Part shown: positions 1-64,000 of the stretch, in pieces
How positions within the stretch are numbered: position 1 is the stretch's first letter
Layout: the number at the start of each line of letters is the position of its first letter
Source: Aminobacter carboxidus
GTDB lineage: Bacteria > Pseudomonadota > Alphaproteobacteria > Rhizobiales > Rhizobiaceae
Length of the DNA: 64,000 nt
Assembly: GCF_014863355.1 (NCBI RefSeq)
Contig: NZ_JACZEP010000002.1
Coordinates: forward strand, 1 to 64,000
Direction of reading: 5' to 3'
Position numbers and translations under genes: made by a program
Notes under the pieces: generated by a model
The model's input: only the letters and a program-made list of their open reading frames with translations
What the model was told of the DNA's origin: nothing
Database searches by the model: none

Positions 1-95
1 ACAAGGACCTTTCTGAAACCCGCCAACCAAGAAAACCAGTTCCTTGGAGCGAACTCCGGGGCCGCCAGCGGCGCGCCGCCCTCGTTGTTGAGGCG
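1..95 (-). other. untranslated leader downstream of the edge promoter
   Basis: These 95 bases follow the promoter on the minus strand and contain no plausible coding start. They include short self-complementary GC segments around 60-85. The most likely reading is the transcribed leader of a stable-RNA operon that begins beyond base 1. The 126-351 spacer between this promoter and the hydantoinase stop codon contains only a 63-codon open frame with no ribosome site, which I regard as chance. Confidence 0.4.
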
Positions 96-125
96 TATAT
101 AGTCGCCACCCCTCCAAACTGTCAA
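96..125 (-). promoter_or_regulatory. strong sigma-70 promoter, probably of an rRNA operon to the left
   Basis: On the minus strand a perfect TTGACA (125 to 120) is followed 18 bases later by TATATA (101 to 96), or 17 bases later by CTATAT. An A/T-rich stretch at about 126-160 lies upstream and could act as an UP element. No open frame follows in the remaining 95 bases, which are GC-rich and hairpin-forming, as in an rRNA leader. I recognise the TTGACA ... GACTATATACGCC arrangement as rhizobial rrn-like. The 16S gene itself would lie outside the window, so this part is inference. Confidence 0.6.
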
Positions 126-351
126 CGACCTTTTCCAACTTTTGCGAATTTTTTAAGACACAAAACCAAACACTCAACCACAACCCACAAAGACCCTGCG
201 GAAGGGCGGCGGGAACTGCCCAACTTCTTCAGCAAAGTCCGGCAAGTCATTCAATCCAAACGCGAAGTCGCCAAAAGTCATGTATCCAACCACGGGAAAC
301 AACGGGCTGCCGTCGGGAATCGCGCGCTTGCAACAATGATTCAGCACCGAT

Positions 352-3300
352 TCACGCCGAACCAAAGCCGCCTGGCGTCGGCGTCACCACAATAACCGCC
401 TCGCCTGCCTGCAGCACCGTCTGGTCGCAGGCCCTGAGCACGTCGACGGTGCCGTCATTGCGGCGGACCTTGGTCGCGCCCTTCTGACCCTCGCCGCCGC
501 CATCAAGTCCAAGCGGCGGACGGGCGCGATGCGACGACAGGATCGAGCACTCCATCTTTTCAAGGAAACGGATCGTGCGCCTAGTGCCATCGCCACCGGG
601 CCAGCGGCCCTTGCCGCCCGAACCCTCGCGAATATGAAAGTCCTCGAGCAGGACGGGAAAGCGCAGTTCGAGGATCTCCGGATCGGTCAGGCGCGAATTG
701 GTCATATGAGTATGCACCCCCGACGTGCCGGCAAAGCCGCTGCCATCGTTCATGCGGCCGGCTGATGAACCCGAGCAGATCGTCTCGTAATATTGGTAGG
801 TGGCGTTGCCGAAAGTCAGGTTGTTCATCGTGCCTTGCGCATTGGCGAGCGCCCCCATGGCACCGAAGATGGCGTTGGTGACGTGCTGCGAGGTCTCGAC
901 ATTGCCGGCGACAACGGCCGCCGGATAGGATGGCTTCAGCATCGATCCCTCAGGGATGATGATGTTGATCGGCCGGAGGCAGCCGGCATTCATCGGGATG
1001 TTGTCTTCGACCATGACACGGAAGGCATAGAGCACGGCGGCGCGGGCGACGGGTTCGGGTGCATTGAAGTTGTTCTTCATCACAGGCGAGGTACCGGTGA
1101 AATCGACAGTCGCCTCGCGCCTGTCGCGGTCGACTGATATCCTGACCTTGATCACCTGGCCGGTATCGGTCGGATATTCATATTCGGAATGGTCGGGCAG
1201 GCGTTCAAGCACGCTGCGCACGCTTTCGGCGGCATTGTCCTGGACATGGCCCATATAGGCCTCGACGACCTCGAGCCCGAAATGGCCGATCATCTTTTTG
1301 AGTTCCGCCACACCCTTTTCGTTGGCGGCGATCTGCGCCTTGAGGTCAGCGATGTTCTGCTGCGGGTTGCGTGCCGGGTATGGGTGATCGGTGAGCAGCT
1401 GGAGCAACTCGTTTTCGCGGAAGGTGCCGCGCGCGACGAGGCGGAAATTGTCGAACAATACGCCTTCCTCGTCGACGGTCGTCGCCAGCGGTGTCATCGA
1501 GCCGGGCGCGGTGCCGCCGACATCGGCATGATGGCCGCGCGCGGCGACCCAGAAGAGGATGTCTTTTCCCGCCTCATCGAAGACCGGTGTCACGACGGTG
1601 ATGTCGGGCAGATGGGTGCCGCCATTATAAGGAGCGTTGAGCGCAAAGACATCGCCGGGGTGGATGTCGCCTTGGTTGAGCCGAATGATGGTCTCGACCG
1701 ATCGGTCCATCGAGCCAAGATGCACCGGCATGTGAGGCGCATTGGCGACGAGCGCGCCGGTGTGATCGAAGACGGCGCAGGAGAAATCGAGCCGCTCCTT
1801 TATGTTGACCGAATAGGCGGTGTTCTGCAGCGTCACGCCCATCTGCTCGGCGATCGACATGAACAGATTGTTGAACACCTCAAGCATGACCGGGTCGGCG
1901 GCGGTGCCGATGGCGGCGCGGCGCAGCTTTTTCTCGGTACGCCGCATCAGCACGTGGTCGCGGGCGGTGATCTCGGCCAGCCAGCCCGGCTCGACCACGA
2001 TGGTCTGGTGGCTCTCTATGATAAGAGCGGGACCCGACACCTTGTGGCCCGGCTTCATGACGGCGCGGCGGAAGATGCCGGCATCGTGCCAGACGCCCTC
2101 GGCGAAGATCTGTCTCACCTCCGAAGAAATGGCCGGCTTTTGCTCTAGCCCGGCCTCGTGTTCCGAAAGCCCGCGGGCGCTGCCATCGCGGCCTTCGAGC
2201 GCCACCGCCTCGACCACGATGGGCTTGTCTTTATATGCAAAGCCGAATTGTGCCTTGTGCGCGGCCTCGAAGGCAGCTTTGGCGTCGACGATAGAACCAT
2301 TCTCGAAGCCAACAGGCAAAGTCGTATCGGTGCCGTCGTAGCGGATGTGCAGGATCGGCCGGACAACGACATCGGCCTCATCGATGGCCTGGCTGGCGAG
2401 TTCGGCCATGACCTGGGCGCGCAGTTCCCCGATCAAAGCCTCGATCTGATCGAGCGAGCCATCTTCCAGCGGCTTGAGCAGCGCCTGCTGGCGCGAGGCG
2501 AAGACCGACGCCAGCCCAATGCCATAGGCCGACAGCAGGCCGGAGAAGGGATGGATCAGCACCGCCTCCATGCCCAGCGCATCGGCGACCAGGCAAGCGT
2601 GCTGACCGCCGGCGCCGCCGAAGCAGTTGAGCAGGTATTCAGTGACGTCGTAGCCGCGCTGGACCGAGATCTTCTTGATGGCGTTGGCCATGTTTTCGAC
2701 GGCGATGGTGACGAAGCCCTCGGCAACCGCTTCGGGCGTCCGGCCGTCGCCAATCTCGCGGGCAAGGACGGCAAATCTTTCGCGCACAACGACGGCATCG
2801 AGCGGCTGGTCCTGGCCAGGGCCGAAAATGGCAGGGAAGAAATCCGGCTGCAGCTTGCCCAACATGACATTGGCATCGGTGACGGCGAGCGGGCCGCCAC
2901 GGCGGTAGCAAGCGGGACCGGGATTGGCGCCGGCGGAATCGGGCCCGGCGCGGAATCGCCCGGCCTCGAAATGCAGCACCGAGCCGCCACCGGCGGCGAC
3001 GGTGTGGATGCGCATCATCGGCGCACGGACGCGAACGCCCGCGACCTCGGTGTCGAAGCTGCGCTCGTATTCGCCGTCATAATGAGTGACGTCGGTCGAG
3101 GTGCCGCCCATGTCGAAGCCGATGACCTTGTCGAATCCGGCGAGCTTTGCCGTCTCGACCATGCCAACGACGCCGCCGGCAGGACCTGACAATAGCGCGT
3201 CCTTGCCCTGGAACAGGTCAGCGGCGGTGAGGCCTCCGGAGGACATCATGAACATCAGACGGGGGCCATCCGGCTGGCTGATCTCCCCCCCTGTGGGCGA

Positions 3301-4128
3301 GATGCCCGGCAGGGCAGAGAGAGGCAACGTGGTGGGATGACCTTCGGGACTGGTCGACTGCAAGGGTTGCGGGACAGCGCCCCCCTCTGTCGGCTCCGCC
3401 GACATCTCCCCCACGAAGGGGGAGATTGGCGTTGCGCCCAGTTGCCCCGCCACCTGCTGCACATATCGCGACAGGATCGGCGAGAGATAGGCGTCGACGA
3501 CAGTGGTATCGCCGCGCCCGACGAGCTTGATCAGCGGCGAGACCTCGTGGCTGACGGAGACCTGGCTGAATCCGCATTTGCGGCAGACGGCGGCGACGGC
3601 GCGTTCGTGCTCGGGGAATTTCCAGGCGTGCATGAAGACGACAGCCACCGCTTCGATGCCGTCGGCCCGGGCCTGCAGCAGCTGCGGCTTGATCTCCGCT
3701 ATGTCGAGCAGGCGCTCGACGGTACCGTCGACCCGAACCCGCTCGTCGACCTCGACGACACGCGCGTATAGCTGCTCGGGCAGGATGATTTCCTTGGCGA
3801 AGATGTCGGGCCGCGCCTGATAGGCGATACGCAACGCATCGCGAAAGCCCTTTGTGATGAGAAGAAGAACGCGGTCGCCCTTGCGCTCCAGAAGCGCATT
3901 GGTGGCAACCGTCGTGCCCATCCTGATGTCACCGATGCTGCCGGCAGGGATGGCAGCGCCCGGCGCGAGGCAGAGCAGGTCGCGGATGCCCTGGATGGCG
4001 GCGTCGCGATAGGCCTCGGGATTTTCCGACAAAAGCTTGCGCGGATGGAGATTGCCCCTGGGGTCACGACCGATGACGTCGGTGAAGGTGCCGCCGCGGT
4101 CGACCCAGAAATCCCACTTGCCCGACAT
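352..4128 (-). CDS. fused hydantoinase/5-oxoprolinase family protein (HyuA-HyuB)
   Basis: A 1258-residue protein joining the ATP-dependent HyuA half (about 1-735) and the HyuB half (about 740-1258) in one chain, as in 5-oxoprolinase and fused N-methylhydantoinases. These enzymes open cyclic amides (hydantoins, 5-oxoproline) with ATP hydrolysis. Visible signatures are the N-terminal DRGGTFTDV phosphate-binding segment, DMGGTSTDV and SGPAGGVVG in HyuA, and a C-terminal TPGGFG tail in HyuB. The start at 4128 is chosen because it follows AGGAG and begins directly with the conserved N-terminus; the frame is open for 28 more codons without support. About 53 residues near 231-284 are low-complexity and Pro/Gly/Ser-rich and encoded by a palindromic repeat. 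Cytoplasmic. The substrate cannot be told from sequence. An XRE-cupin regulator lies 119 bases upstream on the same strand. Confidence 0.9.
3277..3436. repeat. palindromic repeat element inserted in frame within hyuA
   Basis: Two stems typical of the Rhizobiales palindromic repeats sit here. ATCTCCCCC (3404-3412) pairs with GGGGGAGAT (3418-3426), and GTCGGC (3389-3394) pairs with GCCGAC (3398-3403). A second arm with ATCTCCCC and GGGCGAGAT lies near 3280-3304. The element is read through in frame and adds about 53 residues to HyuA between a segment ending [10 protein letters not shown] and one starting [10 protein letters not shown]. In ordinary HyuA proteins these two segments are nearly contiguous. 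Related palindromes lie at 7299, 16258 and 48517. Confidence 0.75.
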
Positions 4129-4247
4129 GACGCTCTCCTGATCGAAGTCGCGGCGCGTCGAGAAACATTGCCGCTTGTCTGGGAGGAAGCGGCAGGCCAG
4201 CTGCCCCGTCAAGAGCAGAAAGCCCGCGCCATCTGACGCCGATGGGA

Positions 4248-4829
4248 TTAGTTGTCCTGATCGTAGAGAACCACCATCAGCGCACGGGCGGTTTCGTTGC
4301 CGCTATTGCTGACTTCGTGGGCGACGTCGGCGCGGTAGCGCGCGGTCTCGCCTGTCTTCAGCGCCTGGCGCCCCAGTTCGGTTTCCACCAGAAGGCCGTC
4401 AGTATGGACGGTCAGGTGCTCGAAGGTCCCGGGCGCATGCGGCGCGCTCTGCAGCTTGCAGCCGGGCGCGATCTCGACCTCGTACCATTCGATACGGCCA
4501 GCGAGCGCGGGCGAGCTCAGGATGCGCAGCCGCCATGCGCCGTCGGGGCTCTTGATTTCAGGCGTCAGCGCCAGCGTCACCAGTTCGATGGCTTCGGTTT
4601 TACGCTGGTGGGTGATGCCGCCGGCGATGAGCTGGGAAAAATCGATGCCGAGCGCCTGGGTCAGCGACCACAGAACCGCGAATGTCGGGTTGGCCTCGCC
4701 GCGCTCGATCTGCGACAGCATCGAGCGCGAAACGCCCGAGATCGCCGCTAGCCGGTCAAGCGTCAGATGGCGCTCCTTGCGTTCCTTCTGGATTACCGGG
4801 CCGATCTTCGGCGCGTCGTTCAATTCCAT
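4248..4829 (-). CDS. XRE-family regulator with C-terminal cupin domain
   Basis: A 193-residue one-component regulator. Residues about 10-65 form an XRE helix-turn-helix (segment [20 protein letters not shown]). Residues about 115-190 form a small cupin barrel (segments [12 protein letters not shown] and [13 protein letters not shown]) expected to bind a small ligand. The start at 4829 is preceded by GGGGGAGGCAAC, a near-perfect ribosome site; upstream in-frame codons lack one. The gene lies upstream of and co-directional with hyuAB, and divergent from kbl-tdh across 150 bases. It is therefore a candidate controller of either or both. The ligand is unknown. Confidence 0.88.
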
Positions 4830-4979
4830 GTTGCCTCCCCCAAAAGCGGCACACTGATAGCACTGGCTTGGCCGTCCTGCGAGGCATTTGCGTCTGGACT
4901 GCTGGCCCAACGGGATTCCACTAGACTTGCCATCATATCCATTATATCGGAATTTCCATCTTAACGGATGGAGAGACCG
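4830..4979. promoter_or_regulatory. divergent control region between XRE-cupin gene and kbl
   Basis: This 150-base gap separates two divergent starts. It holds an A/T-rich stretch at about 4931-4965, with ATATCC and TATATCGG elements, just upstream of kbl. This stretch is the natural place for the kbl promoter and a regulator site. I do not see a convincing perfect dyad, so no operator is assigned. Confidence 0.4.
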
Positions 4980-6182
4980 ATGAACCAGGATTTCCTTTCC
5001 CACATCTCAAATGTTCTCCAGGGCATCGAGGCCGACGGTCTCTATAAGCGCGAGCGCGAAATCAACGGCCCGCAGTCGGGCCGCATCAAGGTGAAGGGTC
5101 CAGCCGGCGAACGCCAGATGGTCAATCTCTGCGCCAACAACTATCTCGGCCTCGCCGACAATGCCGACATCCGCAAGGCGGCGGCGGCGGCGCTCGACGA
5201 GTTCGGCTTCGGCATGGCATCGGTGCGCTTCATTTGCGGCACCCAGACCCTGCACCGCGAGCTGGAACATGCCGTTGCCGATTATCTCGGCAAGGAGGAT
5301 GCCATCCTGTTTGCCGCCTGCTTCGACGCCAATGGCGCGCTGTTCGAGCCGCTGCTTGGTGTCGAGGACGCCATCATCTCCGACAGCCTCAACCACGCCT
5401 CGATCATCGATGGCGTGCGGCTCTCCAAGGCCAAGCGCTTCCGCTATGCCCAAGGCGATATGAACGACCTCGAAGCGCAGCTCAAACAGGCCGCTGCAGA
5501 CGGCGCCCGTTTCAAGCTTGTCGTCACCGACGGCGTGTTCTCGATGGACGGGCACATCGCCAAGCTCAAGGAGATCTGCGATCTCGCCGAGCGCTACGGC
5601 GCGATCGTCGCCGTCGACGATTGCCATGCCACAGGCCATATCGGTGAACAGGGCCGTGGCACGCCCGCTCTGACGGGCGCTGGGGACCGCGTCGACATCA
5701 TCACCGGCACGCTGGGCAAGACGCTGGGCGGCGCCATGGGCGGCTTCATCGCCGCGTCGCAGCCTGTAATCGATCTGCTGCGCCAGCGGGCCCGCCCATA
5801 TCTGTTCTCCAACTCCCTGGCGCCCGCCGTTGCCGCCGGCTCGCTAAAGGCAATCGAGATTGCCCGTGCCGCCGACGATTTGCGCGCCAAGCTCGGCCGC
5901 CACACCACGCGTTTCCGCGACGGCCTGACCCAGGCCGGCTTCACCCTGCTGCCGGGCGAAACGCCGATCATCCCTGTCATGCTTGGTGACGCTGTCTTGG
6001 CGCAGCGAATGGCCAAGGCGCTCGACGAGCGCGGCGTCTATGTCGCCGGCTTCTTCTATCCCGTCGTCCCGCAGGGCAAGGCGCGCATCCGCACCCAGAT
6101 GTCGGCCGCACTCGACGACGCCGACATTACCTTTGCCATCGACGCCTTTGCCGACGCCGGCAAGTCGCTCGGCATCATTTGA
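4980..6182 (+). CDS. kbl: 2-amino-3-ketobutyrate CoA ligase (glycine C-acetyltransferase)
   Basis: A 400-residue PLP enzyme of the alpha-oxoamine synthase family. It cleaves 2-amino-3-ketobutyrate with CoA into glycine and acetyl-CoA, the second step of threonine catabolism. The conserved CANNYLGLA segment is near the N-terminus, [10 protein letters not shown] binds the cofactor, and K247 in [13 protein letters not shown] is the expected PLP lysine (K244 in E. coli). The start at 4980 is preferred over an in-frame ATG at 4968 because GGAG lies between them at proper spacing. Followed after 17 bases by tdh, the usual partner, which fixes the role. Length matches E. coli Kbl. Confidence 0.96.
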
Positions 6183-6199
6183 TATTCAGGAGTTTTCCC

Positions 6200-7222
6200 A
6201 TGCGCGCACTGGTCAAGGCCAAGGCTGAACCCGGCATCTGGATGGAAGACCGGCCCGTACCTGAGGTCGGCCCCGACGACGTGCTGATCAAGGTCAAGAA
6301 GACCGGCATCTGCGGCACCGACATCCACATCTACAAATGGGACGAGTGGGCGGCCAAGACCGTGCCGGTGTCGATGATCACCGGCCATGAGTATGCCGGC
6401 GAGATCGTCGAGCTCGGCTCGCATGTGCGCGGCTTCAAGGTTGGCCAGCGCGTTTCGGGCGAAGGCCATGTCATCGGCATGCGCAGCCGCGCCAGCCGTG
6501 CCGGCCGTTACCACCTCGATCCGGAGACTCAAGGCATCGGCGTCAACCTGCCCGGCGCCTTTGCCGAGTATGTCCGCATCCCCGCCTTCAACGTGGTGCC
6601 GCTGCCCGATTCGATCGACGACGAGCTTGGCGCGATCCTCGATCCGCTCGGCAATGCGGTGCACACGGCATTGTCCTTCGACGTCGCCGGCGAGGACGTA
6701 CTAATCACCGGTGCCGGCCCGATCGGCATCATGGGTGCGGCGGTGGCGCGGCATTGCGGCGCGCGCCATGTCGTCATCACCGACGTCAACCCGAAACGCC
6801 TCGAACTCGCCACCCAGGTTGCCGACGTAACCCCGGTCAATGTGGCGCAGGAAGAGCTGCGCGACGCCATGGGCCGGCTCGGCATGCGCGAAGGCTTCGA
6901 CGTCGGCTTCGAGATGAGCGGCTCGCCCGCCGCCTTCGAGCAGTTGCTCGACCACACGCTGATGGGCGGCCGCATCGCGCTGCTCGGCGTGCCGGCCAAG
7001 CCCTTTCCCATCGACCTCGCCAAGGTCGTGTTCAAGATGATCACGCTCAAGGGCATCTACGGCCGCGAAATGTTCGAGACCTGGCACAAGATGCTGGCGA
7101 TGCTGGAAAGCGGCCTCGACATCCGCAAGGTCATCACCAGCCGCATGAAGGCCGACGACTACCAGACAGCCTTCCACAACGCCGCCAACGGCGAGGCCGG
7201 CAAGATCGTGCTCGAGTGGTAG
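6200..7222 (+). CDS. tdh: L-threonine 3-dehydrogenase
   Basis: A 340-residue zinc-type medium-chain dehydrogenase oxidising L-threonine to 2-amino-3-ketobutyrate with NAD. Catalytic zinc ligands are visible: C38 in TGICGTDIH and H63-E64 in GHEYAGE. A Rossmann GAGPIGIMG follows. The start at 6200 follows CAGGAG. Oddly, the structural-zinc loop, which in E. coli Tdh carries four cysteines after GEGH, reads here without any cysteine ([16 protein letters not shown] followed by RYHLDPET). That lobe zinc is therefore predicted absent. I believe other rhizobial Tdh proteins share this variant. Operon with kbl; a terminator follows. Confidence 0.95.
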
Positions 7223-7247
7223 GCTTTTGCGACCACGGTTGATCAAG

Positions 7248-7277
7248 AGGCCGCACTCACAGCGCGGCCTTATTGTT
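7248..7277 (+). terminator. rho-independent terminator after kbl-tdh
   Basis: AGGCCGC (7248-7254) pairs perfectly with GCGGCCT (7264-7270) across a nine-base loop, followed by TATTGTT. It lies 26 bases after the tdh stop codon on the same strand. Confidence 0.7.
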
Positions 7278-7298
7278 AGGTTCCTGGCTTTCACAAAG

Positions 7299-7437
7299 GC
7301 CCCCCTCTCCGCCTCGCTTCGCTCGGCACCTCTCCCCAAAAGGGGCGAGGAACCCAAGCCGGATGAGCGCCGCCATAGCGGCAGCGGATTTCCTCGCCCC
7401 TTTGGGGAGAGGTGGCCCGAAGGGCCGGAGAGGGGAA
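7299..7437. repeat. long inverted palindromic repeat
   Basis: Left arm 7301-7352 and right arm 7389-7436 are imperfect inverted copies of about 47 bases. Both contain CACCTCTCCCC, AAGGGGCGAGGAA and CCCTCTCCG in mirrored order. Each arm carries its own small hairpin, and the spacer is about 36 bases. It sits between the tdh terminator and the terminator of the next convergent gene. It resembles the elements at 3277, 16258 and 48517 and fits a mobile palindromic (MITE-like) rhizobial repeat. It encodes no protein I can support. Confidence 0.75.
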
Positions 7438-7462
7438 GTTGGTGCGGATGCCGACGGCAAAC

Positions 7463-7491
7463 AAAAACCCGCGGAAGTATCCTTCCGCGGG
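7463..7491 (-). terminator. rho-independent terminator of the 7518-13979 operon
   Basis: CCCGCGGAAG (7468-7477) pairs perfectly with CTTCCGCGGG (7482-7491) across four bases. On the minus strand the stem is followed by TTTTTG. It lies 26 bases past the stop codon of the TIM-barrel isomerase, ending the Dpp-type operon. Confidence 0.88.
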
Positions 7492-7517
7492 CTCGTTGTT
7501 AGCGACCGATCGCCGGC

Positions 7518-8606
7518 TTACGCCGCCTTCGTCAGCGGCAGGCCGAGCTCTGCGCAGATGCCCCTGACATGGGCGGCACTCGTCTTGATGTAGTCGACCG
7601 TCTCGGCATAGTGGTAGTTCTTCACCGCCCAGGCAGCGAAACTGTCGCGGTCCATGACCTCGCCGCTGGCAATGCGGGCGGCGTAGTCCTGCACGATCTT
7701 CATGTAGTCGGCATATTCCTCGACGCTGAGGTCGGGGTGGCCTTCGAGCCATTTCGGATCGGCGATCTCGATGATCATCTTGGGCGGATTGCGCGGCCGG
7801 TCGGAGAAGGATTCGTAGTTCTCGATCGACAGGTTGAGATCGGGGTTGGCCTTGGCCAGGATCGGCATGATGGCACGGAAATCGACGACGCCGCCGCCGC
7901 AGGGCCGCATCTGGAAATCGAGCACCTCGCCGTCATAGGCAATCAGCGCGTCCTTGATGTGGGATTGGCGCACATAGGGCGCGACGCGCCTGGCAGCCCA
8001 GACCGGGTGCTCGGCGCGCTGCAACACGTTTGCCGTGTCAAATACGATGCCGGTCGTGTCGGGCCCGACCTCCTCGACCAGCCGCACCAGTTCGAAGGAG
8101 GTGATCTCTTCGTGCGTCTCGAGATTCAGGTGGATGCCGAGGTCGCGGGCGATCGGCGCGAGCTTCTTGAGAAAACGCGCGGTCGCGTCGAGTTGCTCTT
8201 GCCAGGTCACGTCGGTGCGGAAGCGGTCATAGGCGAAGCGGCCGGTATAGGCCGGCTTGTAGTTGGCGGTAGCCACCCACAGCTCACGGCAGTCGATGGC
8301 GGCACAGGCCTCCATCATGCGGCGGAAGCCGAGCACGATGTCGCCATCACCGATTAGCCTGAGTTCCGGCGCCTCGGGCGTCGCATACGGATTGACCTTG
8401 CCGAGACCAGTTTCGAGATACATGCCGAGCTCGTCGGCGCGCTGCTTGATCTCACTGAGATAGCCAGCGTCGAGTGTCGGGCTCATGTCGAGCACGGTGC
8501 GGAAGAACAGGCCCTCCATGCCCAGTTCCCTGGCATGATCGAAGCTGGCCACAGGTCCGCGCTTGGCGGCTTCGGGAATCTTGCGGCCATCGACACCGAT
8601 ACGCAT
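7518..8606 (-). CDS. sugar phosphate isomerase/epimerase family (TIM barrel)
   Basis: A 362-residue protein of the xylose-isomerase-like TIM-barrel fold (AP_endonuc_2 family). These are divalent-metal enzymes acting on keto-sugars, myo-inositol derivatives or hydroxypyruvate. Motifs consistent with metal ligands are LNLETHEEIT, FDTANVL, QSHIKDALI and LSIENYE. The start at 8606 is set by AAGGAG; the open frame running further upstream overlaps the ABC ATPase in another frame and is not coding. It is the last gene of the peptide-importer operon and so may process the imported compound. A clear relative lies at 17986-18918. The exact substrate is unknown. Confidence 0.82.
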   Translation of the reverse strand: MRIGVDGRKIPEAAKRGPVASFDHARELGMEGLFFRTVLDMSPTLDAGYLSEIKQRADELGMYLETGLGKVNPYATPEAPELRLIGDGDIVLGFRRMMEACAAIDCRELWVATANYKPAYTGRFAYDRFRTDVTWQEQLDATARFLKKLAPIARDLGIHLNLETHEEITSFELVRLVEEVGPDTTGIVFDTANVLQRAEHPVWAARRVAPYVRQSHIKDALIAYDGEVLDFQMRPCGGGVVDFRAIMPILAKANPDLNLSIENYESFSDRPRNPPKMIIEIADPKWLEGHPDLSVEEYADYMKIVQDYAARIASGEVMDRDSFAAWAVKNYHYAETVDYIKTSAAHVRGICAELGLPLTKAA

Positions 8607-8628
8607 CGGCAGTCTCCTTAGTCTTTTG

Positions 8629-9453
8629 TCAGTTTGCGGTTTCGAGGCGGCGCGCCGCACGGCGGGCGCGGCCGACGACAGGATCAGGCACCGGCACCGC
8701 CGCCAAGAGCGACTGGGTGTAGGGCATCTGCGGGTTGTCGAAGATCTGCTCGCGCGTGCCCTGCTCGACCACCTTGCCCTTGTGGAGCACGACGATCCTT
8801 TCGCAGAGGTGGCGGACGACGGCGAGGTCATGCGCCACGAAGACGATGGCAAGGTTGAGCTTCCTCTGCATGTCCTGCAGCAGGTTGATGACCTGGGCCT
8901 GGACCGAGACGTCGAGGGCTGCCACCGGCTCGTCGCAGACAAGGATGCGCGGGCGGATGACAAGCGCACGGGCAATGGCAATGCGCTGGCGCTGGCCGCC
9001 GGAGAAGGAACGCGTGTAGCGGTCCATGTCATTGGGGTTGAGGCCGACCATCTCCATCATCTCGGCGACACGCGCGCGTCGCGCCGCTGCGGTCGGTTCG
9101 AGCTTGTGGATCAAAAGCCCCTCGCCGATCAGTTCCTCCACCGTCATGCGTGGGTTGAGGCTGCCATAAGGATCCTGAAACACCATCTGCACTTCGCGGC
9201 GGAAACGCCTCAGATCTTCGCCTTTGGCGTGGATGACGTCGATGCCGTCATAGGTGATGGCACCCGCTTCCGGCCTGATCAGCGCCAGCATACATTTGGC
9301 GATCGTCGACTTGCCGGAGCCGGATTCGCCGACAAGGCCAATGGCTTCGCCGGTGTCGACCTTGAGCGTGACGTCGTGCAGCACCTTGGCCGGCGGGTTG
9401 GGGAAGGCGTTGTATGACTTAGCGATGCTGTCGATGGACATGAGCATGGTCAA
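8629..9453 (-). CDS. ABC importer ATPase, Dpp/Opp F-type
   Basis: A 274-residue ATPase of a peptide/nickel-type importer. Walker A is GESGSGKST, the signature is FSGGQRQRIAIARAL, and Walker B is ILVCDEPVAALD. The short form, without a substrate-class tail beyond about residue 260, is usual for the F subunit. It overlaps the preceding D-type ATPase by four bases, implying translational coupling. Paired with that ATPase it would power the membrane complex encoded at 10498-12389. Confidence 0.93.
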   Translation of the reverse strand: MTMLMSIDSIAKSYNAFPNPPAKVLHDVTLKVDTGEAIGLVGESGSGKSTIAKCMLALIRPEAGAITYDGIDVIHAKGEDLRRFRREVQMVFQDPYGSLNPRMTVEELIGEGLLIHKLEPTAAARRARVAEMMEMVGLNPNDMDRYTRSFSGGQRQRIAIARALVIRPRILVCDEPVAALDVSVQAQVINLLQDMQRKLNLAIVFVAHDLAVVRHLCERIVVLHKGKVVEQGTREQIFDNPQMPYTQSLLAAVPVPDPVVGRARRAARRLETAN

Positions 9454-10496
9454 GCGCCCTTTCGGTCATGCGGGTGGCGGTCATGCTGTTGGCCGTCATG
9501 CAGGTGGCAGGCGACGCGCGACAGACCGACCTGCAACAGCGCCGGCAGGTCCTTGTCGCAGCGCTCGAAGCGCTGGTCGCAGCGCGGATGGAACGGGCAA
9601 CCGTTCGGCCGCGCCAAGGGCGGCGGCGGCGCGCCCGGGATGGCGTAAAGCGTATTGAGATCCTGGTCGATGCGCGGTACCGCCTTGATCAGCCCTTGCG
9701 TGTAGGGATGGCTCGGCTTGGCAAAGACGCTCGCAACCTCGCCGTCCTCGACGATGCGGCCCGAATACATGACCATGACGCGCTCGGCGAAGCCGGCGAC
9801 GACGCCGAGGTCGTGGGTGATGAACAGCACCGCCAACCCGCGCCGCGCCGAGACATCGTCGAGCAGGTCGAGCACCTGGTCCTGAACGCGCACGTCGAGC
9901 GCGGTCGTCGGCTCGTCGGCGATCAGCAGGCGCGGCTCGCCGACCAGCGCCATGGCGAGCACGACACGCTGGCGCATGCCGCCGGAGAATTCATGCGGAT
10001 AGGCATCGAGGCGTTCGGCGGCACGGTCGACGCCGAGTTCGTCGAGCACGGCCAGCGCCCGCTTGCGTGCCTCGGCCTTGCCGACGCCGCGGATGCGCAG
10101 CGTCTCGGCGACCTGGTCGCCGATGGTCATCAGCGGGTCGAGGAAACTCATCGGGTCCTGGAAGACCATGGCGATGGAGCTGCCGCGCAGCCTGCCCATG
10201 TCGCGGTCGGACAGCTTGAGCAGGTCGGTGCCGTCGAAGTCGACCCGGCCGGAGAGCCTGGCAAGGCGGTCGAGCCGCATCAACGCACGCGCCGTCAGCG
10301 ACTTGCCCGAGCCGGACTCGCCGACAAGTGCGACGCGCTCGCCGACGCCGATGCTGAAGTCGACGCCGTCGACGATGCGCACACTCGATCCGCTGCGGCC
10401 GAGCGGCATGTCGACGGTGAGCTTGTCGACGGTGACGAGCGGCTGCCGAAGCGGGGTGACTGCGGATTGGTCTGGCATTGGGTGCACGGTCCTCAT
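9450..10496 (-). CDS. ABC importer ATPase, Dpp/Opp D-type
   Basis: A 348-residue ATPase with Walker A GESGSGKS, signature [15 protein letters not shown] and Walker [13 protein letters not shown]. It also has the C-terminal oligopeptide-class extension with cysteines ([20 protein letters not shown]), which in DppD-type subunits often binds an iron-sulfur cluster. An alternative start six codons in is possible; both give the full ATPase core. The stop codon of the permease gene lies one base before the chosen start, so the genes are coupled. Confidence 0.92.
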
Positions 10497-10497
10497 C

Positions 10498-11349
10498 TCA
10501 GTTGCCCCTCAAGGACGGGTCGCGGCGGACCTGGATGATGTCGCCGAGCAGGCCGAAGGCGATCGAGGTGATGGCAACGGCGGCACCTGGGGCGACGACG
10601 GTCCACCAGGCGGTCGAGACATAGCCACGGGCGGCAGCGATGGTGGCGCCCCACTCGGCACTCGGCGGCTGGGCGCCGACGCCGATGAAGGACAGGCTGG
10701 CCAGCACCAGAACGGTGGTGCCGATGTCGCCGGCCCACTTGACGATCAAGACGTCGAGCGAATTGGGCAGCACATGCTTGGTCATCAGCCGCCACTTCGA
10801 CACACCGAGCACCTGGGCACCGGCGACGAAGGGCTGTTCCATCGTCTGGCGCATGATCCCGCGCAGCATGCGGGCGGTGATCGGCCAGCCGGTGATGGCC
10901 ATGGCGATGATCGCCGAGCGCAGGCTGGCGCCCATGGCGGCAGCGAAGCCAAGCGCCACGATCATGCCGGGCAGTGCCAGGCCGATGTCGGTGATGCGCA
11001 TCAGCCCTTCGTCGAGCCAGCGCGGACCGGCAGCGGCCACGGTGGCAAGCGTGACACCGATCAGCGAATAGAGCGTCACCACCAGGAAGGCTGAGAGCAG
11101 CGTCGTCTGGGCGCCGACGATGAGGCGCCAAAACACGTCGCGGCCCTGGTCGTCGGTGCCGAACCAGTTGGCGGCACTCGGCGGCATCAGCGAGTTGGCT
11201 ATGTCGGAGTTGTAGATGCTGTCGGGCGCGAGGAACGGTCCGCAAACGGCGATCGCCAAAAGGGCGATGACAAGGGAGAAGACAAAGATCTCAAAGGCGC
11301 TGAAGCCTTCCTTGCGGCGGGAAGTCGCCGGCTGGGCGATGGCGGTCAT
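10498..11349 (-). CDS. ABC importer permease, DppC-type
   Basis: A 283-residue inner-membrane permease with the N-terminal segment FVFSLVIALLAIAVCGPFLA typical of DppC/OppC. Further hydrophobic helices follow, and the cytoplasmic coupling (EAA) loop appears as GVSKWRLMTKHVLPNSLDVL. It forms the channel with the DppB-type partner, whose reading frame it overlaps by four bases (ATGA). The substrate class is short peptides or similar small polar compounds. Confidence 0.92.
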   Translation of the reverse strand: MTAIAQPATSRRKEGFSAFEIFVFSLVIALLAIAVCGPFLAPDSIYNSDIANSLMPPSAANWFGTDDQGRDVFWRLIVGAQTTLLSAFLVVTLYSLIGVTLATVAAAGPRWLDEGLMRITDIGLALPGMIVALGFAAAMGASLRSAIIAMAITGWPITARMLRGIMRQTMEQPFVAGAQVLGVSKWRLMTKHVLPNSLDVLIVKWAGDIGTTVLVLASLSFIGVGAQPPSAEWGATIAAARGYVSTAWWTVVAPGAAVAITSIAFGLLGDIIQVRRDPSLRGN

Positions 11350-12389
11350 TGGCCTTGGCTCCCCAGTTGTGCGGCGCGGATGCGCGGGTCGACCAGAAGC
11401 TGGAGGATGTCGACGATCAAGTTGACGAGGCAGACGACGGTGCCGATGAACATCACCGAGCCCAGCACCGCGAAGGCGTCCTTTTGGGCAACGGCGTTGA
11501 ACATGTAGGCGCCGATGCCCTGGCGGGCGAAGACGGTTTCGACCAGCACGGCCGAGCCGATCATGGCGCCGGCCTGGGCGCCCGAAAGGGTCAGCACCGG
11601 GTTGAGGCTGTTCGGCAAAGCATGACGCACCAGCATGTGGCGGGCGGTCGCGCCCTTGGCGCGCACGGCCATGATGAAGTCCGAGCGCAGCACGCCAAGC
11701 AAGGCGGCCCGCAGCGTGCGGAAGATCTGGGTGGCAAACAGTGCCGCCAGCACCGCCGCCGGCAGGATGATGTGGTGCAGCGTGTCGAAGAAGCCTGCAA
11801 AATTGCCAGCTATCAGCGCATCCAGCGTCGGCGCGCCAGTGACGACGGGCGAGTTCATGCCATAGCCCTGCTGGCCCGAGATAGGCACCACTCGCCAGAC
11901 GCTGCCGAGCACATATTGCAGCACCAGCGCCAGCCAGAAGGCAGGCATGCCGCCGAGCATGACGGCCGTGATGCGGCTGGTCGTATCGAAGACGCCACCC
12001 TGGCGATAGGCGGCAACGATGCCGGCAGGAATGGCGACCGCAAGGTTGAGCAGCATGGCGATGAAGACGAGTTCCAGCGTGCTGGGCAGGACCTTTTCGA
12101 GGTCGGCCAAAACAGGTTGAAGGGTGACGATCGAGGTGCCCAGGTCGCCGCGTAGGAGGCGACCCAGGAAGCTGAGATACTGCATGATGACAGGGGCATC
12201 GAGCCCCAGCCTTTCACGCACCGCCTCGATCTGGGCGGCGGAGGCGTCCGCGCCGGCGGCCATCTGGGCTTCGTCGCCGGGCATGAGCTTGATCATCAGG
12301 AAGACCAGCGAGGCCAGTCCCCAAAGGGTCAACAGGGTCAGACCCAGGCGGCGGCCCAGGAACCAGGAATAGGCGCGAAACGCGAGCAT
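11346..12389 (-). CDS. ABC importer permease, DppB-type
   Basis: A 347-residue permease with the N-terminal LGLTLLTLWGLASLVFLMIKLMPGD pattern (shortened here) diagnostic of DppB/OppB. It carries the usual long periplasmic loop, several membrane segments, and an EAA loop (AKGATARHMLVRHALPNSL). It lies 12 bases after the binding-protein gene and overlaps the DppC-type gene by four bases. Together with 8629-13979 it makes a complete five-component importer. Confidence 0.92.
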   Translation of the reverse strand: MLAFRAYSWFLGRRLGLTLLTLWGLASLVFLMIKLMPGDEAQMAAGADASAAQIEAVRERLGLDAPVIMQYLSFLGRLLRGDLGTSIVTLQPVLADLEKVLPSTLELVFIAMLLNLAVAIPAGIVAAYRQGGVFDTTSRITAVMLGGMPAFWLALVLQYVLGSVWRVVPISGQQGYGMNSPVVTGAPTLDALIAGNFAGFFDTLHHIILPAAVLAALFATQIFRTLRAALLGVLRSDFIMAVRAKGATARHMLVRHALPNSLNPVLTLSGAQAGAMIGSAVLVETVFARQGIGAYMFNAVAQKDAFAVLGSVMFIGTVVCLVNLIVDILQLLVDPRIRAAQLGSQGQ

Positions 12390-12401
12390 CTGAGACCTCG
12401 C

Positions 12402-13979
12402 TTACGGCTTGGCGAGCCGGAAGTCCGCCGGTTCGGCGGGTGTCGCGAGCATGCTGGCCTTGAGGTCTGCAAGCGTGCCGACACGGTAGGCGGCTGGCTT
12501 GTAGACACCATACATGTCGACCATCACGGAGTCATTGTCGAGGATGGTCTGGACCTGCTTGTAGAGGTCGCAACGCTTGGCGTCGTCGGCGGTGGCGAGT
12601 GCCTCGTCGAGCAGCTTGTCGACCTCCGGATTGGCATAACCGGTACGGTTGGTGCCGATCGCGTCCGACTTGTAACCCTTGACCAGCATGATGCCGGCAT
12701 CGGGGAACTGGGCGAAGTCCTCAAGCAACATCATCTGCGGGATCGAATTCGGATCCTTCAGGCTGGCGAGGTAGTTCGGGAAGGCGATCGGCTCGAGCTC
12801 GAGCTCGACGCCAATCTCGCGCAGGTTGGACTGGAACAGCGTCGCTTCCTGCTTCTGCAGCTCGAACACCGGCTGGAAGTTCATCTTGAGCTTCAGGTTG
12901 GCGGCGCCGGCTTCGGCGAGCATCGCCTTGGCAGCATCGAGATCGCGCTTCACCTCGGGCAACTCAGGACGGCAGTCGAGGCGGGCCGGCAGCGGGCCGT
13001 TGGCCACCTTGCCGTTGCCGCCGCGGATGCCGCGCAGACCACCGGCATAGTCGTAGACCATGCGCAGCGCCTTGCGCACCTTGGGGTCGGCGGTCGGGCC
13101 AACCTTGGTGTTGAACAGCACCTCCGTCTGGTAGCTGGTGTTGATCGGCACCACCTTCAGCGCGGGATCGGTGGCCATGGCGGCGGCGTCGCGGTCGGCG
13201 AAGCCGAAAGCAACGTCGATGTTGCCGGCACGCAGTTCATCGCGGCGCGTCGAGCTTTCATCGATGCGGCGGAAGACGATCGCTTCGGGACGGCCGGCCT
13301 CGGCGGCCCAGTAGCCTGGAAACAGATCGATCACCACGGCCTGCGACTGGTCGCCCAGCACATAGGCGCCGGACCCGGCGTCATGGCCCTGCAGCCAGCC
13401 CTGGCCGTCATCGGCGCCCTTGTTGGCTTCGACCAGCGCCGAATTGAGGATGTAAACCTTGCTCAGCGACGGCAGGAACAGCGTGTTCGGCTTGGACAGG
13501 TTGATGGTAAGGTGCGTGTCGTCGGTGACCGTCGTCGAGTCATAGCCATCGATCAGCGATGCGACGCCGGTGCCAATCCGCTTCAGGCGATCGAGCGTGT
13601 AGGCGACGTCCTTGGCGGTCAGCGCCGTGCCATCGTGGAACTTCACGTCGGGACGCAAGGTGAAGGTGATCGACTTGGCGTCGGCGCCATAGGCGTATTC
13701 GGCGGCAATCGAGCCGACCAGCTTGATATCGTCATAGGTCACCAGCGTGTCGTAGACGGCGCTGATGATGGTGTTGGTCTGGTTGTAGTCGGCGCGCAGC
13801 GGGTCGAGCGTGTTGATCTGGCCGCCGAGGCCAACGATGATCGTGTGCTCGCGGTCCGCCGCCAGGGCCGCCGAGCCGCCCAGGCCAACCGAGATCGCCA
13901 GCGCGGCGCCACCAACGGTCGCAAGAAACTGTCGCCGACTATGTGACAGAGACGAAAAGGCCGAGAAAAAAGCACGCAT
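12402..13979 (-). CDS. periplasmic solute-binding protein, family 5 (Dpp/Opp)
   Basis: A 525-residue binding protein. The N-terminus has a twin-arginine-like signal (SHSRRQFLATVGG followed by a hydrophobic stretch ending SAALAAD), so export is probably through Tat. The body has the family-5 start (TIIVGLGGQINTLDPLRADYNQT) and the conserved VKFHDGTALTAKDVAYTLDRL segment. The start at 13979 follows GGGAGCG at eight bases; an ATG five codons earlier has no such site. First gene of the operon 13979 to 7518. The upstream region carries inverted TGTATCC/GGATACA sites. The ligand is likely a peptide or a ureide-like compound given the neighbours. Confidence 0.9.
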   Translation of the reverse strand: MRAFFSAFSSLSHSRRQFLATVGGAALAISVGLGGSAALAADREHTIIVGLGGQINTLDPLRADYNQTNTIISAVYDTLVTYDDIKLVGSIAAEYAYGADAKSITFTLRPDVKFHDGTALTAKDVAYTLDRLKRIGTGVASLIDGYDSTTVTDDTHLTINLSKPNTLFLPSLSKVYILNSALVEANKGADDGQGWLQGHDAGSGAYVLGDQSQAVVIDLFPGYWAAEAGRPEAIVFRRIDESSTRRDELRAGNIDVAFGFADRDAAAMATDPALKVVPINTSYQTEVLFNTKVGPTADPKVRKALRMVYDYAGGLRGIRGGNGKVANGPLPARLDCRPELPEVKRDLDAAKAMLAEAGAANLKLKMNFQPVFELQKQEATLFQSNLREIGVELELEPIAFPNYLASLKDPNSIPQMMLLEDFAQFPDAGIMLVKGYKSDAIGTNRTGYANPEVDKLLDEALATADDAKRCDLYKQVQTILDNDSVMVDMYGVYKPAAYRVGTLADLKASMLATPAEPADFRLAKP

Positions 13980-14465
13980 GATTGTCGCTCCCATATGCTG
14001 AATTGACTCTGCCTTTTCGCAAAGGCGCTCCCATCACTTTTGTATCCGATTTTTCTCCCAGTGGATACATAAATGTTACGTAACGAGCGGCCACGTCAAG
14101 CGACAACGGACATCCCGACAAAGACACGCAAAAACAATGTGTTAATACCGCCGGCAAGCGAAGATGGCCATTCATCCGATGAAAACGATGATACGGATGG
14201 CAACCACGAAAGCGGATACGACGCAGCGCTGAACTTACAATTTCCGTTGCGACAGTTGGCAAGTTAGAAGGCAATCTGCCCACCTCTTGGGCAGAATTGC
14301 ATCCGACTTATGGATACAAACTTTACACCGCATATGATACAATGATACCAAGGATGGGCTGCAGGCGGGTCGCCTCTTCGATGAAAGCCTACGTCCTCAA
14401 GCCCCAAGCTACCGTCCAGTTGCGCGAGGGGCAGAAGCAAAGTCCGTCATTCCCAGAGGAATTCG
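13980..14465. promoter_or_regulatory. divergent control region with repeated TGGATACA/TGTATCC sites
   Basis: This gap of nearly 490 bases separates the importer operon and the racemase-family gene. TTTGTATCC (14038-14047) faces GTGGATACAT (14061-14070) as an inverted pair 59 bases upstream of the binding-protein start. On the other side TTATGGATACAAA (14308-14320) and ATGATACAATGATACC (14334-14349) lie upstream of the racemase gene. Similar sites occur at 17961 and 18996-19038. The middle part (about 14080-14290) holds no gene I can support. Confidence 0.6.
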
Positions 14466-15230
14466 ATGCGCCGCCTGCCTCGCCTGCTCGTCATCAACCC
14501 CAACACTTCGACCGGCGTCAGCCAGGTCATCGACGCACTCGTGCGCGAGGAGGTAGTGGGCGCCGCACAGGTGCAGACCGTCACGGCGAGCTTCGGCTTC
14601 AGCTACATCTCGACCCGCGTCGCGGTGTCGATCGCCGCGCATGCGGTGCTCGAGGCTGCAGCCAAGGCGATTGCCGAAGGGGCCAGGCCCGACGCGATCG
14701 TGCTTGCCTGCTTTGGTGACCCCGGCCGCGAGGCGCTGGCCGAGATGACCGGGCTGCCCGTTATCGGCTTTGCCGAAGCCGGACTGCTGACCGCCGCCGC
14801 ACTGCCGGGAACCTCGCTCGTTTCGACCAACGGCACGGTCTGGTGCGAGATGCTCAATGAACTGGTACTGAAGCTCGGCCTTGGTGACAAGATCGCCGGC
14901 ATCCGCTCCATCGAAGCGGTCGCCGACGATGCACGATCCATCGCCAGCTTCCTGGTGAAGGAGGCCAAGGCACTCAGGGCTGAGCGTATCGTCCTGGGTG
15001 GAGCCGGACTGATCCCTGTTTTGCCCGAGGTCATCGCGACCGCGGACGTTCAAATTCTCGACCCCCACCGCATCGCCATCGGCAAGGCGCTGCGGCTGGC
15101 AGCAAATCGGCGGCCAGCGGCCCCGATTGTGCCCGCAGCCGCGACGGAAACCTTCGGCCTGTCGCCCTTCCTGGCGCAGGCGTTGGGTGAACCGGCGCCT
15201 GAGCTCCAGCGCTGCGACGGCGGGCGCTGA
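14466..15230 (+). CDS. Asp/Glu/hydantoin racemase superfamily protein
   Basis: A 254-residue protein beginning LLVINPNTSTGVSQVI, the hallmark of the hydantoin/allantoin racemase branch. The first catalytic cysteine is present (C82 in VLACFGDPG). The second, normally in a VLGCAG motif, is replaced: residues 177-181 read LGGAG, with G179 where the cysteine belongs. A two-base racemase mechanism is thus doubtful, and the protein may be a decarboxylase-like, isomerase or one-sided variant. The start follows AGAGGA. It lies upstream of the GntR gene and opposite the importer operon. The neighbouring allantoinase-like and hydantoinase genes support a ureide/hydantoin role. Confidence 0.85.
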   Translation: MRRLPRLLVINPNTSTGVSQVIDALVREEVVGAAQVQTVTASFGFSYISTRVAVSIAAHAVLEAAAKAIAEGARPDAIVLACFGDPGREALAEMTGLPVIGFAEAGLLTAAALPGTSLVSTNGTVWCEMLNELVLKLGLGDKIAGIRSIEAVADDARSIASFLVKEAKALRAERIVLGGAGLIPVLPEVIATADVQILDPHRIAIGKALRLAANRRPAAPIVPAAATETFGLSPFLAQALGEPAPELQRCDGGR

Positions 15231-15531
15231 TCGGCTAAAACCGGCTCATTTTCAAATCGTATTCAAAAGACCTTACGATTGCGCGCAATAGTTTTCGCTA
15301 TTGTATTAGAAAACATGTGCTAGAGTGGCCGCAATGCAAACAAGGCGCCTGCGCCGGCTTGCAGCGGAGGAAATCGGCGGCTATGGCACGCCGGCTGCAT
15401 CGTACGATACCGGCTAATATAAAACGAACAACGAAGCAAGGCTTGCATTCCACTTGTCTTCCGCCGTGCGCCGATGCATCTGAGACGTAGCATTGTTACG
15501 CGCTGCCTGTACAACACTGGCTGGTGAGGGA
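15231..15531. promoter_or_regulatory. control region upstream of the GntR regulator
   Basis: About 300 bases with no supported gene. Weaker relatives of the shared site are visible: AATCGTATTCAA (15256-15267), TATTGTATTAG (15299-15309) and CGTACGATACC (15402-15412). An A/T-rich stretch at 15285-15315 is a plausible promoter. This layout would fit autoregulation of the GntR gene, but the matches are poorer than those at 14038 or 19030. Confidence 0.4.
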
Positions 15532-16242
15532 ATGGCGAAAGCTGCGAATACTGATCTCGACGAGAAAGCCGGTTCGAAGATCGATGCGATCTACCAGGCT
15601 CTGTTCAGGGCCATTCTGGCGCGCGAACTGACGCCTGGCACAAAACTCAGCGAAGAGTCGATCGGCGCGCTGTTTTCTGTCAGCCGCACCATCGTGCGCG
15701 CCGCGCTCAACCGCCTGCACACCGAATCACTCGTCGAGTTCCGGCAGAATCGCGGCGCCTTCGTCGCCAGCACGACGCCCGAAGAGGCGCGCCAGGTGTT
15801 CGAGGCGCGCAACGCCATCGAACGCGAGATCTTTTCCAAGCTGGCGTCCGTTGTCACCGACAAGCAGATCGGGATGCTGGAACAGCACCTCGAAAAGGAA
15901 CACAGCATCCGTCACGCTGGCGACCATACGGCGGCGATCGTGGCCTCGGGCGAATTCCACCTGCTCGCGGCCCAGATGGCCGGCAACGAGGTACTCGCCG
16001 GCTTCCTCAAATCGCTGATCTCGCGGACGTCACTGATCCTCGCCCAGCACAGCACGCACCAGGAAACCGACTGCAGCGTCGACGAACATGCGGCGATCCT
16101 GCAGGCACTGCGGGCGCGAGACCCCAAGGCCAGCGCCGATGCGATCATCGAGCACCTGCAGCAGGTGTTCGAGCAGGCAAATATCGGCCAGACCAAGCGG
16201 ACCAAGCGCAATCTCAGCGAGATTCTTTCCCGCTACGCCTGA
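15532..16242 (+). CDS. GntR-family regulator with FCD ligand domain
   Basis: A 236-residue FadR-type repressor. Residues about 14-78 are a winged helix (segments LTPGTKLSEESIGALFSVSR and LHTESLVEFRQNRGAFVAS). The rest is the helical FCD domain, which usually binds a small organic acid at a metal site. Start at 15532 is the first ATG with an upstream GGTGAGG; a TTG 13 codons earlier is less likely. It sits centrally among genes whose promoters carry GGATAC half-sites, so it is the natural candidate for that regulon. That assignment is inference. Confidence 0.88.
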   Translation: MAKAANTDLDEKAGSKIDAIYQALFRAILARELTPGTKLSEESIGALFSVSRTIVRAALNRLHTESLVEFRQNRGAFVASTTPEEARQVFEARNAIEREIFSKLASVVTDKQIGMLEQHLEKEHSIRHAGDHTAAIVASGEFHLLAAQMAGNEVLAGFLKSLISRTSLILAQHSTHQETDCSVDEHAAILQALRARDPKASADAIIEHLQQVFEQANIGQTKRTKRNLSEILSRYA

Positions 16243-16257
16243 AGCGAGGGCGGGACG

Positions 16258-16432
16258 TCGGTGCGTTCTTCGACGGGCTCCTCAGGATGAGGACCGTGGG
16301 TACGGCGCGCCCCACTGCCCCAATCTAGAAACTGCCCGGGCCAGGAAATAGCGCGGGGTGGACGGTTTCGGTGAGGCACAACGGCCCTCATCCTGAGGTA
16401 CCTGCCCATCGAACGAGCCTCGAAGGAGGCTC
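16258..16432. repeat. palindromic repeat between convergent genes
   Basis: The left arm (about 16261-16299, containing GTTCTTCGACGGGCTCCTCA and AGGATGAGG) is an imperfect inverted copy of the right arm (about 16383-16430, containing CCTCATCCTGAGGTACC and CGAACGAGCCTCGAAGGA). About 85 bases separate them. The CTCAGGATGAGG core is widespread between rhizobial genes. No coding content. Confidence 0.7.
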
Positions 16433-16449
16433 TCGCTATCGGCGCTAAC

Positions 16450-17856
16450 CTACGCCGCAAACCGGGCCTCGACCTGGATCTCCGCCAGCCGCTCGACCTC
16501 GCCATAGGTAACCGCCAGTTCGGTGTCGCGGTCGGTCTTGAGCCGCGCGCCCAGCGACGCCAGCAGCGAGGCGGTGGTGTAGTTTCGCACGACAAAGATG
16601 GCACCGAAGCCGAATTTCTCGACATAGGCGCCAAGCAATTCCAGCAACCGCTGCTGCTGTTCGGCGGTCATGGCGTCGAGGCCGTCAGCGTCCTTTTCAT
16701 CGGCGACGATCCTTGCCGCCTTGATGCGCGGATCAAGCGGCGTGTAGCCCTTCAGCACCTCGAACTTCTCGACCTCGCTCGCGGCGCGGAACTGGGTGCG
16801 CAGTGCAAAGAACAGGCCATAGGGGCTGTCGTTGACCTGGGCCAGCTCGCCGTCGAAGGCGCGTTCGGCCAAAAGCGTGCCATTGCGGAAGCACTGGCCG
16901 AAGGTCTCGACAAAGCCTGCCTTGTCCATCCTCGACGGCACCAGCTTCGGCTTCACGTAGGGATGTTCCTTGACCCAGTGGCGGGCAATGTCAATGCGCC
17001 GCGCGATCCAGACCTTGTCGTGGCTTTGCACATATTCGATGAAGCGCTTGAGCGCTGCGATCCGCCCGGCGCGACCGACGAGGCGGCAATGCAGGCCGAT
17101 CGAAAACATCTTTGGCCGTCCGGCGGCACCTTCGGCATGGAGATAGTCGAAGGTGTCCTTGAGATAGGCGAAGAACTGGTCGCCCGAATTGAAGCCATTG
17201 GGCGTGCCGAAGCGCATGTCGTTGGCTTCGAGCGTGTAGGGGATAATCAGTTGCTCCTTGCCCTGGTGCTCGCGCCAGTAAGGCAGGTCGTCGTCATAGG
17301 TGTCGGAGACATAATCGAAGCCGCCCTCCTCAGAGACCAGATCGACGGTGTTGACCGAGCAGCGGCCGGTGTACCAGCCGGTCGGGCGCTGGCCAGTGGC
17401 CAGCGTGTGGAGGCGGATCGCATCCTGAATCTGCGCGCACTCCTCCTCGGTCGGCATGTCCTTGTACTCGACCCATTTGTAGCCGTGGCTGGCGATCTCC
17501 CAATCGGCCTGTTGCATGGCGCGCAGTTGCTCGGGCGCGCGCATCAAGGCGGTGGCGACACCATAGACAGTGACCGGGACATCGAGGTCGGTGAACAGCC
17601 GGTGCAGCCGCCAGAAGCCGGCGCGGGCGCCGTATTCGTAGACCGACTCCATGTTCCAGTGGCGCTGCCCTGGCCATTGTGAAGCACCTGGGATTTCCGA
17701 CAGGAACGCCTCGCTGGCGGCATCGCCGTGCAGGATGTTGTTTTCGCCGCCCTCTTCGTAGTTGAGCACGAACTGCACGGCGACATTGGCGCCGCCCGGC
17801 CAGTTGGCGTGGGGCGGGTTCTCGCCGTAGCCACGCATGTCGCGGGGGTATCGCAT
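16450..17856 (-). CDS. PuuE-type allantoinase fused to OHCU-decarboxylase-like domain
   Basis: A 468-residue two-domain protein. Residues 1 to about 305 are a cofactor-independent PuuE allantoinase of the polysaccharide-deacetylase fold (N-terminus MRYPRDMRGYGENPPHANWP; EIASHGYKWVEY; GWYTGRCSVNT; IGLHCRLVGRAGR), which opens allantoin to allantoate. Residues about 310-468 resemble OHCU decarboxylase of the urate pathway (segments FVETFGQCFRNGTLLAERAF and LLGAYVEKFGFGAIFVVRNY). Where OHCU decarboxylases carry a catalytic His-Pro motif, I find only LKGYTPLDPR near residue 370. The second domain may therefore be inactive or altered. The start at 17856 follows AAGGAG. Downstream of the second TIM-barrel gene; a GTATCC site lies upstream. 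Confidence 0.88.
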   Translation of the reverse strand: MRYPRDMRGYGENPPHANWPGGANVAVQFVLNYEEGGENNILHGDAASEAFLSEIPGASQWPGQRHWNMESVYEYGARAGFWRLHRLFTDLDVPVTVYGVATALMRAPEQLRAMQQADWEIASHGYKWVEYKDMPTEEECAQIQDAIRLHTLATGQRPTGWYTGRCSVNTVDLVSEEGGFDYVSDTYDDDLPYWREHQGKEQLIIPYTLEANDMRFGTPNGFNSGDQFFAYLKDTFDYLHAEGAAGRPKMFSIGLHCRLVGRAGRIAALKRFIEYVQSHDKVWIARRIDIARHWVKEHPYVKPKLVPSRMDKAGFVETFGQCFRNGTLLAERAFDGELAQVNDSPYGLFFALRTQFRAASEVEKFEVLKGYTPLDPRIKAARIVADEKDADGLDAMTAEQQQRLLELLGAYVEKFGFGAIFVVRNYTTASLLASLGARLKTDRDTELAVTYGEVERLAEIQVEARFAA

Positions 17857-17956
17857 GAAGGTCTCCTTGGGTGCGCGGTCGCTTCCCGCGCGAATGACTG
17901 TGTGTTGACGTTCGACGCCGGCAAAATCCCGACGCTTCAAATGCGGCTCAGTGTAA

Positions 17957-17974
17957 AAATCGTATCCAATAATC
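17957..17974. promoter_or_regulatory. putative GGATAC-type site upstream of puuE-like gene
   Basis: AATCGTATCCAATAATCC lies about 105 bases upstream of the puuE-like start. Its GTATCCA core matches the sites at 14041 and the reverse complement of 14311 and 19029. It falls within the 129-base gap between this gene and its upstream neighbour, suggesting separate control of the two minus-strand genes. Confidence 0.45.
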
Positions 17975-17985
17975 CGGTGAGAAGG

Positions 17986-18918
17986 CTATGGCAGGCATCT
18001 ACGCAATGCCTGTGTCAGACGCGCGACAGGCGCGGCCTGATCCCACGGCATCTCGCGCGTTCCAAACTTCGCCGCCATGGCGAGGACAGCAGCGAACTCC
18101 TCGACCGCGACAGGTGGCTGGCGCTTGAGCCAATTAGGGTCGAACACCGGCATGGCGAACTGGCCGGCATGCATCTCGATCCAGATTTTTGCGTCAGGCA
18201 CCAGCAGCCTGATCGCTTCCCAGTCGACAAAACCTTCGCCGAGCGGCGCAAGGAAGCGGCGGACGCCATTTTCCTGGAAACGCATGACGGCATCGTCGAC
18301 ATAGAGCTGGGTGGCGTAAGGCGCGACGCGCCGAGCCGCCGCAACCGGATCCTCCAGGCGGCAGAGCACGTTGACCGGGTCGAAGGCAACGCCCAACACA
18401 TCAGACCCGACCCGCTCGACAAGGGCGACGATCTCCGATGTCGCGATCTCCTCATGGGTCTTGAGCAGCAGCTTCGAGCCGTACCGGCGCAAGGCGGTAG
18501 CGCAGCGCGAGAGCAATTCGGCCACCCCATCGAGTTGGGCCTGCCAGCTCACATCGACCTCGAAACGGTCCTCGATCATGCCGATGATGAAGAACATGTC
18601 GTGGATGCCGATGCCGGCGGCTAGCTCGATGAGCCTTTCGATACCGGCCTGCATGTCGCCACCGCCGGCATCGACGATCGGCTGGCAACGTGCCGGCAGT
18701 GCTGGATTGACGATGCCGAGCATCGACGAAATGTCGAGGCCAAGCCGATCCGCTTCGGCGCGGGCAGCCGTCAGCTCCGCCGGATCGAGAGTCGAGCTGA
18801 TGTCGAAGAGCGAGTTGAACAGCAGGCCCTGCAGCCTCAGTTTCACCGTAGCCTGCAGCGCTTCGGCTGTGGTGAGGCTGCGGCCGTCCGGCAATGAACT
18901 CTTGATGATGCCGATCAT
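17986..18918 (-). CDS. sugar phosphate isomerase/epimerase family (TIM barrel), second copy
   Basis: A 310-residue AP_endonuc_2/xylose-isomerase-like TIM barrel. It is visibly related to the 7518-8606 product: both share LLFNSLFDISSTLD / LFFRTVLDMSPTLD near the N-terminus, LLLKTHEEIATSE / LNLETHEEITSFE mid-way, and a WLxxxPxxxVEEFA-like end. Likely metal ligands are E, D and H in THEE, AFDPVN and the WIEMHAGQ segment. The first gene of a minus-strand unit with the allantoinase-like gene, and divergent from malate synthase. The reaction is unknown; hydroxypyruvate or tartronate-semialdehyde chemistry would suit glyoxylate metabolism. Confidence 0.8.
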   Translation of the reverse strand: MIGIIKSSLPDGRSLTTAEALQATVKLRLQGLLFNSLFDISSTLDPAELTAARAEADRLGLDISSMLGIVNPALPARCQPIVDAGGGDMQAGIERLIELAAGIGIHDMFFIIGMIEDRFEVDVSWQAQLDGVAELLSRCATALRRYGSKLLLKTHEEIATSEIVALVERVGSDVLGVAFDPVNVLCRLEDPVAAARRVAPYATQLYVDDAVMRFQENGVRRFLAPLGEGFVDWEAIRLLVPDAKIWIEMHAGQFAMPVFDPNWLKRQPPVAVEEFAAVLAMAAKFGTREMPWDQAAPVARLTQALRRCLP

Positions 18919-18989
18919 ACTGACGCCTCGCCGGAGAGAATGTTGCGCAGCCAGCGGGCGCGTCGGATAGCGACCACCCCTGCGGGCTC

Positions 18990-19041
18990 GGTACTCGGAT
19001 ACTATCCTGTATCAAAAAATGCTTGTCAATGGATACAATCA
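18990..19041. promoter_or_regulatory. divergent operator region for isomerase and malate synthase
   Basis: Three sites lie within 50 bases: TCGGATACTATCC (18996-19008), CTGTATCAAA (19008-19017) and TTGTCAATGGATACAA (19023-19038). The last is close to a 16-base dyad (its reverse complement is TTGTATCCATTGACAA). They match those at 14038-14070 and 14308-14349. Placement between the two divergent starts suits a GntR-type repressor acting on both. Confidence 0.6.
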
Positions 19042-19096
19042 CTGTCATCAGCATCCTACGAACTGCCGCGACTGGCGCGTATCGAAGGAGCCTCCC

Positions 19097-21274
19097 ATGA
19101 CCAAGACCTATGAAAGCGTCGCCGGCCTTTCAGTCCACCCTGTGTTGCGTGCCTTCGTCGAGCAGGAAGTGCTGCCCAATGCGCGGCTTGAGCCGACGGC
19201 GTTCTGGAGCGGGCTTTCGGAGATCATCCGCGACCTCGCGCCCCGGCATCACGAGTTGCTAGCCATACGCAGCGACCTGCAGGCCAGGATCGACAGCTGG
19301 CATCTGGAGCACAAGGGCAAGCCGCATGACGCCGCCGCCTACGAGCAGTTCCTGCGCGACATCGGCTATCTGGTGCCAGCACCGGCTGCCGACGCCTACC
19401 AGGTGGCGACCAAGAACGTCGATGCCGAGATCGGCACCATCGCAGGCCCGCAGTTGGTCGTGCCGCTGTCCAATGCCCGTTATGCGCTGAATGCCGCCAA
19501 CGCACGCTGGGGCTCGCTCTATGATGCGTTCTACGCCACCGACGCCATTGCCGAGACCGATGGTGCTGAGAAGGGCAAGGTGTTCAACCCAGTCCGCGCC
19601 AAGCTGGTCATCGCCCGCGTGCGCGATTTCCTAGACCAGGCCGTGCCGCTGGCCAAGGGCAGCCATGCCGATGCTGTCGGCTACATCGTCGAGCGCGGCA
19701 GGCTGCAGGTCATGCTTGCCGACGGCAGCAAGTGCGGGCTCAAGTCAGCTGCCAAGTTCGCCGGCTTCACCGGACCGCGCCACGAGCCGAAGAGCGTACT
19801 TCTGGTCAACAACGGCCTGCATATCGAGCTGGTGTTTGATCGCGAACTTCATGTCGGCGCGCTCGACGCCGCCGGCATCGCCGACGTCGTCATCGAGGCG
19901 GCGATCTCGATCATCATGGATCTCGAGGATGCGGTGTCGGCAGTCGACGCCGAAGACAAGGTCGTCGTCTACCGCAACTGGCAGCGCCTGATGGACGGCA
20001 GCCTGAGCTCGGAATTCACCAAAAACGGCAAGACCGTCACCCGTAAGCTGGTCGAGGACCGCGCCTTCACAGCGCCCGGCGGCGGCACGCTTGTGCTGCA
20101 TGGCCGCTCGACCATGCTGGTGCGCAATGTCGGCCACCACATGTTCACCGACGCAGTGCTCGACGAAGCCGGCAAGCCGGTGCCCGAGGCGATCCTCGAC
20201 GCAGCGATCACCGTTGCCAGTGCTTCCCAGGACATCCGTGGCGAAAACGCCGTGCGCAACAGCCGCACCGGCTCGATCTATGTCGTGAAGCCCAAGATGC
20301 ACGGCCCCGACGAAGTCGGCCTGTCGGACCTTTTGTTCAAGCGCATCGAGGAGCTTGTCGGCCTGCCCAAATACACCATGAAGATCGGCCTCATGGACGA
20401 GGAGCGCCGTACATCGGCCAATCTCGCTGCCTGCATGTCCAAGGTGCGCGACCGCACCGTGTTCATCAACACCGGCTTCCTCGACCGCACCGGTGACGAG
20501 ATCCACACCTCGATGGAAGCCGGGCCGATGCTGCGCAAGGCCGAGATGGCCGATGCCACCTTCCTCAAGGCCTATGAAGCAAACAATGTCGATGTCGGCA
20601 TTGCCCGCAACCTTCCCGGCCGCGCCCAGATCGGCAAGGGCATGTGGGCAGCACCTGACCAGATGGCCGCACTGCTCGACAAGAAGATTGCCCATCCGCT
20701 CGCCGGCGCCAGCACGGCCTGGGTGCCGACACCGACGGCTGCGGTGCTGCATGCGATGCACTATCACCTTGTCGACGTGGCGGCCGTGCAGGACGACCTG
20801 CGCGGCAGGGAGCATGCCGCGCTGTCAGACCTTTTGACCATTCCGCTGGCAACCCGCAGCTACAGCACAGACGAGATCAAGGCCGAGCTCGAAAACAACC
20901 TCCAGGGCCTGCTCGGCTATGTCGTGCGCTGGGTCGGACAGGGGATTGGGGTGTCGACGGTGCCCGACCTCGACGATACCAGGCTGATGGAAGACCGCGC
21001 GACCCTGCGCATCTCCTCCCAGCATGTTGCCAACTGGCTGCGCCACGGCATTGTCGGCGAGACCGAGGTGCGCGAGACGATGCGGCGCATGGCGGCTGTC
21101 GTCGACCGGCAGAACACCGGGACCGAAGGCTACACACCGCTGGCGCCCGGCTTCGACGGCCCGGCCTTCAAGGCGGCCGAGGACCTGGTGTTTACAGGCA
21201 GGTCGCAGCCAAATGGCTATACCGAGCAAGTGCTGCATATCAGGCGTCGCCAGGCCAAAGCGATTTCGGCGTAA
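19097..21274 (+). CDS. glcB: malate synthase G
   Basis: A 725-residue cytoplasmic enzyme condensing glyoxylate and acetyl-CoA to malate; length matches the G isoform (723 in E. coli). Recognised segments are SAAKFAGFTGPRHEPKSVLL, SIIMDLEDAVSAVDAEDKV, VVKPKMHGPDEV, KIGLMDEERRTSANL and NTGFLDRTGDEIHT, plus the C-terminal Mg/acetyl-CoA region. The start at 19097 follows GAAGGAG; an upstream in-frame ATG at 19019 overlaps the operator and lacks a ribosome site. Its shared promoter region with ureide-type genes suggests that it consumes glyoxylate released from them. Confidence 0.97.
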   Translation: MTKTYESVAGLSVHPVLRAFVEQEVLPNARLEPTAFWSGLSEIIRDLAPRHHELLAIRSDLQARIDSWHLEHKGKPHDAAAYEQFLRDIGYLVPAPAADAYQVATKNVDAEIGTIAGPQLVVPLSNARYALNAANARWGSLYDAFYATDAIAETDGAEKGKVFNPVRAKLVIARVRDFLDQAVPLAKGSHADAVGYIVERGRLQVMLADGSKCGLKSAAKFAGFTGPRHEPKSVLLVNNGLHIELVFDRELHVGALDAAGIADVVIEAAISIIMDLEDAVSAVDAEDKVVVYRNWQRLMDGSLSSEFTKNGKTVTRKLVEDRAFTAPGGGTLVLHGRSTMLVRNVGHHMFTDAVLDEAGKPVPEAILDAAITVASASQDIRGENAVRNSRTGSIYVVKPKMHGPDEVGLSDLLFKRIEELVGLPKYTMKIGLMDEERRTSANLAACMSKVRDRTVFINTGFLDRTGDEIHTSMEAGPMLRKAEMADATFLKAYEANNVDVGIARNLPGRAQIGKGMWAAPDQMAALLDKKIAHPLAGASTAWVPTPTAAVLHAMHYHLVDVAAVQDDLRGREHAALSDLLTIPLATRSYSTDEIKAELENNLQGLLGYVVRWVGQGIGVSTVPDLDDTRLMEDRATLRISSQHVANWLRHGIVGETEVRETMRRMAAVVDRQNTGTEGYTPLAPGFDGPAFKAAEDLVFTGRSQPNGYTEQVLHIRRRQAKAISA

Positions 21275-21297
21275 GGCAGGGCGAAAACCGGATAGGC

Positions 21298-21324
21298 AAG
21301 GCCCCGTTCATCGCGGGGCCTTTC
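21298..21324 (+). terminator. rho-independent terminator of malate synthase gene
   Basis: AAGGCCCCG (21298-21306) pairs perfectly with CGGGGCCTT (21314-21322) across seven bases and is followed by TCT. It lies 24 bases past the glcB stop codon. Confidence 0.8.
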
Positions 21325-21406
21325 TGCTGCAGCACGCGATCATCGGTTGCGCGCCCAGCCCGGCTGAGGGAATGTCGGGCCAAAGCAAATCGGCCGGAGG
21401 TGCGTC

Positions 21407-22972
21407 ATGGGCGCCGGGATCCATCACATCACCCTCATCACCCGCAAGGTGCAGGCCAATGTCGACTTCTATGTCGGCTTTCTCGGACTCCGCCTGGTCA
21501 AGCAGACCGGCGGCTATGAGGACGCGGCCCAGCTGCATCTGTTTTATGGTGACGGCGCGGCCAGTCCGGGCTCGCTGATCACCTTCCTGGTGTGGGAGGA
21601 CGGCGCCCAGGGGCGTGTCGGCCACGGCCAGCCGAGCGAGATTTCGCTCACCATCGATCCGGCCAGTATCGGCTTCTGGCTGACCCGTGCCCTGTCCCAT
21701 CATGTCGAGATAACGGGCCCGTCGGAGGAGATGGGCGAGCCGACCTTGCGGCTCAAGGATCCAGACGGGGTCATCGTCAAGCTCGTCGGCGTCAGTGGTT
21801 TTCCCGAGCCCGCCGTCTGGGAAGGCAGCGACGTGCCGGCAAAACAGGCGATCCGCCGCATCCGTGGCGCGACCATCCTCAGCGAAGTGCCCGAACTCAC
21901 CGAAAGCTTCCTTGTGCGCCACTTCGGCTACCGCCAGGCGCAAGGCACTGAGTTCATCAAGCGGCTTGTCTCCGACACCGGCGACATCATCGACATCCGG
22001 GACGCCAAGGGCTTCTGGACCAGCGCACCGGGCACCGGCACCATCGACCACATCGCCTTCCGAGCACAAGACGCCGACGAGGTCGAGCGGGTGCATGGCG
22101 CGCTTGCCTCCAGCAACTCGACTATCACCAACGTGCACGACCGCAAGTATTTCTACTCGCTCTATGTGCGCGAACCGGGCGGCACGCTGTTCGAACTGGC
22201 GACCGACGGCCCTGGCATGGCGGTCGACGAACCCGCCGACGAGCTCGGTACGCATCTGTTCGTGCCGCCAGACAGGTCCGACAAGATCGACGAGTTGAAG
22301 ACGATGCTGCCGCAGTTTTCCTGGCCGGGCGAAGAGCGCGTGATCTATCGCGACCTGCCCTTCGTCCATCGCTTCTACACGCCCGAAAGTCCAGATGGCA
22401 CAACCATCGTGCTTCTGCACGGCTCCGGCGGCAACGAGACCTCCCTGTTGCCCTTCGCGGCGAAGGCGGCACCGTGCGCGACGCTGCTTGCCTTGCGTGG
22501 CCGCGCCACCGACGAGGGCACGCCGCGCTGGTTCCGCCGGCTTTCCGCCAGCAAGTTCGACCAGGCCGATATCAGGTCGGAGGCCGCGGCACTGGCAGCC
22601 TTCGTCGACGCGGCCATCGATGCCTACCGGCTTGATCCGGCCAGGCTGGTCTTCCTTGGCCATTCCAATGGCGCCAACATGCTGGCGGCGACCATGCTGC
22701 TGCACCCGCATGTCATCCGCCGCGCGGCATTGTTGCGGGCGGCGATGGTGCTGGAGCAGCCGCCGGAGGCCGACCTGTCGGACACTGACGTGCTGCTGAT
22801 TGCCGGAGACGTCGACGTGTTCAGTAGTTTCGGCCCCGAACTGGGCGGCCTGCTGCGCCACGCCGGTGCCCAAGTCGACGCCCGTACCATCCCGTCAGGT
22901 CACGGCTTCGACGACGCCGACATCGCGATCCTACGCGAATGGATCGCCGCCCGAATTACGACAGCGGCTTGA
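21407..22972 (+). CDS. VOC ring-cleaving dioxygenase fused to alpha/beta hydrolase (MhqO-MhqD type)
   Basis: A 521-residue fusion. Residues 1-275 hold two vicinal-oxygen-chelate modules ([19 protein letters not shown] and later [19 protein letters not shown], ending [18 protein letters not shown]), as in MhqO hydroquinone-type dioxygenases. Residues about 315-521 are a carboxylesterase-like hydrolase with nucleophile S420 in GHSNGAN, acid in AGDVD and histidine in SGHGFDD, as in MhqD. In Bacillus these are separate quinone-response proteins; here one chain could cleave a ring and hydrolyse the product. The start follows GGAGGTG. The end overlaps the convergent VOC gene by 17 bases. Confidence 0.88.
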
Positions 22973-23909
22973 GCTTGGCCTCGATCGACGCCCGTTTGCC
23001 CTCGAGGAATGGCGGCAACGACAGGCGTTCGCCAAGGCTCTCCAGCGGCTCGTCGACGGTGAAGCCGGGGCCGTCGGTGGCGATCTCGAACAGGATGCCG
23101 TTGGGTTCGCGGAAATAGAGCGAGCGGAAGTAGTAGCGCTCGACCTCGCCGCTCGACGGCAGGCGGAATTCCTGCAGCCGCGCCGCCCACTGGTGGATCT
23201 GCTCGACGTCGGGCGTACGGAAGGCGACGTGATGGACGCCACCAGCACCCTGCATGGCCGGGTTGAGCTTGGGCTGGACGGCGACATGCAACTCGGCGGT
23301 CGGGCCGCCCTCGCCCATGGCAAAGACATGGACCTGGCCCACGCCGTCGGGAGACGCGTAGTCGCGCACCTTGTGCATGTTCATGACCTTGGTCAGCACC
23401 GTCTCGGTGCTGGCAAGGTCGGGCACGCTGATGGTGATCGGGCCGAGGCCCCTGACCTGATGTTCCACGGGAATCACGCTGCCCATCCAGGGATTGAAAC
23501 CACCCCGGCCGCCGTCGTCGATCAGCCTGAAGCGCTGGCCTTCCGGATCCTCGAAATCGATCGCACTGTAACCGCTGACATCGCTTGTCTCCGACGTTTC
23601 GACGCCTTCGGCCTTGAGATGATCGCGCCACCATGACAGCGACACCTCGTCCACCACCCTGAGGCCGGTGCGGGCAATGCTGTGGGTACCGCGGCGCTCG
23701 CGCCCGATCGGCCAGTCGAAGAAGGTCAGGTCCGAGCCGGGACTTGCCCTGCCGTCGGCGTAGAACAGGTGGTAGGCGCTGGTGTCGTCCTGGTTGACCG
23801 TCTTCTTGACCAGCCGCATGCCGAGCACCTGCGTGTAGAAGCGCAAATTGCCTGATACATCGGCGGTAATGGCGGTGAGATGGTGAATGCCCGTCAGTTG
23901 CAGCGTCAT
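22956..23909 (-). CDS. VOC-family ring-cleaving dioxygenase (MhqO-like)
   Basis: A 317-residue two-module VOC protein, related throughout to the N-terminal part of the convergent fusion ([74 protein letters not shown]). The module-opening histidines and the FEIATDGPG glutamate are the expected metal ligands. The likely role is oxygen-dependent opening of a hydroquinone or similar ring. An AGGAGG ribosome site precedes the start. The ferredoxin and P450 genes end on the same strand just upstream. Confidence 0.88.
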
Positions 23910-23969
23910 CGGAGCCTCCTGTTACCGGGAAGCCCTAGAAATAGCTCCGTTATGCCGGAGCGGCCACCC

Positions 23970-24290
23970 TCAATATTGCTCGCGCGGCAGGTGCACCACA
24001 AGACCGTCGAGCGCAGCCGTCATCTTGAGCTGGCAGCTCAGCCGGCTGCGCTCGGTCGGGCTCATCAGGCATTCGATCATGCCCTGCTCGGAATCGTCGG
24101 GGGCAGGCAATCTTTCGGTCCAGGTCTCGTCGACATAGCAATGGCAGGTGCCACAGGCGCAGGAGCCGCCACATTCGGCCAGGATCTGGTCGATGCCGTT
24201 GGCGACAGCCACCGACATGACGCTCTGGCCTTCATTGGCGGTGAGTTCCCTGGCCTGGCCGTCGGCGTCGACGAAGGTTACGCGGTACAT
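23970..24290 (-). CDS. [2Fe-2S] ferredoxin, adrenodoxin/putidaredoxin type
   Basis: A 106-residue electron carrier with the cluster ligands C40, C46, C49 and C86 (C-x5-C-x2-C and a distal Cys), typical of vertebrate-type ferredoxins that serve bacterial class I P450s. Two further cysteines, C44 and C51, sit inside the loop. The start at 24290 follows AGGAG; six codons upstream are open but unlikely. It lies 73 bases downstream of the P450 gene on the same strand, so it is presumably its redox partner. No ferredoxin reductase is encoded nearby. Confidence 0.93.
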   Translation of the reverse strand: MYRVTFVDADGQARELTANEGQSVMSVAVANGIDQILAECGGSCACGTCHCYVDETWTERLPAPDDSEQGMIECLMSPTERSRLSCQLKMTAALDGLVVHLPREQY

Positions 24291-24363
24291 ATTTGTCTCC
24301 TGGAGCAATTCAGCAAAAGTGCGCAGCGGTTTTGCGCCCGGAATTGCGCAACAACGAAAGGGG

Positions 24364-25620
24364 TCAGGCCGGGGCCAGCGTCAGGCGCAGCGCCTTGGGG
24401 CCGCGCACGGACAGGCCGGGCTTGTATTGGGGCTCGGCTTCATCAAGCGAAATCGACTTCAACCGCTTGATCAGCGTGGTGAAGATCACCTCCATGTCGA
24501 GGCGCGCCAGATGATTGCCGAGGCAGAAATGAGCGCCGCCGCCGAAGGCGAGGTGGCGGTTGGGGTTGCGGCCGACATCGAAGCTGCCGGCGTCGTCGCC
24601 GAAGGCCGTCGGGTCGCGGTTGGCAGCGCCATAGAGCAGGCCGAACTTGGTGCCGCGCGGAAACGCCTTGCCGCCGACCACGCAGTCGGCGGTCGAATAG
24701 CGATGAAAGAACGGCAGCGGCGACTCGAAGCGGAACATCTCCTGGATCGTGGTGTGGATCAGGCCCGGGTCCTGTCGCAGCCGCTCCATCTGATCGGGAA
24801 AGCGCAGCAGCGCATGCATGCCCGAGCCCAGCACGTCGATCGTCGAGCCGTGGCCGGCCATCAGGATCAGCATGCAGGTCGAGACCAGTTCGTCCTCGTT
24901 GAGGTGGCCGGCGTCCTGCGCCGCGATCAGCCGGGTGATCAGGTCGTCCTGCGGGGCGGCCCGGCGTTCGGCCATCAGCTTCTGCAGATAATGATAAAAC
25001 TCGGTCGTCGCCTTTTCGGCGGTCGCCTTGCGCTCGTCGTTGCGGTCGATATCGAAGAACTTGACCACGTTTTCCGACCAGACGCGCAGTTGCGGGCAGT
25101 CCTCGTCCGGCACGCCGAGCACCCGGCCGATGATGTGGCCCGGCACCTGTGCGGCGAGGTCCTCGACGAAGTCGATCTCGCCCTTGTCGATCAGGCCGTC
25201 GACAAGCTTGTCGACGAAGCTCTGGATCATGCCACGCTGGCGGGCGATGAACGCAGGCGTGAACTCGCGGAACACCTGCTTGCGCAGCCGGTCGTGCACC
25301 TCGCCATCGCTGTCGAGCATGGAAAACTGCACGAAGCGCGAATGGTGCGGCATGTCGTGCCAGTTCTGGGCGCGCTTCTCGGCCTCGATCTCCTCATGCG
25401 ACATGAAGAACTCGGGCGATCGCACCATGGAATTGTCGCGGGCGATGCCGGCAACATCGTCGAAGCGGGTCACCAGCCACATTCCGAAGTCGGGGAAGAA
25501 CTGGGGTTCGCCCTTCTCGCGCAGCGCCGCATAGGCGGGATAGGGGTTCTGGGCGAAGGCGGTCGACAATGGCTCGAATGCCGTGCCTGATACGCTTGCC
25601 TTTGGGGTAGCGCTCGCCAT
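24364..25620 (-). CDS. cytochrome P450, bacterial class I
   Basis: A 418-residue soluble P450. Heme-binding C366 lies in FGGGAHFCLGNHLARLD; the ExxR pair is in QEMFRFESPL; the I-helix oxygen-binding segment reads LMAGHGST. No membrane anchor, as expected for bacterial CYPs. The start at 25620 follows GGAG; an upstream in-frame codon at 25653 is less likely. Paired with the downstream ferredoxin gene and adjacent to MhqO-like dioxygenases, suggesting hydroxylation of an aromatic or terpenoid followed by ring cleavage. Substrate unknown. A divergent AraC gene begins 175 bases upstream. Confidence 0.94.
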   Translation of the reverse strand: MASATPKASVSGTAFEPLSTAFAQNPYPAYAALREKGEPQFFPDFGMWLVTRFDDVAGIARDNSMVRSPEFFMSHEEIEAEKRAQNWHDMPHHSRFVQFSMLDSDGEVHDRLRKQVFREFTPAFIARQRGMIQSFVDKLVDGLIDKGEIDFVEDLAAQVPGHIIGRVLGVPDEDCPQLRVWSENVVKFFDIDRNDERKATAEKATTEFYHYLQKLMAERRAAPQDDLITRLIAAQDAGHLNEDELVSTCMLILMAGHGSTIDVLGSGMHALLRFPDQMERLRQDPGLIHTTIQEMFRFESPLPFFHRYSTADCVVGGKAFPRGTKFGLLYGAANRDPTAFGDDAGSFDVGRNPNRHLAFGGGAHFCLGNHLARLDMEVIFTTLIKRLKSISLDEAEPQYKPGLSVRGPKALRLTLAPA

Positions 25621-25794
25621 CTGGTCGCTCCAACTGAGATGGATTGCCGCCACGATGCGGCAGCCTTCCCTAGGCTATCGACAACGGCGCCGATATGAAT
25701 GCACTGAAATCGCACCTTGATGGATAAAACTCGCATCGTTTTGGACATGCAGCTACAAGGTGGGCAACGGATAAGCTCGACGGCCTGCGCAAAA

Positions 25795-26625
25795 ATGACT
25801 GAAAACCACCGCGATGAGATCCTGTTCCACACGCCGGGGCGGCATGCGGAAGCCTATCCCTACAAGATCCTGGTTGCCGGGCGCACGCGCTTCACCGCCG
25901 GAGATGGGCTGGTGACGCGCCGCTTCCACCATCACACGCTGATCCTGACCATTTCGGGTCGCGGCCAGATCGAGGTCGCCGGCCAGCGCTTTGCCGCAGG
26001 CGCTCGTAGCGTTGTCTGGCTCGACACGGCGATGCAATACGCCCATGGCTGCCACCCCGAGGCCGACCACTGGCGCTACCTCTGGATGAGCATCGATGGC
26101 CACGGGCTCGACGCGGTGTTTGCCTTCCTGCGCGTCGGCCAGTCGCCTGTTTTCGCCGGGTTGAGCACGGCTGAGCCGCTGTTCGAGCAGGCAATCGCCA
26201 CGCTCGCCCATCGTAGCCAGACCACCGACGCGCTATCGAGCGCCATCACCGGCCAGTTGGTGGCGCTGCTTGTCGCCGAGCGCGGCGAGCAGGAGGAAGA
26301 CAGCGGCGAGCGCATCCAGCGGCTGATGCGGGCGCTCAGGGCCGACATCGCGCGCAACTGGCAGATCGAGGACATGGCCGCCATTTCCAACCTCAGCGCC
26401 TCGCAATTGCACCGCCAGTTCCGCCAGAAGACCGGCACCACCCCGATGGACTGGATGCGCCACGAGCGCATGAACCTTGCCAAGCGGCTGCTGACCTCCT
26501 CCGACGCCAAAATCTCGGCGGTGGCGCAAAGCTCGGGCTATGCCGATCCCTACCATTTCAGCCGCGATTTCCACCGTATATCAGGCCATTCGCCAAGCGA
26601 ATTCCGCCGCGCACGGGGGCAGTAG
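25795..26625 (+). CDS. AraC-family transcriptional regulator
   Basis: A 276-residue regulator. The N-terminal part is a cupin-like sensing domain (FHHHTLILTISGRGQIEVAG; HGCHPEADHWRYLWM). Residues about 180-276 are the double helix-turn-helix (IEDMAAISNLSASQLHRQFR and ISAVAQSSGYADPYHFSRDF). The start is uncertain: ATG codons at 25720, 25747 and 25795 are in frame and none has a strong ribosome site; 25795 gives the usual length. Divergent from the P450-ferredoxin genes, so it probably activates them in response to the substrate. Confidence 0.85.
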   Translation: MTENHRDEILFHTPGRHAEAYPYKILVAGRTRFTAGDGLVTRRFHHHTLILTISGRGQIEVAGQRFAAGARSVVWLDTAMQYAHGCHPEADHWRYLWMSIDGHGLDAVFAFLRVGQSPVFAGLSTAEPLFEQAIATLAHRSQTTDALSSAITGQLVALLVAERGEQEEDSGERIQRLMRALRADIARNWQIEDMAAISNLSASQLHRQFRQKTGTTPMDWMRHERMNLAKRLLTSSDAKISAVAQSSGYADPYHFSRDFHRISGHSPSEFRRARGQ

Positions 26626-26704
26626 CCGTCAGCGCTTGCCCCGTCGACAGGTCTCGCCAATTCGGGCACGTTGCAGTATCTGCCCCGAAGACGAGCACAG
26701 CGAC

Positions 26705-27508
26705 ATGACATCCAAGCCAGCGGTCTACGAGTTCAACGCCGCCATCGTGCGCGAGCCGGCACGGTCAGTGGTCAACGGCCTGCGTGCCGACGATCGCGGC
26801 AACCCGACCTTTGACGGGGTGAAGGCCGAGCATGCAGCCTACATCGCGGCGATGCGCGCGGCGGGCGTCGAGGTGACAGTGCTGCCAGCGCTGGAAAACT
26901 TCCCGGATTCGATCTTCGTCGAAGACCCGGCATTGGTGTTTCCCGAGGGCGCAATCCTGTTGCGCCCGGGTGCGGAGACCCGCGTCAACGAAACCCCCGA
27001 GATCGCACCGACGCTGAGAAGGATGTTCGAGACAGTTCTCGACCTGCCGTCATCAGGCTTCGCTGACGGCGGCGACGTGCTGACGGCGCCCAAAAGCGTG
27101 ATGATCGGCCTGTCGGCCCGCACCGACCGCGCCGGCGCCGAAGGACTGATATCAAGCCTCGCCAGGCTCGGGCGCAAGGGCGAGATCGTGCGGACGCCCG
27201 AAGGCGTGCTGCATTTCAAGAGCGACTGTTCGCTGCTCGATGGCGAGACCATGCTGTCGACAAAGCGGCTCGCGCGCTCGGGCGTGTTCAAGGGTTTTCG
27301 CGAGGTGCTCATCCCCGAAGGCGAGGAGCCCGCCGCCAATGCATTGCGCGTCAACGACGTGGTGATGGTTGGCGCCGACTACCCCAGGACCATCGAGATG
27401 CTCGACAAGCTCGGCTACAAGGTGGTCGCACTCAAGACCACCGAGATCGGCAAGATCGACGCCGGCCTGTCCTGCATGTCGCTACGCTGGCATCGCCAAG
27501 CCGACTGA
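26705..27508 (+). CDS. dimethylarginine dimethylaminohydrolase (DDAH) family protein
   Basis: A 267-residue guanidino-group hydrolase of the amidinotransferase fold. The catalytic histidine is H170 (GVLHFKSD) and the nucleophile C257 (GLSCMSLRW). An acidic residue in FADGGDVL (D121) and ENFPDSIFVED near 64-74 line the substrate pocket. DDAH converts methylated arginines to citrulline and methylamines. Members of this branch may act on arginine-like metabolites instead. The start at 26705 has only a weak ribosome site. It follows the AraC gene by 79 bases; whether they are co-transcribed is unclear. Confidence 0.87.
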   Translation: MTSKPAVYEFNAAIVREPARSVVNGLRADDRGNPTFDGVKAEHAAYIAAMRAAGVEVTVLPALENFPDSIFVEDPALVFPEGAILLRPGAETRVNETPEIAPTLRRMFETVLDLPSSGFADGGDVLTAPKSVMIGLSARTDRAGAEGLISSLARLGRKGEIVRTPEGVLHFKSDCSLLDGETMLSTKRLARSGVFKGFREVLIPEGEEPAANALRVNDVVMVGADYPRTIEMLDKLGYKVVALKTTEIGKIDAGLSCMSLRWHRQAD

Positions 27509-27560
27509 GCGGGGGTTCTGGCGGCGCATTCAGGCGCCACGACACGTGTCGCCGTTTTTA

Positions 27561-27700
27561 TATATGCACCGACATGCATCTGACGCGCTGAACAATGGCA
27601 AGCGCCGCGCATGCGGTCGGCTGCTATCTTAACAATGAATATGATCCGACCCTGACCAATTGACAGTTCCATGCATTTGCATGAATATGCATTTTCATAG
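27561..27700 (+). promoter_or_regulatory. promoter and repeated ATGCAT operator of the IOR operon
   Basis: TTGACA (27660-27665) and GAATAT (27683-27688) are separated by 17 bases, a good sigma-70 promoter. The spacer contains ATGCATTTGCAT (27671-27682) and the start region ATATGCATTTTCAT (27685-27698). Another pair, ATATGCACC and CATGCATC, lies at 27561-27580. The same ATGCATTTGCA core occurs upstream of the cyclase-family gene at 33133-33143. The adjacent MarR protein is the likely ligand-responsive repressor. Confidence 0.6.
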
Positions 27701-27789
27701 ATATGCAGCTCGACGCCCGGCAAGCCTGGCGGCCCTGAGGGGCGTCGAGCCCTGGTGGCAGCGGTCTTGCCACACCTGGGAGGGTCGAC

Positions 27790-29943
27790 ATGGCGGAACG
27801 GTCTTTTGCGCGCGAGGTCGAAGACCTCAAGCTTGGTGAAGGCGATCTTTTTCGCGGCGAGGGCATCCTGGCCATCACCAAGGCGCTGTTGCAGTCCGGC
27901 GTGTCCTATGTCGGCGGCTACCAGGGTTCGCCGATCTCGCATCTGATGGACGTTCTCGCCGATGCCAAGCCGGTGCTCGACGAACTCGGCGTGCATTTCG
28001 AGTCCTCCGCGTCCGAGGCCGCCGCCGCCGCCATGCTCTCGGCTTCGGTGATGTATCCGCTGCGCGGCGCTGTGACCTGGAAATCGACCGCCGGCACCAA
28101 TGTCGCCTGCGATGCGCTGACCAACCTCGCGTCGAGCGGCGTCAAGGGCGGCGCGCTGATCATCCTCGGCGAGGACTATGGCGAGGGCTCGTCGATCCCG
28201 CAGGAGCGCAGCCATGCCTTTGCGATGAAGTCGCAGATGTGGCTGCTCGACCCACGCCCCAATCTCGAATCGATCGTCAAATCGGTCGAGGATGGCTTCG
28301 AGCTGTCGGAAGCCTCTAACACACCTGTGATGATGCAGGTGCGCATCCGCGCCTGCCATGTTCACGGCCAGTTCGTCGCCAAGGACAACAAGCGCCCAGC
28401 CTACACCATCAAGGAAGCACTCGAAAATCCGGTCCGCGATCTCGACCGCATCGTGCTGCCGCCGGTGTCGATCACGGTGCATGATCGCGAGAAGATCGAA
28501 AAACGCTGGCCCGCGGCGATCGACTTCATCAAGAGCCGCAAGCTGAACGAATGGTTCGGCCCCGACGAAGGCGCCGTCGGCATCATCCTGCAAGGCGGCA
28601 TGTACAATTCGGTGATGCGCGCGCTGCAGCTGCTGGGCCTCGCCGACGCCTACGGCAATACGATCATTCCGCTCTATGTGCTCAACGTCACCTATCCGCT
28701 GATCGACGACGAGGTGTCGGCGTTCTGCGCAGGCAAACGCGCCGTGCTGATGGTCGAGGAGGGGCACCCAGACTATCTCGAGCAGGCGGTCAACTCCATC
28801 CTGCGCCGGCGCGACATCAACACCAGGCTCGCCGGCAAGGGCGCCTTGCCCGTACGCGGCGACTATACCGCTGCCGTCCTGATGAACGGCATCCAGGCGT
28901 TCCTTGAAGAACACGCCGTGGCCCTGCTCGGCAACCGCCCGCCGCTGCCGAGCGCCGACGCGGTGCTCGCCGACCCGAAGGTCAAGGCGCTCAATGCCGT
29001 CGTGCCGGCACGGCCCGCCGGCTTCTGCACCGGCTGCCCAGAACGCCCGATCTTCGCCGCCATGAAGCTTGTCGAGCAGGAACTCGGCGAACACCATGTC
29101 TCGGCCGACATAGGCTGCCACCTGTTTTCCATCCTGCCGCCCTTCAACATCGGCGGCTCCACCATGGGTTATGGCCTCGGACCGGCCTCCGCATCCGCTT
29201 TCAACGTAGACGCCGGCAAGCGCGCCATCTCGGTGATGGGCGATGGCGGCTTCTGGCACAACGGGCTGACCACCTCGGTCGGCAACGCGGTCTACAACAA
29301 GCATGACGGCGTCATCATGGTCGTCGACAACTACTATTCGTCGGCGACGGGTGGCCAGGACATCCTGTCGTCGCGCGCCGACAATCCGGAGCGCTCGACC
29401 AACAACTCCATCGTCAACGCCGTCAAGGGTATCGGCGCCAAATGGGTGCGCCAGATCGACCGCACCTATGACGTGGCGAAGATGCGCGACACGCTGAAGG
29501 AGGCGCTGACCTCGAAGGAGGAAGGCCCGAAGATCATCGTCGCCTCGTCTGAATGTATGCTCAACCGCCAGCGCCGCGAGAAGCCGCTGTTTTCCAAGGC
29601 GGTGAAATCGGGCCAGCGCATGGTGCGCGAACGCTTCGGCGTCGACGAGGACACCTGTACTGGCGACCATGCCTGCATCCGCCTGTCCGGTTGCCCGTCG
29701 CTGTCGCTCAAGCACACCGACGACCCACTGCGCGACGATCCGGTGGTGGCGATCGACAACACCTGCGTCGGCTGCGGCAATTGCGGCGAGGTCTCAGAAG
29801 CGGCGGTGCTGTGCCCGTCCTTCTACCGCGCCGACATCATCTACAACCCGACCCGACGCGACCGTTTCGCAGCCAAGGTGCGCAACGCCGTAATCGGCTT
29901 CCTGCAACGCCGCCGCGAAGCCCGGCGCGTGGTCTTCGGGTGA
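27790..29943 (+). CDS. iorA: indolepyruvate (arylpyruvate) ferredoxin oxidoreductase, alpha subunit
   Basis: A 717-residue TPP enzyme that decarboxylates arylpyruvates to aryl-acetyl-CoA with reduction of ferredoxin. The N-terminal half is the pyrimidine-binding domain (SYVGGYQGSPISHLMDVLAD). The TPP motif is GDGGFWHNGLTTSVGNAVYNK. The C-terminal ferredoxin-like domain carries C623, C629, C635 and then C659-x2-C662-x2-C665 and C675, enough for two [4Fe-4S] clusters. The start follows GGGAGGG. The beta subunit follows five bases later, giving the two-gene form seen in aromatic amino acid degradation. The role is likely breakdown of phenylalanine, tyrosine or tryptophan via their keto acids. 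Confidence 0.93.
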   Translation: MAERSFAREVEDLKLGEGDLFRGEGILAITKALLQSGVSYVGGYQGSPISHLMDVLADAKPVLDELGVHFESSASEAAAAAMLSASVMYPLRGAVTWKSTAGTNVACDALTNLASSGVKGGALIILGEDYGEGSSIPQERSHAFAMKSQMWLLDPRPNLESIVKSVEDGFELSEASNTPVMMQVRIRACHVHGQFVAKDNKRPAYTIKEALENPVRDLDRIVLPPVSITVHDREKIEKRWPAAIDFIKSRKLNEWFGPDEGAVGIILQGGMYNSVMRALQLLGLADAYGNTIIPLYVLNVTYPLIDDEVSAFCAGKRAVLMVEEGHPDYLEQAVNSILRRRDINTRLAGKGALPVRGDYTAAVLMNGIQAFLEEHAVALLGNRPPLPSADAVLADPKVKALNAVVPARPAGFCTGCPERPIFAAMKLVEQELGEHHVSADIGCHLFSILPPFNIGGSTMGYGLGPASASAFNVDAGKRAISVMGDGGFWHNGLTTSVGNAVYNKHDGVIMVVDNYYSSATGGQDILSSRADNPERSTNNSIVNAVKGIGAKWVRQIDRTYDVAKMRDTLKEALTSKEEGPKIIVASSECMLNRQRREKPLFSKAVKSGQRMVRERFGVDEDTCTGDHACIRLSGCPSLSLKHTDDPLRDDPVVAIDNTCVGCGNCGEVSEAAVLCPSFYRADIIYNPTRRDRFAAKVRNAVIGFLQRRREARRVVFG

Positions 29944-29948
29944 ACGAC

Positions 29949-31493
29949 ATGAGCAGGCCGATCAACCCAATTTCAGTCGACGAAAAGCCTATCGCCATCG
30001 CCATCCTTGCCATGGGTGGGCAAGGCGGCGGTGTGCTCGCCGACTGGGTGGTGGCACTCGCCGAGGCCGAGGGCTGGGTGGCCCAGTCGACCTCGGTGCC
30101 CGGAGTGGCCCAGCGCACTGGCGCCACGATCTACTATGTCGAGATGCTCAAGCCCAAGGGCGGCCAGATGCCAGTGCTATCACTGATGCCGACGCCCGGC
30201 GACGTCGATGTCGTGTTGGCAGCCGAGTTCATGGAAGCGGGCCGCTCGATGCTGCGCGGGTTGGTGACACCGGAAAAGACCACGCTGATCGCGTCGACGC
30301 ATCGCTCCTACGCGGTCGGCGAGAAGGAGGTGCCGGGCGACGGCATCGGCGATCCGCTCGCCGTCGTCGATGCCTTCGATGTCGCGGCCAAAAAGACTGT
30401 CATCTTCGACATGCAGACGCTGGCCGAGAAGAATGGCAGCGTGATCTCGTCGGCAATGTTCGGTGCCTTGGCCGGCGCCAATGTCCTGCCCTTCACCCGA
30501 AACGCGTTCGAGGCTGCGGTGCGCGCCGGTGGCAAAGGCGTCGAGGCCAGCTTGCGGGCCTTTGGCGCCGCCTTCGACCGTGCCCGCGACGGCAAGCCTG
30601 ATAAGGTGGCCAGGAAGCCTGACAAACTGCTGCCGGATGCACCTGTGTCAGTCGGCCATCCAAAGCTAGACCGGCTGCTCGGCCGCATCCATTCCGAATT
30701 CCCGCCTGTATTGGCGCCGATGCTTTATGCCGGAGTAAAGAAGCTCGTCGACTTCCAGGACCCGCGTTACGCCGAAGAGTATCTCGACACCGCCGCGCGC
30801 CTGCTTGTCCACGACCGCGATGCCGGCGGCGCGGCCAGGGGCTTTGGCTTCAGCCAGGAAGTCGCCAAATATCTCGCCATCGCCATGGCCTATGACGATG
30901 TCGTGCGCGTCGCAGACCTCAAGACGCGCGCGACGCGCTTCGAGCGCGTGCGCAAGGAAATCGGCGCGACCGGCGAGCAACTCGTCTACACCACCGAATA
31001 CATGCATCCGCGCGCCGAGGAAGTCGTCGGCACTATGCCGGCGTTGCTCGGCCAATTCGTCGAGAACCGCCCGGCACTGCTCAAGCTGCTGGAGCGCCTG
31101 TTCAGCAAGGGCCGGCGTGTGCGCACCGGTACCGTCGGCTGGTTCGTGGCGCTCTATGCGCTCTCCAGCCTGAAGCCGATGCGCCGCACCATGCTGCGTC
31201 ACAAGCGCGAGATGGCGCATATCGGAAGCTGGCTGGAGACGGCCTCGGCCCTGCTGCCCGCCAATTACGATCTGGCGTCGGCGGTGATCGGCAGCCGCCG
31301 GTTGGTGAAAGGCTATTCCGACACCCACAGCCGCGGCCAGGGCAAGTTCGACAAGGTGCTTTCGGTGGTGCCCTTGCTTAAGGCGCGCGAGGATGGCGGG
31401 ACCTGGCTCAAGCGCCTGGTGCAGGCCGCACTGCAGGACGAAGCCGGCAAGTCGCTCGACGGCGCATTGGCGACAGTCAGAAGCTTCGCGTGA
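29949..31493 (+). CDS. iorB: indolepyruvate ferredoxin oxidoreductase, beta subunit with C-terminal extension
   Basis: A 514-residue protein. Residues 1 to about 195 are the gamma/beta domain of 2-oxoacid ferredoxin oxidoreductases (AILAMGGQGGGVLADWVV; SVPGVAQRTGATIYYVEM). The remaining 300 residues are a helical region, rich in Arg and Lys, of unknown function that is absent from the 200-residue archaeal IorB. The ATG at 29949 lies five bases after the alpha stop. A GTG at 29940, overlapping that stop as GTGA, is an equally coupled alternative. The two subunits form the cytoplasmic oxidoreductase. Confidence 0.9.
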   Translation: MSRPINPISVDEKPIAIAILAMGGQGGGVLADWVVALAEAEGWVAQSTSVPGVAQRTGATIYYVEMLKPKGGQMPVLSLMPTPGDVDVVLAAEFMEAGRSMLRGLVTPEKTTLIASTHRSYAVGEKEVPGDGIGDPLAVVDAFDVAAKKTVIFDMQTLAEKNGSVISSAMFGALAGANVLPFTRNAFEAAVRAGGKGVEASLRAFGAAFDRARDGKPDKVARKPDKLLPDAPVSVGHPKLDRLLGRIHSEFPPVLAPMLYAGVKKLVDFQDPRYAEEYLDTAARLLVHDRDAGGAARGFGFSQEVAKYLAIAMAYDDVVRVADLKTRATRFERVRKEIGATGEQLVYTTEYMHPRAEEVVGTMPALLGQFVENRPALLKLLERLFSKGRRVRTGTVGWFVALYALSSLKPMRRTMLRHKREMAHIGSWLETASALLPANYDLASAVIGSRRLVKGYSDTHSRGQGKFDKVLSVVPLLKAREDGGTWLKRLVQAALQDEAGKSLDGALATVRSFA

Positions 31494-31511
31494 CGACTCT
31501 CGGCGCGCAGC

Positions 31512-32066
31512 CTAGGCCTCTGCGTCGCCTTTTCCGTCCCCGGCCTTTGCCGTGGCTTCACCGCCGCCACCGAGCTTGTCGATGTTGCGCAGCACCTTGT
31601 GCAGCGTGACGATGAAGGCGTCGTACTCGTCCGGCTCGATGCCTTCGAACAGCTGCGAGAAGATGCCGAACAGCACCGGCCAGAACTGCTGGAAGACGTC
31701 GCGGCCGGCATCGGTGATGTGCACTTCGCGCACGCGCATGTCGTCAGCGCGCGACTGGCGACGGACAAACCCCTGCTCCTCCAGCGCATCAAGCGTGCGG
31801 CTCATCGTTGACTGCTCGACAACCGCAAGGAAGGACAGCTCATTGACGGTCAGCCCCGGCGAGATGGTCAAAAGCGCGATGGCCCGCATCTTCGGCGTGG
31901 TCAGGTCAAGCGGGCGCAGCCGTTCCTGCAGATTGGCGTTGTAGCTCGCCGACAGGCGGTTGATCAGATGCGGCGCGAAGCGGTTGAGCCCGATTTCGCC
32001 GAGGCTGGGCAAACGGTTTCCGTCGCCGGCTTCCCTGAACGACCCGGTGAAGTATTTCGTGACCAT
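31512..32066 (-). CDS. MarR-family transcriptional regulator
   Basis: A 184-residue winged-helix regulator. The recognition region is LTVNELSFLAVVEQSTMSRTLDALEEQGFVRR, with the wing RADDMRVREVHITDAGRDVF. The start at 32066 is the first ATG in a sensible position; the frame runs 22 codons further only to a TTG. It is convergent with the oxidoreductase operon (18-base gap) and lies beside the cyclase gene. MarR proteins often sense aromatic acids, which suits these neighbours. The ATGCATTTGCA sites found upstream of both flanking units are its likely targets. Confidence 0.9.
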   Translation of the reverse strand: MVTKYFTGSFREAGDGNRLPSLGEIGLNRFAPHLINRLSASYNANLQERLRPLDLTTPKMRAIALLTISPGLTVNELSFLAVVEQSTMSRTLDALEEQGFVRRQSRADDMRVREVHITDAGRDVFQQFWPVLFGIFSQLFEGIEPDEYDAFIVTLHKVLRNIDKLGGGGEATAKAGDGKGDAEA

Positions 32067-32163
32067 TGCTACCCGTTCGGCTCGAGGGAGTTCGACGCTG
32101 TTCGGATTGCCATGAAGCCGATTATCCGGCAACCGTCCAGAGCAACGCAGCTCACATCAAACG

Positions 32164-32195
32164 AAAAGGCCGGGCACCAAAAAGGCAACCCGGCC
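32164..32195 (-). terminator. rho-independent terminator of the cyclase-family gene
   Basis: GGCCGGG (32168-32174) pairs with CCCGGCC (32189-32195) across fourteen bases, and on the minus strand the stem runs into TTTTCG. It lies some 80 bases past the cyclase stop codon and upstream of the MarR gene. Confidence 0.65.
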
Positions 32196-32277
32196 CTACG
32201 CCGCGAGACGGCTGGTGCCCATCCATCTTGCGGCGACAACGGCGGTGGGAGCCGCCGCGGTCCTCGATGAGGCTCGA

Positions 32278-33069
32278 TCAGGCGCGTGGCGCAAGCGCGA
32301 AGGCGCGCACCGGGCTACCGGTGCCACCGACGATCTTGAGCGGGGCGACGACCAGCACGGCACCCGTCGCCGGCAGTTTGTCGAGGTTGCACAGGCTGGC
32401 AAGGCCGTAGCTGCCGACTTCGAGCAGCAGACTATGGGCGGGAAACGGCGGATCCATCGCCACCGCGCTGCCGGCATCGGTACCGACGCATTCGTTGCCG
32501 AACCCGAGAACACCGCGCTCGACCAGCAGGCGGATGCAATCGACGCTTGGTCCGGGCGTATGCGGGCCATTCTCGTCAGCGTTCAGGAAGGCCTCGGTCG
32601 AAGTGTTGCGCGGATACCAGTCCGAGCGCATCAGCACCCAGGCGCCCCTGGGGATCTGACCGTGCACGGCCTCCCAGGCTTTCACGCCATCGGCGGTGAG
32701 CAGGAAGTCCGGATTGGCGGCGACCTCCTTGGAGCAGTCGATAACGACGCAAGGTGCTACGAAGGACTGCGTCGACACGGTATCGGTCGTGCCCTGGGCG
32801 ACGTCCTTGCCGGAAATCCAGTGCACCGGGGCATCGAAATGCGTGCCGGTGTGCTCGCCCAGCTCCATCCAACCCCACGCCCACCACGGCCCGTTGGCGT
32901 CGTAGCGCGAAATCTCGTGCATCTTGAACTTCGGCGTGTTCTTGGCGAAATCCGGCGGCAGATACAAAACCGGAGTGTCCGGCCCAAGCGGCGCCGTCAG
33001 GTCGACGATCTGGACCGCGCCGGTGGCAATTGCTGAAGCGAAATCCGCCAGCGTCTGGTTGGCTGTCAT
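32278..33069 (-). CDS. cyclase-family metal-dependent hydrolase (KynB/isatin hydrolase-like)
   Basis: A 263-residue member of the family containing bacterial kynurenine formamidase and isatin hydrolase. The metal-binding motif GEHTGTHFDAPVHW (HxGTHxDxPxH) is intact, and GTDAGS plus a late histidine-containing PAHSLLL segment complete the site. A GAGGAGGAG ribosome site precedes the start. Family members open amide or lactam bonds with a manganese or zinc ion. Next to an indolepyruvate oxidoreductase and a MarR gene, an indole-derived substrate such as isatin or N-formylkynurenine is plausible but unproven. Confidence 0.85.
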   Translation of the reverse strand: MTANQTLADFASAIATGAVQIVDLTAPLGPDTPVLYLPPDFAKNTPKFKMHEISRYDANGPWWAWGWMELGEHTGTHFDAPVHWISGKDVAQGTTDTVSTQSFVAPCVVIDCSKEVAANPDFLLTADGVKAWEAVHGQIPRGAWVLMRSDWYPRNTSTEAFLNADENGPHTPGPSVDCIRLLVERGVLGFGNECVGTDAGSAVAMDPPFPAHSLLLEVGSYGLASLCNLDKLPATGAVLVVAPLKIVGGTGSPVRAFALAPRA

Positions 33070-33130
33070 CTTGGCTCTCCTCCTCTTTGCCCGGTCCGGA
33101 AGGCCAGGTTTGCTTCAGCCTAATCAAGTC

Positions 33131-33148
33131 ATATGCATTTGCAAATAT
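33131..33148. promoter_or_regulatory. ATGCATTTGCAAAT operator upstream of cyclase-family gene
   Basis: The stretch ATATGCATTTGCAAATAT contains the perfect palindrome ATTTGCAAAT and shares ATGCATTTGCA with the site at 27671 in the IOR promoter. It lies 62 bases upstream of the cyclase start beside a TAATAT-like -10 on the minus strand, a good position for a repressor. Confidence 0.55.
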
Positions 33149-33523
33149 TATTTTTGCCTAGATGCCAACAAGGCTGGCATCCTTCAAGCTCGAATATCCC
33201 CGCATGCATGGTTCCGGCCGGATTTGACTGACCAAGGGGCAGCTGTCGAGATGCCAGCGGGCCTGACCTTGGCCCCGGCAGGCCGCCGCATCGTGCCTGC
33301 GTTCGGCTTCAGGGCAGGTGAAAATCTTCCGATCCGGCACAAATTCGACAAAAAACCGAAATCCGGACGCTTCGTTTTTCTGCTGCGTTACGCAGCTACG
33401 AAAGACACTGCTAAATAAATCAAACATCTGATTACAATCACGTATTTCGACATTTCCTTCGCCGTTGTGATCTCGATTCCACGTCTTCCGGCCTCGCTTT
33501 ACAACGGCAAAATTTTGTGCGCT
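33149..33523. other. intergenic stretch without a supported gene
   Basis: Between the cyclase promoter and the next operon about 375 bases carry only short open frames without ribosome sites. No hairpin, repeat or RNA gene stood out. Confidence 0.5.
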
Positions 33524-33533
33524 TATGATCAAA
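33524..33533. promoter_or_regulatory. TATGATCAAA operator upstream of the Liv-type binding-protein operon
   Basis: TATGATCAAA followed by TGA differs by one base from the perfect palindrome TTTGATCAAA at 39632 and 45416. The extended GATCAAATGA also matches the minus-strand reading of the 45416 site. It lies 100 bases before the binding-protein start, and its TATGAT could itself be a -10 element. Confidence 0.6.
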
Positions 33534-33633
33534 TGATGGAAGTGAGGAACGTTTCCGCGACGGTTTGACCAACGGGCACCAAGGCCTGAGACGAGCACGC
33601 GGCTGCCATCATCCAAACAAGGGGAACGGACTG

Positions 33634-34908
33634 ATGAACAAAACCAAGGGCCTGATGCTGGCCAGCCTGCTTGCAGCCACCGCATTTTCCACCACCTCGG
33701 CAATGGCCCAGGACGCCGCTTGCCCAGTCAAGATCGGCGGCGTGCTGTCGCTGACCGGCTCGATGGGTGCGGTGGGCAAGGCCATCGGCAACAGCGCACA
33801 GCTCGCCATCGCCAACATCAACGAAGGCGGCGGCATCAAGGGCTGCCAGGTCGAGTTCGTGCTGCGCGATGACCAGGGTCAGCCCAATGTCGGCGTCGAC
33901 GCGGCCAAGTATCTCGTCGATGTCGAGGGCGTGAAGGCACTGTCGGCGAGCATCGGCAGCGGCGTTACCATCCCGATCCTGACCTCGGTTTCAGCGCCGT
34001 CGCAGATCCCCCAGATCGCCTGTTGCTCGTCAGCCCCGGTGCTGACGACGATGGCGCAGGAAGGCAAGACCGGCGGGTTCTTCTTCCGCACCTTCCCGGT
34101 GGTCAAGAACCTCTCCTACCTGCCGGCCAAGATCGCGGCCGACCGCGGCCTCAAGCGCATCGCGATGATCTATGTGAACACCGACTACGGCGCGAGCCTG
34201 GTGAAGGATTTCACCAAGGCGACCGAGAAGTTCGGCGGCGAAGTGGTCAAGGCTGTCGCCTTCAACGAAAACCAGGCGTCGTATCGCGCCGAAGTTTCGG
34301 CGGCACTGGCCGAGAAGCCCGATGCGATGTTCATCGTCGCCTTCCCGCAGGACGGCGCCACCATCGCCCGCGAATGGATTTCGCTCGGCGGCACGCAGGA
34401 GCTGATCCTCAACAACGCGCTGCGCAGCCCCGATTTCGTCAAGGCCGTCGGCGCCAAGTACCTGACCAAGGCGTTCGGCACCGACAATACCTCGACCCAG
34501 AGCGCCACGCTCGACGAGTTCAAGGCAGCGTTCAAGTCGGCCTACAACATCAGTGCCGACGGCCCCGGCATTTCCAACGAATACGACGCAGTGACGATCC
34601 TCGGCCTTGCCATGAACATCGCGCCCGACCTGTCCGGCCCTTCGATCCGCGATGCGATCCGCAAGACCCAGACATCAGGCGGCGAGGTCATCGGCACCGG
34701 CCCGGCGGAGTTCAAGAAGGCACTGGAGCTGGTCAAGGCCGGCAAGCCGATCAAATATGTCGGCGCGCTCGGCCCGATCGAGTTCGACGTCAATGGTGAC
34801 ATCAGCGGCCCCGCGCTGACCTGGCACATCGAGGGCGAGGAACTGGTCATCGACAAGACCATCAGCGCCGAGGATATGGCAAAGCTGCTAGCGGAAATCG
34901 ACGGCTAA
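33634..34908 (+). CDS. ABC substrate-binding protein, branched-chain amino acid (Liv) type
   Basis: A 424-residue periplasmic protein. Residues 1-25 are a Sec signal peptide ending SAMAQ. The mature part opens CPVKIGGVLSLTGSMGAVGK, standard for type I periplasmic-binding folds (Peripla_BP_6). The start at 33634 follows AAGGGGAAC. It heads a plus-strand operon with enzyme genes but no permease. The permeases and ATPases that lack a binding protein lie at 40393-43760, so the two probably form one importer. The ligand is presumably an amino acid or amide processed by the downstream oxidoreductases. Confidence 0.93.
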   Translation: MNKTKGLMLASLLAATAFSTTSAMAQDAACPVKIGGVLSLTGSMGAVGKAIGNSAQLAIANINEGGGIKGCQVEFVLRDDQGQPNVGVDAAKYLVDVEGVKALSASIGSGVTIPILTSVSAPSQIPQIACCSSAPVLTTMAQEGKTGGFFFRTFPVVKNLSYLPAKIAADRGLKRIAMIYVNTDYGASLVKDFTKATEKFGGEVVKAVAFNENQASYRAEVSAALAEKPDAMFIVAFPQDGATIAREWISLGGTQELILNNALRSPDFVKAVGAKYLTKAFGTDNTSTQSATLDEFKAAFKSAYNISADGPGISNEYDAVTILGLAMNIAPDLSGPSIRDAIRKTQTSGGEVIGTGPAEFKKALELVKAGKPIKYVGALGPIEFDVNGDISGPALTWHIEGEELVIDKTISAEDMAKLLAEIDG

Positions 34909-34931
34909 GCAACAACGGGTACCGGACGGGC

Positions 34932-37229
34932 ATGACCAGCTACACCCTTTCCCATTGGGGCACCTACGAGGTCGAACCCCGTGGAAACGGTTTGCCCGCC
35001 CTCAAGCCGTTCAGGCGCGATCGGGACCCGAGCCCGATCGGCCTCTACCAGCTCGACCCGGCGCTCGACAGGCTCCGGGTCCGGCGACCGGCCATACGCA
35101 AGAGCTGGCTCGATCATGGTCCGGGAGCGGCTGCGGAACGGCGCGGCAGCGATCCCTTCGTCGAAGTCGAGTGGGACGTGGCGCTCGACCTCACTGCCGC
35201 CGAGATCGACCGGGTCCGCATCACCCACGGCAATGCGTCGATCTTCGGTGGCTCCTATGGCTGGTCCAGTGCCGGCCGCTTTCACCACGCGCAAAGCCAG
35301 GTCCACCGCTTCCTGAATGCCGCCGGCGGCTATGTCCGCCATGTCGATTCCTACAGCCTGGGCGCCGCCAACGTCGTGCTGCCGCATATCGTGGCGAGCA
35401 TGGACGATCTGATGGCCGGCCATTCCTCTTGGGACACGCTGGCCGCGCATTGCGAGCTGTTCGTCAGCTTCGGCGGCGTGCCGGTCAAGAACGCGCAGAT
35501 CAATGCCGGCGGCGTTGCCCTGCACGGCGTGCCGGCAGGCCTTGCCGGCATGCGCGCAGCCGGCACCCGCTTCGTCAATATCGGCCCGGTGCGCGACAAT
35601 TTCGGCGCGGTCGCCGATGCGGCGGAATGGATCGCCTGCCGCCCCAACGCCGACACCGCCCTGATGCTGGCGCTGGCCTGGGTGTTGTTCAGCGAGGGCC
35701 TGCACGACAAGGCCTTCCTTGACCGTTGCTGCACGGGTTTCGAGAACTTCGTCCCCTACCTCACCGGAGCCACCGACGGTGTGCCGAAGAAACCCGAATG
35801 GGCCGAAGCGATCAGCGGCGTGCCTGCCGGAACCATCGTCGATCTTGCCCGCCACATGGCATCGGCACGCACGATGCTCAATGTTTCGTGGTCGATGCAG
35901 CGCGCCAGCCATGGCGAACAACCCTACTGGATGGTGGTGACGCTGGCGGCAATGCTTGGCCAGATCGGGAAGCCTGGCGGCGGTTTCGGCGTCGGTTATG
36001 GCGCGGCAAATCTTGTCGGCAGCGCCCACACCCGTATCAAGGGGCCGACGCTGTCGCAGCTCAAGCCGGGCATTCCCGACTTCATTCCGGTCGCGCGCAT
36101 CGCCGACATGCTGCTCAATCCCGGCGCGCCCTTCACCTACAATGGCAAGACGCAGAATTACCCTGACATCCACCTGATCTACTGGGCCGGCGGCAACCCG
36201 TTCCACCATCACCAGGATCTCAACCGCCTGCTCACGGCCTGGCAGAAGCCCGACACCGTCATCGTCAACGAGCAGTACTGGACGCCGACGGCCAAGCGCG
36301 CCGACATTGTCTTGCCGGCGACAATCTCGCTCGAACGCGACGATATCGGTTCGGCCACGCTGGAGGCCTTCATCGTTGCCATGAAGCAAGCAGTGCCGCC
36401 GGCGGGAGAGGCGCGCGACGACTACGCCATCTTCGCCGAATTGGCCGAGCGACTCGGCTGCGGCGAAACCTTCTCGGAAGGGCTCGACGCGACGGGCTGG
36501 CTGTCGCGGCTCTACGAGGAATGCCGGCCGCACAATCGCGCGCGCGGGCTCGACCTGCCCAATTTCGAAACCTTTTGGCGCGATGGGCTGATCGACCTGA
36601 CCCCGCTCGACCGGCCGGTCACCATGCTTGCCGATTTCGTCGCCGATCCGGAGAGCAAACCGCTCGGTACACCGTCGGGCAAGATCGAGATCTTCTCGCA
36701 GCGTATCGCCGGCTTCGGCCTGGACGACTGCCCCGGCCATGCGACATGGATGGCACCGGTGGAGTGGCTGGGCGCCGGGCTTGCCACCAGATATCCGCTG
36801 CACCTTCTGACTGACCAGCCGGCGCGCCGGCTGCACAGCCAGCTCGACGCCAGTCCCCATAGTGCCGGCGGCAAGTCGAATGGCCGCGAGCTGGTCTACA
36901 TGAACCCGGCAGACGCCGCACAACGCAGGCTCGGGGAAGGCCAGATCGTCGAGCTGTTCAACGACCGCGGCCGCTGCCTGGCTGCGGTGACGATCACCAG
37001 CGACATCATGCCCGGCGTGGCGCGGCTCAACACCGGCGCCTGGTTCGATCCGGACCCGGAAACCGGGCTCGAAAAGCACGGCAACCCGAACGTGCTGACG
37101 CTCGACGTGCCGGCGTCCGGCCTGTCGCAAGGCTGCAGCGCCCAGACGTGCCTTGTCGAGATCGCCGCCTTTGCCGGCCCGCTTCCACCTGTCACCGCCT
37201 TTTGCCTGCCGGACTTCGCGACATCATGA
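34932..37229 (+). CDS. molybdopterin oxidoreductase, BisC/DMSO-reductase type
   Basis: A 765-residue molybdoenzyme resembling biotin sulfoxide reductase, TorA and DMSO reductase. Visible are GGSYGWSSAGRFHHAQSQ near 106-123 and the molybdenum-ligand region HVDSYSLGAANVVLPHIV, where S142 would bind molybdenum. Also present are IYWAGGNPFHHHQDLNRL and the C-terminal cofactor domain (LGEGQIVELFND). There is no twin-arginine signal and no N-terminal iron-sulfur motif, so it is cytoplasmic like BisC. The substrate is expected to be an S-oxide or N-oxide. It follows the binding protein by 23 bases and overlaps the next gene by four. Confidence 0.9.
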   Translation: MTSYTLSHWGTYEVEPRGNGLPALKPFRRDRDPSPIGLYQLDPALDRLRVRRPAIRKSWLDHGPGAAAERRGSDPFVEVEWDVALDLTAAEIDRVRITHGNASIFGGSYGWSSAGRFHHAQSQVHRFLNAAGGYVRHVDSYSLGAANVVLPHIVASMDDLMAGHSSWDTLAAHCELFVSFGGVPVKNAQINAGGVALHGVPAGLAGMRAAGTRFVNIGPVRDNFGAVADAAEWIACRPNADTALMLALAWVLFSEGLHDKAFLDRCCTGFENFVPYLTGATDGVPKKPEWAEAISGVPAGTIVDLARHMASARTMLNVSWSMQRASHGEQPYWMVVTLAAMLGQIGKPGGGFGVGYGAANLVGSAHTRIKGPTLSQLKPGIPDFIPVARIADMLLNPGAPFTYNGKTQNYPDIHLIYWAGGNPFHHHQDLNRLLTAWQKPDTVIVNEQYWTPTAKRADIVLPATISLERDDIGSATLEAFIVAMKQAVPPAGEARDDYAIFAELAERLGCGETFSEGLDATGWLSRLYEECRPHNRARGLDLPNFETFWRDGLIDLTPLDRPVTMLADFVADPESKPLGTPSGKIEIFSQRIAGFGLDDCPGHATWMAPVEWLGAGLATRYPLHLLTDQPARRLHSQLDASPHSAGGKSNGRELVYMNPADAAQRRLGEGQIVELFNDRGRCLAAVTITSDIMPGVARLNTGAWFDPDPETGLEKHGNPNVLTLDVPASGLSQGCSAQTCLVEIAAFAGPLPPVTAFCLPDFATS

Positions 37230-38530
37230 CCACCGCACAGAGCGCGCCGCACCAACACATGCGTACGGTGTGGTGGCAAACCGCCAATCCGGCCCCTGTT
37301 ACCCAGCCCTTGCGCGCTGCAAGCAAGGTCGACGTCGCGATCATCGGCGCCGGCTTCACCGGCCTGACCGCTGCACTCCACCTCGCTCGACGCGGCGCGC
37401 GTGTCGCCGTGCTCGAGGCAGAGACGATCGGCAGCGGCGCGAGCGGACTCAATGCAGGTTTCGTGGTGCCGAATTTCGCCAAGGCAGACCCTGCGGCGGT
37501 GGTTGGCAAGCTTGGCGAGGAACGCGGCTACAGACTGCTGCAGATGATCGGTGGCGGCGCCGATCGCGTCTACGCGACCATCCGCGAACATGGCATCGCT
37601 TGCGATGCCGAGCAGGTCGGCTGGATGCACGTCGCGCACTCGGAAAAGATGCTCGGCATCCTCGAACGCCGGGCGGAAGCCTGGCAGGCGCTGGGCCGTC
37701 CGGTGCGCATGCTCGACGCTACAGAGGCGCGCCGCCGCGCCAGCCTCAGGCATAACGCCGGAGCTCTCATCGATGACAGCGGCGGCACGCTGCATCCGCT
37801 CAACTACGCCTATGGATTGGCGAGTGCTGCCATCAAGGCCGGAACCTCGATCCACGAAAACGCACCTGTCCAGGCCGTGGAACGGTCGGACAATGGCTGG
37901 CGGCTGACCAGCGGACAAAGCACGATCGACGCCGATACGGTCCTGCTATGCACCAATGCCTCGGAACAGGGCGTTGCCCGCCGCCTCGGCCGCATCGTCG
38001 TGCCGCTGCGCGTCTACCAGATTGCCACCGCCCCGCTCGACGAGGTCACGGTGCGGCGCATTTCGCCGGAGCGGAACCCCGTCGCCGACACGCGTGCCAA
38101 TCTCTTCACCTTCAGGCTCGACCGCGACAACCGGCTGATCAGCGGCGGCATGTCGATGCTTCCGCTTGGCGCCGAGGCGCGCATGGCCGCGATGGTCGCC
38201 GGCCGCCTGCAGGCCGAGCTCGGCCTGCCGCGACTGCCTGCCGTCGAAAGCATCTGGCGCGGCACCGCCGCCATGACCACCGATTTCCTGCCACATGTCT
38301 ATGAGTTCGGCCCGCGCTTCATCGGCGGCATTGGCTGCAACGGCCGTGGTATCGCCTTGACCGCCATGCTCGGCGAGGTGCTGGCCGACGCTGCGTCGGG
38401 CACGCCGCTCGATGCATTGCCAATCCCGCAGACTTCGCCGCGGGCCCTGCCGTTTCGCAGTTTCGCCGCCGCTGCCCCGTCGGTCGCCATTGCCCAGGCC
38501 AGATGGCAGGACCGGCGCCAGGGATTGTAA
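37226..38530 (+). CDS. FAD-dependent amino-acid/amine oxidoreductase (DAO family)
   Basis: A 434-residue flavoprotein. The FAD-binding VAIIGAGFTGLTAALHLARRG begins near residue 37 (shown here as its conserved frame), followed by LEAETIGSGASGLNAGFV as in gamma-glutamylputrescine oxidase and D-amino acid dehydrogenase relatives. The C-terminal FIGGIGCNGRGIALT closes the flavin fold. The start is the ATG overlapping the preceding stop (ATGA), so translation is coupled. Expected chemistry: oxidation of a C-N bond to an imine, which fits the nearby RidA. Confidence 0.88.
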   Translation: MTTAQSAPHQHMRTVWWQTANPAPVTQPLRAASKVDVAIIGAGFTGLTAALHLARRGARVAVLEAETIGSGASGLNAGFVVPNFAKADPAAVVGKLGEERGYRLLQMIGGGADRVYATIREHGIACDAEQVGWMHVAHSEKMLGILERRAEAWQALGRPVRMLDATEARRRASLRHNAGALIDDSGGTLHPLNYAYGLASAAIKAGTSIHENAPVQAVERSDNGWRLTSGQSTIDADTVLLCTNASEQGVARRLGRIVVPLRVYQIATAPLDEVTVRRISPERNPVADTRANLFTFRLDRDNRLISGGMSMLPLGAEARMAAMVAGRLQAELGLPRLPAVESIWRGTAAMTTDFLPHVYEFGPRFIGGIGCNGRGIALTAMLGEVLADAASGTPLDALPIPQTSPRALPFRSFAAAAPSVAIAQARWQDRRQGL

Positions 38531-38581
38531 TCGCCTGATACGACGGCATATCTGTCTGGCCTCGCAAAGGAGCCGTTTTCG

Positions 38582-39547
38582 ATGCTGATCCTCAACCGGC
38601 AGGCCGTCGCTGCCGCCTTGCCCATGGCCGACTGCATCGACGCGATGCGTATCGCGCTGGCTGATTTCGCCACCGGCGGCTACCGGCTGTTCCCCCGCCA
38701 GCAGCTCAATGCCGGCCCCGGCGAGGTGCTGATGGGGCTGATGCCGACATTCTCGCTGGCCGGCGGCGAGAAGCTCTGGTGCCTGAAAGATGTGCTGGTC
38801 GCTCATGACAATGCGGCGCGCGGCCTCGACAACCACCAGGGCGCGGTACTGCTCAATGATGGCGAGACCGGCCAACTGCGCGCCGTGCTCGACGCCACCG
38901 AAATCACCGCCCGCCGCACCGCCGCGACCTCGGCTGTGGCAACGGCGGCGCTGGCCCGGCCCAACGCCAGGACGGTCGCCATCCTCGGCACCGGAACGCA
39001 GGCCGAGACGCATATCGAAGCGCTGCGCCATGTCATCCCTGAGGCTGCCTTCGTGCTTTGGGGGCGCTCGCCCGACAAGCTCGAGGAGCTTGCCCGCAAA
39101 AGCGGCGGCGAGGTGGCCGACAGCGCGCGGGGGGCAGTGGCCGACGCCGACGTCATCTGCACCCTGACCGGATCGAAGGAGCCGATCATCGAGCTTGGCT
39201 GGCTGAAGCCAGGCTGCCACATCAATGCCGTCGGCTCGAGCAATCGCAATGCGCGCGAGCTTGGCGACGACATCGTCGCCGCCTCGGCCTTCTTTGTCGA
39301 TTCGCGCAGCCAGGCCGCCATCGAGTGCGGCGAGCTGCTGCAGCCGCTCGAACGCGGCGTGATCGGTCCCGACCATGCCCGTGCCGAGCTCGGCGAGGTG
39401 CTCGCCGGACTGCGTCCCGGGCGCTCGTCGCCTCAGGAACTCACCGTGTTCAAGTCGCTCGGCATTGCCGTGGAGGATGCAGCGGCGGCCATCCGCGCCG
39501 TGAGCAACGCCACCGACAGGGGCCTCGGCCAACGGGTCGACTGGTAG
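38582..39547 (+). CDS. ornithine cyclodeaminase / mu-crystallin family protein
   Basis: A 321-residue NAD(P)-binding protein. The Rossmann segment VAILGTGTQAETHIEAL and the DVICTLTGSKEPII region are diagnostic. Family members act as ornithine cyclodeaminase, alanine dehydrogenase or ketimine reductase; a ketimine or imine reductase role would follow naturally from an upstream amine oxidase. A strong AAAGGAG site precedes the start. It lies 51 bases after the flavoprotein gene in the same operon. Confidence 0.87.
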   Translation: MLILNRQAVAAALPMADCIDAMRIALADFATGGYRLFPRQQLNAGPGEVLMGLMPTFSLAGGEKLWCLKDVLVAHDNAARGLDNHQGAVLLNDGETGQLRAVLDATEITARRTAATSAVATAALARPNARTVAILGTGTQAETHIEALRHVIPEAAFVLWGRSPDKLEELARKSGGEVADSARGAVADADVICTLTGSKEPIIELGWLKPGCHINAVGSSNRNARELGDDIVAASAFFVDSRSQAAIECGELLQPLERGVIGPDHARAELGEVLAGLRPGRSSPQELTVFKSLGIAVEDAAAAIRAVSNATDRGLGQRVDW

Positions 39548-39586
39548 AGCCTTCGCAGGCAAACAGTTCACGCGCGTCGTGCCGGC

Positions 39587-39641
39587 TTGATACCGCGCGG
39601 CGCGATTTCTATGCTATGTGCACATTCATCGTTTGATCAAA
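39587..39641 (+). promoter_or_regulatory. promoter and TTTGATCAAA operator of the GntR gene
   Basis: TTGATA (39587-39592) and TATGCT (39610-39615) are 17 bases apart, a good sigma-70 promoter. The perfect 10-base palindrome TTTGATCAAA (39632-39641) lies just downstream of the expected transcription start and immediately before the AGAGGAAG ribosome site. This is repressor geometry and suggests autoregulation. Confidence 0.68.
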
Positions 39642-39653
39642 AGAGGAAGCTGG

Positions 39654-40352
39654 ATGAGCGTCGATTTCCTGGAGCCTGTTTCGTCGCGCTCGACGATTCA
39701 GGACGGTATCTACCGGCAGCTGCGAAAGGCGCTGATGTCGGGGCATTTCGATCCCGGCCAGACACTGACCATCGCGATGCTGTCCGACACGTTCAAGACC
39801 AGCCACATGCCGGTTCGCGAGGCGCTGCGTCGCCTGATCGCAGAGAACGCGCTGGTCGTGCTGACCACCGGCTCGGCGCAGGTTCCCACCGTAAGCCTCG
39901 CGGCACTGGACGATCTGTGCCTGACGCGCATAGCGCTGGAAACGCTTGCGGCCAAGCTCGCCACCGAACGCTCGACGCCGGCCGACCGCAAGACCTTCCG
40001 GCATCTCGTCGAGGAGCATGAGGCCGCCGCCAACGACCGGAATCTCGAAGAGATGCTGGCCCGGAACCAGGAGCTGCATTTCGCGATCTACGACTGCTGC
40101 GGCTCGCCTGTCATCACCCAGTTCATCCAGAGCCTGTGGCTGCGCTTCGGCCCCTATATGCGCATGTTGTCCGGCCATATCGAACCGGTACTGGTCTCCG
40201 GCAAGTACCAGCCGAGCTCGCATCATCGCGACCTGATCGAGGCTATGGATGCGGGCGACGCCCGTGCCGCCGCCAAGGCGATCAAGGGCGACATCGAGAC
40301 GACGCAAGCGCTGCTGCGCCGGCTGTGCAAGGAAGCCGTCGAGACAAGCTGA
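39654..40352 (+). CDS. GntR-family regulator with FCD domain
   Basis: A 232-residue FadR-type regulator. The winged helix spans about 12-80 (DGIYRQLRKALMSGHFDPGQ; HMPVREALRRLIAENALVV) and is followed by a helical FCD effector domain (FAIYDCCGSPVITQFIQSLW). The start follows AGAGGAAG. Located at the junction of the two converging operons of the Liv-type system. The palindrome TTTGATCAAA at its own promoter recurs at the promoters of both operons, so it is the likely repressor of the whole unit. Confidence 0.9.
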   Translation: MSVDFLEPVSSRSTIQDGIYRQLRKALMSGHFDPGQTLTIAMLSDTFKTSHMPVREALRRLIAENALVVLTTGSAQVPTVSLAALDDLCLTRIALETLAAKLATERSTPADRKTFRHLVEEHEAAANDRNLEEMLARNQELHFAIYDCCGSPVITQFIQSLWLRFGPYMRMLSGHIEPVLVSGKYQPSSHHRDLIEAMDAGDARAAAKAIKGDIETTQALLRRLCKEAVETS

Positions 40353-40354
40353 CC

Positions 40355-40381
40355 GGCCGGCGCAAGAGCGCCGGCCCTTTT
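40355..40381 (+). terminator. rho-independent terminator after the GntR gene
   Basis: GGCCGGCGC (40355-40363) pairs perfectly with GCGCCGGCC (40368-40376) over an AAGA loop, then CTTTT. It separates the convergent GntR and permease genes. Confidence 0.9.
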
Positions 40382-40392
40382 AGCCGATGGGC

Positions 40393-41337
40393 TCAGGCTG
40401 CGTGCCGCGAGGTGACCGGCTGCTCGCCGATCAGGCCACGCGGGCGCAGCAACAGCACGAGCACCAGCGCCAGGCCGATGATCATCGCCTGAGCAGCACC
40501 GCCATAGATCTGGAACTGTTCGGGCAACATCTTCGACGACGCCGCGCCGATGGCGCTCCAGATGCCCCAGACAACGATCGCGCCGAGGATGGCGCCGCGG
40601 TTGTTGCCGCTGCCGCCGATGATCAACATCGTCCATATCTGGAAGGTCAGGATCGGCAGGAAGTCGAACGGGCTGACGAAGCCGATGAAGCTGGCATAAA
40701 GCGCACCGGCAAGCCCCATCAGCGTCGAGCCGATGACGAATGCCTGCAGGCGGAAGCTGCGGGTGTTCTTGCCCAGCGTCTCGGCGGCGACCTCGTCTTC
40801 GCGGATCGCCTTGAGCACGCGTCCCCACGGCGAACGCGCGATGCGCTCGAGGGCGACATAGGCGACGGCCAGGATCACCACCACGACTGCCAGGTAGCCG
40901 AGATTGTTGGCGAGCGGCGTCGCAAACAGCCCACGGAACGGATTGGGGATCGAGGCAATGCCCATCGTGCCGCCGGTCAAGGCTTCGAAGTTGGTGGCGA
41001 CGAGCTGGATGGTGACGGCGATGCCGAAGGTGGCGACCGCGAGATAGTCGCCACGCAACCGGACCGTCGCCATCCCGGTGATAAGTGCCGCCAGAGCTGC
41101 GGCAGCCATCGCGCCAACCAGGCCGACGATCCAGGGCAGTTCGAAATTGCCCACCAGTTCCGGCCGCGGAGGCGCCGTCAGGATCGCGAAGGTGTAGGCG
41201 CCGATAGCATAGAAGCCGACGATTCCGGCGTTGAACAGGCCGGTGCCGCCCCATTGCAGGTTGAGCCCCAGGGTCGCGATGCCGAGGATCAGCGCGACGG
41301 TGAGGAAGAATACGAGATACGAAACAAATCCGATCAT
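40393..41337 (-). CDS. branched-chain amino acid type ABC permease, LivM-like
   Basis: A 314-residue inner-membrane permease with about eight to ten hydrophobic segments, LGIATLGLNLQWGGTGLFNAG near the N-terminus and the RIARSPWGRVLKAIREDEVAAETLGK cytoplasmic loop (here abbreviated to its known pattern) diagnostic of LivM. The start at 41337 follows GTGAGGCTC; an open frame extends upstream into the LivH gene but is not coding. Last gene of the minus-strand operon that begins with RidA. Confidence 0.92.
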   Translation of the reverse strand: MIGFVSYLVFFLTVALILGIATLGLNLQWGGTGLFNAGIVGFYAIGAYTFAILTAPPRPELVGNFELPWIVGLVGAMAAAALAALITGMATVRLRGDYLAVATFGIAVTIQLVATNFEALTGGTMGIASIPNPFRGLFATPLANNLGYLAVVVVILAVAYVALERIARSPWGRVLKAIREDEVAAETLGKNTRSFRLQAFVIGSTLMGLAGALYASFIGFVSPFDFLPILTFQIWTMLIIGGSGNNRGAILGAIVVWGIWSAIGAASSKMLPEQFQIYGGAAQAMIIGLALVLVLLLRPRGLIGEQPVTSRHAA

Positions 41338-41344
41338 CTGAGCC

Positions 41345-42247
41345 TCACACGCGTGCCGACCTGGAGAACAGACCCTGAGGCCTGAGGTAGAGGATGATGA
41401 GCAGCAGGCCGAAGGGCACCGCCGCCTTGTAGCCGGTAGGTATGACCAGCGCCGACAGGCTTTCGGCAAGGCCGACGATCAGGCCGCCGGCGACCGCACC
41501 AAACAGGCTGCCGGTGCCACCGAGGATCGCCGCTGTGAACAGTGCAAGAAGCATGTTGAAGCCCATCTCCGGGCGGATCTGCACGGTCAATCCGGCAAAC
41601 ACGCCGGCAATGGCGGCAAGGGCGCCACTGAGCATCCAGGTCCAGCGCACCACCTTGGCGATGTCGATGCCGCAGACCTGCGACAGAGCCGGGTTCTCGG
41701 CCATCGAGCGCATGGCGACGCCAATGCGGCTGAACTTGAGGAACAGGTGCAACGCCACGACCAACGCCACCGTCAGCACGAGGACGAGCACCTGGTCGGG
41801 CATCAGCCTGACATTGGGCAGGATTTCGAGCGAGATCTGCAGCTCTTGGCCATAGTAGTGGGCGTCCGCGCCCCAGACGAAGAGCACCAGATTGCGCAGG
41901 ATCAGCGCGATACCGAAGCTGGCGAAAACCAGCGTCAGGCTGTTGGCGCGACGCTTCCTGAGCTTGGAGAACACCAGCGCGTCGGCAGCAACGGCGATCA
42001 GCCCGGTACCGACGCAGGAGACGGCGATTGCCACGAGCAGCGGCCAGCCGAAGGAGAACGGGCCGATGGGCTGGCCTGCGGGCAGGAATGCCACGACGGC
42101 AAGCGCGAGATAGGCGCCCCAGGTCAGCATTTCGGCGTGAGCGAAATTGGCAAATTTCAGCATGTGCGCGCACAGCGAATAGCCGATTGCCCCGAGCGCG
42201 AGGATGCCGCCGGTCAAGAGACCGTCGGCGATGGCTTGTCCGATCAT
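41345..42247 (-). CDS. branched-chain amino acid type ABC permease, LivH-like
   Basis: A 300-residue permease with GGILALGAIGYSLCAHMLKFANFAH at the N-terminus (the LivH pattern) and GVAMRSMAENPALSQVCGID in the coupling loop. It overlaps the LivF-type ATPase by four bases. With the LivM-like protein it forms the channel of an importer whose binding protein is encoded at 33634-34908. Confidence 0.92.
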   Translation of the reverse strand: MIGQAIADGLLTGGILALGAIGYSLCAHMLKFANFAHAEMLTWGAYLALAVVAFLPAGQPIGPFSFGWPLLVAIAVSCVGTGLIAVAADALVFSKLRKRRANSLTLVFASFGIALILRNLVLFVWGADAHYYGQELQISLEILPNVRLMPDQVLVLVLTVALVVALHLFLKFSRIGVAMRSMAENPALSQVCGIDIAKVVRWTWMLSGALAAIAGVFAGLTVQIRPEMGFNMLLALFTAAILGGTGSLFGAVAGGLIVGLAESLSALVIPTGYKAAVPFGLLLIILYLRPQGLFSRSARV

Positions 42248-42972
42248 GATTTCCTCCGGAAGCCCAGGAATGCTTCGGCAATGGCGTCGTTATCGAGCAG
42301 GTCGGCCGCCGTTCCAGTCATGTGGTTGCGGCCTTCGACCAGGACATAGGCACGATCGGAAACCCGAAGCGCCGCCTTGGCGTTCTGCTCCACCATCAGC
42401 ACCGCAACCCCGCTCTTGGCGAGGCGGCGCAAATCATCGAGCACCTCGTGCACGATCTTGGGTGCCAGGCCCGCCGTCGGCTCGTCGAGCATGATGACGC
42501 GCGGATCGGTCATAAGCGCGCGTGCCACCGCAAGCATCTGGCGCTGGCCGCCCGACAGCACGTTGGCTGCGGCGCGACGACGGTCGGCCAGAGCGGGAAA
42601 ATGCTCGAAGGCCCGTTGCACACGCTCGCGCAACAGCGAACGCGGCAAGGTGTGGCCGCCGCTGATCAGGTTGTCCTCGATCGAAAGCGAGGAAAAGACG
42701 TTGCTGGTCTGCGGTACGAAACCGACGCCGGCGGCGATGATCTCATGCGTCGGCAACCCCGAGATGCGCTGACCGCCAAGTTTGACCTCGCCGCCCTCGA
42801 CCAGCACCAGGCCGGCGAGCGCCTTGAGGAAGGTCGATTTGCCGGCACCGTTCGGGCCGATCAGGGTGACAAGTTCGCCGGCATCGATGGTGACCGAAAT
42901 GTCAAAGACGATCGGCATGCCGGGGATGTAGCTGGCACGCAGGTTGCGTGCTTCGCAGACGGGCGCGCTCAT
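42244..42972 (-). CDS. ABC importer ATPase, LivF-like
   Basis: A 242-residue ATPase with Walker A GPNGAGKST, signature LSGGQRQMLAVARAL, Walker B VIMLDEPTAGL and the LivF-type GFVPQTSNVFSSLSIEDNL segment. Coupled by four-base overlaps to both neighbours in the operon. Confidence 0.93.
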   Translation of the reverse strand: MSAPVCEARNLRASYIPGMPIVFDISVTIDAGELVTLIGPNGAGKSTFLKALAGLVLVEGGEVKLGGQRISGLPTHEIIAAGVGFVPQTSNVFSSLSIEDNLISGGHTLPRSLLRERVQRAFEHFPALADRRRAAANVLSGGQRQMLAVARALMTDPRVIMLDEPTAGLAPKIVHEVLDDLRRLAKSGVAVLMVEQNAKAALRVSDRAYVLVEGRNHMTGTAADLLDNDAIAEAFLGFRRKS

Positions 42973-43760
42973 GCCAGTTCTCCCACCGTCACGTCACCAA
43001 GATAGGCATCGACGACGCGCTGCTCTTTCATCACGCCGGCCGGATCGCCCTCGAAAATCACCCGTCCTTGCGCCATTACCACGATGTGGCGGCAGATGCG
43101 CATCACCATGTCCATGTTGTGCTCGACGATGAGGAAGGCGACGCCGCGCTCGTTGAGCGCCACGATCTTGTCGATCAGCGTCTCGATGAGCGTCGGGTTG
43201 ACGCCTGCCGTCGGCTCGTCGAGCAGGATGAGCGGCGGATCGACCATCATGACGCGGGCAAGTTCGAGCAGCTTCTGCTGGCCGCCCGAAAGCACGCCGG
43301 CGAGGTCGCGCGCCTTGTCGGCGAGACCGGTGAAGGCGAGCACCTCCATCGCGCGTTCGCGGGCCTGACGCTCTTCGCTGGCGACCAGCTTGCTGCGGAA
43401 CCAGTTGTTCCAGAAGGTCTCGCCCGATTGGCCGGTGGCCGACAGCATGACGTTTTCCAGCACCGACATTTCAGGAAACGGCCGCGGGATCTGGAAGGTA
43501 CGCGCCAGGCCGGCGCGGAAGATCCTGTCGGGCCTGAGGCCCGAAATGGGCTTGCCGTCGAAGATGACATCGCCGGCGCTCGGCTGGACTTCGCCGGCAA
43601 TGAGGCCGAATAGCGTGCTCTTGCCGGCGCCGTTAGGGCCGATCAGGCCGGTGATCTGGCCCGCCTTGACCGCCATGTCGACGCCGTCCACCGCCTTGAG
43701 CGCGCCAAAGCTCCTGGACAGTCCCCGGGTCTGCAGGATGACATCGCCGGTCTGTGTCAT
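42969..43760 (-). CDS. ABC importer ATPase, LivG-like
   Basis: A 263-residue ATPase with Walker A GPNGAGKST, signature LSGGQQKLLELARVM and Walker B LILLDEPTAGVNP. ARTFQIPRPFPEMSVLENV is typical of LivG. It overlaps the upstream aminotransferase by four bases, tying transport to metabolism in one transcript. Confidence 0.93.
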   Translation of the reverse strand: MTQTGDVILQTRGLSRSFGALKAVDGVDMAVKAGQITGLIGPNGAGKSTLFGLIAGEVQPSAGDVIFDGKPISGLRPDRIFRAGLARTFQIPRPFPEMSVLENVMLSATGQSGETFWNNWFRSKLVASEERQARERAMEVLAFTGLADKARDLAGVLSGGQQKLLELARVMMVDPPLILLDEPTAGVNPTLIETLIDKIVALNERGVAFLIVEHNMDMVMRICRHIVVMAQGRVIFEGDPAGVMKEQRVVDAYLGDVTVGELA

Positions 43761-44977
43761 GCACTGCCCCGCTTTGCTTCGCTGGCCGCCGCGCCGTCGC
43801 GGCCGTCCCAGAGATTGTTGAAGAACCTGGACAACCGGTTCATGCCTTCGTCCAGTCGCTCCAGGCTCTCGGAACCGAAGCAGACGCGAAGGTGGCCCTC
43901 GCCCGATTGACCGTAGAAGCTGCCGGCCTCGACGACCACATCTGCCTCGTCGAGGATCCTTTCGGCAAGCGCCTGAGACGGAATGCCGAAGGCCGAGATG
44001 TCAGGGAATGCGTAGATCGCGCCTTGCGGCGACGGGCATTTCACGCCCGGCATCTGGTTCAGGCGGCGGACGACAAGATCGCGCTTCTGGCGGTCGTGGT
44101 CGACAAGCTCGGCGAGCACTTCGGAAGGACCGGTGATCGCAGCACGCCCCCCGGCCTGGATGAATGTATTGACGTGGGTGGCGTCGTTGGCGGTGATCTT
44201 GAGCAGCCCTGGCATCGCCCAGGCAGGTGCTGTCATGTAGCCGAGACGCCATCCATCCATGGCGAAGGATTTGGTGAACGCAAAGGCGGTAACGGTGCGC
44301 TCGGCCATGCCGGGCAGTGCACCAATGCTGATATGCTCGCGGCCGTCATAGACCATGTCTTCGTAGACCTCGTCGGAAATGACGAGCAGGTCGCGCCTGA
44401 TCGCCAGTTCGGCAAGGCCTTCGAGCTCGGCGCGGGAATAGACTCGGCCGGTCGGATTGACCGGATTGACCAGCACGATCATCCGGGTGCGCTCAGTGAT
44501 GGCGGCCTCGATCAGCTCCGGCCTGAGCGCGAAGTCGTCGGCGGCATCCAGCGTCACGAATACCGGCCTGGCGCCGGCCAGTTCGATCTTGCCGATATGC
44601 TGGGGGTAGAACGGGTCGAGCAGGATCGCCTCGTCGCCCGGATCGAGCAGGGCAAGGAATGCCGCGAACGAGGCATGCGTCAGGCCATTGGTGACCAGGA
44701 TGTCGGCCGCGCTCACGTGCATGCCGTTCTGCTGCTGCAGCTTCTCGGCCAGCGCCGCCCGGAAGCTAGCGGTGCCCTTGAGGTCGCTGTAATGGACGTC
44801 GCCGGCAAGCAGCGCCGCGATCGTTGCCTGCTTGATGTGTTCGGGCGTATCGGCGGCGGGACGGCCAAGCTCGAGATGGATCAGGTCACGCCCGCTGCCG
44901 GCCAGCGCCGCAGCCTTCTGGTACATGCCGAATGATTTCTGTGGCGTCCCGGAGATACGCCGCGCGACCCGCCTCAT
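43757..44977 (-). CDS. PLP-dependent aminotransferase class I/II
   Basis: A 406-residue fold-type I aminotransferase (aspartate aminotransferase superfamily). HYSDLKGTASFRAALAEKL, NPVNPTGRVYSRAEL and ISDEVYEDMVYDG are standard, and the PLP lysine is in AFTKSFAMDGWRLGY. The substrate cannot be fixed from sequence, but being co-transcribed with an amino-acid importer and RidA it should act on the imported amino acid or a derivative. Starts with a four-base overlap with RidA. Confidence 0.9.
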   Translation of the reverse strand: MRRVARRISGTPQKSFGMYQKAAALAGSGRDLIHLELGRPAADTPEHIKQATIAALLAGDVHYSDLKGTASFRAALAEKLQQQNGMHVSAADILVTNGLTHASFAAFLALLDPGDEAILLDPFYPQHIGKIELAGARPVFVTLDAADDFALRPELIEAAITERTRMIVLVNPVNPTGRVYSRAELEGLAELAIRRDLLVISDEVYEDMVYDGREHISIGALPGMAERTVTAFAFTKSFAMDGWRLGYMTAPAWAMPGLLKITANDATHVNTFIQAGGRAAITGPSEVLAELVDHDRQKRDLVVRRLNQMPGVKCPSPQGAIYAFPDISAFGIPSQALAERILDEADVVVEAGSFYGQSGEGHLRVCFGSESLERLDEGMNRLSRFFNNLWDGRDGAAASEAKRGSA

Positions 44978-45390
44978 TGTCCCACCTTGGTTGCATCTGC
45001 CGCGGTGTCGGCCTGACGCCGCGCGATGACCTCGAGCTCGACCTTGATCTCTTCGACGGCGAAACCGACGATGACGGTCGTGTTGGTCGGGCGCGGATCG
45101 GAGAAGGTCTGGCCGAGCAGGCGCGACACGGCAATGACGTCGTCACGGCTGGCGAGATTGACGCGCACCGACACGATGTCGCGCATGCTGGAACCGGCCT
45201 CGGCCAGAGCGGCGGCGATGATGTCCAGCGACCGGCGCGTCTGCACTGCCGCGTCAGGGTCAAAGCCACCGATTTCGGGATCGTATCCCGCCGTACCCGA
45301 GACGAAAATCCAGTCGCCATCGATCACGGCTCGTGAATAGCCAGCCAGCTCCTCGAAGGGGGAGCCTGAATAGATCGCTTTTCTGGTCAT
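44974..45390 (-). CDS. RidA-family enamine/imine deaminase
   Basis: A 138-residue YjgF/YER057c/UK114-family protein (FEELAGYSRAVIDGDWIFVSGT; DIVSVRVNLASRDD; TTVIVGFAVEEIKVELEVIA). RidA proteins hydrolyse reactive enamine/imine intermediates, such as 2-aminoacrylate, released by PLP or flavin enzymes. A trailing cysteine-linked beta-strand arginine of classical RidA is not clearly placed, so it may be a specialised subgroup. First gene of the operon through 40393. A TTTGATCAAA palindrome lies 26 bases upstream. Confidence 0.9.
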   Translation of the reverse strand: MTRKAIYSGSPFEELAGYSRAVIDGDWIFVSGTAGYDPEIGGFDPDAAVQTRRSLDIIAAALAEAGSSMRDIVSVRVNLASRDDVIAVSRLLGQTFSDPRPTNTTVIVGFAVEEIKVELEVIARRQADTAADATKVGQ

Positions 45391-45415
45391 TGGTCGCCTC
45401 TGCCTTGTACGCTCA

Positions 45416-45462
45416 TTTGATCAAACCATCATCGTGATAACGTAAGTTCGCGGCGAGATCAA
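45416..45462 (-). promoter_or_regulatory. promoter and TTTGATCAAA operator of the RidA-Liv operon
   Basis: On the minus strand TTGATC (45462-45457) and TATCAC (45439-45434) are 17 bases apart. The palindrome TTTGATCAAA (45416-45425) overlaps the expected start of transcription. The extended GATCAAATGA matches the site at 33527. The remaining roughly 260 bases up to msrA at 45725 show no gene. Confidence 0.65.
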
Positions 45463-45724
45463 CCGCCTCGAAATGGCGTCGGTATTTTGGATTGCGGGCC
45501 GTAGGGTCAGCGGGAAACGGTTGGCATCGGGCGCAGGGGCTACTTGGATCGCGCGTCGGGCATGAACCGCAGCCGCAGTCACTTGCGCGTGACCCACGCC
45601 GATTCCGCGTAACAAAGCCACGTTCATCTCCGTATCCTGTGCTGGCGGACATCGGCTGGCTTGGCCGGGTGAGCCCAGGCGCCTCACAAGAACGCCGCCA
45701 GGATCGACGAACTGGAGCAGTTGG

Positions 45725-46459
45725 ATGACACGCGAATTTTCGGAAGTGAGAAAGATTGCCAGCGGGCCGGCATTCTGGCTGTTAGCCGCGGCAGCCGCAT
45801 TCGGCACCTGGGCTCTGACGACACCGAGTGCCGCGCAGGAGGGCATCAAGATTCCGGCGCCAATGCTCGACGCACCGGCGCAAGGCAACTCGGCGGTGGC
45901 GGTGCTGGCAGGCGGCTGCTTCTGGGGCGTGCAGGGCGTGTTCCAGCATGTCGAGGGCGTCACGAACGCCGTGTCAGGCTATGCCGGCGGCGACAAGCAG
46001 ACGGCCAAATACAACGTCGTCGGCAGTGGCTCGACCGGTCATGCAGAGTCGGTCAGGATCACCTTCGATCCGCAGAAAATCAGCTATGGCCGGATTCTGC
46101 AGATCTACTTCTCGGTCGCGCATGACCCGACCGAGCTCAACCGCCAGGGGCCCGACACCGGCACCCAGTACCGCTCGACGATCTTCCCGGCCGACGCCGA
46201 GCAGGCCAAGGTCGCCAAGGCCTATGTCGCCCAACTCGACAAGGCCAAGGTCTTTGACGCGACGATCGCGACGACGATCGAACCCGGCCACGCCTTCTAC
46301 AAGGCCGAAGACTATCATCAGGATTTTCTGACCCTGAACCCGACCTATCCCTACATCGTCTACAACGACCTGCCGAAGATCGAGAACCTGAAACGCCTCT
46401 TCCCCGATCGCTACCGCAGCGACCCGGTGCTGGTCTCGGAGGCCAAGGCGTCCAACTGA
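45725..46459 (+). CDS. msrA: exported peptide methionine-S-sulfoxide reductase
   Basis: A 244-residue MsrA. The catalytic GGCFWGVQGVFQHVEGV motif contains the nucleophilic cysteine, and GPDTGTQYRSTIF and AEDYHQDFL complete the fold. Unlike cytosolic MsrA it starts with a roughly 38-residue hydrophobic leader (FWLLAAAAAFGTWALTTPSAAQ), predicting export to the periplasm. No resolving-cysteine tail is evident after the core, so recycling may need a periplasmic reductant. A GGAG site precedes the start. Its position beside the BisC/RidA system suggests a link to methionine sulfoxide. Confidence 0.93.
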   Translation: MTREFSEVRKIASGPAFWLLAAAAAFGTWALTTPSAAQEGIKIPAPMLDAPAQGNSAVAVLAGGCFWGVQGVFQHVEGVTNAVSGYAGGDKQTAKYNVVGSGSTGHAESVRITFDPQKISYGRILQIYFSVAHDPTELNRQGPDTGTQYRSTIFPADAEQAKVAKAYVAQLDKAKVFDATIATTIEPGHAFYKAEDYHQDFLTLNPTYPYIVYNDLPKIENLKRLFPDRYRSDPVLVSEAKASN

Positions 46460-46477
46460 TCAGGACGGCAGGCGGGC

Positions 46478-47179
46478 TCAGCTGGCTGACGGCCACCAGT
46501 CACCGTCATCTCCGAGTCTCAGGCGCGGCGAGACAATCGCGCCGTGGATGCGTGAAACGAGTGGTGCATCGTGTTCGCCGATGGCCTGGCGCCAGTTGTC
46601 ACCCTGCAGCATGGCGAAGACCGCCGCGACCGGTTCGATGCCGGCCTTTTCAAGCAGCTTCAGCACTGCCAACATGGAGGTGCCGGAACTGATGACATCG
46701 TCGACGACCAGTACCCGCTTGCCCTCGAGCAGTGGCAGCATGCGCGGGTCTAGATAGAGCCGCTTGGCGTGGTCCGGGCTGGTGATCGAGCTCATCGGCT
46801 CCGACAGATCCTCGCTGTACCAGAACTTTCGCGACGTCCCGAGCGCCACCATTCTTGAATGCCCGAGACGCCGGGCGACGCCATTGGCAAGCGGCAGGCC
46901 GAGTGTCGGCACGCCGATCACCACCTCGGGATCATAGGCTCGGGCATGCACGGCCATGGCATCCGACAGCGCATCTTCCACGGTGAAGCTCGCCTGGTTG
47001 ACGATCATCGAGGCAACTGCGCTCGTGCCATCGCCCGGCAGGATGCGGATCGGCAGTGCGATCTGGCGACCGTCGGGAAGCGACGCTGGGTAGAGGTCGC
47101 TGAAGCCATCGGCGGGCTGCGTTTCGAACGTGCCCTCGGGATAGACTGTCTGCCAGAATTGATGCGGAGCGAGTGGCAC
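46478..47179 (-). CDS. phosphoribosyltransferase-like protein
   Basis: A protein of about 233 residues with the PRPP-binding motif RVLVVDDVISSGTSML typical of type I phosphoribosyltransferases (adenine, xanthine and orotate types). VVIGVPTLGLPLANGVARRLG lies before it. No ATG with a ribosome site is available near the conserved start; a GTG at 47179 preceded by AAAGGT is chosen, and an ATG at 47236 is the alternative. It is divergent from an M20 amidohydrolase gene. Likely nucleobase salvage; the base is unknown. Confidence 0.78.
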   Translation of the reverse strand: MPLAPHQFWQTVYPEGTFETQPADGFSDLYPASLPDGRQIALPIRILPGDGTSAVASMIVNQASFTVEDALSDAMAVHARAYDPEVVIGVPTLGLPLANGVARRLGHSRMVALGTSRKFWYSEDLSEPMSSITSPDHAKRLYLDPRMLPLLEGKRVLVVDDVISSGTSMLAVLKLLEKAGIEPVAAVFAMLQGDNWRQAIGEHDAPLVSRIHGAIVSPRLRLGDDGDWWPSAS

Positions 47180-47271
47180 AATGGACCTTTCTGATGCAGA
47201 AGGGATATGTGGCGCCGATGGCCCTGGGCGCCGCATGACAGCAGCGAGACGGGCCGGACGGAGTTTGCGTG

Positions 47272-48450
47272 ATGACATCGACGGCCGGGCACGACAAGGG
47301 CGAAATCGAGATGCTGACGGCGCTGCGCCGCGACATCCACGCCCATCCCGAGTTGGGCTTCGAGGAACTACGCACATCAGGCATCGTGCAGAAGATGCTG
47401 GCCGAAGCCGGCATCTCGGTGCAGACAGGCCTCGGCAAGACCGGCGTCGTCGGCACGCTGAAGCTCGGTGATGGCTCGCGGCGCATCGCGTTGCGCGCCG
47501 ACATGGACGCGCTCGCCATGCCCGAAATGGCCGAAGAGCGTGCCTACAAGTCGACCATCGAGGGCAAGATGCACGCCTGCGGCCATGACGGCCACACTGT
47601 CATGCTGCTAGGTGCTGCGCGCGAGCTCGCCCGGCGCCAGAATTTCTCCGGCACGGTGCACTTCATCTTCCAGCCGGCTGAGGAAGGGCGCGGCGGCGCC
47701 AAGGCGATGATCGCGGACGGCTTCTTCAAGCAATACCCGGTCGATGCGGTCTACGGACTGCACAACATGCCCGGTATCGCACCCGATGCCATGGCCGTGG
47801 TCGCCGGGCCACAGCTCGCCTCGTCCGACCGCTGGACCGTCACCTTCAAGGGCATCGGCACCCATGGCGCCAAGCCACATCTCGGCCGCGACGCGATGAC
47901 GGCAGCCGGCCAGTTCCTGACCGCACTGCACACCATCGTCGCCCGCCGCGTCGACCCGCTGCAGCCGGCCGTGGTCAGCGCCTGCGCCATGGAAGCCGGC
48001 AGCTTCGAGGCGCTCAACGTCATCCCCGACCTGGTCAAGATCGGCGGCACATCGCGTGCCTATTCGGCCGCCGTGCGCGACCAGTTGGAAGAAGAGATCG
48101 GCGCGCTGGCCGAGGGCTCGGCGCGGCTCTACGGCATCGAGGCGGAGTACCGCTATTTCAGGCAGATGCCGCCTGTCGTCAACGACCGCGACGCCACGCG
48201 CCGGGCACTGGCGGCGGCGCAGGCAGCGCTCGGCGTCGACAAGGTAATGACCGAGTTCCCGCCATCGACTGCCGGCGACGACTTCGCCATGTTCTCCCAG
48301 GAGGTGCCGGGCGCCTATGTCTGGCTCGGCAACGGCCCCGCCGTCGACGGCGCCCTGCACCACAACAGCCGCTATGACTTCAACGATGATGCGCTGGCGA
48401 GCGGGGTCAGGTTCTGGACGACTCTGGTCGAGCAGGAATTGGCGGCATAG
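47272..48450 (+). CDS. M20-family amidohydrolase (hippurate/N-acyl amino acid type)
   Basis: A 392-residue dinuclear-metal hydrolase. Conserved sites are DIHAHPELGFEE, HACGHDGHTVMLLG, FQPAEEGRGGA and the C-terminal HHNSRYDFND. These match hippuricase, IAA-amino-acid and N-acetyl-amino-acid hydrolases, which release an amino acid from an N-acyl conjugate in the cytoplasm. The ATG at 47272 is used (GGACGGAG eight bases before); a GTG immediately precedes it. Monocistronic, followed by a palindromic repeat. Confidence 0.9.
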   Translation: MTSTAGHDKGEIEMLTALRRDIHAHPELGFEELRTSGIVQKMLAEAGISVQTGLGKTGVVGTLKLGDGSRRIALRADMDALAMPEMAEERAYKSTIEGKMHACGHDGHTVMLLGAARELARRQNFSGTVHFIFQPAEEGRGGAKAMIADGFFKQYPVDAVYGLHNMPGIAPDAMAVVAGPQLASSDRWTVTFKGIGTHGAKPHLGRDAMTAAGQFLTALHTIVARRVDPLQPAVVSACAMEAGSFEALNVIPDLVKIGGTSRAYSAAVRDQLEEEIGALAEGSARLYGIEAEYRYFRQMPPVVNDRDATRRALAAAQAALGVDKVMTEFPPSTAGDDFAMFSQEVPGAYVWLGNGPAVDGALHHNSRYDFNDDALASGVRFWTTLVEQELAA

Positions 48451-48516
48451 TTTCCGGTCGCTCGGGGGCAAGTGCGCAAGGCCGTCATCCCATGATGGCC
48501 ACTCAAGCGCTGTCGA

Positions 48517-48712
48517 CCCCCACTCCGGTTTGCTTCGCAAACCACCTCTCCCCCGTTCGACGGGGGAGAGGAAAGCCGCTGCAGGGGCACCCACTTTCCT
48601 ACCGCCCGAAATTTGGGGGCGACGAACCCAAGTTCTGGAAGGTAGCGCCCTACGAGATTGGCGTTTCCTCTCCCAAGTGGCACGGCGAAGCCGTGACGGA
48701 GTGGGGGCTCTT
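48517..48712. repeat. palindromic repeat with long inverted arms
   Basis: The left arm (48517-48574: CCCCACTCCG, a hairpin TTTGCTTCGCAAA, then CTCCCCCG and CGGGGGAG) is mirrored by the right arm (48664-48708: TTTCCTCTCCC, a hairpin CACGGCGAAGCCGTG, CGGAGTGGGG). About 90 bases separate them. It fills the 345-base gap between the amidohydrolase and nucleoside hydrolase genes, in which no gene is seen. It has the same architecture as 7299-7437. Confidence 0.72.
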
Positions 48713-48795
48713 TCACCAGTCGATGGGGCGACGACGTGCCTCCAGTTGCAGATCCCGGATAGCCTGCATCTGACTCCACTTCCAGGTGACGAGGG

Positions 48796-49719
48796 TTACT
48801 CCGCCTTCAGCCTGTGATAGAGCAGCTTCAGCACTGCGGCGCTCTCGACCTTCAGCGCCACCGAAACCGCAGCCCCATCTTGCGAGACCGTCAAAGCGCC
48901 AGCGTCGCGCGTCGTGCTCGTATCGACGACAAGCTTGAGCGTCTCGCAGCCAAACAGCGCCTCGTCGAGCGCCAGCAGCATGACACAGGGGTCGTGCAGC
49001 GGCCGGCTCTCGCCACCCGTGGTCGACTGGAAATAGGCGTCGATCAGCGCGCCCGAAGCGACGGCCGCCGGCACATCGGCGTTCTGCAACATCGCAGTAT
49101 CGTCGCGCGTCGCGCGCACCTTGCGGGTGACGTCGAGCGGGATCAGCGTGAAGTCGAGCCCGGCGGCAAAGGCGATCTCGGCCGCCTCCGGGTCGGCGGC
49201 GATGTTGAATTCGGCGCGCGGGCCAATGTTGCCCGGCTCGTAAACCGCCCCACCCATGGCAATGACGCGGCCGATACGGCGGGCAGCCTCGGGGTGTTCA
49301 GTGACCAGACGGGCGATGTTGGTGAGCGGGCCAAGCGCCAGGATGTCGATGGCGCCGGCTTCGGCAGCCGTGAGCGTATCTCGCAGCCAGCTCACGGCAT
49401 CACCGGCCACAGGCTTCGCCAACGGATCGGGGAAGGCGACGCCGCCAAGACCATCGTTGCCGTGAATGTCGGCAGTGTCGAAGCCTTTTCGCGACAGCGG
49501 ACCGGCAGCGCCCGCAACCACCGGCACGTCGACGCGGCCTTCGAGCGCCAGGATGCGGCCGGCATTGCGCGTGGTGGTCGCGATCCCGATGTTGCCGGCA
49601 ACCGTGGTGATGCCGATGACGTCGAACTCCGCCGACTTCAGCGCCAGCAGGATCGCCACCGCATCGTCGATGCCGGGATCGGTGTCGATGATCACCTTGC
49701 GGGTGGGATTCTGCTGCAT
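48796..49719 (-). CDS. inosine/uridine-preferring nucleoside hydrolase
   Basis: A 307-residue nucleoside hydrolase with the calcium-binding IIDTDPGIDDAVAILLAL signature at the N-terminus. PLTNIARLVTEHPE and EFNIAADPEAAEIAF follow. It splits ribonucleosides into base and ribose. The start at 49719 is preferred to an ATG five codons earlier because AAAGG lies between them. No signal peptide. It is divergent from the adenine deaminase gene across 169 bases, giving a nucleoside-to-base-to-deaminated-base route. Confidence 0.93.
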   Translation of the reverse strand: MQQNPTRKVIIDTDPGIDDAVAILLALKSAEFDVIGITTVAGNIGIATTTRNAGRILALEGRVDVPVVAGAAGPLSRKGFDTADIHGNDGLGGVAFPDPLAKPVAGDAVSWLRDTLTAAEAGAIDILALGPLTNIARLVTEHPEAARRIGRVIAMGGAVYEPGNIGPRAEFNIAADPEAAEIAFAAGLDFTLIPLDVTRKVRATRDDTAMLQNADVPAAVASGALIDAYFQSTTGGESRPLHDPCVMLLALDEALFGCETLKLVVDTSTTRDAGALTVSQDGAAVSVALKVESAAVLKLLYHRLKAE

Positions 49720-49888
49720 GGCGCGACCTTTCATTCCAGTCTCAAATCGGGTCCGACTGGCTTCACATCATCGCAACAGGGGAATCAAGCCGAAATGCTT
49801 GTCCCAGCGCCGCACGACCGAACCTGCTGTATGCTGGCACAGCGGAAACCGGTTTCGATTTCAACAGCGATGCATTAGAGGCGGCACC

Positions 49889-51763
49889 ATGACCAACACA
49901 GCTCCCTTGCCCGCCGATCTCCTCATCGAACCCGCCGACGAAATCCTCATTCGCCAGGATCTTGTGCTGACGGCACTTGGCAAGCGCGAGGCCGATCGCC
50001 TCGTCCAGTTCGGCCGCGTGCTCGACGTGCACACCGGCACCTGGATGGACGATTGCGAGGTGGCGATCCGCGGCCGGCGCATCGCCTATGTCGGCCCCGC
50101 CGGCAGTTTCGCAGGTACGGCGCGCGAAACGATCGACCGCACGCATCTGTCAGCGGTTCCCGGCTTTGGCGAGGTGCACAAGCACATCGAAAGCTCGCAC
50201 CTGACGCCTGAGCACGAGGCGGCACTGGTCATGCCGCGCGGCAACACCTGGACCTGCGAGGCAAGCCACGAATTCTCCAATGTCAACGGCCCCAACAACC
50301 TCGAATTCTGGTTGACGGCGCGCCGCGCCGGCTCGCCGATGAAGATCTTTCCACTGCCCGGTTCGGCCGTGCCGCCGACGGCCTATGAGGGTGGCGGCGG
50401 CCATTTCGGCTATGCCGAGCAGATCGGCTTTCTCGGCGAAAGCACGATGGTTGCGGGCCTCGACGAGGTGATGGACTGGCCCGCCGTGTGGAACCCGGAG
50501 AACCCGTCCTATGACAGGCTGTGGGGCATGATCCAGGCCACATTCGAAAAGCGTGGTGTGGTCGAGGGCCATGGTGCCGGCCTGCGCGACCTGCCCTCGA
50601 TCAACGCCTTCGCCGCCGCCGGCCTGTCCTCCGACCACGAGGCGTGGACACCTGAAGAGGCGTGGGACAAGCTCCGGCGTGGCATCTTCATCGAGATCCG
50701 CCCGCATTCGATGCCCGACATCATCAAGGGCCTGCTGGAGCGCGGCCTGCGCGACTGGAGCCAAGTGGCCTTCGCCACCGACGACCGCAGCGCCTCCGAC
50801 ACGCTGAAGATGGGCGCGACCGACCACAATGTCCGGCTCGCCATCGAAAGCGGGCTGGCGCCCGAGATCGCCTACCAGTGCGTGTCGATCAACCCGGCGC
50901 GGCACATGCGGCTGACACCCTTTGTCGGCTCCATCGCACCCGGCCGCTTTGCCGACATGGTCCTGCTCGAAAAGGTGGCGACCGTGTCGATCGCGGAGGT
51001 CTGGGCCGATGGCGAGCAGGTTTCCGAGGGCAAGACTTTCACCGGCCATTTGCCTGATATCGACTGGCCGGAATGGGCGACCAAGACGGTCAATGTCGGG
51101 CGCAAGCTCGGTGCTGGCGACTTCGCCATCGCGGCCGAACCGGGGCGCGAGACGATGCAGGCGGCCCTGCTGCGTCCGTTCCACTGGGACGACAATTTCA
51201 TCACCACTGAACTTGCAGTGGCCGATGGCGAGGTGCAGCGCGACAGCGAGCGCAACATCACCAAATTCGCCGTCGTCGACCGCTATTCGGGCAAGGGCCG
51301 CGTCGCCAAGATGTTCTGGCTCGGCTGCGGCCCGAAGACGCCCGACACGGCGGTCGGCTGCACGGTGGCGCACGACCAGCACAACATCTGGGTCGTCGGC
51401 TCGTCCGACGCCGCCATGGCCGAAGTGGTCAACCGCATCTCGGACAACCAGGGCGGCTGGGCGCTGGTGACGGGGGGCAAGGTGGTGGCCGACGTGCACT
51501 ACGAGGTCGGCGGACTGATGACCAACCGGCCGGCCGAGGCGCTCGATGCCGAGATGGAAAAGCTCTATACCGAGGCCAACAAGATCGACTGGCTCTACGA
51601 GCCGACCTTCTCGCCGCGCTGGTTCCCCGGCTTCCCCGAGCGGCTGCAGTTCGCGACGCTGACCTGCGCCCCATGGCGCTGGGTGCTGGTGGCACCGACC
51701 GATGCGGTGCCCGAGGGCTTCGTCAACGTGCAGACAGGCGAAAGCCAGAAGGTCGTTTGGTAG
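49889..51763 (+). CDS. adenine deaminase family protein
   Basis: A 624-residue amidohydrolase of the Ade type converting adenine to hypoxanthine. The metal motif, usually HxHIESS, reads EVHKHIESSHLTP here. SSDHEAWTPEEAW, CVSINPARHMRLT and the C-terminal NQGGWALVTGGKV are as in AdeC. The start at 49889 follows GAGG; the long open frame upstream overlaps the nucleoside hydrolase and is not coding. At about 30-40 residues longer than Bacillus AdeC it may belong to a divergent subgroup with another purine as substrate. Confidence 0.88.
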   Translation: MTNTAPLPADLLIEPADEILIRQDLVLTALGKREADRLVQFGRVLDVHTGTWMDDCEVAIRGRRIAYVGPAGSFAGTARETIDRTHLSAVPGFGEVHKHIESSHLTPEHEAALVMPRGNTWTCEASHEFSNVNGPNNLEFWLTARRAGSPMKIFPLPGSAVPPTAYEGGGGHFGYAEQIGFLGESTMVAGLDEVMDWPAVWNPENPSYDRLWGMIQATFEKRGVVEGHGAGLRDLPSINAFAAAGLSSDHEAWTPEEAWDKLRRGIFIEIRPHSMPDIIKGLLERGLRDWSQVAFATDDRSASDTLKMGATDHNVRLAIESGLAPEIAYQCVSINPARHMRLTPFVGSIAPGRFADMVLLEKVATVSIAEVWADGEQVSEGKTFTGHLPDIDWPEWATKTVNVGRKLGAGDFAIAAEPGRETMQAALLRPFHWDDNFITTELAVADGEVQRDSERNITKFAVVDRYSGKGRVAKMFWLGCGPKTPDTAVGCTVAHDQHNIWVVGSSDAAMAEVVNRISDNQGGWALVTGGKVVADVHYEVGGLMTNRPAEALDAEMEKLYTEANKIDWLYEPTFSPRWFPGFPERLQFATLTCAPWRWVLVAPTDAVPEGFVNVQTGESQKVVW

Positions 51764-51914
51764 CGGCGAGGCTTTAGAGCCTAAGTGCGCCCTTTAAGGT
51801 TCGCCCGATGGGCGAGCACTTCGGGCTGAGGACAGGGGAGCCCGCAAGACCGCCGACCAGTTCGCGAAAACCTCGGTGGGCGAGCCGCGAAGGACGTACC
51901 CGCCAGCCCCGACC

Positions 51915-53324
51915 TCAGCCCTTGTCTTCGGCAAACGCCGCCAAAATCCGCGCCCAGGAGCGGGTGCCCTTCCGGAAGCTCGTCAGGTCGTACTTCTCGT
52001 TCGGGCTGTGGATGCGGTTGTCGAAGCGGGCGAAGCCGATCAGCAGCGAATCCATGCCGAGCTTTTCCTTGAAGGCAGAAACGATCGGGATCGAGCCGCC
52101 ACTTCCGGCCACTGCCGCCTCGCGCTCCCACTCCTCGGTCAGCGCGCCGAGCGCTTTGGTGAGAAAATCGCCGTCGATCGGCATGACAGTCGCGGCACTG
52201 GCGCCGTGGTCGATGAACTCGACCGAACAATCGCCGGGGATGCGGGCACGGACATGGGCGCGGAAGGCGTCGCGGATGTTGGCCGGGTCCTGGCCGGCGA
52301 CGAGGCGGAACGAGATCTTGGACTGCGCCTTGGCCGGGATGACGGTCTTGAAACCCTCTTCCGTGTAGCCGCCTATGATGCCGTGGATTTCACAGCTCGG
52401 GCGCGCCCAGACCTGCTCGAGCACCGAGCGGCCATTCTCGCCGGCGGGGATGTTGAGGCCGATGTTGCCCAGGAAACCCTTGTCGTCGAAAGGCAGGCGC
52501 TGCCACTGGGCCTTGATCGCGTCGGGCAGTTCGGTGACGCCGTCATAGAAGCCTTCGACGGCGACACCGCCATCGGACGTGCGCAGGCTGGAGACGATGT
52601 CGGACAGCACCTGCAGCGGGTTGCGCGCGGCATTGCCGTAGATGCCCGAATGCAGATCGCGGCTGGCGCAGGAGATGACGATCTCCTCCTTCAGCACGCC
52701 GCGCAGCATGGTGGTGACGGCCGGCGTCTCTGCGTCCCACATGTCGGTGTCGCAGACCAGCACCACGTCGGCCTTGAGCTCGGCGCCCGTCGTGTCGAGG
52801 AACGGCGGCAGGCTCGGGCTCGAAATCTCTTCTTCGCCCTCAAACAGCACCGAGACCTGGATCGGCAGGCTGCCGGTGACGGCCTTCCAGGCCCGGCACG
52901 CCTCGACGAAGGTCAGCAGTTGGCCCTTGTCGTCTGAGGCGCCACGGGCAACGATATGGGTCCCGCCGTCGGGCTGCGGCACCAGCTTCGGTTCGAACGG
53001 ATCGGAGTGCCAAAGCGCCAACGGATCGACCGGCTGGACATCGTAGTGGCCATAAAACAACACATGCGGCCCCCGCCCGGTGCGGTCGTGGCCGACCACC
53101 ATCGGATGGCGCGCGGTCGGGCGCACCGAGGCGTCGAAGCCGAGCTGCCCAAGCTCCTTCGACAGCCATTCGGCGGCGCGCTTACAGTCGGCGGCGTGCG
53201 TCGGATCGGTGGAGACGGAAGGGATGCGGATCAGGTCGAACAGGCGCTCCAGGCTGCCGTCGATGTTGGCGTCGACATTGGCGAGCACCTCGTCGAGGCG
53301 TGCCGAAGCTTCTGATCTGTTCAT
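51915..53324 (-). CDS. M20-family metallopeptidase (dipeptidase type)
   Basis: A 469-residue M20 peptidase. Ligands lie in FYGHYDVQP, GASDDKGQ, FEGEEEISSP and the final RFDNRIHSPNEKYD. This is the ArgE/DapE/carnosinase-like group acting on dipeptides or N-acyl amino acids. The start at 53324 follows AAGGAC; eleven upstream codons are unsupported. It lies 74 bases downstream, on the same strand as the amidohydrolase gene's upstream end, and may be transcribed separately. Confidence 0.9.
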   Translation of the reverse strand: MNRSEASARLDEVLANVDANIDGSLERLFDLIRIPSVSTDPTHAADCKRAAEWLSKELGQLGFDASVRPTARHPMVVGHDRTGRGPHVLFYGHYDVQPVDPLALWHSDPFEPKLVPQPDGGTHIVARGASDDKGQLLTFVEACRAWKAVTGSLPIQVSVLFEGEEEISSPSLPPFLDTTGAELKADVVLVCDTDMWDAETPAVTTMLRGVLKEEIVISCASRDLHSGIYGNAARNPLQVLSDIVSSLRTSDGGVAVEGFYDGVTELPDAIKAQWQRLPFDDKGFLGNIGLNIPAGENGRSVLEQVWARPSCEIHGIIGGYTEEGFKTVIPAKAQSKISFRLVAGQDPANIRDAFRAHVRARIPGDCSVEFIDHGASAATVMPIDGDFLTKALGALTEEWEREAAVAGSGGSIPIVSAFKEKLGMDSLLIGFARFDNRIHSPNEKYDLTSFRKGTRSWARILAAFAEDKG

Positions 53325-53398
53325 GGCTTTGTCCTTCCCTAAAGTCCTTTGACGCAATTCCGGACTGAAAACCGCTTCACGCTTTTCCTGGAACTGCC

Positions 53399-54721
53399 CT
53401 AGCCGACGGCGTCGATGCGGGCCATCTCGGCCTTGAAGCTCTGCGCCACCTGCAGCGCGTCGCGCAGCACCTTCTTGCGTTCGAGGCTCAGCACCTCGCG
53501 GCCGCGCATCAGCCAGCCGCCGCCGACCATGACGTCACGCACGTCAGTCGGCACGGTGGCGAAAACCAACGTCGAATAGATGTCGTAGATCGGCTGCTGC
53601 CGCGGCGAGGCCAGGCTGACGCGGATGAGGTCGGCCTGCTTGCCCGGCTCGAGCGAGCCGACCCTGGCGTCGAGCCCCAGCACCTTGGCGCCGTCGCGGG
53701 TCGCCATGCGCACGACATCGATCGAGGCCATCGGCTTGCGGCTGTGGCCGAGCAGCTTTGCAAACATCGACACCGGCGCGAATTGCGAAAACAGGTCGAG
53801 CGTGTTGCCGCTCATCGCGCCATCGGTCGAGATGCCGACAGGAATGCCGGCTTTCCGCATCGCCTCGACGGGCGCAATGCCGCGACCGGCCTTGCCGTTG
53901 GAGCGGGCGTTGTGCGCGACGCAGACCTCGGCATGGGCCATGCGCTCGATGTCTGTCTCGTCGACATGCAGGCAGTGGGCGCAGATCAGCCCCTTGCGCA
54001 GCAGGCCGGCCTTCTCGACCACCTCGACCGGGCGCATGCCGTGGGTCTTCTGGGCCCACTCCATCTCAGCGTCGCTTTCGGCGAGGTGCATCTGGACAGG
54101 TACGTCGGGATGATCTTGCGACCAGCGGGCGATGCGCTCCATGACGGCGATGCCGGTCGAATAGGGCGCATGCGGCGCGATCGACGGCGTGACCCTGCTA
54201 TGGCCGGCAAATTCGGCGACCAGCGCCTCGGTCAGTTCGAAACCTTCGTCGGCGGTCTTGTGGTCAGGCGGATCGAAGTCGGCGATGGTCTGGCCGAGCA
54301 CGCCACGTATGCCGGCCTGAGCGACCACGCGGGCGACCTCGGTTTCGAAGTAATACATGTCGGCAACTGAGGTGACGCCGCCCTCGATCAGCTCGAGCGC
54401 CGCAAGTGCGGTGCCGGCACGCACCGCCTCGGGCCGCACGAACTTGCGCTCCAGCGGCAGGATGTAGCGGTAGAGCCGGTCGTCGACGTCTTCGCCCAGG
54501 CCACGAAACAGCGTCATCGCCATATGACAATGCGGGTTGACCATGCCGGGCATAACGAGATCGCCCTCGGCATCGATCATTTCCGCGCCGGCGATCTCAG
54601 GCGCCTCGCCCGCGCCGGCGGCCTTGATGGTGTCGCCCTCGACATGGACCCAGCCCTTGTCGATGACCGGCATGTCGTCCGTGCAGGGGAGAACGATGGC
54701 GTTGGCAATCAGAATGGACAT
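53399..54721 (-). CDS. amidohydrolase, MTA/SAH deaminase-like (TRZ/ATZ family)
   Basis: A 440-residue cytoplasmic deaminase. The metal site is H64-x-H66 in PGMVNPHCHMAMTLFRGL, with HLAESDAE, CVAHNARSN and ISTDGAMSGN later. Related enzymes deaminate S-adenosylhomocysteine, methylthioadenosine, guanine or s-triazines. The start at 54721 follows GAGGAC. It directly follows the Pot-type importer genes (13-base gap), so its substrate is probably the compound they import, perhaps a nucleoside or other amine. Confidence 0.88.
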   Translation of the reverse strand: MSILIANAIVLPCTDDMPVIDKGWVHVEGDTIKAAGAGEAPEIAGAEMIDAEGDLVMPGMVNPHCHMAMTLFRGLGEDVDDRLYRYILPLERKFVRPEAVRAGTALAALELIEGGVTSVADMYYFETEVARVVAQAGIRGVLGQTIADFDPPDHKTADEGFELTEALVAEFAGHSRVTPSIAPHAPYSTGIAVMERIARWSQDHPDVPVQMHLAESDAEMEWAQKTHGMRPVEVVEKAGLLRKGLICAHCLHVDETDIERMAHAEVCVAHNARSNGKAGRGIAPVEAMRKAGIPVGISTDGAMSGNTLDLFSQFAPVSMFAKLLGHSRKPMASIDVVRMATRDGAKVLGLDARVGSLEPGKQADLIRVSLASPRQQPIYDIYSTLVFATVPTDVRDVMVGGGWLMRGREVLSLERKKVLRDALQVAQSFKAEMARIDAVG

Positions 54722-54734
54722 TGCAGTCCTCAGT

Positions 54735-55796
54735 TCATTCCGGCAGCAGCACGCAGCACTGGTCGGGCACCGGCACCAGCTTCGCCTTTGCGCCCGGCTC
54801 CAGCGGCGCCGACAGCGAGCCGTTGGCGATAAGCTGGCCGGCAGCCGTTTCGCTCTGGTACTGGTAGGCGCGGCCGAGATAGGTGCGCAGGCCGAGCGTT
54901 GCCGGGATGCCTTCGGCCTTGGCGTCGGTCGAGACGGACAGGCCGTCCGCACGTGCGGCCAGCACGAACGCATCGGGGATGGCGCCGAAACGCTCCTGCG
55001 ACAGCTTGAGCTGCGAACCGTCCTGCGTCGTTGCGGTAACGGTTTCGCCATCGCGCGCCGACACCGTCATCGGCACCAGGTTTTCGAAGCCGACGAAGCG
55101 GGCGACGAAGGCGTTGGCCGGGCGCTGGTACAGCATCTCGGGCGTGTCGAACTGCATGATGCGGCCGGCATTCATGATGGCGACGCGGTCGGAGATCGAA
55201 AACGCCTCTTCCTGGTCGTGCGTGACATAGACCGAGGTGGTGCCATTGGCGCGCTGCAGCTGGCGGATCTCGACGCGCATGTCGACACGCAGCTTGGCGT
55301 CGAGGTTGGACAGCGGCTCATCGAACATCAGCAGCGGCGGCTCGATGACCAGTGCACGCGCCAACGCCACACGTTGCTTCTGTCCGCCCGACAAGGCGCC
55401 CGGCAGGCGGTCGGCGAGCGGCGACAGGCCGACACGCTCGAGCATCGCTTTGGCGCGCTTCTCACGATCCGCCGAGGCCACGCCACGCTGCTTGAGGCCG
55501 AAGGCGACATTGTCGAGCACGCTCAGATGCGGGAACAGCGCGTAGTTCTGGAACACCAGGCCGATGTCGCGCTTGTAGGCCGGCAGCCGGGTCAGGTCCT
55601 TGTCGCCAAGCCGGATCGTGCCCGAGGTCGGTTCGAGGAAGCCGGCGATGAGGCGCAGCGTCGTCGTCTTGCCGCAGCCCGAGGCGCCAAGCAGCGAGAC
55701 GAGCTCGCCCTTGCCGACCGACAGCGACAAGTCCTCCAGCACCTTGGTGGTGCCGTAGTGGGCGGTAAGATTCTGGACGGTAAGTGCCTGGGTCAT
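54735..55796 (-). CDS. ABC importer ATPase, PotA-like with TOBE domain
   Basis: A 353-residue ATPase. Walker A is GASGCGKTTT, the signature is LSGGQKQRVALARAL and Walker B is LLMFDEPLSNLD. Residues about 240-353 form the C-terminal OB-like regulatory domain of spermidine/putrescine and iron importers. It lies six bases after the PotC-type permease gene. Confidence 0.93.
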   Translation of the reverse strand: MTQALTVQNLTAHYGTTKVLEDLSLSVGKGELVSLLGASGCGKTTTLRLIAGFLEPTSGTIRLGDKDLTRLPAYKRDIGLVFQNYALFPHLSVLDNVAFGLKQRGVASADREKRAKAMLERVGLSPLADRLPGALSGGQKQRVALARALVIEPPLLMFDEPLSNLDAKLRVDMRVEIRQLQRANGTTSVYVTHDQEEAFSISDRVAIMNAGRIMQFDTPEMLYQRPANAFVARFVGFENLVPMTVSARDGETVTATTQDGSQLKLSQERFGAIPDAFVLAARADGLSVSTDAKAEGIPATLGLRTYLGRAYQYQSETAAGQLIANGSLSAPLEPGAKAKLVPVPDQCCVLLPE

Positions 55797-55802
55797 ATGG
55801 TT

Positions 55803-56594
55803 CTACTTCGCAAGGAAGGTGAGGCCGAGCGTGCGCTCGACGATGGCCATGACTGCGACGGTCAGCAGCATCAGCAGCACCGACACCGACGCGATCGTCG
55901 GATCGAAGAACTGCTCGACATGGGCGAGGATCTGGATCGGCAGCGTCGAGATGCCGGGACCGGTTAGGAACAGCGAGGTCGACACGTCGTTGATCGAGGT
56001 GATGAAGGCGAGGATGAAAGCCGCGATCACGCCCGAGCGCACATTGGGCAAAACGATGGTGAAGAAGGTCTTCACCGGCGGGCTGCCAAGGCTGACGGCG
56101 GCTTCCTCGATCGAGAAGTCGAAGGACGCGAGGCTCGCCGAGACGACACGCACGCAATAGGGCAGCACCAGCAGCATGTGGCCGATCAGCAGCGTCAGGA
56201 AGATCGGCGTCTCCATGCCGACCGCCACCGACTTGAGCAGCGAAAAGCCGAGCACGATCTCGGGCACCAGGATCGGCAGCACGAACACCGTCGACAGCCA
56301 GGACGGCAGCTTGATGCGGTAGCGGTTGAGCGCATAGGCTGCCGGGATGCCGACCAGCAGTGCCAGGCCCGTCGCCAGGAAGGCGAGTTCGAGGCTGGTG
56401 ATGATGGTGCGGCGGAAGGCGCTGATCTCGAAGATGTTCTCGAACCAGCGCAGCGTCAGGCCCTGCGGCGGGAAGGTCAGATAGGTGGTGTCGCTGACCG
56501 AGGCGCCAAGCACGATGATCAGCGGCCCCATCAGGAAGATGTAGACGACGACGGTGAACAGGATCAGCAGGGGGTTGATACGGCTGGTCATCAT
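55803..56594 (-). CDS. ABC importer permease, PotC-like
   Basis: A 263-residue permease with six predicted membrane helices. Its coupling loop reads EEAAVSLGSPPVKTFFTIVLPNVRSG. The ATG overlaps the previous stop by four bases (ATGA). It pairs with the PotB-type permease in a heterodimeric channel. Confidence 0.92.
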   Translation of the reverse strand: MMTSRINPLLILFTVVVYIFLMGPLIIVLGASVSDTTYLTFPPQGLTLRWFENIFEISAFRRTIITSLELAFLATGLALLVGIPAAYALNRYRIKLPSWLSTVFVLPILVPEIVLGFSLLKSVAVGMETPIFLTLLIGHMLLVLPYCVRVVSASLASFDFSIEEAAVSLGSPPVKTFFTIVLPNVRSGVIAAFILAFITSINDVSTSLFLTGPGISTLPIQILAHVEQFFDPTIASVSVLLMLLTVAVMAIVERTLGLTFLAK

Positions 56595-57418
56595 GTCGCC
56601 ATCGGGTTGAGACGCCGCGCAACGCGGCTCATGGCAAGAACCACGGTGATGGTGATTACCACCATGATCGCTGCGATTGTGGAAGCGCCGACCCAGTCGA
56701 ACGACACCATGGCGCGCTGGTACATCAGCGTGCCCATCACCATCTGGCGCTCGCCGCCAAGCAGCTGCGGCGTGGCGTAAGCGGTGAAGGAGCCGGTGAA
56801 GACCAGCACGGCGCCGACGATGAGGCCGGGCACGGCCAACGGCAAGATCACCTGCCGGAAGGTGCCTGCCGGTGTCGCACCCAGCGAGGCGGAAGCCTGC
56901 ACCACGTCGTCAGGGATGTTCTCGAGCACGCCGACAAGCGTCAGGATCATCAGCGGCACGAACAGGTAGACCATCGCGACGATGACCGAGCCTTGCGTGT
57001 AGAGCATCGACAGCGGCTCGCTGATCGCGCCGATGCCGACCAGGAAGTTGTTGAGGATGCCGTTCTTGCCAAGGATGATCAGCCAGGCGAAGGAGCGAAC
57101 GACGACGCCTGTCAGCAGCGGGAAGACGGCGGCGATGATCAACAGGCTCTTCAGCTTGCCGGGCGACTTCGACACGACATAGGCGGTGAGGAAGCCGACG
57201 ACGAGCGAGATGGCGGTGGTCGCCAGCGAAATCTCGATGGTGCGCCAAAGCACGGTGCGGCGGAAGCCGCTGTTGAAGAAGGCGATGTAGGGCGCGAAAA
57301 TACCGCCGTCCTCGCCGAAGGTCGTGGCGATGGTGGCCGCGACCGGCAGCATAAGGAACACCAATACGGCCAGCGTAGCCGGCCCTGCGAGCCACCATCC
57401 GGCAAAGCGTTTCAGCAT
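56591..57418 (-). CDS. ABC importer permease, PotB-like
   Basis: A 275-residue permease starting with the hydrophobic WWLAGPATLAVLVFLMLPV and with the coupling loop VQASASLGATPAGTFRQVIL, as in PotB. The start at 57418 follows GGAAGAG; seven upstream codons are unsupported. A 192-base gap with a hairpin separates it from the binding-protein gene. Confidence 0.92.
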   Translation of the reverse strand: MLKRFAGWWLAGPATLAVLVFLMLPVAATIATTFGEDGGIFAPYIAFFNSGFRRTVLWRTIEISLATTAISLVVGFLTAYVVSKSPGKLKSLLIIAAVFPLLTGVVVRSFAWLIILGKNGILNNFLVGIGAISEPLSMLYTQGSVIVAMVYLFVPLMILTLVGVLENIPDDVVQASASLGATPAGTFRQVILPLAVPGLIVGAVLVFTGSFTAYATPQLLGGERQMVMGTLMYQRAMVSFDWVGASTIAAIMVVITITVVLAMSRVARRLNPMAT

Positions 57419-57573
57419 GAAATCTCTTCCAGTTTCCACGAACAGATGGCGTCCGGGAGATCTTGTTGCGGCGTGCTACCCTTCATCGGGCGGCCGCGAA
57501 AGGCGCAGAATGCCGCAAGGGCTGCGGCAGCGGCAAGAAAATGCCTAGGGCGTGGCCCCAGGCACACAATGGC

Positions 57574-57600
57574 GGGCGGGAAAGCCATGCCTTCCCGCCC
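57574..57600 (-). terminator. intercistronic hairpin after the Pot-type binding-protein gene
   Basis: GGGCGGGAA (57574-57582) pairs with TTCCCGCCC (57592-57600). On the minus strand no run of T follows, so it is more likely a partial terminator or mRNA-stabilising hairpin. Such hairpins commonly raise the level of the binding protein relative to the permeases. Confidence 0.55.
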
Positions 57601-57610
57601 CTGATGGCGA

Positions 57611-58651
57611 TTACATGCCGAACACTTCATTCCAGCGATCGACCCAGTCGGTCTTGGCCGAGTTGAGCTTCTCGTAGTCGACCTGCTTCAGCGAAGCGAT
57701 CATGTCGGCGCCGTAGGTCCACAGCTTGGCCTGTTCCGGCGTCAGCTCGACGGCCTTGACGACAGGCGCATCGACGCCATTCTCGGCGGTCTTCTGCTGC
57801 ACTTCCTTCGACAGCACGAAGTTGATGAACTCGTGGGCGAGTTCGACGTTCGCAGCGCCCTTGGGGATGTTGATGGTGTTCAGCGTGGCGATGGCGCCGT
57901 CGCTGAGGTTCGCCCATGCGGCGGTCGGCACGGCGGCCTGGATCTGGGCCAGCGTGAAATCCTGGGCGACGGAGGCCGAAATCTCGCCGGTCGAAAACAG
58001 GTTCACCAGCTCGGAGCCGGTGTTGTAGTTCTTGACGACATTCGGCTTCAGCGCCTCGATCGCCTTGAAGGCGCCGTCGGTATCGGTGAAGGGATCGACG
58101 CCGGCATGGGTGGCGGCGATCATCACGGCCATCGGGCCAGCGGTGGTGGTGATGCCCGGCAACGACAGCGACGCCTTGAAGTCTTCCTTCCACAGATCGT
58201 TCCACGAGGTGACCGGCGCCTTGACCTTGGCGGTGTCGTAGATCACGCCGACGCGGCCGATAGTGTAGGCCGGGCCGAATTCGCCCTGCGGTGCCTTGGC
58301 GAGATCGTAGAGGCCTTCGAGGTTCGGCACCTTCGACTTGTCGATCGGCTGGAACAGGCCTTCCTTGATGCCGATCTGCGAATAGGCGTCGGTGAAGTAA
58401 GCGACGTCGACACCCTCGCCGTTGCGAATCTTGATCTTGTTGAGGCGGTCGGCATTGTTGCCGGTCTCGAATACGATCTCGCAGCCGCACTTCTCCTTGA
58501 ACGGCTTGACGATGTACTCGTCGAGCTTGTCGCCGTTGAAGCCCCACCAGGAGATGGTCAGCGTCTTGCCCTGGGCGAGCGCCGGCGCGGCGACGAGCGT
58601 CGTCGCGAGGCCAGCAACGCCAGCCGCGAGAAGGGTGTGAAGTCGTGTCAT
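57611..58651 (-). CDS. periplasmic binding protein, PotD-like
   Basis: A 346-residue exported protein. The signal peptide covers about 1-26 (LLAAGVAGLATTLVAAPALAQ). The mature protein starts KTLTISWWGFNGDKLDEYIV and contains NYNTGSELVNLFSTGEISAS, as in spermidine/putrescine and related binding proteins. The four-acidic-residue polyamine pocket of PotD is not obvious, so the ligand may be another amine or a nucleoside. First gene of the importer operon, which includes the amidohydrolase. Confidence 0.9.
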   Translation of the reverse strand: MTRLHTLLAAGVAGLATTLVAAPALAQGKTLTISWWGFNGDKLDEYIVKPFKEKCGCEIVFETGNNADRLNKIKIRNGEGVDVAYFTDAYSQIGIKEGLFQPIDKSKVPNLEGLYDLAKAPQGEFGPAYTIGRVGVIYDTAKVKAPVTSWNDLWKEDFKASLSLPGITTTAGPMAVMIAATHAGVDPFTDTDGAFKAIEALKPNVVKNYNTGSELVNLFSTGEISASVAQDFTLAQIQAAVPTAAWANLSDGAIATLNTINIPKGAANVELAHEFINFVLSKEVQQKTAENGVDAPVVKAVELTPEQAKLWTYGADMIASLKQVDYEKLNSAKTDWVDRWNEVFGM

Positions 58652-58790
58652 GGAAAGCCTCTGTTGTTTGACGCCCTGGCACCTGCGGGCGCACGGAGGG
58701 ACAATTCAGCCTATTTTCGTGGCAGCTAAGGTGCAACTCCAAATGTTGTGCAACGCACATCATAATCTGCCGAATCCTGAGGCGGATGAC

Positions 58791-58818
58791 AAAAAAAGCC
58801 CGGCTGTTTGCCGGGCCT
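58791..58818 (-). terminator. rho-independent terminator of the D-aminopeptidase operon
   Basis: GCCCGGC (58798-58804) pairs perfectly with GCCGGGC (58810-58816) over TGTTT. On the minus strand the stem is followed by seven T (bases 58797-58791). It lies about 45 bases past the M55 peptidase stop codon. Confidence 0.9.
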
Positions 58819-58860
58819 TTTCGTCGATCGCGTCACCGGTCTTGGCGCGCGCCTGCGCCC

Positions 58861-59658
58861 CTACACGATGAAGCGTATGGCGCGCTGGATCTCGAAGAAG
58901 TCCTTGGCACGGAAGCGCAGCGTGCGCGGGGCCGGATGCTCGACGCCGGGATACCAGCTGCCGCGATAGGCCTCGATCGGGGTCGTATATTCGACGACCA
59001 GCTCGAAGCTGTCGGCGAGTTTCGGCAGGCATGCTTTCAGGTCGCGCGACAGCGCCTCCTCGACGCCAGCGCGGATGGCCGCGACCGAGGCTTTCGGCGT
59101 CAGCGACTTCGTCGCCGGACCAAAACCCTCGCTGGTCGCCACGGTGCCGATGCGCGGTACAAGCACTTTGGCCTCGGCGCACATGCCGGCATCGCCTGAA
59201 AGAAACACTGACGACACGCCATAGCGCGCGGCGCACAGAGCGTTGAGAGTATATTCGGATGCCACCTCCCCATTGATCAGCAGACGCGACACGGTGCCGG
59301 TCAGCGTGTGCGCCAGCGGATTGGTGTCGGTGCCGGCCTTGTTGTGGTACCCGGTGTAGAGGGCCGCCGAAAAGCTGTCGTCAATGCCGAACATCATCAT
59401 GTCGGGATGGCCGCTCCAATCCCTGACGATGCTGACATAGGCCGGCAGCTTCGACAGGATCAGGTTGCGCCCGGTGGAATGCGCATCCTTGACCAGCACC
59501 TCGCTGGCACCGGCGGCCTTGGCGCCTTCGCAGGCCGCCACCAGCTCGTCGGTCATGTATTCGCGGAACTCGTCATAAGCGGCATGCCCCTTGCGGGCCT
59601 CGTCCCACACGGTGATGCCGGCGGTGCCTTCGATGTCGGCGCTGATGAACACCTTCAT
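58861..59658 (-). CDS. M55-family D-aminopeptidase (DppA-like)
   Basis: A 265-residue zinc peptidase related to Bacillus DppA, which removes N-terminal D-amino acids such as D-alanine. The expected zinc ligands D8 and E10 are in SADIEGTAG, H60 in VKDAHSTG and H105 in GYHNKAG. The family forms decameric rings in the cytoplasm. The start at 59658 is chosen over 59664 because GAGG then lies at a workable nine bases. Last gene of a minus-strand operon that includes Dpp-type permeases and an S12 hydrolase. Confidence 0.92.
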   Translation of the reverse strand: MKVFISADIEGTAGITVWDEARKGHAAYDEFREYMTDELVAACEGAKAAGASEVLVKDAHSTGRNLILSKLPAYVSIVRDWSGHPDMMMFGIDDSFSAALYTGYHNKAGTDTNPLAHTLTGTVSRLLINGEVASEYTLNALCAARYGVSSVFLSGDAGMCAEAKVLVPRIGTVATSEGFGPATKSLTPKASVAAIRAGVEEALSRDLKACLPKLADSFELVVEYTTPIEAYRGSWYPGVEHPAPRTLRFRAKDFFEIQRAIRFIV

Positions 59659-59675
59659 GATCATGATCCTCGGTT

Positions 59676-60767
59676 TTAGAGAAGTTCAGCCATCGACCGC
59701 AGCAGCCGGTCGATCTGGTCGGGGGAATGCTCGGAAAACACGGCCAGCCGCATGCTTGGCACATCCGAGGCGTCGGAGTAGCCACCCGGTTGCTGGACCC
59801 GGACGATGATGTCGCGCTCAGCGAGGCGGTCGCGCAATAGCGCGAGGTCGGTGACACCCTTGATGGTGACGATCGGCACCGGCGTGTCAGCAACCTCGAA
59901 GCCGAGACCGCGCAGGCCGCCACGCATGTGGCTGACATTGCGCGCCAGCCTGACGCGCCTGTCCGTCGTCTGCAGAATGCGCAAGGAGGCAGCAGCGGCA
60001 GCCGCCAGCCCGGGCGGGGCCGGCGAAGCGCCGCGCATGATCATGGCGTTGCGGGTAATCTTCTCGGCCAAGGCCACATCGCTCGGAACAACCCCGCCAA
60101 GCGCCCCGAACGCCTTGCTCATCGTGCCGGCGAGGAAGTTGCCCGCGCCTTCGAGCCCGGCATGCTGCAGCGAGCCGCGTCCGCTTTCCCCCAGCACGCC
60201 GACGCCGTGGGAATCGTCGATGCACAGCAACGCGCCGTCATAGGGCGCCATCGCCTGCCTGAAGTCGTTGAGCGGCGCCAGCCGGCCGGAGGATGGAAAC
60301 ACGCCGTCGGTCAGCACCACCGGCCGTTGCCCCGCCCCGACATATCGCGACAGCTGTTCGGCGAGATCGCCGGCGTCGGCATGGCGGAATTCATGCACCG
60401 GCTTGCCGAGCGTCGGGATCGCATCGCGCGTGCTGTAGTGGGTCGCCGCGTCGATGAAGATGACATCGAAATCCTCACGCAGCCCTTGCAGCAGCACCAT
60501 CGGGCTGGTGTAACCCGAGATCATGTAGACGACCTCTTCGGTGCCGAACCACTGGCGCAGCCGCTCCTGCAGGTCGGCATAGACCTGCATGTGCGCCAGC
60601 GTGCCCGGTCCCATGCCGTACTGCCTGGTAGCAGTGCAGGCCGCGTCGATCACCTCGGGGTGGCCATGCAGGCAGAAGTAGGAGGTACCGCAATAATAGT
60701 CGACCTCGCGCCCGCCGATGACCATGCGGGCGCCAACAGGCGATTCCATCTTGAAGGGGACGGTCAT
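59676..60767 (-). CDS. alpha-oxoamine synthase family PLP enzyme (AONS/KBL-like)
   Basis: A 363-residue PLP enzyme of the family that condenses an amino acid with an acyl-CoA (BioF, Kbl, ALA synthase, serine palmitoyltransferase). The cofactor residues are H110 region, D184-D185-S-H187 and PLP lysine K218 in GTMSKAFGALGG. It is about 35 residues shorter than BioF or Kbl at the N-terminus but retains YCGTSYFCLHGHPEV. It is not obviously BioF, as no biotin genes are nearby. It lies between D-peptidase and S12 hydrolase genes with gaps of 17 and 6 bases, so one transcript is likely. Confidence 0.88.
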   Translation of the reverse strand: MTVPFKMESPVGARMVIGGREVDYYCGTSYFCLHGHPEVIDAACTATRQYGMGPGTLAHMQVYADLQERLRQWFGTEEVVYMISGYTSPMVLLQGLREDFDVIFIDAATHYSTRDAIPTLGKPVHEFRHADAGDLAEQLSRYVGAGQRPVVLTDGVFPSSGRLAPLNDFRQAMAPYDGALLCIDDSHGVGVLGESGRGSLQHAGLEGAGNFLAGTMSKAFGALGGVVPSDVALAEKITRNAMIMRGASPAPPGLAAAAAASLRILQTTDRRVRLARNVSHMRGGLRGLGFEVADTPVPIVTIKGVTDLALLRDRLAERDIIVRVQQPGGYSDASDVPSMRLAVFSEHSPDQIDRLLRSMAELL

Positions 60768-60773
60768 GCCTGC

Positions 60774-62450
60774 TCAGGCCGCCGCCGCTTGGGAGGATGC
60801 GCGGCGCTCAAGGAACATCGGTCCGACACGAATGCCGCGCTTGCCGGCCTCGTCGACAGCATCCAGTTCCAGGATTTCGTCCTCATAGAGCTTGCCATGC
60901 ATGCGGAAGCGCCCTGCCTCCACCGGCTCGCAACTGTGGGTGCAGAAATACTCGATCAGGCATTTCAGCCCGCCATGGCTGTAGCTCAGATAGGTGATGT
61001 TGAAGTCGGGACCGTATTCGCCGAGATGCGGCTTGATCTCGTCGGGAACCGTCTCGTCGGCGGGCGCCTCGATGCGCGTCCAGCTGGCATCCTTCCACAC
61101 CAGCTTGCCGGGTTCGGGGAAGGACAGGTCCATGTGGGCGTAGCCCGCGCCGCGGCCATAGATGCGGCCGTCGATGACGAAGTCCTTGCCTGATACGGGG
61201 CGGATCTGCAGCGGTACGCCATCGCCCATCAGATAGAGCTTGCCGGCCTTCGCCTTGACCTCGACGACCTCTTGCGTGACGTCGTCGCGATAGTAGCCGG
61301 GCAGGCTCTTGAACTGCTCGTCGGCAATGACAGGCGGACGCTGCACGCGCTGCAGCGGCTTGCCCATCTTGCGTTCGGACAGCGCTATGCGCAGGCCGTC
61401 GACGCCGAGACGCGACGCGATCTGGTTGGAAAAATCGAGCGTCGCAAACATCAGCACGCCGATGCCCGCGCCGGGCAGGATCAGCATGTGCGAGGCATAG
61501 CCATAGACCGCGCCGCCATGGCCTACCGACTCCCAGCCATCGACCTCGCCGGCGCCGAAGCACAGGCCGTAACCGGCCATCGACTTGTCCAGGCTGTCGG
61601 GGCGCTTGCCGAACGGCGTCCACATCTCGCGCAGCGAGGCCGGCGAGATGATCGACGTGCCCTCGGCATTGAAGCCGCCGCGCAACAGGCACTGGACGTA
61701 ACGCGCCATGTCGCCGGTGGTGGAGAAGATGTTGCCCGCCGGCGAGCCGCCGAGGCTGAACACCGGCGCCGGCGTGTCGCCGTCCAGCGTCCACATGTCT
61801 GCCGGCGCGAGCCGTTCGCGGATGCCAGGCGCCATGCCGCAGGACGACTGGTTCATGCCGAGCGGCTTCATGATGTTTTCGGACACGTAGTCGGAATAGC
61901 TCTGGCCGGTCACCACCTCGATGACCCGCCCCACAACGGCGATGCCGGCGTTGGAGTAATGCATGATGCCGATGCTCGGATCCTGCTTCAGCGTCGAGTT
62001 GGCGAGCTCGTTGACTGTGTCTTCGAGCGGCGGCCGGGTGGCGTCGAGATAGTGGCCGCTCTTGGGTTCGCGCACCAGGCCCGAGGTATGGGTCATCAAC
62101 TTGCGCAGGCTGATCACCGAACCATTCGCACCGCCCTCGGCGCCGGCGAAGGGGTTGATCGGGTGGAAGCCGGGCAGGTAGGTCGAAACATCGACGTCGA
62201 TGTCGACAAGCCCCTTCTCGGCCAGCTGCATCATCGCCAGCGAGGTGAAGGTCTTGGTGATCGAGCCGATGCGGAAGCAGGTGTCCTCGCGCATGTCGAA
62301 GTGGCGATCGCTACGCTGGATGTGCCCCTCGGCCAGAACGCCGTCACGGTCGACGAGCGCATAGGAGATCGACGGGATCGCCTTGTCCTCGACCTCGTAG
62401 CGGATCAGGTCCTCGAACAGCTCAACGGAGGCAGCAGACAGGGAAGGCAT
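60774..62450 (-). CDS. S12-family serine hydrolase (beta-lactamase/D-aminopeptidase-like)
   Basis: A 558-residue penicillin-recognising-fold hydrolase. The nucleophile motif is S63-I-T-K66 in RIGSITKTF, the YxN motif is Y165-S-N167 in HYSNAG, and GHGG near the middle is the third element. An additional C-terminal region of about 170 residues resembles the antiparallel beta-barrel domains of D-aminopeptidase DAP-type proteins. No signal peptide, so it works in the cytoplasm, against the idea of a secreted beta-lactamase. The start follows AGGAGCG. In the operon it should act on imported peptides or esters. Confidence 0.87.
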   Translation of the reverse strand: MPSLSAASVELFEDLIRYEVEDKAIPSISYALVDRDGVLAEGHIQRSDRHFDMREDTCFRIGSITKTFTSLAMMQLAEKGLVDIDVDVSTYLPGFHPINPFAGAEGGANGSVISLRKLMTHTSGLVREPKSGHYLDATRPPLEDTVNELANSTLKQDPSIGIMHYSNAGIAVVGRVIEVVTGQSYSDYVSENIMKPLGMNQSSCGMAPGIRERLAPADMWTLDGDTPAPVFSLGGSPAGNIFSTTGDMARYVQCLLRGGFNAEGTSIISPASLREMWTPFGKRPDSLDKSMAGYGLCFGAGEVDGWESVGHGGAVYGYASHMLILPGAGIGVLMFATLDFSNQIASRLGVDGLRIALSERKMGKPLQRVQRPPVIADEQFKSLPGYYRDDVTQEVVEVKAKAGKLYLMGDGVPLQIRPVSGKDFVIDGRIYGRGAGYAHMDLSFPEPGKLVWKDASWTRIEAPADETVPDEIKPHLGEYGPDFNITYLSYSHGGLKCLIEYFCTHSCEPVEAGRFRMHGKLYEDEILELDAVDEAGKRGIRVGPMFLERRASSQAAAA

Positions 62451-62486
62451 GGCAAACGCTCCTAGGTCTCAAAAAATGGCGGGGTC

Positions 62487-63359
62487 TCAATGGGAATGGC
62501 GTGGGTCGAGCATGTCGCGCAGCGCGTCGCCGACGAGGTTCCACGACAGCACGAACAGGAAGACGGCGGCACCTGGGAACGCCAGCGTGTACCAGAACTG
62601 GAACGGGTTGCCGGGCTGGCCGACGATCCAGTTGCGCGAATAGGCGATGAACTGGCCCCAGTCGGCGTAGCCCTCTTCGGTGCCGACGCCGAGGAAGCTC
62701 AAGGCGGACGCCGACAGCACCATCGAGCCGGTGGCCATGGTCGCCAGCACCAGCACCGGGAACATCGCATTGGGCAGGATGTGCAAAACGATCAGCCTGA
62801 GATCGCTCGCGCCGTAGGCCCGCGCTGCATGGATGTAGTCCATCTCGCGAATCCGCAGGATCTCGCTGCGTACGATGCGGGCGTAGCTCATCCAGCCGAA
62901 GGTCGTCAGTGCGATGGTGATCGGCCAGATACCCTTGCCGAGCAGTGCGGTCAGCACCATCGCGGCGATCAGGAACGGTACCGCCATGAAGACATCGACG
63001 ATGCGCATCAGGACGTCCTCGACCAGCCCGCCATAATAGGCAGCGACCGCCCCGATGGCCGTGCCGACGAGCACCGAGATGGCAACGACGCCGAGGCCGA
63101 TCTTGAAGGCCGTGCGTGTGCCCCAGACGACGCCGTAGAAGATGTCGTACTGGCCCTGGGTGGTGCCGAAGATCGCGTCGCTGGACGGCGGCATCGGCGT
63201 TGCCAGGAAGCCGGCGCGCGGCGTGTCGTAGGGCGACAGCTGGAAGCTCTGCGGCGGCGCCAGAAGCGGTGCGAAGATGGCGATCAGCACGAAGGCGAGC
63301 AGGATCAGGACGCCCACCAGCGAGACCGGATTGCGTGCGAGGTAGCGAAGAACTTTCAT
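62487..63359 (-). CDS. ABC importer permease, DppC-like
   Basis: A 290-residue permease (NPVSLVGVLILLAFVLIAIF at the N-terminus; RAYGASDLRLIVLHILPNAM in the coupling loop). It overlaps the upstream DppB-type gene by four bases. It links the D-aminopeptidase operon to peptide uptake. The ATPases and binding protein are not in the window and may lie beyond the right edge. Confidence 0.92.
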   Translation of the reverse strand: MKVLRYLARNPVSLVGVLILLAFVLIAIFAPLLAPPQSFQLSPYDTPRAGFLATPMPPSSDAIFGTTQGQYDIFYGVVWGTRTAFKIGLGVVAISVLVGTAIGAVAAYYGGLVEDVLMRIVDVFMAVPFLIAAMVLTALLGKGIWPITIALTTFGWMSYARIVRSEILRIREMDYIHAARAYGASDLRLIVLHILPNAMFPVLVLATMATGSMVLSASALSFLGVGTEEGYADWGQFIAYSRNWIVGQPGNPFQFWYTLAFPGAAVFLFVLSWNLVGDALRDMLDPRHSH

Positions 63360-64000
63360 TGTGTCTTCACCCTCGGATCGAGCAGCGGATAAATCAGGTC
63401 GACGATCAGGTTCATCACCACGAGAACCACCGCGAAATAGAGGCCGAAACCCAGGACCGCCGGGAAGTCGAGATTGGCCGCGGTCTTGGCGGCAAACTGG
63501 CCAAGGCCGGCATAGTCGAAGATGGTCTCGGTGATGACGACGCCGCCCATCATGACGGCCAGTTCCATGCCGGCGATGGTGGCCACCGGCAGCAATGCGT
63601 TGCGGCGGGCATGCTTGAGCTCGACCACGCGGCGCGGCAGGCCCTTGGCGCGGGCGGTGCGGACATAGTCCTGGCGCAGCGTCTCCAGCATCGAGGTGCG
63701 CATCACCCGCGTCATGCTGGCGACGTTGACATAGGTCAGCGTGATGACGGGTGCCGCGAGATGGCGGAGCGAATCGATGAACACCGCCCAGTTGCCGTTG
63801 AGGATCGCATCGATCGTATTGGCGCCGGTGTAGCGCACGAAATCACCTGACGTGACGATCGTCTGCGCCCACTGGCTGAGACGGCCGGGCGGGAACCAGT
63901 CGAGCGCCGAATAAAAGATCAGCAGCATCAAGAGGCCGAAGACATAGACCGGAAACGACCAGCCGAGGATGGTGAAGATGCGGATGACGTGGTCGGGCCA
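63356..64000 (-). CDS. ABC importer permease, DppB-like (5' end cut by the window edge)
   Basis: The frame is open to the last base of the window. Before the first listed start codon it still encodes WPDHVIRIFTILGWSFPVY, typical interior DppB sequence, so the real start lies beyond 64000. Later segments include RAKGLPRRVVELKHARRNAL (coupling loop) and the final LVVMNLIVDLIYPLLDPRV of DppB. At least 214 codons are visible. Confidence 0.9.
   Translation of the reverse strand, partial: WPDHVIRIFTILGWSFPVYVFGLLMLLIFYSALDWFPPGRLSQWAQTIVTSGDFVRYTGANTIDAILNGNWAVFIDSLRHLAAPVITLTYVNVASMTRVMRTSMLETLRQDYVRTARAKGLPRRVVELKHARRNALLPVATIAGMELAVMMGGVVITETIFDYAGLGQFAAKTAANLDFPAVLGFGLYFAVVLVVMNLIVDLIYPLLDPRVKTQ

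Follow-up and report, generated by a model that had tools for sequence, protein, structure and literature searches.

A conserved gene cluster with a BisC-like molybdoenzyme in Aminobacter carboxidus, a candidate system for uptake and catabolism of an oxidised amino-acid-like compound

Gene content and operator sites of the locus

We examined a 64-kb stretch of an Aminobacter carboxidus contig (hereafter the window), for which a reading of the sequence had proposed import and catabolism of an S- or N-oxidised amino acid. Open frames for a Liv-type importer, a BisC-like molybdoenzyme, an amine oxidase (DAO), an ornithine cyclodeaminase (OCD)-family protein, a GntR regulator, a PLP enzyme and RidA are grouped at 33634-45390. 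Every gene named in the original prediction is present as an open frame where it had been placed, and those that were scanned match the expected families; LivM, LivF and LivG are identified by frame and synteny only.

The cluster contains two operons that face one another. The plus-strand operon (33634-39547) begins with the gene for a Liv-type periplasmic binding protein (SBP, 33634-34908; Pfam Peripla_BP_6 and an AlphaFold model), followed by that for the predicted BisC-like molybdenum S-/N-oxide reductase (34932-37229), assigned from a below-cut-off match to TIGR00509, active-site residues and a tree. The latter frame overlaps by 4 bases that of the DAO (37226-38530), an FAD amine oxidase of glycine/sarcosine oxidase fold according to family profiles and a structure match. 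The operon ends with OCD (38582-39547), whose product is placed by profiles and nearest structures in the ornithine cyclodeaminase/mu-crystallin family and is ketimine/pyrroline-2-carboxylate reductase-like. The minus-strand operon runs from 45390 to 40393 with four 4-base overlaps. It encodes a RidA family imine/enamine hydrolase (44974-45390; profile matches), a fold-type-I PLP enzyme of the class I/II aminotransferase family (43757-44977), LivG-type (42969-43760) and LivF-type (42244-42972) ATPases, and LivH-type (41345-42247; profile match) and LivM-type (40393-41337; start set by eye, place kept in relatives) permeases. Between the operons lies gntR (39654-40352, plus strand), encoding a GntR/FCD family regulator (Pfam GntR and FCD); from the sequence, we corrected its start to the ATG at 39654 in place of an upstream GTG at 39618. 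No electron donor for the molybdenum enzyme was recognised within the cluster.

On the SBP side, the cluster is adjoined by a linked plus-strand module for a 2-oxoacid:ferredoxin oxidoreductase (27790-31493; IorA at 27790-29943, IorB from about 29940), in which IorA scores 267.3 bits against the IOR_alpha model, short of its 650.9 cut-off. In some relatives, too, IorAB accompanies the PLP enzyme; no operator site precedes it in the window. The minus-strand genes at 31512-33069 encode a MarR-like regulator (31512-32132), resembling a protein annotated as MarR in locus L116, and a putative cyclase (32278-33069; Pfam PF04199).

A palindrome, TTTGATCAAA, occurs ahead of both operons and of gntR. 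A copy with one mismatch lies at 33524-33533, about 110 bases before the SBP gene, and exact copies lie at 39632-39641, directly before the gntR start region, and at 45416-45425, about 26 bases before ridA. These are the only matches with at most one mismatch in the 64 kb, and they bear out the original prediction that the genes are coordinately marked. A related 12-base pattern gave six strand-matches in the window, a number that none of 100 shuffles reached (mean 0.57). The whole genome holds four exact TTTGATCAAA sites, two of them in the cluster, compared with one for a control pattern; no window gene was matched by tblastn at the two sites outside. At locus L158, an open frame that by eye resembles a Liv-type binding protein stops about 300 bases before the site. 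We suggest that GntR binds TTTGATCAAA and probably represses all three promoters until substrate or product binds.

Conservation of the cluster and a wider PLP enzyme regulon

The cluster recurs in Aminobacter, in Rhizobium sp. RU36D, where gntR is missing, and in Gemmobacter. Gene order is identical in L035, L037 (without gntR), L038, L129 and L243, and in L130 up to LivH, where that stretch stops; this shared order indicates that the grouping is not due to chance. A short Rhodospirillales metagenome-assembled contig (L036) carries three of the genes, SBP-BisC-DAO. The neighbourhood comparison proposed with the original prediction thus finds a unit kept across at least three genera, MsrA excepted. 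The sites are kept as well: TTTGATCAAA-type sites stand at corresponding places in L035 (three), L129 (three), L037 (two), L038 (three, each with one mismatch) and L130 (two, its stretch stopping before the third), and the site upstream of SBP is common to these five loci. None was found in L036, whose stretch reaches less than 200 bases ahead of the SBP gene. DAO-importer loci that lack the PLP enzyme (L118, L119, L159, L160 and L162) have no site, or one-mismatch sites only (L118 and L119), none of them seen ahead of a cluster gene.

The exported MsrA that had been noted next door is present in the window (45725-46459, beyond a gap of 0.3 kb) and has an N-terminal signal-like stretch, but it does not travel with the cluster. 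It was seen beside it only in the close relatives L035 and L243, was not found in the corresponding flanks of L037, L038 and L129, which cover 1.8 to 4 kb, and at 45% identity or more was found in none of the 30 regulon loci described below.

The PLP enzyme, GntR and the operator are part of a wider regulon. The PLP enzyme was found in 36 of 394 genomes of the same family. The genome of the window, G002, G009 and G324 were viewed separately and a fragment (G946) was left out, giving 31 fetched regions; without L243, a near-copy from the same genus with the full cluster, 30 loci were tabulated, as stretches of 20 kb in 27 cases and of 19, 14 and 10 kb in the others. Exact TTTGATCAAA sites occur in 22 of the 30, with 27 copies in all compared with a mean of 0.33 in three shuffles. 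A site with at most one mismatch lies within 260 bases ahead of the PLP gene in 14/30, and four loci have no such site anywhere in the stretch. GntR is encoded in 27 loci, RidA in 13 and DAO in 13. BisC and OCD occur in none of the 30 stretches, so the oxide-reduction step appears confined to the variant seen in the window. Within that variant BisC is co-inherited as the second gene of the import operon, downstream of an operator site, and its proteins fall into a single clade. In the literature searched, mostly without subscription papers, we found no description of the cluster, the operator or the wider GntR regulon.

Enzyme families of the cluster

The Mo-ligand Ser142 (by alignment) and the lack of an export signal among the first residues (by eye), both predicted for the BisC-like enzyme, were seen. 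It scores 947.9 bits against bisC_fam (TIGR00509), under the NCBIfam cut-off of 1017.55. Its GGSYGW motif holds a Tyr and a Trp equivalent to Tyr114 and Trp116 of combined S-/N-oxide reductases, the pair by which these are recognised in the available text of PMC5122715. With Tyr, Trp and the Ser ligand, its residues are those of a combined reductase of Dor/Bis/Mts type, and we predict this activity from the sequence. Since the active-site Tyr is present, a strict N-oxide reductase of the TorA type was ruled out; E. coli TorA lacks this Tyr in the alignment.

The enzyme shares about 41% identity with E. coli BisC and TorZ. A tree built by a quick method compared 107 distinct rows, made up of the window enzyme, four E. 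coli references and loci matching at 44% identity or more across more than 80% of the query; weaker matches were excluded, and identical proteins were entered once (L035 = L008). In this tree, 103 other rows form a branch of their own (98), separate from the group of EC_BisC, EC_TorZ and EC_TorA (89), with MtsZ and DorA not in the tree, and the eight distinct BisC proteins from the cluster form one clade (100% SH-aLRT). The enzyme therefore does not sit on the E. coli BisC branch, and the substrate of BisC cannot be transferred to it. BisC relatives outside the cluster have varied neighbours that point to no common substrate, the commonest direct ones being a periplasmic binding protein (in six cases), a threonine-aldolase-like protein (five) and an SDR (four), of which the first two were identified by eye.

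The other proteins are similarly distant from named families. For the DAO, the nearest named NCBIfam model is pipecolate_AmaA (270.5 bits, cut-off of 600 not reached). Its structural model suggests the glycine/sarcosine oxidase fold; L-proline dehydrogenase is among the 50 matches listed, but these span the fold at large and are not decisive for substrate. OCD scores 224.1 bits against the Delta1-pyrroline-2-carboxylate/ketimine reductase equivalog (cut-off of 322 not reached), and its nearest solved structures are pyrroline-2-carboxylate reductase and mu-crystallin/thiomorpholine-carboxylate dehydrogenase. In the alignments shown, its SSNRNAREL stands beside SRPDWREL of mu-crystallin, the partner being mu-crystallin and not ornithine cyclodeaminase, whose catalytic Asp we take to be Asp228 of the P. 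putida enzyme. The best NCBIfam model for the PLP enzyme is the GntC cyclodehydratase (299.3 bits, cut-off of 415 not reached). Since BisC, DAO, OCD and the PLP enzyme all miss their cut-offs, their reactions are read from distant relatives. The AlphaFold model of the SBP (pLDDT 82.8) resembles LivK/LivJ-type binding proteins; the 50 fold matches listed include Liv-type proteins with varied ligands and are likewise not decisive.

Candidate pathway and substrates

A co-regulated cluster with the Tyr and Trp pair is most simply read as serving uptake, reduction and C-N oxidation of an oxidised amino-acid-like compound, as the original prediction had it, methionine sulfoxide in particular aside. 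We lean towards an inducible uptake and catabolic cluster in which the molybdenum enzyme removes the oxygen from the S- or N-oxide of an imported amino-acid-like compound, and amine oxidation and PLP/RidA chemistry follow. In the scheme we infer, including its substrate class, order of steps and direction of the OCD reaction, the SBP and LivFGHM would import an amino-acid-like compound with an S-oxide or, as the less likely alternative, an N-oxygen, and the BisC-like enzyme would reduce it in the cytoplasm. The reduced product, most likely a secondary amine or imino acid, would then have a C-N bond oxidised by the DAO, RidA would hydrolyse the reactive imine or enamine, and the OCD-family protein would interconvert ketimine and amine. 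The PLP enzyme may transaminate, or eliminate from, the resulting amino acid, and IorAB next door may take over the 2-oxo acid.

Hints as to the substrate conflict. Free methionine sulfoxide is reduced by E. coli and Salmonella BisC and by H. influenzae MtsZ, which share the Mo-enzyme family, the Tyr and Trp pair and the Ser ligand with the cluster enzyme, and BisC, too, lacks an electron donor encoded in its operon (available text of PMC7759655 and PMC5122715). The cluster enzyme differs in being built into an importer/catabolic operon. A pathway for methionine sulfoxide or an S-alkylcysteine sulfoxide would agree with the S-oxide signature, with the methionine-aminotransferase models that match the PLP enzyme well under cut-off (215.2/420 and 176.3/481 bits), with a possible C-S lyase pair of PLP enzyme and RidA, and with cysteine-desulfurase-like genes in 6/30 regulon loci. 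However, the cluster enzyme lies off the E. coli BisC/TorZ branch, MsrA is not conserved with the cluster, and a PatB-type C-S lyase model scores 166 bits on the PLP enzyme compared with up to 299 for aminotransferase models. Regulon loci also carry kynureninase-like, indolepyruvate-oxidoreductase (IorAB) and, in two loci, proline-peptidase-like genes. We know of no step for OCD or DAO in methionine breakdown. Methionine sulfoxide is thus a possible but poorly supported substrate, and we consider this pathway, with its S-alkylcysteine variant, distinctly unlikely.

The Pseudomonas D-lysine/L-pipecolate route uses an aminotransferase, piperideine-2-carboxylate reductase and the AmaA oxidase. 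Three similar enzyme families meet in the window cluster, but its proteins score under the equivalog cut-offs, no semialdehyde dehydrogenase was recognised in the window cluster, and the Pseudomonas route has no oxide reductase. The DAO being closest to AmaA and OCD to cyclic-imine reductases, the nutrient might be an N-oxide or an imino acid oxygenated on nitrogen (N-hydroxypipecolate, for example), from which the molybdenum enzyme would remove the N-oxygen before a pipecolate-oxidase-like DAO opened the ring. Loci L125 and L126, where Xaa-Pro-dipeptidase-like and DPPIV-like enzymes accompany the PLP enzyme, DAO and operator, hint at imino acids, and combined reductases also accept N-oxides (available text of PMC5122715). 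We nevertheless judge it very unlikely: close relatives of these peptidases occur in 0/30 family loci, the aldehyde dehydrogenase required after pipecolate oxidation was not recognised in the cluster, and a literature search on N-hydroxypipecolate and bacterial degradation found nothing relevant. Another proposal, still unlikely, takes the nutrient to be a cyclic imino acid that carries oxygen, either N-hydroxypipecolate or an S-oxide of chondrine or cycloalliin type, whose ring the molybdenum enzyme would deoxygenate and the pipecolate-oxidase-like DAO open, ketimine reductase and RidA handling imines and the PLP enzyme finishing. The literature searched held no assimilatory pathway for such a compound; if it were true, a BisC-family enzyme would serve nutrient acquisition and not repair or respiration.

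The nutrient could instead be unoxidised, with the BisC-like enzyme only repairing substrate, product or cofactor oxidised in the cell. The absence of BisC-like genes from the 30 fetched regulon stretches and the varied neighbours of related genes elsewhere would fit, but its co-inheritance in the import operon of this variant leads us to think repair rather unlikely. Canavanine or N-hydroxyguanidine catabolism, by a PLP gamma-lyase and N-O reduction, is suggested by GntC, a gamma-eliminating cyclase, and by the canavanine degradation operon of Rhizobium leguminosarum (available text of PMC10018355), in which a PLP enzyme, canavanine gamma-lyase, likewise stands in a rhizobial amino-acid catabolic cluster. 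The window cluster, however, has other enzymes and no CtdA. The sole B3_4 match in the genome falls within an open frame of 825 aa, the size of PheT, some 75 kb beyond the window; a standalone editing protein of CtdA type was thus not seen. No Rfam family reached its gathering score in the window, so no guanidine riboswitch was detected there. Canavanine was rejected as substrate on these two grounds, and with DAO and OCD left unexplained the whole proposal is extremely improbable.

The GntR-controlled PLP loci of the same bacterial family are also close to the cluster and have in common with it a related PLP enzyme, GntR, TTTGATCAAA and, in part, RidA, DAO and a Liv importer; they differ in that BisC and OCD occur in 0/30 stretches, and several have TRAP or polar-amino-acid importers instead, plus a kynureninase-like enzyme. 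The operator offers a handle on this wider regulon, and the substrate question is directly testable, since separate screens of the SBP, the reductase and the regulator are possible. A molybdenum S-/N-oxide reductase in a dedicated import and catabolic operon of at least three genera would extend the role of these enzymes to nutrition, beyond repair and respiration.

Gene layout and conservation of the cluster

The window is part of contig C12 of a 6.29-Mb genome, and frame and family-model scans bore out that the predicted genes exist as open frames of the expected families. The cluster comprises two converging operons. The rightward one encodes a Liv-type periplasmic binding protein (SBP, 33634-34908), a BisC-like molybdoenzyme (34932-37229), an FAD amine oxidase (DAO, 37226-38530) and an ornithine cyclodeaminase/mu-crystallin family protein (OCD, 38582-39547); the leftward one encodes RidA (44974-45390), a PLP enzyme (43757-44977), LivG, LivF, LivH and LivM (down to 40393). 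Between them lies a GntR/FCD regulator gene (39654-40352, forward strand), with its ATG start codon at 39654.

On an Aminobacter anthyllidis contig (L035), 17 queried window genes keep their order at 80-99% protein identity, which suggests a host in Aminobacter or closely related to it. Cluster order is also kept in Gemmobacter caeni (L038), in a congener (genome G009, stretch L129) and, except that gntR is missing, in Rhizobium sp. RU36D (L037); a Rhodospirillales MAG contig (L036) carries SBP-BisC-DAO and then ends. Because BisC at no less than 83% identity occurs in only 5 of 10 genus genomes searched, our own included, the cluster is accessory. The proposed association with an adjoining MsrA gene (45725-46459) holds in two Aminobacter relatives, L035 and the same-genus near-copy L243, but MsrA was not found in the L037, L038 and L129 stretches, which extend 1.8 to 4 kb in that direction. 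Past the cluster, at 46478-51763, are phosphoribosyltransferase-like, M20 amidohydrolase, nucleoside-hydrolase-like and adenine-deaminase-like genes, partly named by eye, which look like a separate purine/amide region.

A shared operator and the wider PLP-enzyme regulon

The palindrome TTTGATCAAA occurs exactly at 39632 and 45416 and with one mismatch at 33524, the only matches with at most one mismatch in the 64-kb window. These sites stand directly before gntR, about 26 bases before ridA and before the SBP gene, respectively, in agreement with the coordinate marking originally noted for the cluster genes. Genome-wide there are four exact sites, two of them in the cluster, against one for a control pattern. 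Corresponding places carry three sites each in L035, L129 and L038 (those of L038 with one mismatch each), two in L130, a relative's stretch that ends before the third, and two in L037; none was found in L036, where fewer than 200 bases precede the SBP gene. We infer that GntR binds these sites and represses from them. Elsewhere in the same genome, on contig C31 (L158:4017-5631), an ORF resembling, by eye, a Liv-type binding protein is followed some 300 bases later by an exact site.

Searched at E up to 1e-100, the PLP enzyme was found in 4 of 397 order, 2 of 385 class and 36 of 394 family genomes sampled, our own being counted in each sample. We fetched 31 family regions and excluded one near-copy, leaving 30 loci. 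Of these, 26 carry the operator when one mismatch is allowed, 22 have an exact copy, and in 14 a site lies no more than 260 bases upstream of the PLP gene; the loci hold 27 exact sites, compared with a mean of 0.33 in three mononucleotide shuffles. GntR accompanies 27 loci, RidA 13, DAO 13 and SBP 12, and other importer parts recur (polar-amino-acid binding protein 8, TRAP binding protein 5), as do a kynureninase-like class-V enzyme (13), cysteine-desulfurase-like proteins (6), aldo/keto reductase (6), alpha/beta hydrolase (2), IorA (3), IorB (4), cyclase (5) and MarR (3). At the identity thresholds applied, BisC, OCD and MsrA were each found in 0/30 fetched stretches, as was each control gene from the window (phosphoribosyltransferase, M20, nucleoside-hydrolase, adenine-deaminase-like). 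The class-V enzyme (L227:7301-8431 and 12 further loci) matches kynureninase, SufS and EgtE weakly (55, 53 and 52 bits), and in L227 an operator lies about 17 bases before its gene.

In the order sample, two loci (L125 and L126) combine PLP enzyme, DAO, operator and a dipeptide-type importer with an S9 peptidase bearing a DPPIV N-terminal domain and an amidohydrolase closest to Xaa-Pro dipeptidase (261.8 and 256.8 bits, cut-off 500). RidA and GntR are present in L126, and neither was seen in the L125 stretch. Related loci that pair DAO with an importer but lack the PLP enzyme (L118, L119, L159, L160, L162) show no operator before these genes. From this comparison, the PLP enzyme and regulator look like a shared core to which varied uptake and preparatory steps are attached, here BisC and OCD. 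In L159 and L160, homologues of SBP, LivFGHM, DAO and RidA adjoin genes resembling, by eye, the 2-aminobenzoyl-CoA pathway.

Adjoining the cluster, window 27790-33069 encodes IorAB, a MarR-like protein and a putative cyclase, none of which was found in the L037, L038 and L129 stretches. All or some of them turn up again near the PLP enzyme in relatives (L214, L215, L233, L242 and the Sulfitobacter plasmid stretches L116 and L117), and they may therefore handle the oxo acid. In L233, iorA and the PLP gene diverge with an operator between them; on the two Sulfitobacter plasmids, some 10 to 16 kb separate the PLP gene from IorA, the MarR-like gene and the cyclase.

Affinities of the cluster enzymes

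The molybdoenzyme shares about 41% identity with E. coli BisC, TorZ and TorA; its bisC_fam score, 947.9 bits, is under the 1017.55 cut-off. In a 107-row tree built by a quick method (SH-aLRT only; DmsA as long outgroup; MtsZ and DorA absent from the rows), eight distinct cluster enzymes form one clade (support 100) within a 103-row branch (98). E. coli BisC, TorZ and TorA fall outside, grouped together at 89, and the E. coli BisC substrate, from which methionine sulfoxide had been proposed, is thus not transferable. The enzyme retains GGSYGW and the serine ligand; the Tyr is missing in TorA in the alignment. According to an extract of one report, true N-oxide reductases lack this Tyr and combined S-/N-oxide reductases carry both residues (PMC5122715), so an S-oxide substrate is possible, perhaps likelier. 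In L043, L046, L048, L049 and L066, mostly Reyranella-type genomes, a threonine-aldolase-like gene (named by eye) directly adjoins a related BisC-like gene.

The closest named model for DAO is the L-pipecolate oxidase AmaA (270.5, cut-off 600), and sequence search returned no solved relative at E 1e-15. Among the 50 matches listed for its AlphaFold model (pLDDT 86.9), none exceeding 24% identity, are structures of glycine/sarcosine oxidase, L-proline dehydrogenase and N-methyltryptophan oxidase. OCD scores under the equivalog cut-off; its closest solved proteins, pyrroline-2-carboxylate reductase and mu-crystallin/thiomorpholine-carboxylate dehydrogenase, favour a putative imine reductase rather than a cyclodeaminase. 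The PLP enzyme, of the class I/II aminotransferase family, scores highest on GntC (299.3, cut-off 415) and archaeal aspartate aminotransferase (279.3, cut-off 550), and lower on methionine-aminotransferase models (215.2 of 420, 176.3 of 481) and the PatB C-S lyase (166.2 of 340); among solved proteins, its top three matches are aspartate and aromatic aminotransferases. The SBP model (pLDDT 82.8) has the Liv-type fold, which gives no ligand prediction.

Candidate substrates and route

Imino acids are hinted at as a possible substrate class by the likeness of DAO to AmaA and proline dehydrogenase, that of OCD to cyclic-imine reductases, and the proline-peptidase-like genes of two relatives. However, the scores lie under curated cut-offs, and none of the 30 family loci showed the Xaa-Pro-dipeptidase-like protein or the S9 protein of L125. 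Different hints come from neighbouring genes: aromatic amino acids would fit the kynureninase-like, cyclase and IorAB neighbours, and sulfur amino acids would fit the cysteine-desulfurase-like ones. As the hints conflict, no one substrate is singled out.

The best-supported route, its step order and substrate being inferred, would begin with import, after which the molybdoenzyme would deoxygenate the imported compound and DAO would carry out C-N oxidation; RidA and OCD would deal with the imines, and PLP chemistry would follow, the oxo acid possibly passing to IorAB. The literature searched yielded no published description of the cluster or the operator. A regulated catabolic gene cluster is of a known kind; an S-/N-oxide reductase embedded in one appears to be a new combination.
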